DNA of 64,000 bases from Gigantopelta aegis (Eukaryota > Mollusca > Gastropoda > Neomphalida > Peltospiridae). Positions 1-64,000 of this stretch are shown here, one piece after another (the first letter of the stretch is position 1; each line of letters opens with the position of its first letter). Both the position numbers and the translations under genes were made by a program. The notes under the pieces were generated by a model that was not told where the DNA came from, did not search any database, and saw only the letters and a list, made by a program, of their open reading frames with translations. Where the stretch lies: contig NC_054704.1 in assembly GCF_016097555.1 (NCBI RefSeq), positions 76,119,081 to 76,183,080 of the forward strand. The letters run 5' to 3'.

Positions 1-758
1 CAAATCTGTCATGAAATCGCATTGTGACACGTGACCAGCTACGAACACCCCAGTTCTGACGCTCCCTACACCATTCACGTCTGTGGGCTATGTGACGATT
101 TGTAAAGGTAAGCACAACCCGGGGCCGTTGAGCATGAAGATGGGCTGCATGAAGATGATTTCTAATCGTCTGACCCGTAACTCAGACACCAGTAGCCTGA
201 TGAAGGTTTGCAACAATTTGATTTGCCGTTTGAGCTCGATTTCTTAGAGCCTGGATACCGATGAATCGATCCTGTACTCCTGTCGTTGCCCTGGGACGAC
301 CTGAACGGGGTCGATCGTCAACATTTTGGGTTTGTTGGTACGTGTTCCATAGTCTGCTAATCACTGACTTCAAAACAATGAAGGTGTTGGCCACTTCACG
401 CTTACTTCTGCGTGTTTGCAGCATGCCAATAGTCCGTAGACGCTCATCGCGTTGCATACGCCGCATCGCAAATTCAAACAATAAAAATGACTAAAACCAA
501 AACAATAACAACTGTATGATCAACAGAATAAAACAGATTTACAGAATAATGTTCCACAGTGATTAATCGACCTTCCTGGAAATTGTCAAAATCGAGAATG
601 ACACCCCACACACGTGCAAACTATGGAATGTGTTTCGGTGTGTTGATTAACAGACCTGAACGTTATTCACTAGGATGTCTGTGGTCAAAACGTATGTTCG
701 GTCTAATAATTGATATTAACATTAATATTTCAGGTTCCCCTACATTTTTTGAAGAGTG
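1..758 (-). mobile_element. Tc1/mariner-type transposon, partial, cut by window edge
   Basis: The right end at about 739-758 reads as an inverted-repeat terminus (..GAAGAGTG then TA) that matches, as reverse complement, the CTCTTCAAAAAAAG terminus of the MITE at 19828-20359. The internal stretch 481-760 is closely similar to 20050-20359. A transposase N-terminus reads on the - strand at 182-481. The other terminus lies beyond base 1. Tc1/mariner elements move by cut-and-paste into TA dinucleotides. Confidence 0.75.
182..481 (-). pseudogene. Tc1-like transposase N-terminal fragment
   Basis: A 99-residue reading frame starts MFEFAMRRMQRDER and contains a paired-type helix-turn-helix region: TIGMLQTRRSKREVANTF is followed by the linker motif RPRSGRPRATT, typical of the GRPR AT-hook of Tc1-family DNA-binding domains. 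The frame closes at 182, and the - strand continuation toward base 1 shows stops and shifted frames with no DDE catalytic motifs. The copy is therefore broken or cut off by the window edge. It should have no function in this state. Confidence 0.7.
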
Positions 759-1234
759 TATTTATTATTTTGTTGTACATTGTATTACGCTGATAAGTTG
801 TAAAACTGTAAAGTAATAAAGAACTCGATCTTGAATTTGAATCATATGGTGATTATCTGGTCAGACAACACCGATAACAGGCCCGTAGCCAGCATGATTA
901 GCGGGGGTGGGGGGTCGAATTTCATGTAGACGGAACTCATCAAACGCGAGCGTAGCCGTAGGCGGAAGGGGGGGAGGGGTGTCCCCAGATTTATATATAT
1001 ATATACAGAACCCCTTGCCAAACAATGTGATGACGCCGGTTACACTCTAACTTTTGTTGCGAAATATACGTTAACAAGTTTCATTAAGTGGTGGTATGCA
1101 AGGAAAATGGCCTGGCAACAGTGCCACGACAAAAAAGAAACGTTTGTTTTCAGTCGTACCAATGTATTTATAATAAATTATACATGGTAAACATTGTAAC
1201 AAATTTAAGCCTACTGGAACACATTTGACTACTA

Positions 1235-1505
1235 ATCAGCGGTTATTGGATGGCAAACGCACAGTTATATCGACACTTGATCACAGATAAAATGCGCTGT
1301 CGCTACATGGCTTCTCTTTTCAAATAACAGCAAAGAATCATTATGTGCATTTCCCACATCCCACAAATAGGATAGCATACATGACGTCTTTTTATGGACC
1401 AGCTATGGATCATTGGTTGGGACAGGAAATAACCAAACGGGCCCACCTAGGAGGATCGAACCTTCAGCAAATGGAATCTCAGACAGACGTTCTTGCTACG
1501 TTATT
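1235..1505 (-). mobile_element. SINE, variant head, degenerate
   Basis: Recognisable SINE body words on the - strand (GCTGTCGCTACATGG, TCCCACAAATAGGATAGC, GGGCCCACC) end in a box-B-like AGGATCGAACCTT. It resembles the variant copy at 7553-7797 more than the common type A or B. It lies inside the inverted-repeat element 878-1644. Confidence 0.5.
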
Positions 1506-1580
1506 CCGGTAATTTGGGGACAAAGAATTTTATATGTAAAATCCTATTTCTTTTCCATTTGAGCGGAACTCTCAATCCTG

Positions 1581-1631
1581 CGGGGGGGGGGGGGGGGATC
1601 GTCGTCCCCCCCCCCCCCCCCCCCCCCCCCC
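1581..1631. repeat. G-tract then C-tract, potential hairpin
   Basis: A run of about 17 G (from 1581) is followed by ATCGTCGT and then a run of about 27 C. The two homopolymers are complementary and separated by only 8 bases. Homopolymer lengths in an assembly are uncertain. Confidence 0.7.
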
Positions 1632-1694
1632 GTCTACGGGCCTGGATAATTGCCGATTAACTCATATATGGTGGTTTCTGTCTCGTACTGCGTT

Positions 1695-1895
1695 AGAATC
1701 GGATCTTTATATGCACCATTCCACAGACATGATAGGACATACCACGACCTTTGATATACCAGTCTTGGTGCACTGACTGGAAATAGCCCAATGGGATCGA
1801 TCTGTATAGCTCAATGTTAAATAAATAATTTAAATGATCCTAGAGCAACCGCGCATCAGTGGATTGCTTTACCACTAGGCTACGCCTCGCTCTAT
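1695..1895 (-). mobile_element. SINE, degenerate
   Basis: The - strand SINE core (TATATGCACCATTCCACAG, ATACCAGTCTTGGTGCACTG, ATAGCCCAATGGGATCGATC) is followed by an interrupted head ending TACCACTAGGCTACG. The middle is disrupted by about 30 bases of unrelated AT-rich sequence. Confidence 0.65.
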
Positions 1896-2029
1896 ATCTC
1901 CCATCACAGCTATTTAAAGACTACTAAGCATATAGGTAAATAAAACGTAATTTTGGATAAGAAGAGGCGTGCGATTCGCGCTCACAACTAGAGAATTAGT
2001 GGTTTTAGGGCAAATATATAATATCTGGT

Positions 2030-2165
2030 GCGTGTGTAGGGGCAAGTTCCGAGGGTCAACCCACCTCACCCCATCCCCACCTGCACCAAGCGAAAAAAAA
2101 TGTTTCAATATAATATCCGGGGTAGCATGCTTCGACCTCCTAAAAACTTCACTCACCACAGTATC
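2030..2165. repeat. Interspersed repeat, class unknown
   Basis: The stretch GTGCGTGTAGGGGC...CCACCTCACC...AACTTCACTCACCACAG recurs, more diverged, at 57489-57735. The small open frames across it are not supported as genes. Confidence 0.5.
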
Positions 2166-2244
2166 GTAAAACACCGTGAAGCGGGCTACCCCGTAAAAAC
2201 CGGTCTATTTACGTTTGACTTGTTTTTAAGGAATCTGCATACGA

Positions 2245-2322
2245 CTGAACCTAGATACGATAACGTAACGCTGACAGAAGACCGTGACGATATCAGCGCT
2301 ACGTTATCGTATCTAGGTTCAG
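2245..2322. repeat. Inverted repeat, 30-bp arms
   Basis: The left arm 2245-2274 (starts CTGAACCTAGATACG) and right arm 2293-2322 (ends CGTATCTAGGTTCAG) are complementary with one mismatch around an 18-base spacer. No coding context. A foldback transposon relic or a structured RNA are both possible. Confidence 0.8.
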
Positions 2323-2329
2323 TTATTGA

Positions 2330-2930
2330 GACGTGGGCGAAAGTTTCCATTACAATACCGTAACTAGATTGAACCTTGACATCAAACTACTTTTGTTGAA
2401 TTGAGAAAACCTTCCCAAAAACAAAGTGCACAAATGAGGAAAAGACAAGCAGACATCAAAATTTTTATACATAGGGAAATGTATACACGACCGCCATTTT
2501 GCACTGTGCGCACTATAAATAACATCACATTACGTGTAACATTAAACAAACCGCTGCCATTGTCAGTCTTGTCTGCTTCGCAGATTCATTGCCTTAGGCA
2601 CAAGTTCACAACTTCCTAGACCTTCTCCAAAATACATATTACGACAGTCATATATTTTTGCAATTTAAATATGAACAGAAATAAATATTATTGAAAAAGA
2701 GAAAGAAGAAAGAATAAAGGAAACAGAAAAAAAGAGACGCAATAAAGTTTTCTATGTTCTATAATTAGACAGCAGGTTTGATAAAGGAAAACACAAAAGA
2801 CAAAACACAAAAAAAGGCATCGCAATGATTAAGAAATGGCTACACAAGTAATAATAGCAATAAAATAAATAAATAGTAATAATTTTAAAGATCCATACTT
2901 TATTTACTAATTAAGGGAAATGTTTTGTTT
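2330..2930. other. No gene recognised
   Basis: AT-rich sequence with purine-rich A/G runs (2690-2760). No long frame, repeat family or splice-like exon was recognised. Confidence 0.5.
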
Positions 2931-2933
2931 CAT

Positions 2934-3553
2934 TTATATACTTATGTACATGAAAACAATTATTTCTTTATTGTCTTCTTCACTTAGAGTATTTTTACCA
3001 TTTAAAACTAGTTGTATATCCATTGGCTGAAATCTTTGCAATGAATTCCAGAGAGTGTGTCTTTGCCTTTCATATAAAATGCATTCACAGAAAAAATGAC
3101 AATTGTTTTCAAAATTATATCCACAATTGCACGAGGAATCGGTGCTAAGACCAACTCGATATAAGTCTGCTTTTAAATCACTACACCTGTGTCTTAACTT
3201 GGTATGTAATACATTTTCTCTTCTATTACCAAATGAATAGTACGGCGCAACGCATGGGACATCAGGTTTTATTGCTTTTTTAAATGAAGATATGTTTTGA
3301 CAATTTCGAATTTCAGCCCGTAGTTTTATTGTCGATAATGGATAAATGAAGATTGAAGTAAATTAGTTCTAGCAGGGGGTAAAGAAATATCATTCCGATG
3401 TCTTAGCATGTAATGTGATATTTGTCCAACTGTTTGTGGAATATTGTGTATCATAAAATCAGGAGCCATACCTTTTATTAGTTTAAACATTGTGCATAAC
3501 GTTTTGAATTTACACCTGGAAGTAAGTGCTGCTAATCCAGTTTCGTAATACAA
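2934..3553 (-). pseudogene. Non-LTR retrotransposon (LINE) ORF2 C-terminal remnant
   Basis: On the - strand, 3553-3345 reads YYETGLAALTSRCKFKTL, then MYKI-like 'TMFKLIKGMAPDFM', the thumb region after the reverse transcriptase of molluscan LINEs. A one-base shift near 3343 moves the frame. It then continues to a TAA at 2934-2936 with PYYSFGNRRENVLHTKLRHR and a cysteine/histidine cluster (CNCG...HFFCEC) typical of the extreme C-terminus of ORF2. The catalytic RT and the endonuclease are absent, so this is a 5'-truncated, frameshifted insertion. The clade cannot be set from this part. Confidence 0.75.
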
Positions 3554-3647
3554 AGACTAATATTTCGCGAACGTTAGTGAAAGGTTCGCTGGCTGAACTT
3601 GGGGCAGCCGTTCGTCCAATTCTACTCTTTGTATAATCATTATTGAC

Positions 3648-3946
3648 GTAGCCCAGTTTTAAATCACACGCCTGATGCGCGGTCGGTCTAGGATCGATCC
3701 CTATCGGTATGCCAACTGGGCTATTTCTCATTCCAGCCAGTGCACCACGACTGGTATATCAAACGCCGTGGTATGTGCTATCCTGTCTGTGGGATGGTGC
3801 ATATAAAAGATCCCTTGCTACTAATGGAAAAATGTAGCAGGTTTCCTTTCTTTGACTGTCAAAATTACCATATGTTTGACATCCAATAGCCGATGATTAA
3901 TAAATCAATGTGCTCTTGTGGTGTCGTTAAACAAAACAAACTCCTT
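3648..3946 (+). mobile_element. SINE type B, full length
   Basis: The tRNA-like head starts GACGTAGCCCAG (A box), with B box AGGATCGATCCC. The common core includes ACCACGACTGGTATATCAAA and GTGCATATAAAAGATCCCTTG. The type B tail (TTGACATCCAATAGCCGATG ... GTGGTGTCGTTAAACAAAAC) ends at an A/T-rich junction. SINEs are transcribed by RNA polymerase III and moved by a partner LINE. Confidence 0.9.
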
Positions 3947-5345
3947 TTTTTACTGACTTAAAGGTGTCTACTCAAGTTGCAAGTGTTATATTACACACGT
4001 CTGATAAATAACTACAATTTAATCAGTTAATTAAATTAATAATATGAATAATGGTCCCATCAAGAATCACTGGCGAAAACAAAACAGTACACAGAAATCT
4101 TCATAGAGCATCCTTCAAAACAGAAACCAGTAGTGTGTTTATATTTTCAGAAATAAAAATACATATACTAGTGCATCTATATATATGTTTATTTAAGTGC
4201 ATTTATGACAATACAATGAAAACCGCCAGAACGCTATGAAGTGGACCAAACTCAAGGGCTTGTGGGTGAGTCAAATCGCAATGAACTGGATAACAGTCAC
4301 TGACACTGACATCACATGCTCTGAAATGGTCGATCAAATTTAGTTGAGTTCAGACACAGAACTCTGAGACAGAATGAAATAGTTCGATTACACCAGTTCC
4401 AGCCTAGTCGCCGTGTGGTTGGAGCCAGTCGGAAAGTTTCTCGAAGTCTGATTATGAAGTCCACCCATTGAGGTTTCTTTTAAAAACGCACATCTCTGTA
4501 ACAAAGTAAATATAACAATAATAGCAATAAGGTATAAAACCGAATCTCAGTGTGCTGTTAGCATAATTCCTAAAAGAAGTTTGTTTAATTTTAACGACAC
4601 CACTAGAGTACATTGATTTATTAATCATCGGCAAAATAAACTTTGTCCAGGACAGACAGGAGTTTTAGAGAAAAACACTATGACGTGCAGTTGTTTTAAT
4701 GATCTCAAATAAAAAATACTATGACGTGCAGTTGTTACAGACAATGATCTCAAACATAAAACGCTGACAATCATTAGTCGGTATTAACAGACCCTAGTTT
4801 TTATGCGCTTACAGACACATCACTGAAATCAAACATTTTATTTTTTTTCTCAAAACGCACGTACGTCTGAGAAATAACAGTTATGGAGTCGAGTTTTAGT
4901 CTATTTTTAACGACATTTCACCGTGTCAACGTCCCAGACTCTTGTTTCATTCTCTTGTAACGTTATCCAAATGTATTACAGGTTTGTAACTTAACCAAAC
5001 TTAGTGTCCATTTTTACGGGTTGAAACTAGGGTCTGCGCCTTTAAACACTGCATTTTGGGGGCACTCAAAAAATCAAGTTGAAGTTCCCAGTTTTTAAAT
5101 ATCCTACACATCCTAGCTGGAATGTCAAGTGTGTATAAAATATAAAAATGCTTACGTCATCACAAAGTCTGTCGTCATTGGTGAAGCATACATCAAACTG
5201 ACAGCTGAACACCACGTGACTATATCCTGGGAAGGTGAACGTGTGGAATGGTTTCGACCAATAGGTTGTGCCGTTACCCTCGGAGAATATAATCTGAGCG
5301 CCCTCATTGGTGCATCTGCAGACAAATGGTGATGGCAATAATATA
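3947..5345. other. Intergenic, no gene; one SINE-tail fragment
   Basis: The only repeat recognised is a - strand SINE type B tail at about 4577-4632 (AACGACACCACTAGAGTACA). A direct repeat of about 20 bases (ACTATGACGTGCAGTTGTT) occurs at 4678 and 4718. Short frames at 4051 and 5129 have no supporting features. Confidence 0.5.
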
Positions 5346-5352
5346 ATTGTAG

Positions 5353-5465
5353 ATGATGATGATGATGATGTTGGTGATGATGATGATGGTGGTGATGATG
5401 ATGATGGTGGTGATGATGATGATGATGGTGGTGATGATGATGATGATGATGATAATGATGATTAT
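5353..5465. repeat. (GAT)n microsatellite with GGT interruptions
   Basis: About 110 bp of GATGATGAT with regular GGTGAT steps. It gives spurious Asp-rich (+) and His-rich (-) frames, not taken as genes. Confidence 0.9.
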
Positions 5466-5889
5466 GAATGTACTGTGATAATAAATAGTTTTTATGCTTA
5501 TTTATATAGAAACACGTTGTCTTGGGTACATACAATTTCAGTTCTCTAAGAATTTTATTCACAAAACAACAATAAATGGCTAATTATACAAAAAAATATA
5601 TATACTTTTACTACGATAAGTACATCTGTGTAAGTATTCGGATTAAGGAATATTCTAAATATAAGTGCACAATTTAAAAACAAAAAACAACACGATCTCT
5701 TGCATCTATGTTTCATGTTTTGTTTCACTGAAGTAGGCTGAATAAACCTGAATCCGTAGTGTTTATTGTTAACACGTTTTATTTTACTAAATATTCTTAC
5801 TTTGGGGGGTGAACTGGATTATGCTTGCAGTAATCTTGTGATCATGTCAGACACGCCTTGATATAAAAGTCATGAATCTTGAAACACAC

Positions 5890-6290
5890 AGAAAGAAAGA
5901 AAGAAAGAAAGAAATGTTTTATTTAACGACGCACTCAACACATTTTATTTACGGTTATATGGCGTCAGACATATGGTTATGGACCACATAGATTTTGAGA
6001 GGAAACCCGCTGTCGCCACTACATGGGCTACTCTTTCCGATTAGCAGCAATATATCTTTTATTTGCGCTTCCCACAGGCAGGATAGCACAAACCATGGCC
6101 TTTGTTGAACCAGTTATGGATCACCGGTCGGTGCAAGTGGTTTACACCTACCCATTGAGCCTTGCGGAGCACTCACTCAGGGTTTGGAGTCGGTATCTGG
6201 ATTACAAATCCCATGCCTCGACTGGGATCCAAACCCAGTACCTACCAGCCTGTAGACCGATGGCCTACCAGGACGCCACCGAAGCCGGTC
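5890..6290 (-). mobile_element. Chimeric SINE: type C head, type A tail
   Basis: From the left, a GAAA microsatellite (about 5890-5910) leads into the type A tail (TTATTTAACGACGCACTCAACA, TATGGCGTCAGACATATGG). The core and then the type C head follow (CATGCCTCGACTGGGATCC, CGATGGCCTACCAGGACGCC). The joint is in the shared core near 6050. The same head/tail combination occurs at 62875-63260. Confidence 0.85.
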
Positions 6291-6487
6291 TATATCACAC
6301 AGAGATACTCAAAATATGTTGACGATCTATTTAAATACATCCATTTGGCTGCTCCATGGTGATGATCTATATGTCAAATCCAAACTGTCCAATGAAATTA
6401 ACACTACGGATACCAATGTCTACCTATAATGCGCAAGTTAAATGTGCAAGCACAAGCACTGTAAATAACATAGTTTTTAACACCCGG

Positions 6488-6624
6488 GGCGTAGCCAGAG
6501 AGGAAAAAACGCCGAGGCAAACCCAGAACTGTAAAATAAATATCAGTGTCATGGGGAAAATAAAATAAATCTGGGGACATTCCAGACGAGGCAAGCGTCT
6601 CGTCTGCCTCATGCTGGCTACGCC
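6488..6624. mobile_element. Small foldback element (GGCGTAGCCAG ends)
   Basis: The ends GGCGTAGCCAG (6488) and CTGGCTACGCC (6614-6624) are perfect inverted repeats of 11 bp. A second inverted pair lies near the right end (GACGAGGCAAGCGTCTCGTC). No coding capacity. It is a MITE-like element of unassigned superfamily. Confidence 0.6.
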
Positions 6625-6814
6625 TTTGAACACGATTTTTTTAAAAAGAATAGACAAGAAATAAAATACTAGACTAGTGCCCGTTGGATACTAATTATCT
6701 TACAAATCATTGTTTAAAAACACACCCAACTCTATATTAAATGGTATCTAGGTAGCAGTATCATGCCAAATTGCACCTAGCCGCTTCAAAGTTCGGAGGG
6801 CACCTAACTTTATA

Positions 6815-6985
6815 AATAAAAGTTTGTTTTAAGTAACAACACCACTAGAGCACATTGATTAATTAATCGGCTATAGGATGTCAAACATTTGTTAATTAAT
6901 TAAGACTATGACCTAGCTGTTTCAAAGTTCGAGGGGCACCTAACTTTAAAACTTAAAGTTTTGTTTTGTTTACAGAACATATTGG
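6815..6985 (-). mobile_element. SINE tail fragments
   Basis: The tail words AACACCACTAGAGCACATTG and GGATGTCAAACATTTG appear on the - strand, flanked by two copies of CAAAGTTCG(G)AGGGGCACCTAACTTT (about 6787 and 6926). The flanking direct repeat is a local duplication. No SINE head is present. Confidence 0.5.
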
Positions 6986-7083
6986 TTAATTAATCATCTG
7001 CTATTGGTCTGTTCCGGACCAGATGACTGGCTATCCAGAGATCGGGCCCGGGATGGACTTGCCCGAAACCTTAGTGGTATAGA

Positions 7084-7087
<4 letters not shown>

Positions 7088-7162
<75 letters not shown>
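7088..7162. repeat. (CT)n microsatellite
   Basis: About 37 CT units. Frames read through it (Arg-Glu or Ser-Leu repeats) are artefacts. Confidence 0.95.
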
Positions 7163-7164
<2 letters not shown>

Positions 7165-7231
7165 TATTAAAAGAAAGAAAGTTTGTTTTGTCATTTTGTC
7201 ATTACACCACTAAACCGGACACGCATGGGAC

Positions 7232-7551
7232 CAACAAACACAAGTTTGTTTTGTTTAACGACACCACTGGAGCACATTGATTAGTTAATCATCGGCTAAT
7301 GGATGTCAAACACTTGGTAATTCTGACACATTGTCATCAGAGGAAACCCGCTACATTTTTTTCTAATGCAGCAAGGGATCTTTTAATACGCTCCATCCCA
7401 CAGACAGGATAGCACATATCATGGCCTTTGATATACCAGTCGTGGTGCACTGGCTGGAACGAAAAATAGCCCAATGGGCCCACCGATGGGGATCGATCCC
7501 AAACCGACCGCGCACCAAGCTAGTGCTTTACCACTGGGCTACGTCCCGCCT
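7232..7551 (-). mobile_element. SINE type B, full length
   Basis: It starts with AAGTTTGTTTTGTTTAACGA (tail on the - strand), runs through the core and ends with the head at TACCACTGGGCTACGTCCCG. B box complement GGGATCGATCCC is intact. Confidence 0.9.
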
Positions 7552-7552
7552 C

Positions 7553-7797
7553 TCAGCTGTTGAATGTCACACATTTGGTAATTATGACTCATAGTCATCA
7601 GAGTTACATCATTAGGCAAGGCATCTTTTACATGCAATTTCCAAACAGTCAGGAAAGCACATACCTTTGACCAGTTGTGGCGCACTGGTTGGAACGAGAA
7701 AAAACCCAGTCAGTTGAATGGATCCAACGAGGTGGTTCGATCCTGCGACGGAAGCACCCCATGCGAGCACTCAAGCGACTGAGCTAAATCCCGCACC
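7553..7797 (-). mobile_element. SINE, variant head
   Basis: A degenerate SINE core (GGCAAGGCATCTTTTACATG, CAGTTGTGGCGCACTGG) is attached to a different tRNA-like head (GGTGGTTCGATCCTGCGACG ... GCGACTGAGCTAAATCC). It resembles the copy at 1235-1505, so it seems to be a separate subfamily. Confidence 0.6.
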
Positions 7798-8146
7798 TTC
7801 TATTTACCTAACTTTAAAACGTGCATTAAATAAAGCCACACGTATTATTTGTATAAAATGTGGTTTCAGCTGGCCTGTAATTTAACTATCAGTGTATCGG
7901 TTACTAAAAATAATGCTAAGATGACAATTGTTGTGCGAAAGTTCGAATTAAGGTAGTCAAACCAGCTTTTCTTTATATCTGAAAATTGCAGCATAATCCC
8001 TACTTTACTCATTTAATTTAAGAAAGATGAGTTGTACAATTTATATGTGTGGTATGGTGTATACTATTATATTGATAGGAGCGTTGCATATGGGAACTTT
8101 GTGGATATGATATAATTGTCTTTTATGTACATGCATTGTAATGTAT

Positions 8147-8425
8147 TTATTTTATTTCATTTCATTTCAACTTATTTTCGTGCTTATATCCAATTAAGAT
8201 TCCAGCACGCTGTCCTGGGCACACACCTCAGCTATCTGAGCTGTCTGTCCAGGACAGTGAGTTAGTTGTTAGTGGTTAGTGAGAGAGAAGAGGGTGTAGT
8301 GGTCTTACACCTACCCATCGAGTCGTTAAAACTCGCTCTGGGTGGGAGCCGGTATCGGGTTGCGAACCCTGTACCTACGGGCCTTATATTCGATGGCTTA
8401 ACCACGACACCACCGAGGCCGGTAA
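8147..8425 (-). mobile_element. SINE type D
   Basis: The tail (TTTCATTTCAACTTATTTTC), central hairpin-like words (CACACACCTCAGCTATCTGAGC, TGTCCAGGACAGTG) and head (GGGTTGCGAACCCTGTACC ... CTTAACCACGACACCACCGAGG) read on the - strand. The head is tRNA-like but differs from types A and B. Other D copies lie at 25035, 27480 and 41090. Confidence 0.85.
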
Positions 8426-8545
8426 ATGTATTTTAAACGCTGTGACAATGATCGGCAATCCAAATACACATATTCGTGTTCGTATTCTATGGGATTTGAC
8501 TTTGTCGTGTAAAAGCGATTCACACAACATTCTCTGAGCGTAAGG

Positions 8546-8866
8546 GTCGGGACGTAGCTCAGTGGCACAGCGCTCGCCTGATGCACGATCGATCTAGGAT
8601 CGATTCCCATCGGTGGGCCCATTAGGCTATTTCTCGTTCCAACCAGTGCTCCACAACTGGTGTAACAAAGGCCGTGGTAATGTACTATCCCGTCTGTGTG
8701 ATGGTGCATATAAAAGATCCCTTGCTGCTAATTGTAAAGAGTAGCCCATGAAGTGGCGACAGTGGGTTTCCTCTCTCAATATCTGTGTGATCCTTAACTA
8801 TATGTCCGACGCCATATAACCGTAAATAAAATGTGTTGAGTGCGTCGATAAATAAAACATTTCCTT
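8546..8866 (+). mobile_element. SINE type A, full length
   Basis: Head GGGACGTAGCTCAGTGGC and B box AGGATCGATTCCC, then the core, then the type A tail (TCTCAATATCTGTGTGATCC ... GTGTTGAGTGCGTCGATAAA). It lies just past the stop codon of the - strand gene at 8886, in its 3' flank. Confidence 0.9.
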
Positions 8867-8885
8867 CCTCTGAGCATAAAAGATC

Positions 8886-8995
8886 CTAATAATAAACCAA
8901 ATCAAACCCATTGTGATCCAGGAACACCACTGCATGAACGCCATCTTCAGTTCCCGCCACACAGCTGTAAGGAGATATTTTCTTGACGGCAATGT
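8886..8995 (-). CDS. Terminal coding exon of unrecognised - strand gene
   Basis: The - strand has a good acceptor (..TTTCATTTTACAG) just before 8995, then 2 bases plus 35 codons and TAG at 8886-8888. The peptide begins IAVKKISPYSCVAGTEDG and ends in FDLVYY. Its start phase (two bases needed) matches the one base left at the end of the exon at 10607-10752, so the two join in frame as ..TTDE-D-IAVKK. Not recognised as any family. A SINE follows directly downstream. What else: a decayed gene fragment. Confidence 0.5.
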
Positions 8996-9139
8996 CTGTA
9001 AAATGAAAGATTACACTTTTGAATACTTGCTGCCAGTACCAGAATTGTATTTTAAATTCCAGATGGTTGACCATCTTGTGTAGTGTATTACAACTACTAC
9101 TGAAATAGCATGCTGCCATGGTCACACAGACTAAAAGTC

Positions 9140-9396
9140 TGGGCTCAATTTCACTAAGCATCGCAAATCTAGTTTTGTACGTAAACGTAAATCTACGACT
9201 AAACCACAATTTTTATTACTGTTATAGTCATCAGAGGCAAGGCATCTTTTACATGCAATTTCCATGCATGTAAAATGCTCCATTTTCCGTTATGATGCAC
9301 TTTTCTTTGTGAAATAAATGCGAAACACGTGAACGTATGCCTGATATAATTCCTAGTCGCAGACTTAAACTTACGATGTTTTGTGAAATTGGGCTC
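9140..9396. mobile_element. MITE, GGGCYCAATTTCAC termini
   Basis: The left end GGGCTCAATTTCACTAAGCA and right end (reverse complement GAGCCCAATTTCACAAAACA) are inverted repeats. It sits in the last intron of the - strand gene and contains a short SINE core scrap near 9230-9270. Confidence 0.6.
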
Positions 9397-9807
9397 CCTG
9401 TCTTGTTTACATAGGACAGATATTAATCAGTTATTGTAAAAAAAAAAAAATAATAATAAGATATTACTTCGCTAATTTTTCCGATTGTAGCAACAATTTA
9501 AGTTTGAAATCCACACTCACATATAATATATTTGGTAGTATCTAATAACAAACAGTAAAAGAAACTATTCAAGCCGAATTTATCTGTACACTAGCGATGT
9601 TGCATTTGGTCTGTGCTTTGCATTCATCATAGTCTATGTAGCTGTTAAAGGCAAGTGGCCGTTCTATTAAAGTTAAAACAGCTTTATTTCACAAACTGAC
9701 ATATTCTGTAAACAGATATCTTTGTAACTTATTAGTATGCGTATCGGTGAAGGATTTCCCAGGAAATCGGGTAAAATATGACGTATCTCCTATTACTTAC
9801 ATCTCTG

Positions 9808-9924
9808 GGGCCTAATTCACAAAGGTCTCCTAGGCTCTGTTAGACAACAAAGCATCCTCTTTGCAAGTCTTTTAGCACTGCACTGTGAGATCGCAATGTT
9901 GCGAGAGTTTAGTGAATTAGGCCC
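9808..9924. mobile_element. Foldback MITE, GGGCCTAATTCAC termini
   Basis: Starts GGGGCCTAATTCACAAAGG and ends GAATTAGGCCC. A close relative in opposite internal orientation is at 27334-27448 (shares CAACAAAGCATCCTCTTTGC). The family looks like short TIR elements without coding capacity. Confidence 0.7.
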
Positions 9925-9925
9925 G

Positions 9926-10606
9926 GTCTTTAGCTCCAAGACAAAAGATTTGGAAAATACGACGTATCGACTATTATCGTTAGAGGAACGATATCCAAGA
10001 TATTTATCACATTATGATATGTCTACTATTACCTTCGTTTGTGGTCTTCAGCCCTAGAAAATAGATCGTCCTTGAAATGTAGCAAAGTATCATATATAGA
10101 CTATTACATTCATCTGTAGATCTTCAACTTAAAGAGCAAATATTTTCCAGGAAATTTGGTAAAATATGATGCATCTCATATTACCTTCATCTGTAGTCTT
10201 CATTTCCAAGAAGAAATATTTTCCAGAAAATATTAGCAAAATATGATATACTAGTATTAACTGTTACCTTTATTTGTGATCTTTACCTCCAAGATGAAAG
10301 ATTTTTCAGGAAATTTGGGAAAATACGACATATTGACTATTGCCTCTATCTGTGTTCGTTAGAGGAATGATTTCCAGGTTATATCTCACATTATGATATG
10401 TCTACTATTACCTTCATCGGTGGTCTTCAGCAAAATATGATTTATCGGCTATTACTTTTATTTGTAGGTCTTCACTTCAAGAGAAAATATTTTCCAAGAA
10501 CTTGACAAAATATGATATATCGACTATTACCTTTATCTGCACGTCTTCACTTCAAGAGCAAATACTTTCCAGGAAATTTGATAAAATATGATATATCGAC
10601 TTTTAC
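9926..10606 (-). repeat. Degenerate minisatellite built on a splice-donor region
   Basis: About eight diverged units of roughly 100 bp. On the - strand each carries a version of ACAGATGAAGGTAATAG, then CGATATATCATATTTT, then CCAGGAAAATATTTG. The first words match the 3' end and donor of the adjoining exon (..CCACAGATGAAG|GTAAAAG at 10607). The repeat therefore appears to have grown from the exon-intron junction, and most units keep a GT donor-like site. Confidence 0.65.
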
Positions 10607-10752
10607 CTTCATCTGTGGTATTCAGCTCTAAAACGAGTCTGGCGTTTTTGTTTAGTTTGGCTTTCTTGAGCGGGCGTCCAGTGTACGGATCTTTTACCGT
10701 TAGTTCTACTAGGAGCTCTGTCTTCGACAATGACTTGGTCTCGATCTTATGT
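10607..10752 (-). CDS. Internal coding exon of unrecognised - strand gene
   Basis: Acceptor ..GGATTCACAG before 10752 and donor GAAG|GTAAAAG at 10607 bound 146 bases: 1 + 48 codons + 1. An alternative acceptor AG lies 7 bases further in (exon from 10745, phase 0). The peptide includes SKTELLVELTVKDPYTGRPL followed by a Lys/Asn-rich stretch KKAKLNKNARLVLEL, and looks like a beta-strand-rich extracellular or C2-like segment. I cannot name the family. It joins in frame to the exon at 8886-8995. Confidence 0.5.
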
Positions 10753-10802
10753 CTGTGAATCCAAAATATGCAAATTGTAGAAAAGATAATTTAAAGATAA
10801 TT

Positions 10803-10806
<4 letters not shown>

Positions 10807-10880
<74 letters not shown>
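10807..10880. repeat. (TA)n microsatellite
   Basis: About 37 TA units in the intron upstream of the exon at 10607-10752. Confidence 0.95.
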
Positions 10881-10886
<6 letters not shown>

Positions 10887-11320
10887 TTTATTAACTTCCA
10901 TTACTAAGTGAAATATGAACTCATGTCGATTTGATTAATATTGTATTAGTTTGTATGGTTCATTAGAATAAATATTCAAATACCTGACTGATGAAATGAC
11001 ATATTTATTTCATATTTTAGTATTTGTATTTTGTTGTTAATACACCTACACAGCCCAAAAACTTATTACAGTCCTATATCTTATAACCGAAACAACTTAT
11101 GTGGAAAAACAAATCTGGATTGGGTTTTTTGTTTGTTTGTTTGTTTTTGTTGTTGTGTTTTTGTTGTTGTTTTTTTTTTTTTTTTTTTTTTTTTACCGTG
11201 ACCGAATAAAAGCTATGCATCATTTCAGGTTTGGCATGGTAGGTGACGTTTGTTTTGACATGTATTAAACCAGAACCACCAATTATATAACATTATACTG
11301 TAAGCAAATCTGAACATTAA

Positions 11321-11494
11321 TTAGACTTGAGCAAGTTTTAGATTTTCGTACTTCTCGCTATTTGTTGTCGACCCTATTTGTAGATTGTCAGCTTTATCAA
11401 AGTCGCACGTCATTTCAAAACTGATGTCATAAATGGTCTGCGTTCCTGAAAACTCGACAAAGTGGAATCTCCATTTGAAGATATTATTTGATAT
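11321..11494 (-). CDS. Candidate exon of the same - strand gene
   Basis: After an acceptor TTTTGTAG the - strand is open for 57 codons and then reaches TAA at 11321. The peptide includes FKWRFHFVEFSGTQTIYD and MTCDFDKADN, which look protein-like rather than random. The only in-phase donor for joining to 10752 is a weak GTCGAC at about 11352, so the exon structure is unsettled. A further protein-like scrap (HVKTNVTYHAKPEMMHSFYS) lies at 11197-11285 - but is preceded by a stop. Real exon, alternative last exon and pseudogene are all possible. Confidence 0.3.
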   Translation of the reverse strand: MSNNIFKWRFHFVEFSGTQTIYDISFEMTCDFDKADNLQIGSTTNSEKYENLKLAQV

Positions 11495-11499
11495 CTACA

Positions 11500-12635
11500 A
11501 AATAATTCAAAACACGATGTGCAAGGATATTAACATGAATAAACGAAAAGTACAGTAACATATTATAATTTAATACTGCTATTGTATAACGAACAGTGTC
11601 CATAACACGTTATTTAGTAACATTCCGGTAACTGCAGCCTGATGTAATGTGAAAATTGACAAAACATGTGCGCGTACTTCTTTCCAGTTATAGTTCGGCG
11701 GTGGATCCAAGGGGGGTCTTAAGGATTTCAAGAACCCCTCTAGGCCTCTAGGTCTAAGAATTCCTCTGCCACCCCCACCCCACCCCGTCTGTGGGGAACC
11801 ATGATTAAAGACAACATAGGACATACAAAAGTGGCCTTGTTAGTTTAAGAGTGCACTTTTTGTCTAACTGGTGAAGATGTTATATTGGTGTACCCTGATT
11901 CTTTTTTTTTTACTTCAACCTCCGCCCCCACCCCCAACTAGTTATTTTCTGCTAGCTACGACCCTGCCTTAAATAACTTCTTTTTTCTTTCTTTTTTAAA
12001 AATCTAATGTCCCCTTTCCTTTCTCTCCTTTGAATTCCTTCTCATTTGTTCCCGATCTGGCAACTCCTCCTATTTTTCAACTTGTTTCGCTGTCCATCTC
12101 CACATCCCAGTCCTTGTCTCTCTAGCCGAGATAGGTGCTTGTCTCTTGTGGCTATCGGTCCTGCACACCTGTCATTTCCCATCAGCTTTTAGCTGTGGGC
12201 TTAGTCTGGCCAGTTCGGGAAGTGTTCAGTAGTTACTTCTGGCATTGTTAATCACCTACTATGCACCCCTATCATATACCGGCGGTCGTTAGTTAGTGTC
12301 GTGGGTCAGACCATCTTTATTAGCGGAAGAGGACGAGGATGCCAGGTGGGTGCAGGGGAATAGAGAGACTGCACTCGTGGAAGAAGTTGAGACAAGTAGG
12401 CGCTGGTGTGGACCGCTCAAAGGACAGAGTCGGAGCAAACTGACAGAAAGGGTCGAAACATTGAAATCGTGGGAGAATTGGAAAGTTTTTTTTCACATTA
12501 CGATGATGATATTGATTCAGGTTCAGATCATTTTTAGCATGCCTATGTCCACTAAGGTTCAGGCATGTCCCGCCCTGGTCCAGTCTCTGGCATGGCCAGT
12601 GGTTGGACCAAGGGGATGATATTGATTGGTAATAT
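11500..12635. other. No gene recognised; repeat scraps
   Basis: A long T tract precedes this region (11170-11194). It contains G/C-rich scraps (AAGGGGGGTCTTAAGGATTT, CACCCCCACCCCACCCC, GCTAGCTACGACCCTGCC) like those in other mollusc-type insertion debris. Frames at 11579 and 12296 have no supporting signals. Confidence 0.4.
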
Positions 12636-12640
12636 ATCAG

Positions 12641-12931
12641 AAGTTTGTTTTGTTTAACAACACCACTAGAGCACATTGATTTATTAATCATCGGCTATTA
12701 GATGTCATTTTGACACAGTCATAGAAAGAAAACCTGCTACATTTTCCATTAGCAGCAAGGGATCGTCTATATCCACCATCCCAAAGACAGGATAGCACAT
12801 ACCACGACCTTTGATATACCAGTCGTGGTGCACTGGAACGAAAAATAGCCCAAGGGGCCCACCGACGAGGATCGATCTTCGACCGACCACGCATCAGGCA
12901 TGCGCTTTACCATTGGGCTACGTCTCACACC
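12641..12931 (-). mobile_element. SINE type B
   Basis: AGAAGTTTGTTTTGTTTAAC (tail), GATTTATTAATCATCGGC, core, and head ending ATTGGGCTACGTCTCAC. Next to it in the same orientation is a type A copy. Confidence 0.9.
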
Positions 12932-12944
12932 TATATGAAAGAAA

Positions 12945-13263
12945 GAAATGTTTTATTTAACGACGCACTCAACACATTTTATTTACGGTTATATGGCGTC
13001 AGACATATGGTTAAGGACCATACAGATATTGAGAAAGGAAACCCGCTGTCGCCACTTCATGCGCTACTCTTTTCGATCAGCAGCAAGGGATATTTTATAT
13101 GCACCATCCCACAGACAGGGTAGTATATACCACGGTCTTTGATATACCAGTTGTGGTGCTCTGGCTAGAAGGAGAAAAATTCGAATGGGCATACCGACGG
13201 GGTTCGATCTCACGCCGACCGCGCATCGAGCGAGCATCTTACCACTGGGCTACGTCCCGCCCC
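12945..13263 (-). mobile_element. SINE type A
   Basis: GAAATGTTTTATTTAACGAC tail, TATGGCGTCAGACATATGG, core, then head ending ACCACTGGGCTACGTCCCGC. It has been inserted about 14 bases from the type B copy at 12641-12931. Confidence 0.9.
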
Positions 13264-13515
13264 TATATGAGAAAGATGAATGAAAGTGTGAGCCAGCTTT
13301 ATGGAATAACTTACTGAATGTCTCATATGCCTCATATCAGATCAATTAGAACGGAAAACAGGTATTTAGCATGTGACTCTTTTTCAAAGGGGAGCCTATG
13401 TGTTTCACTTGTTTCTTCATAAGATGTATGTTTTGACAACCTCATTCTTCATGGCTCACAAGATGACAAATCACAAATATCCTCTAGATCCCGTGATAAC
13501 CTACTGGTCATATCC

Positions 13516-14562
13516 CTAGTCATTATATCCTATGTCTGAATTTTCAATACCAGCTAAACACTCTTGCGTTATCAGACTCTGACTACACCCGGTATCTCTA
13601 TAGATTGATATTGCCTTAGGACACAACTCTTGTTTCACATCACAAACCATACCAGTGGACACATACGGGTTTACTTTCTCTGCCATGGGACTAACCATTA
13701 ACTCTCTCGCTAACGGAGCTGACCTCACTAAACCGACCACTTGCGCATTATCGCGTTTCCTTTTAAAACAGTCCCCGATAAGATGGTTATCCTTTTTACA
13801 GTAACTGCAATGTGGACGAAAAGTTCGTGCATTGGCTGATAATGCAGGCCTATCCTTACTTTGCCCACCAGGTGCATTCCTTGCCTGACTAGCTGACCAA
13901 CTAGATGACTCTCCCCGATAGTTACTTTCCCGGGAAAAACCTGTCTGAAATTTCTTCTTATCACCCTGTTGTAAAGAGCTACCCGGTACTGCCTGAGCTT
14001 TGTGTATTAACACGTAATCATCTGCCACTATGCCTGCCTCCTCTATCTTTTTGACATCACGATCATCTAAATGAATACGTAAGCTAACTGGTAATCCATT
14101 TTTAATGTCCTGTAAGATCAACAACTCCCGTAACTCGGTATATGACTCTACCTGATGAGAAATCACCCATTTATCAAACATCCCTGCCTTCTTAGCCACA
14201 AACTCACTATAAGACTGACCCTGCGTTTTTCTCAACTCGCTATACCGTAAACGATAATCCTCAGGCCGTAATTCATAAGTCCTCAACACTGCAGCCTTAA
14301 CTAAGTCGTACTGACTTGCTCGCTCATCACTCATTGAATTATAAGCTATACTAGCCTTCCCCTTAAACTTAGACACGGCTAACAATGTCCACTTAGACTG
14401 CGGCCAATTTAGTTGCTTAGCGGCCCGTTCAAAAAGTTGAAAGAACATGTCTATCTCCTCATCGTCAAATACAGGCACTGATCTATAAGCCTCCGATATG
14501 TTAAAACCATTTCCTGCCTCACGTCTAACTTCTTCAGTATTCAACTTTAACTCATCTTCCAC
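13516..14562 (-). pseudogene. Gag (SCAN-like capsid, zinc knuckle) to protease start, body 1
   Basis: The 348-codon frame covers the capsid C-terminal region that resembles a SCAN domain (..LRYSELRKTQGQSYSEFV, AGMFDKWVISHQVESYTEL), a single zinc knuckle CSYCKKDNHLIGDC (CX2CX4HX4C), and the protease active-site motif RDTGCSQSLI. Just after that, body 1 lacks about 260 bp that are present in body 2 (17881-18137) and runs out of frame. Gag packages the element RNA; the protease would mature it. The N-terminal part of Gag is in another frame at 14574-15089. Confidence 0.8.
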
Positions 14563-14573
14563 TTTTAATTTTT

Positions 14574-15089
14574 CTAACTGGAATTCTCTATCCCTATGTC
14601 TATCTTCTCTATCCCTCTCTTCTCTTTCTCTCTCTCTCTCTCTCTATCCCTCTCTTCTCTTTCTCTATCGCTATGTCTATCTTCTCTATTTCTCTCTTTT
14701 CTTTCTCTCTCTCTCTCTCTATCCCTCTCTCTATCTTCCCTATCTCTATCTTCTTTTTCTCTCTCTCTCTCTCTACCCCTCTCTCTATCTCTCTCTTCTC
14801 TCTCTCTATCTAATGCACGTTCCTCTCTTTCGTACTCAAGCTTTTTAAAAGCTAATTGTTGTTCCACACTTAACTCATTTATTTCTATCTCTGGAACAAT
14901 CTCACTGTCTTCCATAACAGGACTATCACCAAAAACTTCCTGGATAATAATTGTCCTTATATCTCCTAAGGTTTTAGCTGATGTTAAATCAATTTCTCGC
15001 TCACCCGCGATTTCAACTAACTCGGCCTTACGTGCTCGCTTAATCTCCACTATACTGAGCGTAGGCCTATCCAGCAAATTCTTATCCAT
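14574..15089 (-). pseudogene. Gag N-terminal part with Arg/Glu repeat
   Basis: It opens MDKNLLDRPTLSIVEIKRAR, soon followed by a SAP-like stretch (ARKAELVEIAGEREIDL), acidic residues, then a long Arg/Glu/Asp repeat encoded by a CT-type microsatellite (14590-14815). The frame shifts within the microsatellite, breaking it from the rest of Gag. Length changes in the microsatellite are the likely cause. Confidence 0.7.
14590..14815. repeat. CT-rich microsatellite inside gag
   Basis: Imperfect CT/CTAT repeats, here coding on the - strand for Arg/Glu/Asp. Confidence 0.9.
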
Positions 15090-15223
15090 TTTTAGATATG
15101 ACGCACTTAATATTAATTAATTTTCTAGTGAACAACGTGCTACTTCTGGTTAGTTTGTAAAATTAATTTATAAAGCCCCCATTTACAAACAATACTTTTT
15201 TAAATATGCATGTCCCGTTCCAG

Positions 15224-15242
15224 ATCCGGGACGAGCGCCCCA
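15224..15242 (-). promoter_or_regulatory. Candidate tRNA primer-binding site
   Basis: On the - strand, TGGGGCGCTCGTCCCGGAT lies 12 bases inside the LTR end. It is close to, but not identical with, the tRNA-Pro complement used by many retroelements. The position between LTR and gag supports the call. Confidence 0.5.
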
Positions 15243-15254
15243 ATTTTCTACTCC

Positions 15255-16401
15255 TGTCACGGGGATTCTATAATTCCCGTAACTGAATAAAAGACGATTA
15301 TCAAAAATCTCTCCTAACTGTATATCTATTAGATCTCTCTGTAACAGGCTGTTAAACCTAGTATGGCTCGTCTCTAGGTATGATCAGAGATACGATCTTA
15401 TATAAAGTATATATTAATATAGCACGTTAGTTCTCTAGAAAACACAACAAAAACACAATACACTTTGGAATCTGTATTAATCTACGCTGACAAATGTACA
15501 GCCGTAGTAGTAATTAATAACAACAATAATAACAACCCAGAACTGATCACTTAATTAGTTAATCTCTGGGTGTCTAGTTACACAATATGCGAATCACTTC
15601 ACCGTTACACCACACCCACACGTGTGATAATTGAGAAACGCTTCCAGGAGAAGTTAATTAATAAAGGAATTACAACACCATTCCTAACTGGTTAATTTTT
15701 AATTAACCCTAACTACTCTTCAGTAATCTTGTAACACAGAATTAATACTTATCACAATAAAGACAATAACCTACAGTTTACCCAGGTCGGCTGGGATGAC
15801 TGGCTAAGCTTTATATTACCAAATACTCATATAATGTTAGAACAATAAGTCTACGATTTACTTCGTCAGATGACCGAAGACACTGTCTAAAGAATATTGG
15901 TATAATACAGTATTAAAATATTTAAGTCACATCAATCACATCAAGGTTATACACAGAGCAGAAATGATATTTACCAAAGTCCAAATGGACTAACGTTCCC
16001 AGGAGCCGTCCTAAATTCGTTCTCCTCGATATCTCTAAATCCTAGCTATTTATTCCAAAATCAGAATTGGCCTGGGGGAACAAGGCGGCACCTCACGTAT
16101 CATCTCATATTTCATCTCTCCTAGCGTAGATATTATTTCTCTCTGATCGTCAGACTACTGACGCCATCGTCGCCAAAATCACGGTCGTCGAAACCGCACT
16201 CGCAGAGGTATTACGTAACTACTCGCCACATGGCCTCCACACCTCGCTAAGTGCATATTGGAACGCCAGATCGAGGATGGTCGCGCAGAAGTCTTACGTA
16301 ACAAGTTGTCCACCTGGGCTACGGGCAATAAACTGCACACGGCCCCCTAACACAATTAAAATCGCCACAGGCGAAACAAATTAAGAGCATGTACCGTGAC
16401 A
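15255..16401 (-). repeat. LTR of the Gypsy element
   Basis: On the - strand it begins TGTCACGGTAC at 16401 and ends CCCCGTGACA at 15255, giving TG...CA ends and an 8-bp inverted terminal match (TGTCACGG/CCGTGACA). Length 1147 bp. It is placed between the 3' end of one body and the primer site of the next. No second LTR is visible in the window for comparison. Confidence 0.7.
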
Positions 16402-16420
16402 CACCCCCACCTCAAAAAGG
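16402..16420 (-). promoter_or_regulatory. Candidate polypurine tract
   Basis: On the - strand the bases just before the LTR read TTTTTGAGGTGGGGGTG, a purine-rich stretch where the plus-strand primer is expected. Confidence 0.5.
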
Positions 16421-16640
16421 ATATTTCCTCTACTCTAGGAATAGGGAAATAAACTACATTAAAACAAAGGGGTGCGTTAACCGACGCATACGGGCATTTA
16501 TAACACATGTAATAATAAGGTGACTACCAGTAATCACACTGAGTCTCTGAGTCCCTGGTATACAAATAAAATATATATAAACAAAACAGAAATAAAGAAT
16601 GTCAACACATTATCATAACGTTCAACTTCGGGACAGGGCA

Positions 16641-18809
16641 TCAGCGATTACACTGGATGTGCCCTTGATATGTCCAATGGTAATTGGGAATTCCTGCAGA
16701 CGAAGACTCCATCTCAAAACTCTCTGGTTGGAGGCTTTCATTAGGATGGTCCAGTCCGTCTTCATCTTCTGGGAACAGCACAGCTCCAGCACCCACGTCA
16801 CTGGCACCCACAGCTAGCTTGAACGGCACTCGGTAGTCTGGTGCTGCCATCACGGGAGACGAGTAGCGCATCTGCTTGATACGGTTGAATGACTTCTCGC
16901 CTTCACCTGACCAATGGAACTTCGTTTCCTTCCTTTTCAGCGTCGCACGTTTTCCAGGTTTTCTCCGATAGGCATGCTGTCGAATCTGTGTAGCGTTGGG
17001 TTCCAAGCGCACATCTTGGCTTAAGGTGTCGGTAACCGTTGGAAGGTCCCGACAAATGGAAACATTGTCTTGTATCAATGTAGTCAGCTTTGCTCGCTGG
17101 GGGTTCAAGTCTGCTAGAATCTGGCCGTTGGCCAACTTGACCTCTGCAGTCTTGACGTCATCACAGGAAATTGAGTGTCTCTCAATTTGGACCGGTCTCT
17201 CTGGAACTATCGGCAGTCTGTCAAAATAACCTTTTAGCAAATTGATGTGACAATACCTACGTTTCCTAACCCTATCAGGAGTGTTTATCACATAACCTGT
17301 CTCATTAACCCGTTTGTGCACAACATAGGGCCCGAAATACCTGTTCTGCACAGAACCCCGTTTAATGGGAAGGTACAGCAGCACCTTATCCCCTGGTTTA
17401 AATTCCCGACTCTTAGCCTTCCTATCAAACACTGATTTTATTTTGCTCTGAGCATGGCTCAGTTGCGTCCTAGCTTTCCTATCAAACTCTGATTTTATTT
17501 TGTTCTGAGCATGGCTCAGTTGCGTCCTAGCTAGTTCGGTCGCCGGCAACCTCCGATCTCTAACTCTCTTATTTATTAATACTCCCTTGTCCACAGTTAA
17601 CAAGGTAGTGCGATCTGCCAACAAATTTGGATCAGCCCCCTGCTCTAGTACTAACTCTTGTCTAATACAAGGTAAGTCCCCTCTATCAAACACAACTGGT
17701 TCAATTCCCCTCTGCGGGAGATCAACATGTTCTACCACATTTACTTTGTCAGTTGACTTATCTACCATTTTACTGACAACCTCATCCACTCCACTTTCAT
17801 GGCTCACACACGTATCAGACAAATCACAAATATCCTCTAGATCCCGTGATAACCTACTGGTCATATCCCTAGTCATTATACACGCAGGATATTTAATCTC
17901 ATCAACCTCACACTCTTCGATTGCTAACGTGCTGTCTTTAATTAACAGTTGGTCACATTTCGGCTGACAACACTGACTAGTCAAATCATTTCCCAACAAA
18001 ACTCCTATGTTTTCAACAGGCAAGTCCTTCACAACACCCATAATGACTGGTCCCGTCACAAACTTCGAACACAAGAAAACCTTATGTAACCTGACAACCA
18101 TATTTTCTCCAGTAACCGAGGTTAAAACCAAACTACGTCCTATGTCTGAATTTTCAATACCAGCTAAACACTCTTGCGTTATCAGACTCTGACTACACCC
18201 GGTATCTCTATAGATTGATATTGCCTTAGGACACAACTCTTGTTTCACATCACAAACCATACCAGTGGACACATACGGGTTTACTTTCTCTGCCATGGGA
18301 CTAACCATTAACTCTCTCGCTAACGGAGCTGACCTCACTAAACCGACCACTTGCGCATTATCGCGTTTCCTTTTAAAACAGTCCCCGATAAGATGGTTAT
18401 CCTTTTTACAGTAACTGCAATGTGGACGAAAAGTTCGTGCATTGGCTGATAATGCAGGCCTATCCTTACTTTGCCCACCAGGTGCATTCCTTGCCTGACT
18501 AGCTGACCAACTAGATGACTCTCCCCGATAGTTACTTTCCCGGGGAAAACCTGGCTGAAATTTCTTCTTATCACCCTGTTGTAAAGAGCTACCCGGTACT
18601 GCCTGAGCTTTGTGTATTAACACGTAATCATCTGCCACTATGCCTGCCTCCTCTATCTTTTTGACATCACGATCCTCTAAATGAATACGTAAGCTAACTG
18701 GTAATCCATTTTTAATGTCCTGTAAGATCAACAACTCCCGTAACTCGGTATATGACTCTACCTGATGAGAAATCACCCATTTATCAAACATCCCTGCCTT
18801 CTTAGCCAC
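16641..18809 (-). pseudogene. Gag-Pol with internal deletions, body 2
   Basis: The 722-codon frame holds in order: Gag end, zinc knuckle CSYCKKDNHLIGDC, protease DTG motif, spacer, an integrase C-terminal (GPY/F-type) part with GDKVLLYLPIKRGSVQNRYF, then RT N-terminal words (DVRLEPNATQIRQHAYR), then the RT/RNase H border (KLAVGASDVGAGAVL). The RNase H end (GTSSVIADALSRS) is in a second frame at 16622. The integrase core, the RT palm and most of RNase H are missing. A 54-bp unit (ARTQLSHAQ..) is tandemly doubled. Integrase before RT is the Gmr1 order. The 5' side shifts frame at about 18817 by one extra A compared with body 1. Confidence 0.75.
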
Positions 18810-18857
18810 AAACTCACTATAAAGACTGACCCTGCGTTTTTCTCAAATCGCTATACC

Positions 18858-19057
18858 NNNNNNNNNNNNNNNNNNNNNNNNNNNNNNNNNNNNNNNNNNN
18901 NNNNNNNNNNNNNNNNNNNNNNNNNNNNNNNNNNNNNNNNNNNNNNNNNNNNNNNNNNNNNNNNNNNNNNNNNNNNNNNNNNNNNNNNNNNNNNNNNNNN
19001 NNNNNNNNNNNNNNNNNNNNNNNNNNNNNNNNNNNNNNNNNNNNNNNNNNNNNNNNN
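18858..19057. other. Assembly gap (200 N)
   Basis: Exactly 200 N, probably a scaffolding gap of arbitrary size. It cuts body 2 of the Gypsy element; the sequence beyond it is unrelated. Confidence 1.
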
Positions 19058-19193
19058 TCGAAAACCCACTTTGCAACTGAGTCACAATAAGCGCTTGATG
19101 TCAAATTACTCCAATTTAGAAGTTTGTGAATGCAAAACGGATCATGAATATTCAAGTGATAGTTCTGATATGGAAGATGATGTTTTTGAATAA
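19058..19193 (+). CDS. 3' end of an unidentified reading frame, cut by the gap
   Basis: From the gap edge the + strand is open for about 44 codons to TAA at 19191. It ends in an acidic/serine-rich tail (EYSSDSSDMEDDVFE). Acidic tails like this close many transposases and nuclear proteins, but there is too little to identify it. It could equally be chance. Confidence 0.25.
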
Positions 19194-19377
19194 TAATGGA
19201 TGCATGTACAATATTGGAACATATTTCACATGAAAAATTATAAAGTTTTATTTAATAGCGTTTATTTAACAAACAATTTTAAAATTACATGCATTTATTT
19301 ATTAGTACATGTGTATAATTATTTTACTTTGGTTACTTTCGAAATGGTGATTGAATTGTTTTCTAAAATAGTATGAC

Positions 19378-19452
19378 AGAAAGAAGGAAGGAAATCTTTT
19401 ATTTAACGACGCACTCTACCAATTTGTATTTACTCTCATATGGCGTCGGGAA
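19378..19452 (-). mobile_element. SINE type A tail fragment
   Basis: A GAAAGAAGGAAGGAAA tract followed by TTTATTTAACGACGCACTC and TATGGCGTCGGGA on the - strand. The core and head are lost. Confidence 0.7.
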
Positions 19453-19570
19453 CAAAATGGTATGAATTCATGAATACATGTACATCATAGACCTCTGATT
19501 TATTTAACACTTACTCTAGGTTACATTATTCCATTAAATTTCGATCTATAGATTGTTGTTTTGTTTTATA

Positions 19571-19678
<108 letters not shown>

Positions 19679-19827
19679 TTAAATTATACAAAAAATTAAA
19701 ATAATTGTGAGGGTGGACTTTCTTTCTGTATTTTGAACACTGCTTTTAGGATTTTGTTTAAGGCCAGGACTAGTATTGATTGATATTGTTATTGGTATTT
19801 TGTGTATATATTTCACATTTATATATA

Positions 19828-20359
19828 CTCTTCAAAAAAAGATGGGGAACTCTAATAAGAATTTACAATTGCCAAAATTGTAAGGTATATTAGCTGTGGG
19901 GAATGGTTATATGATAATAGTGAATTAATTGAGAAAACATTACAACCAGTAGTTCAGTATTACAGTAGGTTTTATGACCACCAAAGATCTTGAAGGACGA
20001 TTGGGGTCAGAAGTGAAATTTGAAAGTTGACGGGTTTTTTATCAGTAAATCGCAAATTCAAACAATAAAATGACTAAAAACAATAACAACTGTATGATCA
20101 ACAGAATTAAAAAGATTGACAGAAATAATGTCCCACAGTGATTAATCGACCTTCCTGGAAATTGTCAAAATCGAGAATGACACCCCATGCACGTGTACGG
20201 GGCAATTGTGTGATGCACGTGCAAACTATGGAATGTGTTTCGGTGTGTTGATAAACAGACCTGATCGTTCTTTACTAGGATGTCTGTCAAAACGTATGTT
20301 CGGTCTAATAGTTGATATTAACATTAATATTTCAGGTTTCCCTACTTTTTTTCGAAGAG
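19828..20359. mobile_element. Tc1/mariner-type MITE, 532 bp
   Basis: TA-flanked ends: CTCTTCAAAAAAAGATGGGG on the left and, as reverse complement, CTCTTCGAAAAAAAGTAGGG on the right. Its right ~310 bases match 481-758 of the Tc1 element at the window's left edge. No transposase remains, so it is an internally deleted derivative. Confidence 0.8.
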
Positions 20360-20692
20360 TATATTTATTTATAAACATTGGATCTGTTATGTAAAGTTAT
20401 TGTCTTAGCTGTATGATTATGAATTGTTTTTAAAGTTAAATTAAAAAATATAATAATAAAATAATTAATCCAACTTCCATTGCACAGCACTTATATAAAA
20501 TACTGTAAACTTGTAATTGACATCTATTCGTGTTGTTTAATGTATCAACAAATCTGAACGAGAAAACTGTAATCGCAATCAAAGCAGTCAAACGGATGTT
20601 TTGACAAGGTTAACGTTGTGTGTGCTGTCATGAATCAATGTCATCAGCTTTCTGCAGGGGTAAACCATCACACTCAAGGACAATACATACCG

Positions 20693-21080
20693 GCACCGGT
20701 GGCGTCGTGGTTAGGCCATCGGTCTATAGGCTGGTAGATACTGGGTTCGGATCCCAGTCGAGGCATGGCATTTTTAATCCACATACCGACTCCAAACGCA
20801 GAGTGAGTGCTCCGCAAGGCTCAATGGGTAGGTGTAAACCACTTGCACCGACCAGTGATCCATAACTGGTTCAACACTGGCCATGGTTTCCGCTATCCTG
20901 CCTGTGGGAAGCGCAAATAAAAGATCCCTTGCTGCCTGTCGTAAAAGAGTAGCCTATGTGGCGACAGCGGGTTTCCTCTACAAAACAGTGTGACCATATT
21001 TTTGACGTCCAATAGCCGATGATAAGATTTAAAAAAATCAGTGTGTTCTAGTGGCGTCGTTAAATAAAACAAACTTTACT
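20693..21080 (+). mobile_element. SINE type C, full length
   Basis: Head GGTGGCGTCGTGGTTAGGCC with a perfect B box GGTTCGGATCCC, then GCTCCGCAAGGCTCAATGGG, the shared core (AAAAGATCCCTTGCTGCC) and the tail CAATAGCCGATG...GTGGCGTCGTTAAATAAAAC. Confidence 0.9.
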
Positions 21081-21185
21081 TTTCCTCCCTATCCTGCCGA
21101 CAAGAGGACTGCCACACCTAAGACCAGTTCGGCAAATCTAAGACTGCACAAGATAACGTTCAGTGGATATAAGCCTAGACGCCAT

Positions 21186-21187
21186 GC

Positions 21188-21218
<31 letters not shown>

Positions 21219-21240
21219 CATACACACACACACACACCAT
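21186..21240. repeat. C tract and (CA)n
   Basis: A run of about 17 C followed by interrupted CA repeats. Homopolymer length is assembly-sensitive. Confidence 0.9.
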
Positions 21241-21403
21241 CACCACCATCATTGCATATCACAGGACGGGAGAACATTCGAAAAAATAATTCCTTTCCCT
21301 TAGTATGACGGTAGCCCGAGTACTCTGACCGTAAGAGATATAGCATTATAACTATCCAAATGTCCGCCTTGCTCTCTTACAGTCAGAGTACCTTGACTAG
21401 TAT

Positions 21404-21590
21404 GACGGTTACATTCAGAGTCCGGTGTTTAGTGGGCACTTGTTTTGATCGTCAAACCGGAAGAAAAGAACTCGCACGCGCGCGCAGTGTAAATTCCTGT
21501 CTGTTCCTGTCAACGAAAATAACAACAGTCGAAACAAGATCAGATTCTTAGCGGTGTCCGATTGTCAGCATCAAACAACGTATCTGGGTA
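21404..21590 (+). promoter_or_regulatory. Candidate EFCAB7 promoter and non-coding first exon
   Basis: The stretch around 21465-21485 is locally CpG-rich (CTCGCACGCGCGCGCAGTG) in otherwise AT-rich DNA. A plausible donor CTGG|GTAAAT follows at about 21588. It lies about 0.8 kb before the acceptor of the exon with the EFCAB7 ATG, so it could be the start site and 5' UTR exon. No TATA box or Inr was identified. Only RNA data would settle it. Confidence 0.35.
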
Positions 21591-21995
21591 AATCTGGTAT
21601 ATCTTACAATTGCATACGTGCACTATAATTTCTTCCACGTTATTTGATTTGGGGAGAGAATATTTAACGACGGCATGTGAGATATTCTTAATTAAAGGGG
21701 TGTGTGGGGAGGGGGTGGGTGGGTAGGTTCACGATAATCACACTAAATCACTCAGCAATAAAAACATCAAAAATGACATTTGCGGGATCAAATAGACAAT
21801 AACACCCACAAATCTAAACACTCCATAATGATAATGGTTATCTCCTAAATGTCCTCTAGTGGTGTCGTTAAACAAAACAAATTTTAGTAGGTGGTTCTGT
21901 TCTGAAACTGTTCAATGATTGTTTACTATTTTCAGTTCTGCTTGTATGATGATAGAAGGCGATACTGTATGTTTTTTATTTATTGACTATTTTCA

Positions 21996-22382
21996 ACCGC
22001 CTCGGTGGCATTGTGGTTAGGCCATCGGTCTATATGCTGGTAGGTACTGGGTTCGGATCCCAGTCGAGGCATGGGATTTTTAATCCAGATACTGACTCCA
22101 AACCCTGAGTGAGTGCTCCGCAAGGCTCAATGGGTAGGTGTAAACCACTTGCATGGACCAGTGATCCATAACTGGTTCAGCAAAGGCCATGGTTTGTGCT
22201 ATCCTGCCTGTGGGAAGCACAAATAAAAGATCCCTTGCTGCCTGTCGTAAAAGAGTAGCCTATATGGCAACAACAGGTTTCCTCTAAAAAGTGTCAGAAT
22301 GACCATATGTTTGACGTCCCAATAGCCGATGATAAGATAAAAAATGAATGCTCTAGTGGCGTTGTTAAATAAAACAAACTTT
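21996..22382 (+). mobile_element. SINE type C at the EFCAB7 exon 2 acceptor
   Basis: A full type C head, core and tail. It is flanked by a 16-bp target duplication TTATTGACTATTTTCA (21980-21995 and 22383-22398). The right copy plus the next G supplies the splice acceptor of the first coding exon. A second, partly similar stretch TACTATTTTCAGTTCTGCTTG lies at about 21928. Confidence 0.9.
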
Positions 22383-22399
22383 TTATTGACTATTTTCAG

Positions 22400-22581
22400 T
22401 ACTGCTTGCATCACGCCTTGCACGATGTCAAGACGATCGAGTCGCCCGTCGTCGGCAACCTCTCACGGCAGCAGGTCCTCCAACATAGACCGGGACTTCA
22501 AGCTGAACTGCAAGGCAGCATATCTGTCCGTGTTTGACGACATCAGAGATGAAATAACCTCAAAGAATGATCTCATATTAG
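22400..22581 (+). CDS. EFCAB7: EFCAB7 exon with start codon
   Basis: Acceptor TATTTTCAG ends at 22399; a 25-base leader precedes ATG at 22425. Codons give MSRRSSRPSSATSHGSRSS (a Ser/Arg-rich N-terminus) and then the conserved CKAAYLSVFDDIRDEITSK. Donor TTAG|GTTCGT at 22581, phase 1. This ATG is chosen because it is the first after the acceptor and is followed by the family's N-terminal pattern. An upstream ATG in the same frame at 22344 lies inside the SINE tail. Confidence 0.85.
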
Positions 22582-25500
22582 GTTCGTTTTGGTAATGGCT
22601 AAAAGTAATGTAGGGAATTCTATGCATCGAGTATAGTTAGTAACTGTTACAAAATTAGCATGTTACAGTCACTGAATCAGATAATGGGTCTAGTGAGATG
22701 ATTCGAACATATGATGAAAGCACCTTAAAATAATGTCAGAGGGCTATTCATGTAAGACTTCATTATATATGCCATCATTTGGCATTTAAAAAAATACCCC
22801 AAAGGTGGTGGAAATTTTGATCTGGGACATGCCTGCCGAGTCCCAGGGTGGAAATTTCCACCACCGAGGGTTTACTTTTTCTATCCCACATGGTTGCATA
22901 TGAAGGAGTCTCGTTCTCTTATCCATTCAGTAAATAAACTACAGTGAAACCTCTCAAAACTGGAATTCCCTGAACATCAGACGTTTTTCATAGTCCCTTT
23001 TTAAATATCAGTGTAGAAGAGAACCTCTCTAAACTGAATACCCCTTAAAACCAGACTTTTCACTTGGACCTGTGGGTGTTTGGTTTAGAGGGGATGCACT
23101 GTATTATTTTACACAGCACGAAACTGACCGCCGTGGGTTGCTCTTCTTTTTTTTCTTGTTTTGAGTACAGTTTAGCATTACAAATTAAAAAGTTAGCTTT
23201 TATAATAAAGGTTTTAATCACAAAATATCAATCTGAAACTGATCTGATGATCTCACTTCACCAACTCGCATTAAATATGACGCCGTGTATTACTAATGAC
23301 ATCATACTCCCCTTGTTATATATATATGATAGCCCATATAGATATATCTTTTGTACAGTCAAACTTCGATCATTCCACCTTCAATATCTCGAAAACTTCA
23401 ATCTCTCGACATGAAGCGACAGTCCCGGCCGAGTTGCTATACAAACTAGTAATAACGACCTTCAAAAACGAAAACTTCGATAACTTCGATCTCTCGACCT
23501 AATTCTTTGGTGCCGCCATAAAGATTTAATAGGGTATGCACCTCTAAAACTCGATTCATGTGGATTGATCAAACTGTCATTGCCGATAGTATTTTAAAGA
23601 CGAATGTATTGTCAATCATGTCAAACAAGTGAAGTGCACCTGTCTCGGGTGGTGTTGGCTGTCGAGGATTAGGGTGATAATTACAGAATAATAGATCGCC
23701 AACTGAGCGGAATGAAATGATCCTATGTTTGGTAGACGGGTGTTCGTCCGTGGTGGAGAGCCTCGCTACGTAATACTTAATTACAGTCTGGTTAACTTCA
23801 AAGAGCATTGGTAATGATTGTTAGTGCTGTTTGTTTTTGCTCTCAAAAGTGTAAATCGTGTCAAACTTTAGCTTTTCTATTTATGTATAAGTTAATGTTT
23901 ATCAATTACCAGTCATTTAGTTATGTTAAAAATTGATACATCACAGATCGAGCAATCTGGGAAAAGATCCGGTAATGTGGGGTTTGCCAGATCAGTTTTA
24001 TAAAGTTCTGCTTTCTTGTCATCCAAGCAATCTTGCGTAGGGACCAGAAATGGAGTGTGGGTGGCCAGATTTGAGAAAGAAAGTAGAGGTGCGAAGCTTA
24101 AATAATTTTGTGTAAAACAAATGTACTTATAGTGTTATTCGGCATTCAGTGTTTTATTTGTTAGTTACGTTCCGCCATGTTTTGACATCTGCAAAAATAC
24201 ATCAACGTTACTTTTTGTTATTTATATATGTATGTAAATGCCTTCCTTTTTCATCTTTTTTCTGTCAGTAAATACATGTAGCCTATATGCCCAAGCATAT
24301 ATTTCAAATTCATTTAGGTGATCCTTTTTGTTTTATTTACTTACTTTTACAATATACGCAAAATGAATGTACGACAGGCGTCGAAGATGTCAACAGGTGG
24401 GATGGGGTGGTGTGGGGTGAACTGACTGATATATTAATTTGCCTTTCTACTGGGGATGCATAGTTTTTAGAGTTCAGAGGTAGGCAGCGAAGCGCACGCT
24501 TCTTACAGTATTAAGCAAAATAAACCAGCTGCAATGCTGCAACCAGTTGCAATGCAGTTTCAGATTTGAACTCTTATTATATATTAATTTCGAAAACTAA
24601 CTCCCTGAAACTCGAACAATTTCCTCATCCCCTTCAAGATCGAGTTATCGAACTTTGACTGTAGCTGTCTTTTATGGTATAGCTCTGTCCTGTATATTTA
24701 AGGAGGACAGAAATAAATGCGTACTTTCATTTCTTGTTTTTACTGTTTTTCAGTTCTTCAACAATCAGGCCGCAATCCTTCTCAGCGTACTTTGGAAAAG
24801 TATTGGAAATATGATACAGGTGAGAATTGAATTCATGATGATGGCACCAACAACTCAAAGTGTCTTGTCAATGTTAAATGCAAAATCTTTAAAAGTATTC
24901 TTTAGGATCTTTTGTTGGATTAGTTTATTCACCATAATTTTGTCTTCTTCAACTTGATATGATAGGTACCTAGATTTTATATGTATATCTTAAATGAACA
25001 GATGCACATAACACTGACTGTATAAATTAATTGTCATTCATTTCAACTTATTTCCATGCTTATATCCAATTAAGGTTCAAGCATGTTGTCCTGGGCACAC
25101 ACCTCGGCTATCTGAGCTGTCTGTCCAGGACAGTGGGTTAGTGGTTAGTGGTTAGTGGTTAGTGAGAGAGAAGAGGGTGTAGTGGCCTTACTCATTGAGC
25201 CCTTAAGAATTCACTCTGGGGTGGAGCTGGTACTGGGCTGCGAACCCTGTACCTACCAGACTGTAGTCTGATGGCTTAACCACTGCGCCACCGAGGCCGG
25301 TATTAATTGTCAATTGACATGAGAATGTTTGCCTTAGCTTTCATGTCAGGACATTAGAGGGGTGTTTTTTTGTTGTTTTTTTTATTTTAAAATTTAATTT
25401 CTAGGTTTTTCAAAACATATTAATTATGGACCTATTTTATTTTTCAGATTCGTTAACGTTTAATGACTTTGTTGACATTTGTCAGCAGGAACATGCTACC

Positions 25501-28500
25501 ACTGCAGAAGATCTTATGAAAGCTTTCAAGAAGATTGACGTAAATGGCGATGGGTACATTTCTTTGGATGAACTGCATGACACTCTTACTAGTGTAAGTT
25601 GGTTGGACTAGTAATAAGAATTAAAAAAATAGAAGTATATATTGGTGTGTATATTATGTAACTATATAAATATAGGTCACATAATGTATATGTATGCATA
25701 TGTCTTTGTTTTTCATATGTATTATTATTATTGTAATATGTCAGTGTAATTATTAATCTGCTGTATAGCCACACCATATGGATATACAGTGTGATCTGTA
25801 AATGTGGCAATTCATAAAATAAATATTTAAAAAAGAAAGATAAAGATAAGTCATTTAATGCTTAAAAGATTTCAGGATCTGTGTGATGACAGCTAGTAAG
25901 ATATTATGTACTAAAATGCTTTTTACTTCTGTGTGTGCATTAAACATTGATTTGTTATGGATTACTTATTTAAAGTCAGACCTTTGTTCTTTAATAAATA
26001 CTAGATGTTTTACAAATAAAATTTTCTCCAGGCCTTATAGGCTCCAGTTTTTATTAATAATATTGCTGACTGTCTTGTTATAACAGGGGTATAAAATATG
26101 TCTGTATTTACTAGTTAATAATTAATTCTTGCTTAAATAATAAACATGTTTAATTATAGAAAGGAGAGAAAATGAGTGAGGATGAGGTCAGGGCCATAAT
26201 CGATGAAGTTGATGAAAATAAAGATGGCCGTCTGGATTATGCAGAGGTAATGTATTTCATTTTAGTTTTAATAAATTGTGCTTTATTAATTGCGATATGT
26301 CCATTTTTGTGTGTTATGCAAAACTCTTCGTTTTGATTTCTATACCTTATAAGATGGTGAATTTTATTGGTCCCCTACCAGTGCGCACAGAAGTGGACTG
26401 TAGGTTTCATCTCTTTGTCCACCTGTTCCACATACAGTTTTGTGGACCTTTTTCCACAGTGCCTCAAGATATTGAGCTGGCATTTTATATATAGCTTTAT
26501 CATGTACTGTTCCAGATCAGATTTTTGGCAATTATGGCCCGATCATATTTGACTTTCATGGGAATTCATTTGAGGACCATAACTGTCACTGGCGAAAAAT
26601 GGAATATATCCATGCTTGACAGAGTTATAGCCCTTGAACTTGGAGGCCTGGACCCATATTCACAAAAAGGTGTAAATTTACGTCTACGACTAGCACTTGT
26701 GTCTGCCGTAGATTTACATTTACGTGCAAGAGGCACCTTATTCTCAAAGACGGTCGTAAATGTAAACATAACTTAGTTGGACGTAAATCTATGATTTAAC
26801 ACACTCACCGGAGAAATAAAATTAAAAAACCCATTAGAAACGATGGCTACCGGGTAAATAACAAATGTGCAAAACGCAGTTTCGTTTGTCGTCTGCTAAC
26901 AATAAAATCGCAAACGGCGAACCATGGCATTTTGGTATTGGTGAGAATCCGTGTTTTGGTACGAACTTGAGGACATTTCTTTAAAAGGAAAAGATAACTC
27001 GGGAGAAATTGGCCGATTCAAAAACATCCGTTCGATCACCAACAAAAATATGTTCAATCCGTGGTCATTCGTCATCGCAAACTGCTTCAATTATTGGAAA
27101 TGCTGCCAATTTCCATGAATAATAGTAAATAACGGTGATCGTGCTTGATTTATTACATACATGTGTATACACGACTTACATGCAGCGTTAGTTGTAACCG
27201 GAGGCACTCTTATATTTATGTCCAACTTTACACGTAACTTAAGTTTTCGTTGTTTCGTGAATAGCTCTTCAGTTGTAGATTTACCTTTACGTGTAAAACT
27301 AGGCTTACGATGTTTTGTGAATATGGGTCCTGTGGCCTAATTCACAAAACTCTCGCAACCTTGCGATATCACAGTGCAATACTAAAAGACTTGCAAAGAG
27401 GATGCTTTGTTGTCTAGCAGAGCCTAAGAGAGCTTTGTGAATTAGGCCCCTGGTAGGTGATGTGTATTCCTTTAGCAGAACCGGCCTCAGTGGTGTCGTG
27501 GTTAAGCCATTGGACATAAGGCTGGTAGGTACTGGGTTCACAGCCCAGTACTGGCTCTCACCCAGAGCAAGTTTTAATGACTCAATGGTAAGACCACTAC
27601 ACCCTCTTTTCTCTCAGTAACCACTAACAACTAGCTAACAACTAGCCCTCTGTCCTGGACAGACAGCCCAGATAGTTGAGGTGTGTGACCAGGACAGTGT
27701 GCTTGAACCTTAACTGGATCTAAACATAAAAATAAGTTAAAATGAGAAAATATTTTAGCAGAACTTTCTGAATACTTGTTAGCTATCAAATGCGACATTT
27801 TCCTCTTCCCTTATTTAGAATCCAAGGATAGCATATCTAGATTTCTAAAGGCAAAAGCTATGGCTGAAAGATTCAGTTAAATTTGCATTAAGCATTTCAT
27901 AAAGGCTCTCTGATTATGTTTTATTTTTAGCAAGTTTTTAGAATTTCAGAACATTTTATTTGAAAAGTTTATAAAACTCTTTCTCACTGACATATCGCTC
28001 GTCTCGTACATTTTTATTTTACCCAATCTGTATATAATTAGAAATTTGCTGCTTTGATAAACTGACAAGATGAAACATGTTGTTGTTCAGATAATTCATT
28101 TCATTATTTACTACTTTCTGTTTATTGACCAAATTTATCATAATATAGTTGTATAGTAATTAACTTGACAAAAGTGAGTTGTATAACTATTATAGTTAAG
28201 TTTGTGCAATTGACCTATTTTAACATAACATATCTTTGATATATACATAGCTAGCATGACATTAACTATTAAATGCATTTTAAATAGTCTTATATCCTGT
28301 GAATTAGTATATCATATTACTGGAGTAGTTTGCAGTTAAAAGTTACAAATATGGGTTGGAGCAGATAATTGAAAACTGTGTCAAATGTGGACATCCTACA
28401 TCATTCCCTTGGAGGGGGGTGGGAGAGCGGGACGTAGCCCAGTGGTAAAGCGCTCACTCGATACGTGGTCAGTCTGGGATCGATCCCCATCGGTGGGCCC

Positions 28501-31500
28501 ATTGGGCTATTTCTCGTCACAGCCATTGCACCATGACTGGTATATCAAAGGCTGTGGTATGTGCTATCATGTCTGTGGGATGGTGCATATAAAAGATTCC
28601 TTGTTACTAATGGAAAAATGTAACAGAATCCTGTCTAAGACTGTCAAAATTATCAAATGTTTGACATCCAAGAGCAAATGATTAAAAAAAGAATCAGTGT
28701 GCTCTAGTGGTGTCGTTAAACAAAACAAACTTTTTTTGGTTCAGATATGAATATTAATCACAGGTGAAATTTTACCTGCGATTCATTTATGCACCAACAG
28801 TGCTGTCTCATAGATCAAGGTCACAACTAATTAAGTTTACTGATTAATGTAGCCCGCAGTTTAGGAACATCATGTTATTATGTTTTTTGTCATAATTATT
28901 TTTTAAAAGATGCATAATTATTAACAAATTATATTTTATGCAGGAACAATTTTTCTATATTCAGGTATATCTTTGACTAAGAGTTTTGTTCACATAGGTC
29001 ATCATGTTTTTGTTGCTGACTTGCATGGCCTGTATTGACATGCTTTGGTCATTCACTGGTTGCCAGTTAATACAAATATACTTTATAGTTTTTTTAAGAC
29101 TAAACAGTTCTATGAATGGTTTACATACATTTTATAACAACCTTCCAAAAGCAGAATATTTTTAAATTCTTTTAATTAATAATGTTTTATTTTAAATGCT
29201 ATTAAAGACCAGGCCCCGAATTTAGAAAACCTTGAGAGTCTAGACTCAGAACTCTAATAAAGTCTTGAGACTTATGTCATTGCAACACTATACAAGTTGT
29301 GTGTATGTGACTTTATTAATGATTTGGGCCTAGACTTTATACAGATTTATAAGCTATAAATTCTCAACATTTGTTGTTTGCATCAAACAGCTTTCACTAT
29401 TTAACTGCTAACAACTGCAGAAAAATAGAATCAACTTGTTGAAAGATGGATGTGGATCAGATTTTGGTATTTGTTAATAGCATGGAATTTTAACGTTAAT
29501 AGCATGAAATTTTAAAGTTAATAGCATGGAATGTTAAGGCATGTTTCACGCCCATGGCTAGTGATATTCAATGTTGGGCTAGTAAATAATTACTATTGCC
29601 ATGCCCGACGGCTAGTGAATTGTTTTTTGTCAAATGTTGCAGCTAAGTATTTTGTAAATATGAATATCCTGACCCTACCCCAACCCTCCATGTTAGTGTT
29701 TTTAAGCTATATCTCCCTCTTTCGGTGACATATTTGATTATTACTCATATTTAAGTAAAGTAGGGCTAGTGAATTTTTAATCGTGGCTAGTAAATGTTTT
29801 AAATCACTGATCCCATGGCTAGTAGATTTTAAAAAAATTCTAGAATCCCTGTACAATATATTAATAACACTTGTTTAAGTCTTTTGGTAATTAACTGTAG
29901 ATTAATCATTAGCGATTGTTTGTCTCAAAATGTTGTTTTTCATACATTGTATATTTTCCACCATTAATTGTCTTCAATAGGCTTTCATGTAGTTCAGCAA
30001 AGCTGTGACAGAACAAAATAAATGTGTACTGCTGCCATGTTGCTTTTTTATTTTGCTTTGTCTGTCTTTTATTTGTTTGAGGGGTTTTTTTTGTTGTTGA
30101 GTTTTGGGGGGGGGGACGGGTGTGGGTTTTTGGGGGGGACTTAACATGGGTGGTGTTGCATAGCTGTATACATGTAATTGGAATAAATAAATACAATTAT
30201 AGTTTTTAAGGTTTTTGTTTTTGTGGACATAAACAGTTCTGGTTGTTAGCCACCAAATTAATTCTTTTTTAACAACTCTTCATCATTAAATGTATTTAAA
30301 GTAAGTGTCAGCAAATACTACATTTTGGAAATGTTAAAATTAATATTTACAAATAAATATGTTATACATAGTGAACAGTTGAAGATCTATTATGGATATA
30401 TCACTGATAACATTGAACGAATATTACCATTGGTTACTTTGTTCCAGGGATTATAAATTCATAATTGTTTATCATGATATTCTTCTGGGAAATCAAAAAA
30501 AACTGTAAATAAAAAAAAACTTAAAAATTGCTTGTTTCTTCTCTATATTTGAATGATTCTAGGAAAAGAAAAAGTAAATGAAAAAAAAGAAGAAGAAAAA
30601 GTTACTGCTTACTGGGGGTGGTGGGGAGGGGGTCTCTACATCATACATGTGAATGTGTTTGGTGTGCATGTATTGTAAGTGCATTAGGTCACATGGCATG
30701 CATATTCACACTGTACATACGTGTATGAGAAGATACCATTCATTTAAAAACTTCTTATATTTTAAATCTCAGAACTATGCTGAAGTGGTTACATAGTGTT
30801 ACTTCGTAATCTCACCTTAGGTGTTAAAAAAAAAACTAATAATGCAGTACTGAAACCTGTTCATAACTTAAATATTAAAAGCAAATGCTTGAATAGTAAA
30901 TTACAGTTTTAAGCTTTCTTCTTCTTTTTTCTTTTTCTTGTAAGGTTTTCCTGACAAATATTTACTACATACATGTGTATTGTGTATTATTAATAGAAAT
31001 TAATATTTAAAATAATATGATATACAGACTCACAGTTTTAAAAAAAAATTCTTCCTATAGTTCTGCAACATGATGATGAAGACAGTGGAGGAATCTAGGA
31101 AGATGGCCATGAAAATCATGGAGAAAAAGGAGAGAAAAAAACAACGCAGCAAACAATCGGTCACCCCTAGAAAAGGTAGTTCATTCTTTCACACAGTATT
31201 TGGTGCATCTCACTATTGTGCCCCATCGATGGGCCCATTGGGCTATTCCTCGCCTCAGCCAGTGCACCATGACTGGTATATCAAAGACTGTGGTATGTAC
31301 TACCCTGTCTATGTGGGATGGTGCATATAAAAGATCCCTTGCTGCTAATCGAAAAGAGTAGTCCATGAAGTGGCGACAGCGGGTTTCCTCTCTCTCTCTA
31401 TGTGTGGTCCTTAACCGTATGTCTGACGCCATATAACCGTAATTAAAATGTGTTGAGTTAAATAAAACATTTCCTTTCTTCCTGACCATTTTGAGGCAGG

Positions 31501-34500
31501 GCGAGGCCTGGTAGTAAAGTGCCCACCTAATATGTGGTCAGTCTAGGATCGATCCCAGTCGGTGGGCACATTGGGCTATTTCTCGTCACAGCCATTGCAC
31601 CACGACTGGTATATCAAAGGCTGTGGTGTATGCTATCCTGTCTATGGGATGGTGCATATAAAAGATCCCTTGTTACTAATGGAAAAATATGGCGGGTTTC
31701 CTCTCTAAGACTATATGTCAAAATTACCAAATGTTTGACATCCAGTAGCCAATGGTGAATAAATCGGGGTGCTCTAGTGGTGTCATTAAACAAAACAAAC
31801 TTTAACTGACCATGGTGTGAATGTTCCGAAGAGGTGTGATGATGCAGGTGGATTGTGGTAAAATGCACATGTTGATATGGGAGTCATGGTATGCTTGTTG
31901 CAGTCAGTACACCACAACTGGTATAACAAAAGCCTTGGTATGTACTATCCTGTCTGGTTGATAGCAAATATAAAGTCTCATTTTTTGCATGGTCCTTAAC
32001 CATGTCTGATGCCTTATAATTGTAACTGGTGCAACAAAGGCCATGGTATGTACTATCCTGTCTGTTGGATAGTAAATATAAAAGATAATTTTCTGCATGG
32101 TCCTTAACCATATGTCCGATGCCTTATAATTGTAACTGATGTAACAAAGGCAATGGTACATACTATCCTGTCTGTGGGATAGTAAATAAAAAAGATAATT
32201 TTCTGCATGGTCCTTAACCATATATTCGACACACTATAACTGTAACTGGTGTAACAAAAGCCATGGTATGTACTATCCAGTCTGGGATAGCAACTCCTGC
32301 TATTTAAAAAATGTCTACAGCAAAATACATGCCATGGAAAAAAAGAAGAAAATAGTTTTTAAAAAAAGTGTCGTATAGAGAATTAAAAACTCCACAGCAT
32401 TACCAATTGCCATGGGTAATTGCAGGGGTTGGGATAGTGCATATAAAATATCACTTTCTGTATGGTCCATAACCATATGTCCAATACCATATATAATTGG
32501 TGCAATAAAGGCCATGTTATGTACTGTCTAGTCTGTGGGATCGTGCATATAAAAGATTACTGTCTGTGTGGTCTTCAACCATAAATCTGATGTCATATAA
32601 AATGTTGAGTGGGCTATTCAGGGTTTCTGCCCCCCATAAATCCTGTCGACTGATTACATTCAGCACACACATTGTAAATACTGTAGATCCTGAAATTAAT
32701 GCAATCATAATATTAATGCGAAAAATGCGAGATCATGTTATTCGCATTAATAATATGACACATTTATTTCTGTTTTTGTCCATGTTGTTAAAACAAAACA
32801 AAGATTAAAATTCTAATATATGGCCACCCTGTCAATAGCCGACATGATCCATCGCACATGAATGTGTTTTAGCGGGTTGACAGTTTCTTTGTTTTTACTG
32901 TTCAAGTTTGATGCAACTTTGTCGGCATACCACTGGGTGAATTGTTCTTTCATTATGACTTTGAAATCACCATTCACATATAAATATACAGTCGTAATAG
33001 TACATACATGTTTAACCAGATTTAGCTAAATATACACATTACATAAATGATTGCTATAAAAAATATGCTTTTCGTTGATCTCACCAAAAACAGGACTAAA
33101 CAGGTTAATTGATGTGAGTTTGATCTCATTGAAGAGAGCTTTAACTCTGATTTAACCGAAAGGTACACAAACGTGTGTTAGAAAAGTAATATTTCAAAGG
33201 GAGGCCACTCGCATTAATTTCATGTTGCATTTTTGTCTGCCCACTGTCGCTCGCATTAATTTAGTGACACATTAATTTCAGGATCTACAGTATTCAATTA
33301 CATAGCGCCCTACCCAAAAATGTTGTTCTGGCAGAAATCCTGCCATTAAATAAAACATTTTCTTCCTTCTTCGATATAATAATTCACTTTTCATATCCAT
33401 TGATAAGTTTTCAGTATATTTCGTAACTATACATGTATGTTCTATGTGTGACGTCATCGCGGTGTTGAAAGCTGATTAGAGATATATATACTCAACTCAA
33501 CATGGGAATTATGCTTTCATTCCCCAGGCATGTTTGTGAGTGCATAACTGTTTTATATCATAGTTTTTCCCCAGAGTTATTAGTCCCTTAAATGCTGAAC
33601 TGGAGGGGACTGCAGGTTTTGACTCCCATCTGTCCATCTGTCCCAAGTATAATTTTAAGTTTTTGGTGGGTTTTTTCACAATGCTACAAGATATTGAGCT
33701 CCATCATATAGATTAAGTTTGACCTTCATTGGGATTTGCCAATTTTTGACAGTTATAGGCCTTGAGCTTAGGAGATCTGCAAATTTGTTGGGCCTGGTAG
33801 GGGACATGTATTGCTTTAGCAGTACTCTCAGAACACTTGTTAAAACAGGTATGTATGATCTCCATATATACATCGTGATACAGGTACCCTGTGTCAATGC
33901 ATCGTATTGTGGACCTAAAAGAATTTGATTGATTTAAACACTTGATCTATCAAACAGTGTTGGAAATGGTCAGCAAGCTGTGAAGCCTATAGTCTGTGGG
34001 GTTTTTAATCAAAGATAGCCAGGGTTCATGCAGATTTGAAAAGTGTGTGAATTTGTGTGGTCACAATGAAAAGTCGCACTTGAGTCGAGGGGGTGCGATG
34101 ACGCAGAAGGAACAGTTTAGGTACCCCCTGAGTCACTCCTGTAGACACTCTTGTCTTCAGTGGTCGTAATCCAGGTGGGACCAGCCCTGCGATTGAGCTA
34201 CCAGGTTCAATCCCCCCTGTGCTGCCTTCGTAGTGCGCTGTCTCCTGGGTCTACTCTATTGACGCAGGTTATTCTCCCCGTAGATAAGAGTTACAATTGC
34301 TACTTTTCTGTCATATTGAACTCTGTATTTCGAAAGTCTTCCAAATATGTTAATCGTAGCCCCTAGGGGTGAGGGGAGATTAATCACGACATTCTCAACT
34401 TTGTCTATGTGAGCACTGGCCTTAACTTAAATACCTTTTACTTACATTAGGTGTTATGTAATTTTTTTATATTGGTAGATATAAGATGGGTTTTATGTTG

Positions 34501-35809
34501 CTGGTTTTGGGGAGCTTGGGCTTTTTTTTCTTTTCTTTTTTTGTATTTTGGTTTAATTTGCTTTCAGAAAGTTGTATTTTACATTTCACAGTGTTGTCAC
34601 CTAGTTTGTAATTTATGTAGAAAGGCATCTGTTACTACAACAAAAATATATTTATTAGTCAAGGAAGAAGAAGATGTACAATCTTCGAAGACGTCTTTAC
34701 GTTCTGGATCTAAGGAGCTGAAAAGTAAGGTGTTCTTCTAACACATGCTTTTGAAATGGCTTCAGTGACCAAACTGCAAGCTTGCTTTTTTCATCCTATT
34801 CTAAACTTGATCAGGAATTTTCAAGTCGTAAATATAAAAAAAGATTTATTGTTGTGGTTTATATTGTTTTACAAATTACAAACATTAATAATTATTTTGT
34901 TATTCAATTAGATGCAGTAATTATACAGTAAGAAGTATAGTTAAAAGTATCATTTGTAGGAACTGGTTTACAAAGTGTATTGCATTTAAAAGTGTTAATA
35001 CAATGAAATTTCTCTAAACTGGAGACCTACAGGACAAAGAAAAAAGTCCAGTTTCGATAGGTATTTGGTTTAAAGAGTTACAGGTAGTTTCTGCACTGTA
35101 CCTTGTTTGTAATTTACAAACAAAAGATATCTTTGACAACACAAAATATATTTATTACATATAAAAAAGAGAATGTATAACCATCAAGAACATCTTTAAA
35201 CTTTGGGTTACTCCAGCTTAAAACTGATGTTCTCATCTCTATAGCAACCAAACTGCAAGTTGCAGTGTGCCTTTTTTTTCATTCTGAATTTGTCCAAGTC
35301 CTAAATATTATTTTGGCACTGTGGTGCATATTTTGTATAAAGAATAAAGTATAAACATAAGTAATTATTTTGACCTCTAAATAGTTGTTATAAAGTTAGA
35401 AGTAATTAATTAAAATGTCCTTTGTACAAGTAGGCAGTGACTGTTGAACTGGTTGATATTGAATACGTTAATGATGGGATATTTCTTCTGAACAAAGTGC
35501 ACTAAATACTGGTATATTTCAAAATGTTAATACCTTGTACCTTGTTTGTACAAATAAAAAGTACATCTTTGACTACAACAAAGTATATTTATTAGACAAG
35601 GAAGAAGAAGATGTACAATCTTCGAAGACGTCTTTACGCTCTGGATCTAAGGAGCTGAAAAGTAAGGTGTTCTTCTAACACATGCTTCTGAAATGGCTTC
35701 AGTGACCAAACTGCAAGCTTGCTTTTAAAAAATATAATATGGATTTTTTAAAACCATATGTATCATGTATAGAACTTTGTTATCTACAGATAACAGATCA
35801 AAATTAAAG

Positions 35810-35877
<68 letters not shown>

Positions 35878-37604
35878 TCAAATCCACTTAATTGGATGTC
35901 GGATTATTGAATATTTCGGATATTTGAATATGTTTGTCCTGCACGGAACCATTTGCCATTATGACAATACAAAATCCAACGGTTAATTGGATGTGTTTTT
36001 TAACGTGTTTTCGGATATTTGAATATAAAATTATCCTTGCCGAATGGCAATTGCACGTAAAACATAGGAAAGTTTGTGTTACTTGATGTGTTTTTTTTTA
36101 ATTTATGATCGTACGTAATACCATACTATCGTACATGCAAAAATGAATACTTTTAATTTTATTTAATTTCATTTGTTTGTCCAAAAAAAGGAAAAAGATT
36201 TTACAACAAACTTGTTTTCTTGTTTCTTAAATTATTTCGGATGACTCGTTATTAATCAATACATTTCTAATTACATCGTAATTAATCCATGAACTCTGAG
36301 ATTCATCTCAAATGTGACCCAATGGCCGAGACAATGCAGGACAATCAAGGATCAAAGTCGGTCATTCCCACCTTGTTGGCGGCCATGTGCGTTTCGTAAG
36401 CAGGCATCCCTTAATCTCATGTCGGCCACTTTGAAGCAGTGTATGTTTAATCCATAAATAAACACTTGTCAGATATTTTTCTCTATGAATTGTCGGTGAC
36501 AGTAACAAACAAAAGCCGTTTGCTACTAGTGTTATTTTTAGCGGGATCTTTTGATCACGTGATTTTTCCTCTGCAGCTCACAATGTGAGGCCCCATTTGG
36601 GGTGACCGATTATGGTGATTATTGTTTAAATTGTTAAATGCCGACAAAAGGTAAGTTGTAGGAGATTTTCTTAGCAAGTTGGATTAATCATCTTTTGGCT
36701 ATAAATATTGACAAGAACTATTTTTTTTCACAATGTCAACAGGCAAATAAACGGAAAGGAAACGATTTATCTTTGGCTCAGGAAATACGACGAGATATGT
36801 GCCCAGTATCTAGCCAATGCTAACCCAGAACGAGAAAAAGACAGAGAACAGGAAAAGCAGCCAATGTTTGGAGAAGGCCTTATCAGAACCGGTTTTCCGT
36901 CGCCAGACAAAAAGACATTCCAATACGGGCCCAATATTAGCGTTTGTGTTTGTGTTTTTCCTTCTGTTACATTGAATAACGGCCTTTCACTTATTTGACT
37001 TTGGCCAGTCTAGTTTACCTGTCAAATCAGTTACAAATGCACACAGATAATAGTCAGATATTTGTCCTGGTAAAATACAGAACATGGAAATGACTACTTA
37101 TAAAGATTATATTGGGTGGTTGGGGTGGGGTCTTGTTGCACTTGATTTACAAATGTACAAAGAAGTTAATAATGGCCATTTAATTATCAAGAAGTTAATA
37201 ACGGCCTTTTAATTATTTGACTGTGGCCAGTCTAATGAGCTTCCGGTGGTTTTTATTGGGTCATTAGATGCACTTTAGTCACTTCTGCTTCTAGGCGTAC
37301 AAACGGCATTGTTTGTTGTCTCTTGTATTTATCAAGTTTATAGACAAACTTGATAATGGCAACAGAGTCACAATATGGAACTTGGAATCGGTATTTTATT
37401 AACACAAAATACTTACCGGTTTTTGACGAAAATTCCACATGTCATGAGGCCCAAATTGGGAGAATCGTAATTAGGGTTTGCATAAATCAACGAGGTCTTA
37501 ATTGGGTATATCGTATGTCGAAACTGTACCTTCGGTTTATTGAATATGCCGCTTATTTGAATATATTTTTGTTGCACGAGGCACATCCAAATAAGCGGAT
37601 TTGA

Positions 37605-37640
<36 letters not shown>

Positions 37641-40600
37641 TGTGTAGTTTATATTATTAAAATACCATTTGTGTAGTGACATTTGTATTAGATTGCCTGG
37701 TAATACATAATAATATATATAGAGAATGGTATTTAAAAATCTTAGGTAACCGTTCATCATTTCTTGTGATTCTTACCTAGATAACCGATTGTTTGTATAA
37801 ACCTGGAAATTAATTATGCACTACTTGAATTGTTTTGTGACCACAAAGGCACATAGAAGTAGTTATCCATCATGACAGAAGTTTAAATCAAATATGCAGA
37901 CTGTTTACATGTGCATAATTATATTCTGTATCTACAGGGTATTTATCGAGATGGAAGGAATTAATTATTTACGAGATACAGTGTGATTTCAGCTCTGTAA
38001 TTAATTACCATCCACCTTCATACATTTTTACGGTTTCTGTCTTTTTTCCTACAATACCAGTATATTAAACATTGATGTAAGGACAGTGTTAGTTGCTGGT
38101 AATCTGTTTCAGTATTCTCTGTGTACACAGATAATTAATTTCAGTGTTTTGTATCCACGAAATGGTCACAATGTTTTGTGAATAAATGTCACATGGCCTT
38201 AGAGTGGTGCTTAATTCATTTCCTGGTGCATATTTGCGTAACCAGTGAATTATCTAATTGTAATATGTGTACTAATGATCTGTACTACAATGTATTTTAA
38301 ACGAATTGATTTTGCAAATGATATGTAATAATATTTTTCAATTGTCTAAAATCAGTCTGGAAAATATTTAGAATTAATTTGCATTTGTTAATTTTATAAG
38401 ATAAGGATTTGCATAAACAGAACAAAGGTTCAAGTGAAATATTGTTTCCTATATACATGTATATATGAAGGGTCCAAGGCAATAACCTCTGATGTCACAC
38501 TGGGTATTTTAAAATAATTGAATTTTAAAGTTTACAACTCTGTAGTAATGGAATTTATTTATACCTATATAAGCAAGCATGTTTTACCAACAACCCTTAA
38601 TGGCCTACCACAACTGTAGGTTTTTACTACATTGTGTCATTGTGGCCATGACACACAACCTTTATAATATTGACTCTGTATGGAGGGCTGAGACGTAGCC
38701 CAGTGGTACAGCACTCGCTCGATGTGTGGTTAGTCTGAGATCGATCCCCATCGGTGGGCCCATTGGGCTATTTCTCGTTCCAGCCAGTGCACCACGACTG
38801 GTACATAAAAGGCTGTGGTATGTGCTATCCTGTGGTGCATATAAAAGATCCCTTGCTGCTAATCGAGAAGAGTAGCCCATGAAGTGGCGACAGCGGGTTT
38901 CTTCCCTCAATATCTGTGTGGTCCTAAATCATATGTCTGACGCTATATAACTGTAATAAAATGTGTTGAGTGCATCGTTAAATAAACCACTTCCTTCCTT
39001 TCCTCCATAGGTTATTCCATTGCATTTTAAATGTTTGATAAAATGACGTCTGGTTCACATTGACTCTGCATTATTTTCATTTCATTATTTACTACTTTCT
39101 GTTTATTGACCAAATTTATCATAATATAGTTGTATAGTAATTAACTTGACAAAAGTGAGTTGTATAACTATTATAGTTAAGTTTGTGCAATTGACCTATT
39201 TTAACATAACATATCTTTGATATATACATAGCTAGCATGACATTAACTATTAAATGCATTTTAAATAGTCTTATATCATGTGAATTAGCATATCATATTA
39301 CTGGAGTAGTTTGCAGTTAAAAGTTACAAATATGGATTGGAGCAGATAATTGAAAACTGTGTCAAATGTGGACATCCTACATTATTCCCTGGGGGGAGAG
39401 GGGGGGGGGAGCTGGACGTAGCCCAGTGGTAAAGCGCTCACTCGATACGCGGTCAGTCTGGGATCGATCCCCATCGGTGGGCCCATTGGGCTATTTCTCG
39501 TTCTAGCCAGTGCACCACAACTGGTATATCAAAGGCCGTGGTATGTACTACCCTGTCTGTGGGATGGTGCATATAAAAGATCCCTTTCTACTAATCGAAA
39601 AGAGTAGCCCATGAAGTGGCGACAGCGGGTTTCCTCTCTCAATATCTGTGTGGTCCTTAACCATATGTCTGACACCATATAACCGTAAATAAAATGTGTT
39701 GAGTGTGTTGTTAAATAAAACATTTCTTTCTTTCTTTCTTTTTATTCCCTTGGACCCTTCATATGTAAATACATGTACACATGCATATACACACATAAGA
39801 GAAGTGTCCGAAATATGCAGTCTTCTATTCAACAGGATACTCTAGCAGTGCTTTTAATAGTCACTACCACCATTGTGTACTGTTTGACATTTTAACAAAC
39901 CTCGGCTCTTCGGTTTTCCAATTTTTTTAAGTAGTATATTTTTTTATCTCCTTACATGTTATTGATGGGGCTTGTTTTAAAAGAAAAAGACTATATTTTA
40001 TATAGTAACACGTGCTATAAGATTGCAAATTATATACATTTGGTAAATATATTTATTACCCCAGCAGGCACTCATAGCGGGGAAAATAAAAATCATGAGA
40101 AATTATAATTTCTCACTGAGAAATTATCATGCATTGGTCTAACGAACAATACTATTGGATGATTTGATGCTTACAAACCAATGACCTTGTTGGTACTAAA
40201 TATGACATCATCACAATTTGTCATGTAGTTTAAAGAGTTTGCGTTTACCGCTGTCTGTTTTTTGGTGTTTAATTTATAACAAAATGTCATTTTAATGCAA
40301 TTCATTATAGATTTTGTTTTTGTTTTTGAAAAGTATCTATGAAGGTGATTAAATTACAAAGTTATTGCAATACTCAAAACAGTGCATATAGTGGTTTACA
40401 TCGTTTCTATACGTGTACGTGCATGTGTGTCGAAAATAAAGGTTTTTAGAGAAAAAAATAGCTCAGGTAATAAATAAAATGACAAACTAGGTACCAGTTA
40501 TTATCAAATTTATGTCCCTCATGAAATAATTTTCATTTGTCACTCGCTAAAGCTCGTGACGACTGAAAAGTATTTTACTCGGGACATAAATTTGATAATA

Positions 40601-42499
40601 ACTGGAACCTCGTTTATTATCCTTTATATATCATACTTCATACAGTTGGTGAGGTGTTTTGTTTTTTCTTAATAATATTCATTAACTTGGATAAAAAAAA
40701 ATTATTTTAGTTATTTTTTTTATATTATTATTTTTTTTGGTACTTAATCCAATGAAGGTTCAAGCAAGCTGTCCTGGAACCACGTTACCGGTAGTTACCT
40801 GAACTTTTTGTGCAGGACAAATGTTAATGGTCAGTGACATTGGTTTCAGAGAGACAAGCCAGTAGCCAGTGCTGTTTTATTTTCCTAGTACATGCTTTTG
40901 TCATGGCTTATAATTTAGCAACCAAACTGCGGTCTTGCATTTGTATTCTAGCATGAATTACTCAGGAGTTTTCAAGCTACACTATATACATGTATATCTA
41001 TATATAAGCAACTTTATTATGGTCCTTCATTTTTGTAGATTATATTCACACATACACACACACAACCCTTGTAATTGCTCACATCTTCATCTCAATTTAT
41101 ATTTCGTGCTTATATCCAGTTGAGGTTCAAGCACACTGTCCTGGGCACACACCTCAGCCTGGGCTGTCTGTCAAGGACAGTGGGTTAGTTGTTAGTTGGT
41201 TAGTGGTTAGTGAGAAAGAAGGTGTAGTGGCCTTACACCTACCCATTGAGTCGTTAAAACTTGCTCTGGGTGAGAGCCGGTACCAGGCTGCGAACCCTGT
41301 ACTTGCCAGCCTTATGTCCGATGGCTTAACCATGACACCACCAAGGCTGGTAATTGCCCACAGGAATCGGCAGTGATGTAGAGGTCAGGTCAGGTCATAG
41401 GGCTTTACGTTCACATTTAGAGCAAGCTGTTGTAGCGCACGCCTGTCTTGGGCACAAGAGCCGGCCTTAGCCGGCTCCTCCGTCCAGGACAGGAAAGGTG
41501 GGTGGAGGGGAAGGAGGGACCGCCTGCACTGGCAGGTGCAAGTGAGCACCAGCAGACCGACCGTGGTCGGTAGCAGGCAGAGGGGGTGCTATGGAATTTT
41601 GAATAGAGCAAGAATTATGCCGAAAGAGAAAAGGTGCGCAAGTTTGATTAAGGACTTTGGGCGCAATTTTGAACGGTCGGTCAAAAACAAAGTTCCGGAG
41701 CTAATATAGGTTTTGACATTAGTGAATCGAGAGTAGCTCGCGTGATGTAGAGATTTCCGTGTAGTTTTTAATTCTCCACAACACTTTCTTTTTTTCCATG
41801 GCATATATTTTGGCTACAAACATGTTCATAATTGCAGGGGTTGCATACACAATATACAAATAATTAAATTGCCCTTTCTGGTATAGTGGCTTGTTCAGAA
41901 AGTTGAAGTTTGCATTTCAGCATGTTACTGGTTACTGGTTAGGTTTTTAACGTGTTCATATACCTTTATGGTTTCAAATACGCCTATCCCAAGTCCGACT
42001 TCCAATAAGATCGAGGTTCTGACACAGGGCAGGAGTTCAACATGTTATCGCCCTGTTTATAATTCATATGTACATGTAATAGAAAGGTATTTATGACCCC
42101 AATAAACTATATTTATCAGATAAGAAAGAAGATGATGTAGAATCCTCAAGAACATCATTACGTTCTCAGTCTATCCAGCTGAAAAGTAAGGTGCTTTTGG
42201 TGTGAGACTGCCATTAAATTTTTTGCTTTTATTTATTTTAATTATTTTATCCTAACATACATATACACATACAAATTAAAACTGTATACAGCTATAATTA
42301 AAAGAACTTTAAAAAACAAAAACATTAAGACTTTTTATGTATGTATAAGTAAGTTTTCAAATGATACTTTTAGTTATTATTTTCGAGAAGAAAGGGATAG
42401 ATGTAAAAGATAAAATAAAATCAAAGTTATAATATTCTACCTGGCTTTTTACATAAAAGGTTTTTTGTTCCTTTTTCTTTAATTTGATTTTATATATTG

Positions 42500-42568
<69 letters not shown>

Positions 42569-45500
42569 TTTCTGTCCGTGAGATGGGTATACTGTGTATG
42601 TACATGTATTTGTATTACGTCCATCAGATTTTTCATTACAAAATGTTACATGTAAAAATTACCTTCGAAATAATGATAGAAGAAAAAGAGAGAAAAATCT
42701 TACTCCAACAAAATATATTTGTTAGATGAGGAGGACAAAGATGTCCAATCATCAAAGACGTCTTTACGCTCTGGATCTAAGGAGTTGAAAAGTAAGGTGT
42801 TCTTCTAACACACATGCTTTTGAAATCGCTTCAATGACCAAATTGCAAGCTTGCTTTTTTCATCCTACTCGAAATTTGATCATAAATATAATTTTACTGT
42901 TGTGGTTTATATTTTAAAAAAATTACAAATTACAAACAAATATTTATTTTGTTTTTTAATTAGATGCAGTAATTATACAGTAAGAAGTATAGTTAAAAGT
43001 ATCATTTGTAGTAATTGGCCTATGAAGTGTATTGCATTTAAAAGTGTTAATACAATGAAACTCCTCTAAACTGGAGACCTACAGGACCAAAAAAAAAGTC
43101 CAGTTTTAAGACAGGGGCGGCACAGTGTAAAAAATAGTGGTACGGCTCAAAGGCAACCAAGCCAAGCCTCCGAAGAATGCGACCATTTAAGCGAGTATGC
43201 TCTCTCGGAATTGTTTATTAATGTAGATGCCCAGTAGTGAAATTAGAGTAGGCTTGCTTCCTCTTCTTTTCTAATTTTTGTTTTGTTTTGTTTATTTATT
43301 TTTTATAGGGCGGGACGTAGCCCATATTTGTGTGGTCCTTAACCATATGCCTGATGCCAAATAACCGTAAATAAAATGTGTTGAGTGCATCATTAAATAA
43401 AACATATAAAGATACCGTGTTAATGACAATAACAATTATTTTGTTATTCATAGAGACGCTCGTGAGATAACAGATATACAGAGCTAGCACAAGAGCTGGA
43501 CCATTATTGGACTCTTACTTATGCAGATATACGGTTTTGGTCATGACAGGTCGTTTAGATTTAAATAAAATATCATCTTGCATTAGAATATTTAAAATTT
43601 CCCAAAGACATCACTTTTTTCTCTGTTCAATAACACAAAGTCTCTCATTGCTTCTCTGACATCAGCTTTCCTATCTTTGTGAATGAACATCATCATCAGA
43701 TGGTTAAGTTGCTCTTGTGTCACGCTGGTGCGTAGATATGTTTTCACATGTCTTAGAGACGAAAAAGACCTCTCACTTGTAGCCGATGTCGCAGGCATTA
43801 CCAAGAGTAGTTGGAGCAGCCTTGATGTTTGTGGAAAGAGTTCCTATATTTACAGACCTGTTGTTACAAACTGTCAAAAGAGAAGTTAGCTTCTTGCATT
43901 GTGTTCTTCAACATGCATAATTCAGTATGGAGTTGGGCTTCTTCAAGATCATCTCCGAAATGATCGTGAATTTCATGTATGATGTCATCAGGAACTTTCT
44001 CTCCTGTAGCAGCCGTTTTCAGAGCAGTTTCGACTTTTGCATAAAATGCAAGAGCAAATGATTGAAACCTACGCACAATTTGTCCAGTCAGCTTATCAAC
44101 TACTTCAAAGTACAGGTATGTGAGAGCTACGCGGAAACGTGTAACTGTTCTTTTCCATTCTGTCTGAAAACAACAACAACATGATGTTCAATACTGTTGA
44201 CCACACAAGGTTCATTTGCATGTTTTCACTGTTTCAAGTTTATGATGTGTGCCGTATATTATAAGTTATAACCAGTTTAGATTTGTTAGCATTGAATGCA
44301 ATTTTTGGCAGTTCCAGGGTTGCAAGCAACAGTTTTCCTTCAGGGGCCCTTAAGCAGTCCCTGGACCCCGGCCGCAGTAAGCTTTTTTGTTCCAGCTCCT
44401 CTCACATCCCTGAAAGTAGAGCCTTCGATACATGTCTTTTGGCGTTGCATCATGGTGAGTACATGTCGACATTGGATCAAGATGAGCAGGTGCTTTTCGT
44501 TTGGGTATCTTGTTGTACATCGAATGCAGACATCTTGACCTGTACTTCATCCTAAAGTGATTCAAACTGTTCTTCTGTTCTTTCTTCCCTCAAGCAAGAC
44601 AGAGTAACATGAGCATACTGTCTTGCTTCTACTGCACAGTGTCTTCTTCTGTATGGCTTTACTAAGTGTGTCTGTGATGGAGAATAGATTTTCAGATAGA
44701 ACAAGTCCAAACACAAAAGAGAAATTTTCCATAGTCGAAATTATTCCTTTTGCAATTGCTGTGGCTTCTGTGTTACTGTATTCCTGAATTACTTTGAACA
44801 ATTCCTGAATGACCTGATAGTTGGTTAAGATGGATCTCAGGGATTCCGAATGAACAGTCCATCTCCTTCGACACAGTGATCTAATACCAGGTGAATGCAG
44901 TGATATTTCTTGTTTACGGCTAAGGAACTTTGCTTTCTTCTTAGCACTATATTTCATTGCCGTAGACATTTCAAGGACTGTGTCAAAGGTATCTGCCATA
45001 ATCTTTACTGATCTACAAGTATCTTGAATAGCAGCAAGATTGAGTAAGTGTCCCATACAATGCAGATATATAGCTCTTGGTTCCACTTCTTGGATTTGTG
45101 TTGCAACTCCAGATCGGCTTCCCGACATATTGGCAGCACCATCATAGCACTGACCACGACACCAATTCAGCGTAAGAGAAGAATGCAACAGAACATCTTT
45201 GATCAGGCTCTTAATTCACTCAGCATTTGTTCTGTCAGTTAGGATCGATCCCTGTCGGTGGGCCCATTGGGCTATTTCTCGTTCCAGCCAGTGAACCACG
45301 ACTGGTATATCAAAGGCCATGGTATTTTCTACCCTGTCTGTGGGATGGTGCATATAAAAGATCCCTTGTTGCTAATGAAAAAGAGTAGCCCATGAAGCGG
45401 TGACAGCGCATTTCCTCTCTCAATATCTGTGTGGTCCTTAACCACGTCTGACGCCATATGTACATGAAATGTGTTGGGTGCGTCATTAAATAAAAAATAA

Positions 45501-48500
45501 AAAAAACATTTCCTTTGTTCTGTCAGTTACATAGAGGCCTATGCAGTCTTCAAACCTCAAATGTTTCAGCATTCACATATCGGATGCAGATGGTGAGCTA
45601 AATAAAAGTAGAAATATGATTCTGTTAAATAAAAGAAAACAATATGTGGTTGAGTTTTTGCCAAACATTTTTGGGGGAAAATCTTTTCGAGGTTGATAAA
45701 TCTGTTTAATCAGTTGTGGCATTTCAACATTAATGGATTTCATTCTACCTGTTTCAGCCGACGAGTCCATGGAATAAACATTAGCTTCTGTCGTCTCATG
45801 AACCCGTGCTACCTTAGGTCTGGACGACAGACACTCAAACAACGACTGCTGTCTAGCCAGCATGTTTCGATTTGAGGTGGCCATGATGGATTCTTAAGCT
45901 CATGTGACTGAACTGAACTGAACTGAACGGTTTCGTAGAAAACCAATACATATCATGACAGCATTGGGTGGACACACATGACGTCACTTTAACAATGACG
46001 TCCAACACTTCTTTTATTGTATGGTAGTGGTTTATAATTTGCTTGGGGAGGGGTGGAGAAGTTTGATGATCAGTGACTGACTAACACGTCTAGATTTTTA
46101 AAAAAAAAAAATATAAAAAAAACCTCAGAAAAAAGTGGTCACGGCCATACCATCTGTGCCGCCCCTGTAAGAGGTATCTGGTTTAGAGAGTTATTTTCTG
46201 CACTGTACCTTGTTTGTAATTTACAAACAAATGATATCTTTGACAACACAAAATAAAAAAAGAGAATGTATAACCACCAAGAACATCTTTAAACTCTGGG
46301 TCACTCCAGCTTAACAGTGATGTGTTCTCATCTCTTCAGCAACCAAACTGCAAGCTTCTAATTTGCAGTGTGCCTTCTTTTTTCATTCTGAATTTTTTCA
46401 AGTCCTAAATATTCTTTTGGTACTGTGGTGCATATTTTGTATAAAGTATAAAGTATAAACATAAGTAATTATTTTGACCTCTAACTAGTTGTTATAAAGC
46501 AAGAAGTAATTAATTAAAATGTCCTTTGTACAAGTAGGCAGTGACTATTGAACTGGTTGATATTGAATAAGTTAATGATGGAATATTTCTTCTGAACAAA
46601 GTGCACTAAATACTGGTATATTTCAAATGTTAATACCTTGTACCTTGTTTGTACAAATAAAAAGGACATCTTTGACTACAACAAAGTATATTTATTAGAC
46701 CAGGAAGAAGAAGATGTACAATCTTCGAAGACATCTTTACGTTCTGGATCTAAGGAGCTGAAAAGTAAGGTGTTCTTCTAACACATGCTTTTGAAATCGC
46801 TTCAGCAACCAAACTGCAAACTTGCTTATAAAAAATACATTTTGTCAGAATTTTTAAAGTCATATTTATGGTTCATATTTTGTGAAAAGTTAAAAGCATG
46901 AATAATATAATTATTAAGAAGTAAATAAAATATTGTTTGTAGGTAGTTGTGTTTTTAACTGCTTGGTGTTGAAGATTTTAATTACATGACAATTAATCCT
47001 TCTTAACTGAGGATACTTTATTATATATTACATTTCAAAGTGGGGGTTTTTGTTGTTGTTTTTGGGGCGTTTTGGGGTTTTATTTATAAATTATTTATTG
47101 TCCCAGAGCACATCTGTAATGTCAGGGTTGGGGTCCTGAATTCATTACGTACAGAAACAGTGGTAGAGAGTATATATACACACACACAAACACACACACA
47201 GTAAAAAAAACAAAATATATATATACATGTACTATTTTAACAAAAACACAGGCACCTTTAGTTTAAAGTGCAGTGTTAATGCCATGATTGTAATTTACAA
47301 ATAAAAGGGTTATTCAACTACAACAAAATATAATATATTTTAGATAAGGAAGAAGAAGATGTACAATCTTTGAGAATATATTTATGCTCTGGGTCTGAAC
47401 ATCTGAAAAGTAGGGTGTTCTTCTAACACATGTTTTGGTCATCACGTCCGTGACCAAATTGAAATCTTGCTGATTTCATCCTACTATGGATTTGATCAGG
47501 ATTTTTCTAGTCATAAATATAATTTTACTGTTGTAGTCAATATGTTTTTTTACAAATTACAAACATTAATAATTATTTTGGTTTTTAAATACATATAGTA
47601 ATTATACAGTAAGAAGTAGTTAAAATATCTTTTGTAGGGACTGTTTTTTTAACTGGTTGGTGCTAAATAACTTAATAGCTGTTCTAAACAGTGTGAAGTG
47701 TATTGCATTTAAATAAAAGTGTTAATACAGTGAAACTCTAAAAAGAAGACCACAGAACATGATTTTGCTATCACTTCTGTAACCAAACTTGTAAACTTAC
47801 TTTTTAAAAAGATGTCCTATGATTTTTTCAAGGTGTTGTATAATAATTACAATACTCTTTATTTAGTGATACATGTACATTGTATTTGCATAGGTCAGTA
47901 TTAATAAATGATGCATCCAGGAATGGTCATAAATACACCGTCTGCTATTCAAATAGTATACGGCACTTTGGAAGTGTCATTTATAGTCCCAGAAAAATCA
48001 TAAGTGAGGGCAGAGATTCGTAATTGTCTTAACTTATAAAACGGGTGTTATAACAAAACTCATTTCACAATTCATCATAGTTATGCTACTATTATTTAAT
48101 AAAATGTATTTTGTATTGAAAAACACACTTAGTTACATGCCAAGTGATATTTTTTTGTTGTTGTTGGGATGGAAGGGAGGGGGGGGGGGGGGGGGTCTTT
48201 TTGAGGGAATAGGGTGGGAGTAGGGAAGTGAGGGATAGATGCAAAATATGAAATAATTTCAAAGTATAATGTTATACCTGGCTGTTTACACACAAGATTC
48301 TTAGATCCTCCTCCATCAGTATTATTCAGTGTGTCGGGTGTAGTTCATAACTACTATTAATAAGTCAGTTAGATTTTCCGTTACAAAGTTCTATTACCTT
48401 CTGAATTATGATTTTTTTTTTTTTCTTTAACAAAATATGTTTGTTAGATAAGGAAGACAAAGATGTACAATCTTCGAAGGCCTCTTTACGCTCTGGATTT

Positions 48501-51500
48501 AAAGAGTTCAAAAGTAAGGTGTTCTTTAACATGCTTTTGTCATGGCTTTAATGACCAAATTGCAGTCTTGGTTTTTTTTCATACACCGTGACTTTGATAG
48601 GATTTTTCAAGTCATAAGTACAATTTTATTATTGTACCACTTACAATGGTAAAAAAACCACCTATTCTTGCCTTTAAAAATATGCAGTCATTATACAGTA
48701 AGAAGTAGTTAAAGTGTACTGATGGAAAGAAATTTCACGCAAATAGTAACAGCAAATATTGATTGTGACTAAAATCCTCATCCACAGTATCGGGAAGTTG
48801 ACCCTGTTACTAGCAGTTCCACTGTATTTTATAAAGGAATAACTACTCTATATAGTCCGTTTGAGGGGTGGGACGTATCCCAGTGGTACAGCCTCGCTCG
48901 ACGCGCGGTCGGTGTGGGATCGATTCCCGTCGGTGGGCCCATTGGGCTATTTCTCGTTCCGGCCAGTGCACAATGACTGGTATATCAAAGATCGTGGTAT
49001 GTACTACCCTGTCTGTGTGGGAATGGTGCATATAAAAGATCACTTGCTGCTAATCGAAAAGAGGAGCCCATGAAGTGGGAACAGCGGGTTTCCTCTCAAT
49101 AACTTTGTGGTCTGACACCATATAACTAAATCAAATGTTTTGAGTGCGTCATTAAAACATTTCCTTCTTTTCCTATATAGTATGTTTGCGTGCAGAGGGA
49201 AGCAATGAATTGGCATATAACTCTTATTATGAATAAAGTTAAAATATATATAAAAATATATTAGTAAGTTTTAAACTCAACTCAAAATATATATTTTTTT
49301 GGGGAAAAAATCAGTGTAAATAAAAAGTTTCTTTAAAGATTATCTACAAATTGCTTAGTCTAAATCTTATTTTACAATGCAGGTAAGAAGACAACTGATG
49401 GAACAGCCAACATATTTAGCACACACGTTTCTACCTCTAGTCTTGGTGTACTGTATTATCGATTACTTCAGTACTACAATAGCAATGCAGCTAAGGCTGT
49501 TCTAGCAATTTGTCTTCACCCCTGTATCAAAAATGAGATTAATGTATATAATCATATGGCAATTTGTTAAGAAACTTTTTAATTACACAGACATTTGTAC
49601 TAAAAAAAAAAAAAATGTTTAGGTTTAATATAAGATTTAATATTATTTGTTATAGAGATATATGCCAATTCATCAGTTCCCTTTTTCAATCAAACGGCCT
49701 ATAGTACTGAATAAAATTAAATTTTTACCCATATGGTTAAAAAATCAAATTGGTTATATGTACATTTGTTAAAAAATTTTAAAAAAAAAAAAATTGCAGG
49801 GGGAGGGCACTTTTTTCAATGTGGTTAGTGGTGTGTGTGCAGATTAAAACTGTATACAGCTATAATTAAAATAGCTTTCAAAAAATTTAAAAAACAATAA
49901 GACTTAGTTTTAGGTACAAATACAGTAAGTTACCAAATGATACTTTTAGTTATTATTTTGGAGGAGAAAGGGATAGATGTAAAAGATAAAATAACATCAA
50001 AATTATAATATTCTACCTGGCCTTTTACATAAAAGTTTTTTTGTATCTTTTTTTTTTTTTAATTTATATATATACTGAACCGCAAAAGAAACGCGAGATT
50101 TTTAAATGTCATTTCTATATGGTAAATTATAACAATTTATTTCGGGGATGTAACTGTCAATATTACAAGACATGCTGGTTTATGACTGAGACCCAAATTA
50201 GGTACCCTTTCAACTTTCCATGAAACGACACGCCAAAACGCACCTGTCTCGAAGGCCGTGGGTGGCAGTCGCAAACAATTCTCATGAAAACCGAAATGCA
50301 CGTGCATCTCATGGAGGTTATGGGTATAAAAACCAACTTGAACCGCGTTCCTGGCATTCGTAATTTGCACGCATCAGGTATGACCCGATTGTCAGCAGCG
50401 CAGAGAGAACAAGCTATCGGCCGATTGCAAGCCGGGCAGCGTGCCCTGGTTGTTGCTAACGCTTACAATGTCCATGTCAGCACCATCCATCGTCTACAGC
50501 AGCGGTACATCAACACCAACAGCACTGCAGACAGTCACCGCAGCGGGCGCCCCCGGGTGACCACGCCCAGGCAGGACCGCTACATCAACCGGCAACACCT
50601 CCATGATCACTTCAGAACGGCCAGCATGACAGCTCGCGCGACCATTGGCACTGGACAGCGACCCATCAGTGACGACACGGTACGACGTCGACTGGCCGCC
50701 AACAACCTGTTTTGCCGACGTCCCGCTCGAGGACCTGTCCTCACCGCCCGCCACCGTCAGACACGACTACAGTGGGCTACACAGCACCAACATTGGCGGC
50801 ATCAACAATGGAGGTTGATAGTCTTCTCTGACGAGAGCCGGTACTGCATTTCCAACTCGGATGGCAGAGTGAGGGTGTGGCGTAGGAGGGGTGAACGCTA
50901 CAGAGACGCATGTGTCCTGGAGAGAGACCCGTGGGGTGGCCAAAGCATCATGGTTTGGGGTGCTATAGGCCTGAATCAGAGAATTGGGCCCCATTTGTTC
51001 CAAAATGTTTGGTGCAGGCAGAGGGAATGGCATCACAGCGCAGCGCTACGTTGACCAGATTCTAACACCTCACATAGTGCCCTTCTTCACGCGTCACCAT
51101 AACCACGTGTTCCAGCAGGATAATGCTCGCCCCCACACGGCCAGGATCACCATGGACTTCCTGCGTCAGCACAACATCAGAACCATGCCGTGGCCGGCTC
51201 TCAGCCCTGATTTGAACCCGATTGAACACCTGTGGGATGAAATCCAGAGACGGCTTAACCAGGTGGTCCCACGGCCGACAACTCGTGTGCAACTGGAGGC
51301 AGCTTTCCTGAGGGTGTGGGCACAGGTGCCAATGGCTTTTGTGAACCGCCTCGTGCACTCCATGTACCAACGGTGTATGGCCGTTTTGAACACCCAGGGA
51401 GGACATACACGGTATTGAACATGTCACGCCCTACAATCTCGATGTGCTGGATCCCCCCACTACCTGAACACAGGCAAACGACCCAGAGACTGTGGTCAAA

Positions 51501-54500
51501 GTGCATCCAATAAATTGACTTTATCAGATTTTTCAAAATTTATCTCTGATATTAATAAATTGAAACATATTTTCTCAGCCACACATGTGTCGCGTTTCTT
51601 TTGCGGTTCAGTATATATACATTTTCTGTCAGTGGGTGGGCTATATTGCGTATGTATTTGTATTACGTCCGTTAGATTTTTCATTACAAAATGTTACATG
51701 TAAAAATTACCCTTGAAATTATGAGAGAAAAAATCTTACTACAACAAAATATATTTGTTAGATGAGGAGGACAAAGATGTCCAATCATCAAAGACGTCTT
51801 TACGCTCTGGATCTAAGGAGCTGAAAAGTAAGGTGTTCTTCTAACACATGCTTTTAAAATGGCTTCAGCGACCAAACTGCAAGCTTGCTTTTTTCATCTA
51901 CATGTACTCTAAATTTGATCAGGAATTTTCAAGTCATAAATAAAAAAAAAAGAGTTATTGTTGTGGTTTATATTGTTTTACAAATTACAAACATTAATAA
52001 TTATTTTGTTATTCAGTTAGATGCAGTAATTATACAGTAAGAAATATAGTTAAAAGTATCATTTGTAGGAACTGGTTTACAGGAGTGTATTGCATTTAAA
52101 AGTGTTAATACAATGAAACTTCTCTAAACTGGAGACCTACAGGACAAAGAAAAAAGTCCAGTTTTGATAGGTATTTGGTTCAGAGAGTTGCAGGTAGTTT
52201 CTGCACTGTACCATGTTTGTAATTTACAAACAAAAGATATCTTTGACAACACAAAATATATTTATTAGATATAAAAAGAATGTATAACCACCAAGAACAT
52301 CTTTAAACTCTGGGTCACTCCAGCTTAAAACTGATATTCTCATCTCTATAGCAACCAAATTGCAAGTTGCAGTGTGCCTTTTTTTTTTTTCATTCTGAAT
52401 TTTTCCAAGTCCTAAATATTATTTTGATACTGTGATGCATATTTTGTATAAAGTATAAAGTATAAACATAAGTAATTATTTTTACCTTGAAATAGTTGTT
52501 ATAAAGTAAGAAGTAATTAATTAAAATGTCCTTTGTACAAGTAGGCAGTGACTGTTGAACTGGTTGATATTGAATAAGTTAATGATGGGATATTTCTTCT
52601 GAACAAAGTGCACTAAATACTGGTATATTTTAAATGTTAATACCTTGTAACTTGTTTGTACAAATAAAAAGTACATCTTTGACTACAACAAAGTATATTT
52701 ATTAGACAAGGAAGAAGAAGATGTACAATCTTCGAAGACGTCTTTACGCTCTGGATCTAAGGAGCTGAAAAGTAAGGTGTTTTTCTAACACATGCTTCTG
52801 AAATGGCTTCAGCGACCAAACTGCAAGCTTGCTTTTTTCATCCTACATGTACTCTAAATTTGATCAGGAATTTTCAAGTCATAAATATAAAAAAAAAAGT
52901 TATTGTTGTGGTTTATATTGTTTTACAAATTACAAACATTAATAATTATTTTGTTATTCAGTTAGATGCAGTAATTATACAGTAAGAAGTATAGTTAAAA
53001 GTATCATTTGTAGGAACTGGTTTACAGGAGTTTATTGCATTTAAAAGTGTTAATACAATGAAATACCTCTAAACTGGAGACCTATAGGACAAAGAAAAAA
53101 GTCCAGTTTTGATAGGTATTTGGTTCAGAGAGTTACAGGTAGTTTCTGCACTGTACCTTGTTTGTAATTTACAAACAAAAGATATCTTTGACAACACAAA
53201 ATATATTTATTAGATATAAAAAAGAATGTATAACTACCAAGAACATCTTTAAACTCTGGGTCTCTCCAGCTTAAAACTGATATTCTCATCTTTATAGCAA
53301 CCAAACTGCAAGTTGCAGTGTGCCTTTTTTTTTCATTCTGAATTTTTCCAAGTCCCAAATATTATTTTGATACTGTGGTGCATATTTTGTATAAAGTTTA
53401 AAGTATAAACATAAGTAATTATTTTGACCTCTAAATAGTTGTTATAAAGTAAGAATTAATTAATTAAAATGTCCTTTTTACAAGTAGGCAGTGACTATTT
53501 GAACTGGTTGATATTGAATAAGTTAATGATGGGATATTTCTTCTGAACAAAGTGCACTAAATACTGGTATATTTTAAATGTTAATACCTTGTACCTTGTT
53601 TGTACAAATAAAAAGTACATCTTTGACTACAACAAAGTATATTTATTAGACAAGGAAGAAGAAGATGTACAATCTTCGAAGACGTCTTTACGTTCTGGAT
53701 CTAAGGAGCTGAAAAGTAAGGTGTTCTTCTAACACATGCTTTTGAAATCGCTTCAGCAACCAAACTGCAAACTTGCTTATAAAAAATACATTTTGTCAGA
53801 ATTTTTAAAGTCATATTTATGGTTCATATTTTGTGAAAAGTTAAAAGCATGAATAATATAATTATTAAGAAGTAAATAAAATATTGTTTGTAGGTAGTTG
53901 TGTTTTTAACTGCTTGGTGTTGAAGATTTTAATTACATGACAATTAATCCTCCTTAACTGAGGATACTTTATTATATATTACATTTCAAAGTGTTAATGC
54001 CATGATTGTAATTTACAAATAAAAGGGTTGTTCGACTACAACAAAATATAATATACAGGACCGTACATGGTGGACATTACTGGGGGAGCCCAATTGAACG
54101 AGCCCCGAAGGCACGAGGTATTTGGAGGGTCCAGGGGCATGATTCAAAGGTTATTTGCCTGTTACTGTAACTCTCGTCATTAAGCTCGATCCGTTAGTCT
54201 CGCTACAATGTTTACATTCAAACCCTCTCCCCCGCTATGGGCCCAGTATATTTTAGATAAGGAAGAAGATGTACAATCTTTGAGAATATCTAAATTATGA
54301 TTATTTTTTTTTTACTATAACAAAATATATTTGTTAGATAAGGAAGACAAAGATGTACAATCTTCAAAGACCTCTTTACGCTCTGGATTTAAAGAGTTCA
54401 AAAGTAAGGTGTTCTGTAACATGCTTTTGTCTTGGCTTTAATGACCAAATTGCAATCTTGGCTCTTTGTTTTTTCATACACAGTGACTTTGATAGGATTT

Positions 54501-57500
54501 TTCAAATCATAAGTACAATTTTATTATTGTACAACTTACAAACATAAAAAAAACTATTTTTACCTTTAAAAATATGCAGTCATTATACAGTAAGAAGTAC
54601 TTAAAGTGTACTGATGGAAAAAAAAAATTCACGCAAATAGTAACAACAAATATTGATTGTGACCATGGTAGCGGGATGTAGTACATGTACATGTAGTGTT
54701 TCCACCTGTGAAGCGGTCGGTCATCGGATCGATCCTTCTCAGTAGACCCATTTGCAGTTTGGGCTATTTTCCGTTCCAACCAGTGATCCACAAGGCCCTG
54801 GTATGTGCTTTCCTGTGTGGGAAAGTGCATATAAAACACCCCTTGCTGCTTATCAGAAAGAGTAGCCAATGTGGCAGCAGTGGGTTTCCTCTAAAGAAAT
54901 ATGTTAGAATGACCATGTTTGACGTCCAATAGCTGATGATAAGATAAAAATCAATGTGCTCTAGAGGCGTCATTAAATAAAACAAACTTTACTTTGTGAC
55001 CAAAATCCTCATCCACAGTATCCATGTTACTAGCAGTTCCACTATTTTATAAAGAAATAACTACTGTATTTAGTCTGTTTGCGTATAAAAATATATTAAG
55101 TTTTAAACTCAACTCAAATAAGTTTTTTTGGAGAAAAAAAATTGGTGTAAATAAAAAGTTTCTTTACAGATTATCTTCAAATTGCAAGGGCTAAATCTTA
55201 TTTTACAATGCAGGTACATGTATAAAGATAACTAATGGAACAGCCAACATATTTAGCACACACATTTCTACCTCTAGTCTTGGTGTACTGCATTATCGAT
55301 TACTTCAATAGCAATGCAGATAAGGCTGTTCTAGTAATTTGTCTTCACCCCTGTATTAAAAATGAGATTAATCTATATAATTACATGTATATGGTAGTTT
55401 GTTAAGAAATTTTTTAATTACACAGACATTTTAGTTTTAAAAAAATGTTGAGGTTTAATATAAGATTTAATATTATTTGTTATAGAGATATATGCCAATT
55501 CATCAGTTCTCTTTTTCAATCAAAAGGACTATAGTAGTGAATAAAATTTATTTTTACCCATATTGTTAAAAAATCTAATTTGTTAAACACTTAATTTTGG
55601 GGGGAATTTTTTTCAGGGGTGTATGTGCACACACACCTGAATCTATGCCTTTATGACTATATTGTTACTGACATTTTGTTGGCAAAGTCCAAACGAAACA
55701 CCACACAAAATTCAAATGTTCACCTCAATAATGTATTGAACACCTGCATTGTGAAATCACCAGTCATTCAAATTAAAACTGTGGCCTACAATGGAGATAC
55801 TGTATTATGTTTTTGACAAAATGAACACTTATTAGCCAGAACATGAGTTGTGTACATGTAGTTGCTTTTGTAAACAATTTATAAAATGGTGATAGAGATC
55901 ACAGCTTTAAACTAGAAATATCATATATCATTTTAACACCATGTAACATGAATGTGTGTGGGGTTTCAGAACCAAAAAGCTGAAAAATAAAAATAAACAA
56001 CTGCAAGAACGTGTTTTTTGGTGTGTGTGTGTGGGGGGGGGGGGGGGGTGTTTGTTTTGTTTGTGTGTTTTTTGGTTGGTTGGTTTGTTGGGCTTTTTTT
56101 TGCTTTTTCTTTTTTTGAGAGGGTGTTTGTTTTTGTTTTGTTGTTTTTTGTTTATGGTGGGAAGGCTATCTTTAACTGGCAAAATGTTTCATGACATTTG
56201 CTTAAAACAAAAGATGGATGAAGATAGTGATGATACCAGTAATAATGATGACATCTTGAATGAAAACATCATAGTACATGTAGTAGTTAATAGAATGACA
56301 TCTTAGATTGGAATCAAACTGTGTGCTCACTTCCTTATGTGTGTGTTGTAATAAAACAGGCTTTAAAAGTGTAATACATTTGTATATGTTTAATAGATTT
56401 TAATTTTCTATAATTCAGACCAGTACAAAATCTGCACAAACAGGTCACAGTGTTGACACGACTGGCCTAAATGCAGGGCTAGCTTTGGGTCAACAGATAA
56501 TTTCACCAAGTTATCAATCCTACTTCAAAAACTGCAGAAACCCAGTTATTTTCCAACAAAACATTTATTTCATGAAATTATTTCAATAAATTAAAATAAA
56601 ATTCGCCAATTGTTTTTGAAATTCGCAATTGGCGAATTTGGCGAGTGCCAGAGCTAGCCCTGCCTAAATGTATTATGACGAGTGGATTCTGACGAGTGTA
56701 TTGTGACAAGTGTATTACGACAAGTGTATTCTGACAAGTGTATTATGAATCCCAAAATGTTATAATATTGTGTTTACAAATTGTGAAATTTGACTACAAC
56801 AAAATGTATTTATTAGACAAGGAAGAAGAAGATATTCAATCTTCAAGAACATCTTTACAGTCAGGCTCTGGGCATTTGAAAAGTAAGGTGTTCTAACACA
56901 TGCTTTTATCATGGCTTCCTGACCAAACTGCAATCATGCTTTTTTTTTTCCTAACATGGATTATTGGGATTTCTCATATATGGTTGCAAATAGCTAATAT
57001 GGCAGCAAATACCTGTACCGGGTATGTAACAAGAACTTGACACGGTTTTACCATTAGGTCCATAAATAGATATATGTATTTATGTTTTAAATGTACAGCA
57101 GACAAGCAATATTTTATTAAAGACATCCTGTGATAGACAAATCTGTATTTTTAGCAATTTTATTTTGTTCAATAAGCATTGATATATGGATAACACACAA
57201 ACTCACTTTGTCAAAATCTGTTTTCCATTTTTTTTAACGTGAGATAAATACATTGTAAGATCAGTTATGTCATGATAGTTCCCAATTAATCAAAGATTTA
57301 AAAATTCATAGAATGTTTAATAATTTTGCTGCCATCTTAGCAATCTACATTGGGACATTGTAGCTGTGTTTGCACCGTGGATTTCTTTTGTTGTTTTAAC
57401 ATCCAGTGTGAAAATAATCCTATGATAGATTTGGCTTTGTCACTGTCCTATAGCATTGGTTTGATTTCTAGCTTTTTCCTACACAATCAGGTGTGCGTGT

Positions 57501-57621
57501 AGGGGTGGGTTCCGGGGGTTGAATGCATCCTCTGCTCATGCTAATTTTAAAAAATGTTTTTCAGTACCTTTTCTGGGATGCATGTCTCTATTCCCCCTCC
57601 CCCCCCCCCCCCCCCCCCTCT

Positions 57622-57656
<35 letters not shown>

Positions 57657-60477
57657 ACCCCATAAACTTCATTCACCACAGCCTAGACCCCTTCCTAGCT
57701 AAAATTCCTGCACACCACCTGACAATAGTACATAAGAGTTGATGTGCCATTTACCAGTATATCAATAGAACAAGTAGTTAAAAGTGTGAACCTAATACTA
57801 TTATTTTTATTTATTTTTTCATGTATAATTATTGGGTTTTTGCTTTTCTTTTTCCATTTGTTTTTATTCTTTCTTAAATGTGTGGCTTTTATTAGTTTAC
57901 AGCAGTGTAAGATTAACGAAAGATTTTGTTTTAAGTGCTATATTTGTCTTGTACTTTTATAACGGTACTTCTGGTTAAAACTTAGAGTTTCTTGCTTAGA
58001 ACATTCTGTGTATTCAGTTTGTTCTTGATTCTTTTGATGTTTAAAGAAACTCAAGATCGTGTTCAGAACATGCCACAGTTTTTCATGATTTGAGTTTTTG
58101 TAGGTTTGTTTAAAAATATATCCTATTGAATTGTCAGTATATCTGGCCATATACATTGTAAATCAGAACTCTTTGATTAATCCTAACTATAAGCATTTTA
58201 CTGGTTTTCATACAAGATTTGAACATTTGGGGTTTTGGAATGCAAGACAAATTAGTAAATGATTATACATCAAAAATATATTTCATTCCACTTGATGTGA
58301 AGAAGTTAGTATTTCAAGTAAGAAACTTAAGTTTTAATCAGAAACATTTTGTCGTACAATATTCTGTAAGAGGAATAAGTATGTTTAGTATATTTAGTGG
58401 TGGACCCCCTTTGAAAGGGTTTGATGACATATTCATTGGTTGTGGAATAACTTTAAAAAGCTGTTTGTGTGTTTAAATTTATGGAAGACATTTATTCTAA
58501 TTACAATGGCCTCTGCCTAAACTTGATTGAAAAGAGACTAACAAAATGCACTGGTAAACACAGAATGCCAGATACGACAGATGTAGTCATAATAGCTGTT
58601 GATGCATGGTATTGTGGTCTGTTAGGTAAACACAGAATGCCAGATACGACAGATGTAGTCATAATAGCTGTTGATGCATGGTATTGTGGTCTGTTAGGTA
58701 AACACAGAATGCCAGATACGACAGATGTAGTCATAATAGCTGTTGATGCATGGTATTGTGGTCTGTTAGATAAACACAGAATGCCAGATACGACAGATGT
58801 AGTCATAATAGCTGTTGATGCATGGTATTGTGGTCTGTTAGGTAACACAAAAACACAGAATGCCAGATACGACAGATGTAGTCATAATAGGCTGTTGATG
58901 CATGGTATTGTGGTCTGTTAGGTAAACACAGAATGCCAGATAAGACAGATGTAGTCATAATAGCTGTTGATGCATGGTATTGTGGTCTGTTAGATAAACA
59001 CAGAATGCCAGATACGACAGATGTAGTCATAATAGCTGTTGATGCATGGTATTGTGGTCTGTTAGGTAAACACAGAATGCCAGATACGACAGATGTAGTC
59101 ATAATAGCTATTGAGCATGGTATTGTGGTCTTAGGTAAACACGAATGCCAGATAAGACAGATGTAGTCATAATAGTGTTGATGCTGGTATTGTGGTCTGT
59201 TAGGTAAACACAGAATGCCAGATACGACAGATGTAGTCATAATAGCTGTTGATGCATGGTATTGTGGTCTGTTAGGTAAACACAGAAGCCAGATACGAAC
59301 AGATGTAGTCATAATAGCTGTTGATGCATGGTATTGTGGTCTGTTAGATAAACACAGAATGCCAGATACGACAGATGTAGTCATAATAGCTGTTGATGCA
59401 TGGTATTGTGGTCTGTTAGGTAAACACAGAATGCCAGATACGACAGATGTAGTCATAATAGCTGTTGATGCATGGTATTGTGGTCTGTTAGGTAAACACA
59501 GAATGCCAGATAAGACAGATGTAGTCATAATAGCTGTTGATGCATGGTATTGTGGTCTGTTAGATAAACACAGAATGCCAGATACGACAGATGTAGTCAT
59601 AATAGCTGTTGATGCATGGTATTGTGGTCTGTTAGGTAAACACAGAATGCCAGATACGACAGATGTAGTCATAATAGCTATTGATGCATGGTATTGTGGT
59701 CTGTTAGGTAAACACAGAATGCCAGATAAGACAGATGTAGTCATAATAGCTGTTGATGCATGGTATTGTGGTCTGTTAGGTAAACACAGAATGCCAGATA
59801 CGACAGATGTAGTCATAATAGCTGTTGATGCATGGTATTGTGGTCTGTTAGGTAAACACAGAATGCCAGATAAGACAGATGTAGTCATAATAGCTATTGA
59901 TGCATGGTATTGTGGTCTGTTAGGTAAACACAGAATGCCAGATACGACAGATGTAGTCATAATAGCTGTTGATGCATGGTATTGTGGTCTTTTAGAGTGC
60001 GCCATGCATTCAAGGTTTCTCTTAGGGTTACCTCACCCTTAGTCCATATCAGTCTAGCCTCTACCCATTGACCAGTCCAGCTTGGGTGCCCCTAACAGAA
60101 GCCAAAGCTCCTGCTGACATACATGTAGCTCTCTGGGTTACTGAGACATACAAGCCCCCTCACCACCTCAAGGAATGGACTATGAAGGAGATAAGACAGA
60201 TTTGACCCAAGCTTACATGTTATTGTCACTGAATGGAACTCTGTGATCATACAGACTACAGAGTCCACTGTATAACTTTAAAATATTCTGGTTCTTGGGA
60301 ACCATGCAGATAACTTGTCGTAACTGTAACAAGATTTACAGTCTAATCTGCTGGAAAGTTGAGTATGTGTAACAACTATCTGTCTATAAAGAGCACATCA
60401 GATATTTGTAATCCCAGACTAATTTTTGAAACACCTAAGAGCATAAAACAAGTTGCACCCCCGCCACTTCAAAATTA

Positions 60478-60509
<32 letters not shown>

Positions 60510-61778
60510 ATCTCACTCTTTAAAATATTCAGTATTAGAAGGTGAGTGTTTTACCAGAGGGTGTGATATTTTGCACTCCTTGTTTTAAATTTAGAGGCAC
60601 AAACATGCCTGTGCACCTCAAAATGAAAGATTGTTATCTAAATAAAAGCATCAACTGTTATACATCTGTATAAAGGTTACCTTTGATCAAGACCATGCCA
60701 TGTGTTTTTTAAAACTTTCAAGTCCAGATTCAAAACATCAATAATGTATTGAGACTAACTGTATGTACACATGCAACTTGCATGGGCAAGACTTTCTTTA
60801 TTAAAATCTTCAGTCTTGACTTCAGAGTTATATAAATATTGGGTCAATTAGCATACCCCTAGTGTGGTCTTTATAGATAGGTTCAACTGAAATAAACTAA
60901 AGTGTTGTGCTAGGGTACAGACTACCAACTGCCAGCAGAAAGTTAGCCAACTCGACGGTTGTGTTATAATTTCTCCAACTCCCGACAGCGAAAATTGACC
61001 AGCTTTCTGCTGGCAGTTGGTAGTCAATACCTAGCATTAGCATCTCTTGCAAACTGTTGGAAATACTTGTATGTACAACTTGATGGGTTTTTTTGTTGAT
61101 TTTTTTGTTTTTTTTGCGAACAGCCCTGACAGACAAAATGGGTTCTCAAGTGTCTATTGCTACATCTGCCAGTTTTAGTGTGAGAGGTACAACTTGTGTG
61201 GACATGCTTCAGTTTTTTGTGGCCTTTACTCATATATATTGGCTAGCCTAATATTACTTATACACAGTGTTAAATATGTCATTTATCAAGGTGCTTGGAG
61301 GCTGCTTTTCCATAAAGATGAACAGCTGAGGCCTATATCAAGGTGTTCAAGATTGTTTTATGATTATGTAGATAGCAGTTTTGATGACAAATATACCACA
61401 ACAGATTTCTATCAACTAGTGGAGTTGGATAACATAAGAAGTTAATAAATACATGTAGGTGCTGTCAGTAGACAGATTTAATAAATGTTTAAATTAGTAA
61501 ATTGATCTTTAATTGCAGACTTCTTAAAATTGTGCAAGCAGTCGTTTCATTTGTGTGTTCCTTACAGAAGTCTCATTTTGCAAAACCTGTTTTTCTGTTT
61601 ATTTTTAAGACAAGATTTACATTGTCACAATTGGTTATGCAAAATGAAATGGGTTGCCTTCACTTAAAACAAAATAATATTAATAACCCATAAATGGGTT
61701 TCATAAATGTTCAGGCTCTCAGAGGACTAATGATATCAAAGAACGAAAAATATATTGACAATTGGATGTTAAACAAAG
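22425..61778 (+). CDS. EFCAB7: EFCAB7-like gene, spliced, 3' end beyond window
   Basis: Joining the exons 22425-22581, 24754-24819, 25448-25593, 26160-26246 and 31061-31175 keeps one frame of 190 codons plus one base. The order and many residues match vertebrate EFCAB7 (CRAAYL-like CKAAYL; GRNPSQ; LDVN.DG EF-hand; RGEKM-like KGEKM; FC start of the next exon). EF-hand loops are at residues 105-116 (DVNGDGYISLDE) and 141-152 (DENKDGRLDYAE), both with canonical 1,3,5,12 ligands. A 12-copy array of 66-bp exons follows, then the conserved exons at 61124 and 61715. The family role: with IQCE, tethers EVC-EVC2 at the ciliary EvC zone in Hedgehog signalling. Not all array exons need be used in one mRNA. 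Confidence 0.88.
22804..22865. repeat. Inverted repeat in EFCAB7 intron
   Basis: The arms GGTGGTGGAAATTT and AAATTTCCACCACC are perfect, with a nested pair CTGGGAC/GTCCCAG inside. The local word GGGACATGCCTGCCGAGTCC is in the loop. Confidence 0.7.
22942..23101. mobile_element. pogo-like MITE, 160 bp
   Basis: TA-flanked; starts CAGTGAAACCTCTCAAAACT and ends GGTTTAGAGGGGATGCACTG. The inner words (AACTGGAATTCCC, ACCAGACTTTTCAC) match the remnants embedded in the duplicated array units (for example 35001-35098). Confidence 0.7.
23356..24661. mobile_element. pogo-like element, 1.3 kb, no intact transposase
   Basis: TA-flanked with inverted ends CAGTCAAACTTCGAT and ATCGAACTTTGACTG. Repeated 'AAACTTCGATCTCTCGA' words lie inside the left end. 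No long transposase frame is visible. It ends 92 bp before EFCAB7 exon 3 at 24754. Confidence 0.7.
24754..24819 (+). CDS. EFCAB7: EFCAB7 exon 3
   Basis: Acceptor TTTTTCAG, donor ACAG|GTGAGA, 66 bp, phase 1-1. It encodes LQQSGRNPSQRTLEKYWKYD, matching the GRNPSQ-KT-NKYW block of vertebrate EFCAB7. It is the same size and phase as the array exon farther down, but the sequence is unrelated. Confidence 0.9.
25035..25303 (-). mobile_element. SINE type D in EFCAB7 intron
   Basis: TTCATTTCAACTTATTTCC tail, TGTCCAGGACAGTGGG, a triplicated GGTTAGT, and the head ending CCACTGCGCCACCGAGGCCGG. Confidence 0.85.
25448..25593 (+). CDS. EFCAB7: EFCAB7 exon 4, EF-hand 1
   Basis: Acceptor TTTTTCAG, donor AGT|GTAAGT; 2 + 48 codons, phase 1 to 0. 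It encodes SLTFNDFVDICQQE, then the helix DLMKAFKKI and the calcium-binding loop DVNGDGYISLDE with D, N, D and E at positions 1, 3, 5 and 12. Highly similar to the vertebrate block LNFDDF...ELLKSFKQLDVN.DG. In the vertebrate protein this first loop is less canonical than here. Confidence 0.93.
26160..26246 (+). CDS. EFCAB7: EFCAB7 exon 5, EF-hand 2
   Basis: Acceptor AATTATAG, donor GAG|GTAATG; 29 codons, phase 0-0. It starts KGEKMSEDEVRAIIDEV and the second loop is DENKDGRLDYAE with canonical ligands. It follows exon 4 in the same order as in the vertebrate gene. Confidence 0.93.
26650..27330. mobile_element. Inverted-repeat MITE, 0.68 kb
   Basis: The ends GGACCCATATTCACAAAA and TTTTGTGAATATGGGTCC are perfect inverted repeats. 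Sub-terminal repeats of GTAAATTTACGTCTACGAC type lie at both ends. No coding frame. Confidence 0.8.
27334..27448. mobile_element. Foldback MITE, GGGCCTAATTCAC family
   Basis: It abuts the MITE at 26650-27330. Starts GGCCTAATTCACAAAACTCT and ends GTGAATTAGGCCCC. Its interior is the reverse complement of much of 9808-9924. Confidence 0.75.
27480..27755 (+). mobile_element. SINE type D in EFCAB7 intron
   Basis: Head ACCGGCCTCAGTGGTGTCGT, GGTTCACAGCCCAGTACTGG, TGTCCTGGACAGACAGCCC, and tail TAAAAATAAGTTAAAATGAG. Confidence 0.85.
28093..28440. repeat. Duplicated intronic segment, copy 1
   Basis: About 350 bases starting TTTCATTATTTACTACTTTC are almost identical to 39078-39420 in the same orientation. 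Both copies run into the head of a SINE, but the SINEs that follow have different tails (type B here, type A there). Confidence 0.85.
28430..28735 (+). mobile_element. SINE type B in EFCAB7 intron
   Basis: Head GGGACGTAGCCCAGTGGTAA, B box GGGATCGATCCCC, core and type B tail ending GTGGTGTCGTTAAACAAAAC. Confidence 0.9.
28740..31060. other. EFCAB7 intron; unclassified repeats, no extra exon seen
   Basis: Contains a weak GGCCC..GGGCC foldback (about 29212-29330) and a repeated GGCTAGTGAAT/GGCTAGTAAAT motif region (29545-29830) that looks like an interspersed repeat of unknown class. T/G-rich runs lie near 30060-30135 and a poly-A/G run at 30560-30600. No conserved EFCAB7-like block was found. 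Confidence 0.45.
31061..31175 (+). CDS. EFCAB7: EFCAB7 exon 6, lysine-rich end of the EF-hand module
   Basis: Acceptor TTCCTATAG, donor AAAAG|GTAGTT; 38 codons plus 1, phase 0 to 1. The peptide starts FCNMMMKTVEESRKMA and ends in a basic stretch KERKKQRSKQSVTPRK. It matches the FCKLYMTT... start of the vertebrate block after EF-hand 2. Its phase-1 end is what makes the phase 1-1 array exons downstream usable in any number. Confidence 0.88.
31212..31480 (+). mobile_element. SINE type A, 5'-truncated
   Basis: Begins in the head at CCCATCGATGGGCCCATTGG and keeps the core and type A tail. It starts only ~40 bp after the exon 6 donor. Confidence 0.85.
31499..31804 (+). mobile_element. SINE type B
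   Basis: Head GGGCGAGGCCTGGTAGTAAA (mutated A box), B box AGGATCGATCCCAG, core and type B tail. It sits 18 bp from the type A copy. Confidence 0.85.
31905..32620 (+). repeat. Tandem repeat made of SINE core segments
   Basis: Four to six units of about 110 bp each have CTGGTGYAACAAAGGCCATG, GTACTATCCTGTCTGTGGGA, TAAAAGATAATTTTCTGCATG and GTCCTTAACCATATGTCCGA. These are SINE core plus the start of the type A tail, with about 60 bases between them missing. The units at 31905, 32020, 32135 and 32240 are best; two more diverged units follow to about 32620. Confidence 0.8.
32679..33292. mobile_element. Inverted-repeat MITE, 0.61 kb
   Basis: Ends TACTGTAGATCCTGAAATTA and TAATTTCAGGATCTACAGTA are perfect inverted repeats. 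TCGCATTAAT is repeated inside. No coding frame. Confidence 0.8.
33293..34610. other. EFCAB7 intron; no exon recognised
   Basis: Contains a tRNA-like scrap at about 34190-34215 (GATTGAGCTACCAGGTTCAATCC), possibly an old SINE head. A short segment at 33560-33930 (opening TCCCTTAAATGCTGAAC, with TTGGTGGGTTTTTTCACAAT) shares words with 26350-26640, suggesting one more unclassified repeat. Confidence 0.35.
34659..34724 (+). CDS. EFCAB7: EFCAB7 array exon 1
   Basis: Acceptor ATTTATTAG, donor AAAA|GTAAGG, 66 bp, phase 1-1. The peptide core begins KEEEDVQSSK and ends RSGSKELK. It uses TC rather than AC/AT as the first two bases, so it joins to exon 6 (ending G) as Val. Confidence 0.8.
35001..35098. 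mobile_element. pogo-like MITE remnant inside the array unit
   Basis: Starts after TA with CAATGAAATTTCTCTAAACT and ends TTTCTGCACTG before TA; inner GTCCAGTTTCGATAGG. Related to 22942-23101. The same remnant occurs at 43053-46205 (split by the hAT), 52109-52208 and 53057-53155, so it was in the unit before the unit was copied. Confidence 0.65.
35159..35223 (+). pseudogene. Dead array exon P1
   Basis: Aligns with the array exon over its length (..AAGAACATCTTTAAACTTTGG..CCAGCTTAAAA). The acceptor is TTAC instead of TTAG, the donor GT is CT, the length is 65 and an in-frame TAA is present. It sits 500 bases after array exon 1. Confidence 0.75.
35596..35661 (+). CDS. EFCAB7: EFCAB7 array exon 2
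   Basis: TTATTAG acceptor, AAAA|GTAAGG donor, 66 bp, phase 1-1. The exon is identical in sequence to array exon 9 (52706), 17 kb away. Confidence 0.8.
35817..35874. repeat. (TA)n microsatellite
   Basis: Interrupted TA repeat directly preceding a pogo-like element; a second (TA)n follows that element at 37608-37640, consistent with insertion into one TA tract. Confidence 0.9.
35875..37607 (+). mobile_element. pogo/Tigger-type element, internally deleted
   Basis: Ends CAGTCAAATCCACTTA and (right) AAGCGGATTTGACTG, flanked by TA. Sub-terminal repeats (GGATATTTGAATATG / TTGAATATGCCGC) echo each other. About 36757-36800 reads KRKGNDLSLAQEI, the usual start of the CENP-B-type DNA-binding domain of pogo/Tigger transposases. 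No DDE domain remains. Confidence 0.75.
36644..36998 (+). pseudogene. pogo/Tigger transposase N-terminal remnant
   Basis: An ATG with MPTK at 36639 is followed by a donor-like GTAAGT and, after about 90 bp, an AG before the KRKGNDLSLAQEI block. After that the frame breaks down. The open frame at 36708-36998 is a shifted reading of the same region. Confidence 0.5.
37641..38685. other. EFCAB7 intron; no gene
   Basis: AT-rich sequence. Nothing recognisable as exon or repeat, apart from short AT-rich runs. Confidence 0.4.
38690..39000 (+). mobile_element. SINE type A
   Basis: Head GAGACGTAGCCCAGTGGTAC, B box GAGATCGATCCCC, core with a 14-base deletion before GTGGTGCATATAAAAGATCC, type A tail. 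Confidence 0.88.
39078..39420. repeat. Duplicated intronic segment, copy 2
   Basis: Nearly identical to 28093-28440. The right boundary lies at or within the head of the following SINE. Confidence 0.85.
39411..39742 (+). mobile_element. SINE type A with CTTT tail
   Basis: Head GGACGTAGCCCAGTGGTAAA, B box GGGATCGATCCCC, core, type A tail and a (CTTT)n end. Confidence 0.9.
40070..40612. mobile_element. Possible MITE with inner foldbacks
   Basis: A palindrome GAGAAATTATAATTTCTC at 40098 and a 25-bp perfect inverted repeat (40494-40518 CCAGTTATTATCAAATTT.. with 40581-40605) around a 62-base loop. The outer limits are uncertain. Confidence 0.45.
40742..40865 (-). mobile_element. SINE type D fragment
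   Basis: AAGGTTCAAGCAAGCTGTCC and CAGAGAGACAAGCCAG are diverged D-type words. It stands where an array exon would be expected. Confidence 0.45.
40880..40990 (+). pseudogene. Flank of a lost array exon
   Basis: ACATGCTTTTGTCATGGC, GCAACCAAACTGCGGTCTTGC and CAGGAGTTTTCAAGC are the bases that normally follow an array exon's donor. The exon itself is gone; a SINE D scrap precedes it. Confidence 0.6.
41090..41353 (-). mobile_element. SINE type D
   Basis: Tail TCAATTTATATTTCGTGCTT, TGTCCTGGGCACACACCTCAG, and head ATGGCTTAACCATGACACCACC. Confidence 0.85.
41388..41800. repeat. GC-rich interspersed repeat, unclassified
   Basis: Much more GC-rich than its surroundings: GCACGCCTGTCTTGGGCAC, the small palindrome GCCGGCCTTAGCCGGC, GACCGACCGTGGTCGG. 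Its borders and class are unknown. It is probably an inserted repeat, not an exon. Confidence 0.4.
42120..42185 (+). CDS. EFCAB7: EFCAB7 array exon 3, divergent
   Basis: Acceptor TTTATCAG, donor AAAA|GTAAGG, 66 bp, phase 1-1. The core reads KKEDDVESSRTSLRSQ then SIQLK. The downstream flank (GTGCTTTTGGTGTG) differs from the other copies, so this is an old or separately derived copy. Confidence 0.75.
42504..42566. repeat. (TA)n microsatellite
   Basis: About 31 TA units. In unit II the matching short TA tract carries the Tc1 insertion. Confidence 0.95.
42726..42791 (+). CDS. EFCAB7: EFCAB7 array exon 4
   Basis: TTTGTTAG acceptor, AAAA|GTAAGG donor, 66 bp, phase 1-1. Core starts EEDKDVQSSK. It differs from array exon 8 by a single synonymous base (TTG/CTG Leu). 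Confidence 0.8.
43311..43404 (+). mobile_element. SINE type A, internally deleted
   Basis: Head GGGCGGGACGTAGCCCA is joined directly to the tail TTTGTGTGGTCCTTAACC...CATCATTAAATAAAAC; the core is missing. Inside the hAT. Confidence 0.75.
43592..43804 (-). pseudogene. hAT transposase C-terminal dimerisation part
   Basis: MPATSATSERSFSSLRHVKT followed by YLRTSVTQEQLNHLMMM is the classic hAT C-terminal (hATC) signature. The frame ends at 43592. It is the best preserved segment of the transposase. Confidence 0.85.
43864..44565 (-). pseudogene. hAT transposase middle region, broken
   Basis: Two fragments in different frames: 43864-44076 (RRFQSFALAFYAKVETAL...HDHFGDDLEEAQLHTEL) and 44350-44565 (CTHHDATPKDMYRRLYFQ). 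Between them lies non-matching sequence (about 44085-44340), possibly an intron or insertion. Confidence 0.6.
44562..45188 (-). pseudogene. hAT transposase catalytic-domain part (ZMYM1-like)
   Basis: A 208-codon frame with GQCYDGAANMSGSRSGVA and YLHCMGHLLNLA, the motifs around the second catalytic aspartate of this hAT group, then RRRWTVHSESL. It ends in shifted sequence. A SINE at 45242 separates it from the N-terminal part. Confidence 0.85.
45242..45512 (+). mobile_element. SINE type A, 5'-truncated, in the hAT
   Basis: Starts GGATCGATCCCTGTCGG, ends in an A-rich tail, and is flanked by a 16-bp duplication TTTGTTCTGTCAGTTA (45226-45241 and about 45513-45528). Confidence 0.88.
45573..45884 (-). 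pseudogene. hAT transposase N-terminal part
   Basis: Opens MATSNRNMLARQQSLFECLS. Its first ~75 residues look like the start of the hAT protein; the last 25 are hydrophobic nonsense after GKNSTTY. No complete BED zinc finger is seen. Confidence 0.55.
46253..46316 (+). pseudogene. Dead array exon P2
   Basis: AAGAACATCTTTAAACTCTGG and CTCCAGCTTAACAGTGATG. The acceptor region has lost TTATTAG altogether (AAATAAAAAAAG) and no GT donor remains. Confidence 0.7.
46699..46764 (+). CDS. EFCAB7: EFCAB7 array exon 5
   Basis: TTATTAG acceptor, AAAA|GTAAGG donor, 66 bp, phase 1-1. Core starts QEEEDVQSSK. Confidence 0.8.
47344..47409 (+). CDS. EFCAB7: EFCAB7 array exon 6, diverging
   Basis: Acceptor ATATTTTAG, donor AAAA|GTAGGG, 66 bp, phase 1-1. 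Core KEEEDVQSLRIYLCSGS then EHLK: several amino-acid changes, including a Cys and a Tyr, but the frame, length and splice dinucleotides are kept. Confidence 0.7.
47410..48440. other. Array intron, no exon; part missing from unit II
   Basis: Contains the array-exon downstream flank (CTTCTAACACATG...), a truncated second flank (47690-47830) and AT-rich sequence. Unit II lacks most of this interval: there the exon-6 equivalent is cut and joined straight to the intron before the exon-7 equivalent. A G tract lies at 48178-48197. Confidence 0.6.
48448..48513 (+). CDS. EFCAB7: EFCAB7 array exon 7
   Basis: TTTGTTAG acceptor, donor AAAA|GTAAGG, 66 bp, phase 1-1. Core KEDKDVQSSKASLRSGF then KEFK. Two bases differ from array exon 12 (one synonymous, one Ala/Thr). 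Confidence 0.8.
48865..49170 (+). mobile_element. SINE type A (unit I only)
   Basis: Head GGGTGGGACGTATCCCAGTG, B box GGGATCGATTCCC, core and type A tail. Flanked by CTATATAGT on both sides (short target duplication). Absent from the matching place in unit II. Confidence 0.88.
50075..51611 (+). mobile_element. Tc1-like transposon, 1.54 kb, nearly complete
   Basis: TA-flanked ends CTGAACCGCAAAAGAAACGC and GCGTTTCTTTTGCGGTTCAG are inverted repeats. It sits in the short TA tract of unit II, where unit I has none. It encodes one transposase interrupted by a single frameshift. Confidence 0.92.
50284..51418 (+). pseudogene. Tc1-like transposase, DD34E, one frameshift
   Basis: Frame 1 (50284-51054) has the paired-type HTH (REQAIGRLQAGQRALVVANA, then SGRPRVTT hook) and the first catalytic Asp (VFSDESRYCI). 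Frame 2 (50984-51418) has the second Asp in FQQDNARPHTAR and the Glu in SPDLNPIEHLWDE, with 34 residues between them. The two frames overlap around 51008-51020, so a small indel there breaks the protein. Otherwise no stop is seen; this is a young copy. The GC content is far higher than in the flanking intron. Confidence 0.9.
51762..51827 (+). CDS. EFCAB7: EFCAB7 array exon 8
   Basis: TTTGTTAG acceptor, AAAA|GTAAGG donor, 66 bp, phase 1-1. Core EEDKDVQSSK. Unit II counterpart of exon 4. Exon 9 starts exactly 944 bases later and exon 10 another 944. Confidence 0.8.
52269..52330 (+). pseudogene. Dead array exon P3
   Basis: Keeps the TTATTAG acceptor, but is 62 bases long and has CT in place of the donor GT (AAAA|CTGATA). 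Core ACCACCAAGAACATCTTTAA with an in-frame disruption. Confidence 0.75.
52706..52771 (+). CDS. EFCAB7: EFCAB7 array exon 9
   Basis: TTATTAG acceptor, AAAA|GTAAGG donor, 66 bp, phase 1-1. Identical to array exon 2. Confidence 0.8.
53214..53276 (+). pseudogene. Dead array exon P4
   Basis: TTATTAG acceptor kept; 63 bases; donor position reads CT (AAAA|CTGATA). Very like P3, as expected from tandem duplication of the 944-bp subunit. Confidence 0.75.
53650..53715 (+). CDS. EFCAB7: EFCAB7 array exon 10
   Basis: TTATTAG acceptor, AAAA|GTAAGG donor, 66 bp, phase 1-1. Differs from exon 9 by one synonymous base (CGT/CGC Arg). Confidence 0.8.
54060..54247. mobile_element. Small insertion in unit II
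   Basis: About 190 GC-richer bases (CAGGACCGTACATGG ... CGCTATGGGCCCAG) interrupt the AATATAATATATTTTAG acceptor-side sequence that is continuous in unit I. Ends weakly inverted (CAGGACCGTA / TATGGGCCCAG). A short TA-type duplication flanks it. Confidence 0.6.
54257..54291 (+). pseudogene. Array exon 11, truncated
   Basis: Acceptor TATTTTAG and about 35 bases of exon (ATAAGGAAGAAGATGTACAA..TGAGAATAT) matching array exon 6 minus one GAA codon, then a junction into the intron that precedes exon 12. The 3' half and donor are gone by deletion. Confidence 0.8.
54338..54403 (+). CDS. EFCAB7: EFCAB7 array exon 12
   Basis: TTTGTTAG acceptor, AAAA|GTAAGG donor, 66 bp, phase 1-1. Core KEDKDVQSSKTSLRSGF then KEFK. 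Unit II counterpart of exon 7. Confidence 0.8.
54664..54996 (+). mobile_element. SINE, mixed type (unit II only)
   Basis: An A/B-like head (GGATGTAG..., B box ATCGGATCGATCC) with a C-like tail (GACGTCCAATAGCTGATGAT...GAGGCGTCATTAAATAAAAC). Flanked by TGTGAC on both sides. Absent from unit I. Confidence 0.8.
55561..56810. other. Array intron; no exon recognised
   Basis: Contains T/G-rich runs with a G tract (56032-56047) and a near-palindromic stretch AATTGTTTTTGAAATTCGCAATTGG at about 56606. GACGAGTG/GACAAGTG steps of about 18 bases repeat at 56675-56745. Confidence 0.4.
56817..56882 (+). CDS. EFCAB7: EFCAB7 array exon 13, last and divergent
   Basis: TTATTAG acceptor, AAAA|GTAAGG donor, 66 bp, phase 1-1. 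Core KEEEDIQSSRTSLQSGS then GHLK. It keeps the standard downstream flank. Its last base A joins CC of the exon at 61124 to give Thr. Confidence 0.78.
57489..57735. repeat. Interspersed repeat with C tract
   Basis: GTGCGTGTAGGGGTGGGTTCC...C tract...AACTTCATTCACCACAG: second copy of the repeat at 2030-2165. The C tract (57594-57656, with CTCTT interruption) gives a spurious Pro-rich frame. Confidence 0.6.
57740..58550. other. Intron sequence; open frame 58219-58476 not supported
   Basis: AT-rich. Two successive frames (58219-58476 and 58469-58552) look weakly protein-like, but no splice signals or family features support them. Confidence 0.35.
58553..59994 (+). repeat. 72-bp minisatellite, about 20 copies
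   Basis: Unit starts GGTAAACACAGAATGCCAGA and ends ATTGTGGTCTGTTA. Most units are identical apart from a TACGAC/TAAGAC and a GCTGTT/GCTATT variant; a few have small indels (58850, 59138, 59180, 59283). Because 72 is a multiple of 3, it is open on both strands (+ word GKHRMPDTTDVVIIAVDAWY). It lies in the intron between array exon 13 and exon 61124. Confidence 0.97.
60001..60195. repeat. Interspersed repeat, unclassified
   Basis: GGTGCCCCTAACAGAAGCCA and AAGCTCCTGCTGACATACAT, then TCTCTGGGTTACTGAGACAT, resemble a common mollusc repeat from memory. It follows the minisatellite directly. Confidence 0.4.
60481..60509. repeat. G tract
   Basis: About 29 consecutive G; length is assembly-sensitive. 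Confidence 0.95.
60920..61025. repeat. Inverted repeat, 23-bp perfect arms
   Basis: GACTACCAACTGCCAGCAGA.. (60920-60942) and its exact complement at 61003-61025. A 60-base loop. It sits ~100 bp before the exon at 61124. Probably a small foldback element. Confidence 0.85.
61124..61179 (+). CDS. EFCAB7: EFCAB7 exon after the array
   Basis: Acceptor TTTGCGAACAG; donor AGT|GTGAGA (best consensus); 2 + 18 codons, phase 1 to 0. It encodes LTDKMGSQVSIATSASFS, like the vertebrate KTSVSF block. Phase 1 start matches the end of array exons; phase 0 end matches the next exon. An alternative donor AG|GTACAA 8 bases later would not fit the next exon. Confidence 0.75.
61715..61778 (+). CDS. EFCAB7: EFCAB7 next exon
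   Basis: Acceptor AATGTTCAG, donor AAAG|GTAAGT; 21 codons + 1, phase 0 to 1. It encodes ALRGLMISKNEKYIDNWMLN then KG, corresponding to the vertebrate LIKDW..SKG block. The C-terminal two-thirds of the protein must lie beyond the window or in exons I could not recognise. Confidence 0.78.
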
Positions 61779-62120
61779 GTAAGTGTATGAGAAAAAATGG
61801 TTTGTTAAAATACACAAAGAACGAATTTTAGAAGGCTTTGCAGTCAGTGCTGTAAGACAAATTTTCTAAAAACCAATTAGCAAATTTGTGAAACTCTGCA
61901 GGCTGAATTAAATCATATACTGGTCTTTATTACACACCAGTGTAAGATATTGCTAATGTCGTAGCAATCACTCAATATTTAACTAGTGTAATATTGGCAT
62001 GACGTAGGTCACTAGCTGACCCAATTCATAAATAAATAACATGTAGTAGGTTTCAACATCTGCCTACTTCTGCTTTGCGGCTTATTTGCTGTTGGTTTGT
62101 AATAAATAAGACTAAACTAA

Positions 62121-62233
62121 CTTGCCTGTCATACCATTTTTATGAAACTCGTGAACAGTGTTGGTATACTCGCTTTTGCTTGTCAGATACTAAAACTGTT
62201 CACTCATTTCATAAAAATGGTATGACAGGCAAG
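62121..62233. repeat. Inverted repeat, 27-bp perfect arms plus inner stem
   Basis: CTTGCCTGTCATACCATTTT.. (62121-62147) pairs perfectly with 62207-62233; an inner pair GTGAACAGT/ACTGTTCAC (62151, 62195) extends the stem. Total about 113 bases. Confidence 0.85.
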
Positions 62234-62578
62234 CTCGATTCATATTCTATATATAAACAGTAGATCTGAATGCATGTCATTCAGTTTCATCTCCATGTGA
62301 CCTTTCATCCATTGTGCATCTGATATATTTCAGTGACTATTTACAAACAACATTTAAACAACTATTTACATACGAAATGTCACCTGGACATGGGACTCGG
62401 TGTTATGCTTTCAAATCTACTGGTTTACCAGTTTAATATGACTACGTCAAATTGATTAAGGCTTTGTAAGTTTTTATATTAAAACAGTTATACATGTGTG
62501 AGCTTGTACCATGCACTTAATTAGTAATTTGGGGTGGATGGAATGGTTTCCACTATGACGGCTTTTGCTATTTGTAAG

Positions 62579-62657
62579 GGGCCGTCCATAATTTTCAACA
62601 TTTTCACAAGTGTATAAAGAGTACACTTGTGAAAATGTTGAAAATTATGGACGGCCC
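62579..62657. repeat. Perfect 36-bp hairpin, 7-base loop
   Basis: GGGCCGTCCATAATTTTCAA.. (62579-62614) pairs perfectly with 62622-62657 around TAAAGAG. Confidence 0.92.
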
Positions 62658-62874
62658 TAAGTGTGTTTTGCTTGCAAACATTATAATATATGCAGCATAC
62701 TGCTACTTGAATATCTTAGATGTTATTACCGGTATTCACTGAATTATGTATCTAGGGTTTTGTGCCATCATGGCCTTTGGTGAGTTTATACACAACCGTT
62801 GTTAAGTATAAATACTGCATAAAGTTTTGAGTGGTATGCATGTGTATTGCACATTGGTTTGATTGACTGCTACC

Positions 62875-63260
62875 GGCCTCGGTGGCGTCGTGGCAGGCCA
62901 TCGGTCTACAGGCTGGTAGGTACTGGGTTCGGATCCCAGTCGAGGCATGGGATTTTTAATCCAGATACCCAACTCCAAACCCTGAGTGAGTGCTCCGCAA
63001 GGCTCAATGGGTAGGTGTAAACCACTTGCACCGACCAGTGATCTATAACTGGTTCAACAAAGGCCATGGTTTGTGCTATCCTGCCTGTGGGAAGCGCAAA
63101 TAAAATCCCTTGCTGCTAATCGGAAGAGTAGCCCATGTAGTGGCGACAGCGGGTTTCCTCTCAAAATCTGTGTGGTCCTTAACCATATGTTTGACGCCAT
63201 ATAACCGTAAATAAAATGTGTTGAGTGCGTCGTTAAATAAAACACTTCTTTCTTTGATTG
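62875..63260 (+). mobile_element. Chimeric SINE: type C head, type A tail
   Basis: Head CGGTGGCGTCGTGGCAGGCC with B box GGTTCGGATCCC, C-type middle (GCTCCGCAAGGCTCAATGGG), then the type A tail (GTGGTCCTTAACCATATG ... GTGTTGAGTGCGTCGTTAAA). The same combination as 5890-6290. Confidence 0.9.
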
Positions 63261-63740
63261 ACTGCTAATAGGCCTGCGTGTGACAGCACTAGTATCTGCT
63301 GTCAATCAAGACATCAAAAGTGTGTAGGCTGTTAAGTAATGGAGAATGTGGGAGGAGGTGTAGATTCGTGAAAAATAATTATTTTCATAAATCTACATTT
63401 CTGAGTGCATTCTCCAGCTTAATCCATTATTCATTTTAACAAATTATGTGACTGCTAAATTAATTTCTATTTGATCTTTTTTAATGAAAATATTGGTTAA
63501 AATAGCAAAGAATATTTACAAAACTAATAACCCAAAATGGTAGGATCCTTTCTGACCTAATCTGAATGATTTGGTCAAGAAAACCTCAGCAGTGGATGGC
63601 TGGCATTAAGCGTGATGCACGTGCTAAACATGTAACCTGTGATTTCTGATTTAGTTTCCGACAATCTTCGTTGTGTTCCTCCAGAATATATTACTGTCAC
63701 TAGTATCAGGTTTATAAGGCTTAAATTACATGTTCATTTG
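63261..63740. other. Intron or intergenic; nothing recognised
   Basis: AT-rich; a weak inverted pair GTAGATTCGTGAAAAATAATTA / ATTATTTTCATAAATCTAC lies near 63360-63400. No exon seen. Confidence 0.4.
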
Positions 63741-63747
63741 ATGATGC

Positions 63748-63835
63748 AGATGCTTGGCCTCGTAGGCTAATGCATTGTACTTGTTTACATTGTACAAGTT
63801 CTGTTAGTAGTAGGTTCGAATCCCTGATCTGAACT
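63748..63835 (+). mobile_element. tRNA-like sequence, probably a SINE head
   Basis: A-box-like TTGGCCTCGTAGGCTAATG and a perfect B box GGTTCGAATCC, about 55 bases apart with no convincing cloverleaf. More likely a SINE of another family than a tRNA gene. Confidence 0.4.
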
Positions 63836-64000
63836 CGTAAAAAGTTCAAATTGCATTGTTTCACAGGTGTTGATTCTTGAAATATAATCTACACCTTGAA
63901 CAATAGTGTGACATCACAGGTATGGATTAACTATGCATGTTAAGAGTATGTTTATGCAGTAACAGGATTGTACTGTGTTCTTAAGTGACACTGCATGATG

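Follow-up and report, generated by a model that had tools for sequence, protein, structure and literature searches.

We describe in the EFCAB7 gene of Gigantopelta aegis an array of twelve intact copies of one 66-bp exon, which we read as an array of optional cassette exons that is used only in part. Because each module is 66 nt long and has phase 1 at both borders, any subset of modules preserves the reading frame, and database models that splice the array with either one or four modules indicate that module number varies. Our preferred interpretation, held with moderate confidence, is that the array is a repeatedly, and in part recently, duplicated EFCAB7 cassette exon whose splicing tunes how long a linker is and how many motifs it carries. 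The sequence and the database models support the existence of the array and the variable inclusion of its exons; regulation and function are inferred. The features discussed below lie in a 64-kb stretch of DNA, referred to here as the window, and their positions are listed in Table 1.

Table 1. Exons, modules, and decayed copies at the EFCAB7 locus, numbered from the first base of the window.
Feature	Position	Strand	Evidence or remark
EFCAB7 coding exon 1	22425..22581	+	starts with ATG, ends in phase 1; identical to X3 residues 1-52
EFCAB7 exon 2	24754..24819	+	66 nt with phase 1 at both ends, but no module copy; identical to X3
EFCAB7 exon 3, EF-hand	25448..25593	+	spliced model, X3 alignment
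EFCAB7 exon 4, second EF-hand loop	26160..26246	+	spliced model, X3 alignment
Microexon EQFFYIQ	28944..28964	+	21 nt, phase 0, AG before and GT after; used in X3
EFCAB7 exon 5	31061..31175	+	ends TPRK, phase 1; donor for modules
Module exon 1	34659..34724	+	borders, frame, profile
Decayed module copy	35150..35225	+	E 3.9e-05; in-frame stop, donor GT lost
Module exon 2	35596..35661	+	borders, frame, profile
Module exon 3, divergent	42120..42185	+	borders, frame, profile
Module exon 4	42726..42791	+	borders, frame, profile
Decayed module copy	46260..46326	+	in-frame stop in translation
Module exon 5	46699..46764	+	borders, frame, profile
Module exon 6	47344..47409	+	only copy with GTAGGG donor; only copy without SSxxSLR core
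Module exon 7	48448..48513	+	first X9 module; X9 N-terminus runs into intron just 5'
Module exon 8	51762..51827	+	absent from X3 and X9
Decayed module copy	52258..52330	+	donor GT lost
Module exon 9	52706..52771	+	given to X9 by order; peptide common to four copies
Decayed module copy	53203..53276	+	donor GT lost
Module exon 10	53650..53715	+	given to X9 by order; peptide common to four copies
Decayed module copy, truncated	54247..54291	+	profile match, sequence
Module exon 11	54338..54403	+	absent from X3 and X9
Module exon 12	56817..56882	+	lone X3 module; last X9 module
Candidate cassette exon, GSQVSI core	61124..61186	+	63 nt, phase 1-1; skipped in X3 and X9

The host gene is, as judged from its predicted product, EFCAB7, as the initial annotation of this DNA had proposed, and it comes from G. 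aegis or a nearly identical species. Residues 1-200 of the spliced model are 96% identical to the G. aegis EFCAB7-like isoform X3, and the exon pieces aligned to ~100% with X3 within their borders. The same 200 residues gave 271 matches, and among the 120 listed most of the named proteins are EFCAB7. Consistent with this, the spliced model contains an EF-hand_7 domain (E 7.4e-20). A search of the sequences of solved structures showed EF-hand proteins alone among the 60 of 423 matches listed. An Rfam scan gave nothing at gathering scores. The EQFFYIQ microexon places seven residues directly behind the second EF-hand loop. A corresponding insert, RILYYSE or RKLYYSE, occupies this position in 27 proteins that are isoforms from four Haliotis species, and FHYPE is found there in one oyster isoform; 96 of the 148 proteins compared have no insert here, and in 23 of the 148 the pattern was unmatched.

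All twelve modules lie where the initial annotation had placed them, each preceded by AG and open, in phase 1-1, in the frame of the upstream exon. The donor is GTAAGG in 11 of the 12. When the modules are spliced in order after EFCAB7 exons 1 to 5, the frame continues uninterrupted into 61124-61186. A profile built from the twelve modules was searched against both strands of the window and gave 19 matches: the twelve intact copies (E 8.3e-21 to 5.7e-28), a further five that are decayed and score more weakly, inside the array on the same strand (E 4.9e-07 to 3.9e-05), which were absent from the initial annotation, and two matches at chance level (E 0.94 and 2.2). Four of the five decayed copies resemble one another (repeat family D9), and they look like a single decayed exon that was subsequently duplicated. 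A motif resembling S-S-K-T-S-L-R is present in 11 of the 12 intact modules; the module at 47344-47409, with its unusual donor and lost core, is possibly a copy undergoing decay. Pfam gave the module region a weak Apolipoprotein match (27.1 bits against a cut-off of 90), which we take as an artefact of the repeats.

Evidence for the use of individual copies comes from two database protein models of G. aegis EFCAB7, namely X3 (P0001, from a cluster in which one of eight member sequences was examined) and X9 (P0121, 492 aa). X3 reads TPRK-DKEEEDIQSSRTSLQSGSGHLK-NDLPKPSPRV; exon 31061-31175 is joined straight to copy 56817 alone, and eleven modules are skipped. X9 carries four modules in series, followed by the same DLPKPSPRV exon as in X3. 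By peptide and order, these four are most simply 48448, 52706, 53650, and 56817, with 51762 and 54338 skipped; the peptide of the middle two is common to four copies, so their assignment follows from order. Assigned in this way, X9 leaves 8 of the 12 intact copies in neither model. The modules are therefore 66-nt, phase 1-1 exons that are included in some database models and skipped in others, as is characteristic of cassette exons.

These models bear on several predictions made from the genomic sequence. Modules are joined at the borders predicted for them, in X9 four in series. A transcript joining the exon that ends at 31175 to a single module, with the other copies unused, had been named as evidence against the array; X3 does make this join to one module, but X9 uses other copies. 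Two predictions are not supported by these models. The linker had been projected to reach up to 264 residues, whereas the isoforms examined carry one (X3) and four (X9) modules. Exon 61124 had been expected to follow the array as the next conserved block, but both X3 and X9 skip it and join the DLPKPSPRV exon, which was not found in the window. Exon 61124-61186 is in phase and open, even though it is skipped in both isoforms.

The organization of the locus is that of a tandem-duplicated exon array, with homologous exons in one orientation within one gene and homologous flanking intron. Self-alignment of 33.0-58.4 kb revealed that the modules were duplicated together with the flanking intron. 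A tandem unit of ~944 bp near 51.7-53.8 kb (95% identity) has a 1.1-kb relative at 34.6-35.8 kb (~94%), and blocks at 48.4 and 54.3 kb form a pair with 91% identity. Pairwise divergence among the intact copies (66 pairs) averages 0.18 in the exon, compared to 0.29 upstream (~60 alignment columns) and 0.23 downstream (73 columns). The exon columns contain no gaps, compared to 33 gap events in 66 upstream columns and 12 in 66 downstream columns. Certain copies are alike in one flank but not in the other, suggesting recombination or conversion. A transposon-borne exon finds no support in the window, as the profile gave no significant module match on either strand of the 64 kb beyond the array.

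The main rival to the cassette-array account is tolerated, mostly idle duplication, in which a symmetric exon was copied harmlessly within a disordered linker, one or a few copies are used, and the others drift toward decay. Several observations fit this explanation: 5 of the 17 copies have already decayed, copy 47344 combines loss of its motif core with an unusual donor, X3 uses a single copy, and several copies are very recent, with the exon sequences of 35596 and 52706 identical. Neutrality is harder to reconcile with the pattern of substitution among the copies, a comparison that the initial annotation had suggested. Six copies were taken to represent the twelve, all of which were picked for being open; their pooled dN/dS was 0.30, and over all 66 copy pairs the value was 0.28. 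In 4000 neutral simulations on a tree derived from the exons, the ratio for six copies had a mean of 0.80 and a 5th percentile of 0.39, and 0.9% of simulations gave a value at or below 0.30. Openness alone is weak evidence and not decisive, as all twelve copies remained open in 206 of the 4000 simulations (~5%). The absence of indels from the intact exons and the presence of four serial modules in X9 likewise argue against idle copies. Purifying selection on the modules is likely, with moderate evidence for coding constraint, and we regard a mostly neutral history as a possible but doubtful explanation.

Three further alternatives are less probable. X9 begins MIFFFFFNKICLLD, which is the reading frame through the intron and acceptor immediately 5' of 48448, and its N-terminus is absent. 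Given that its first residues derive from intron sequence, X9 may be an incomplete transcript or may reflect an alternative start that yields a truncated EFCAB7 with several modules and without the N-terminal EF-hands. We consider a genuine start at this site improbable, as an incomplete or intron-retaining transcript would look the same and X3 has the full N-terminus. Mutually exclusive splicing, with one of the twelve modules in each transcript, would explain the single module of X3, but the four serial modules of X9 lead us to reject it unless the X9 model is wrong. An assembly error in which one exon region was falsely duplicated could be suspected in a repeat-rich region with near-identical 944-bp units. 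Such an error is highly unlikely, given that most copies differ in both exon and flanks, that unrelated sequence is interleaved between copies, and that different copies are joined in X9.

To place the modules in the protein, we used an AlphaFold2 model of X3 (24-sequence alignment, mean pLDDT 77). Residues 192-239, which include the module, are the sole internal segment with pLDDT <50, and in the model they sit between a long helix behind the EF-hands (154-190) and a strand-rich domain that begins at residue 252. The module stretch of X3 is thus predicted to be disordered. The strand-rich regions of the model span residues 252-350 and 480-608, and their exons are outside the window. A structure search with this model gave mainly calmodulin-like proteins and three low-quality, long matches to gamete or archaeal fusogens, with no calpain among the 50 rows listed. 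EFCAB7 is described as having two calpain CIII-like domains that interact with IQCE (PMC4631099); the module would fall within the first EF-hand/CIII half of the protein. According to a second report, EVC-EVC2 is brought to the EvC zone by a complex of EFCAB7 and IQCE, through the EFCAB7 domain ECH2 and the EVC2 segment known as the Weyers peptide (PMC10413113). EFCAB7 is also listed for two annelids in another study (PMC9695228).

Under the cassette-array interpretation, splicing would pick the number and kind of modules, and this choice would set the length of the tether, its charge, and its count of S-S-K-T-S-L-R-like motifs. The motif, for which we found no known binding partner, may provide reiterated sites for docking or phosphorylation, by which EFCAB7 would be tuned at the cilium base. 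The array itself may still be turning over.

The linker of EFCAB7 is variable across molluscs, ranging from ~15 to ~400 residues among isoforms and species, with the longer bivalve isoforms reaching the upper value. Among the 120 proteins listed, isoforms from Haliotis, Mytilus, Littorina, Pomacea, and others differ by short segments in this same linker. Phase-1 junctions predict that the alternative residues at a point of divergence between isoforms share a possible first codon base, and we scored this property at 42 such points in isoforms from twelve species. It was present at 31 of the 42, compared to a chance mean of 12.9, and 0 of 5000 random draws reached 31; the points are not independent because four of the twelve species are Haliotis. 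Four of the 11 exceptions coincide with the microexon, for which one expects phase 0; the other seven look, on an after-the-fact reading, as if they fall just beyond a junction with a shared residue. The linker regions of other molluscs apparently vary by phase-1 cassettes.

A related motif recurs in many of these linkers. The motif S[KRQ]xS[LIV][RKQ], fitted to the G. aegis modules yet written after the sequences of other species had been seen, was scored in 25 database proteins and exceeded composition-preserving shuffles (p <0.05) in 20 of them. A second, wider motif, also picked after those sequences had been seen, did so in 19 of the 25 (p <0.05). The 25 are not independent, as they include two G. 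aegis isoforms and several sister species. The wider motif occurs 12-15 times in four oyster-type proteins (three named oysters and one oyster-like), 9 times in Mizuhopecten, and 5 times in Ruditapes, and no motif match was found in 3 of the 25 linkers, those of a chiton, one Biomphalaria isoform, and Potamilus. Repeats were gauged by motif counts because BLASTP self-comparison was uninformative, with no off-diagonal rows even for X9, whose repeats are evident.

The likeness to G. aegis takes two forms. In Haliotis, Mytilus, Littorina, and Pomacea, isoforms vary at the same protein site by short, phase-1-like segments with a related GS..S[LIV][RK] core, but by eye the segments within a protein are unlike each other, and no near-identical array was seen in the linkers compared. 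In the oysters Saccostrea and Crassostrea, the linker iterates a motif of the kind found in G. aegis, but the spacing and flanking residues differ in this comparison of proteins. The oyster and Gigantopelta amplifications are probably separate. Oysters, a scallop, and a venus clam all carry iterations of similar motifs at this site, so amplification looks recurrent in molluscs. No close relative of the G. aegis module was found in another species: a search with the module region against proteins of ~476-1515 aa, in which scoring was confined to the 7987 candidates with the most words in common, returned the two G. aegis isoforms alone, and Chrysomallon is absent from the names among the 120 of 271 matches listed. 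We speculate, as a tentative and rather doubtful extension, that the mollusc EFCAB7 linker is a splicing-tuned, multivalent array of GS/SS-x-x-S-[LIV]-[RK] motifs, amplified separately in several lineages (through duplicated exons in Gigantopelta, and up to 12-15 motif copies in oysters), in which motif number, set by cassette splicing, adjusts tether strength or reach at the cilium base.

Tandem exon duplication is an established mechanism. The PEVK exon arrays of titin are tandem exon duplications with alternative splicing. A duplicated exon of the oyster AOX gene is reported as another such case (PMC5589949). The EFCAB7 array is like both in its single orientation, symmetric phase, co-duplicated flanking intron, and optional use. 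It differs from them in comprising twelve intact and five decayed copies of one 22-residue module, in its location in a scaffold of the cilium base, and in copies that are not mutually exclusive. No description of the array was found in the titles and opening lines of abstracts of the papers listed on EFCAB7, alone or with IQCE and EVC2, on tandem exon duplication in molluscs, on cassette exons and disorder, or on G. aegis. Intact, drifting, and dead copies adjoin in one gene, making the birth and death of cassette exons directly measurable. The iteration of the motif across molluscs is, in our view, a more interesting lead than the duplication mechanism. If splicing does set the motif number, and if that number has been amplified repeatedly in molluscs, the linker would be a regulated part of the scaffold and not a passive spacer.

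Other repetitive elements occur in and around the array. A tandem repeat with a 72-bp period, in which a 300-nt reference gives 18 register copies, occupies 58433-60102, between the last module and 61124; it has long open stretches on both strands and looks like a minisatellite. Between modules 48448 and 51762, two overlapping frames at 50284-51415 encode a transposase of Tc1 type (HTH_Tnp_Tc3_2 and DDE_3). SCAN-like and reverse-transcriptase RNase H fragments on the minus strand at 13519-18809 are probably two related pieces of one LTR retrotransposon. The introns from 28411 to 63255 also contain scattered copies of a repeat that is a few hundred bases long (families D7, D11, D12, and D16), which we take to resemble a short interspersed element.
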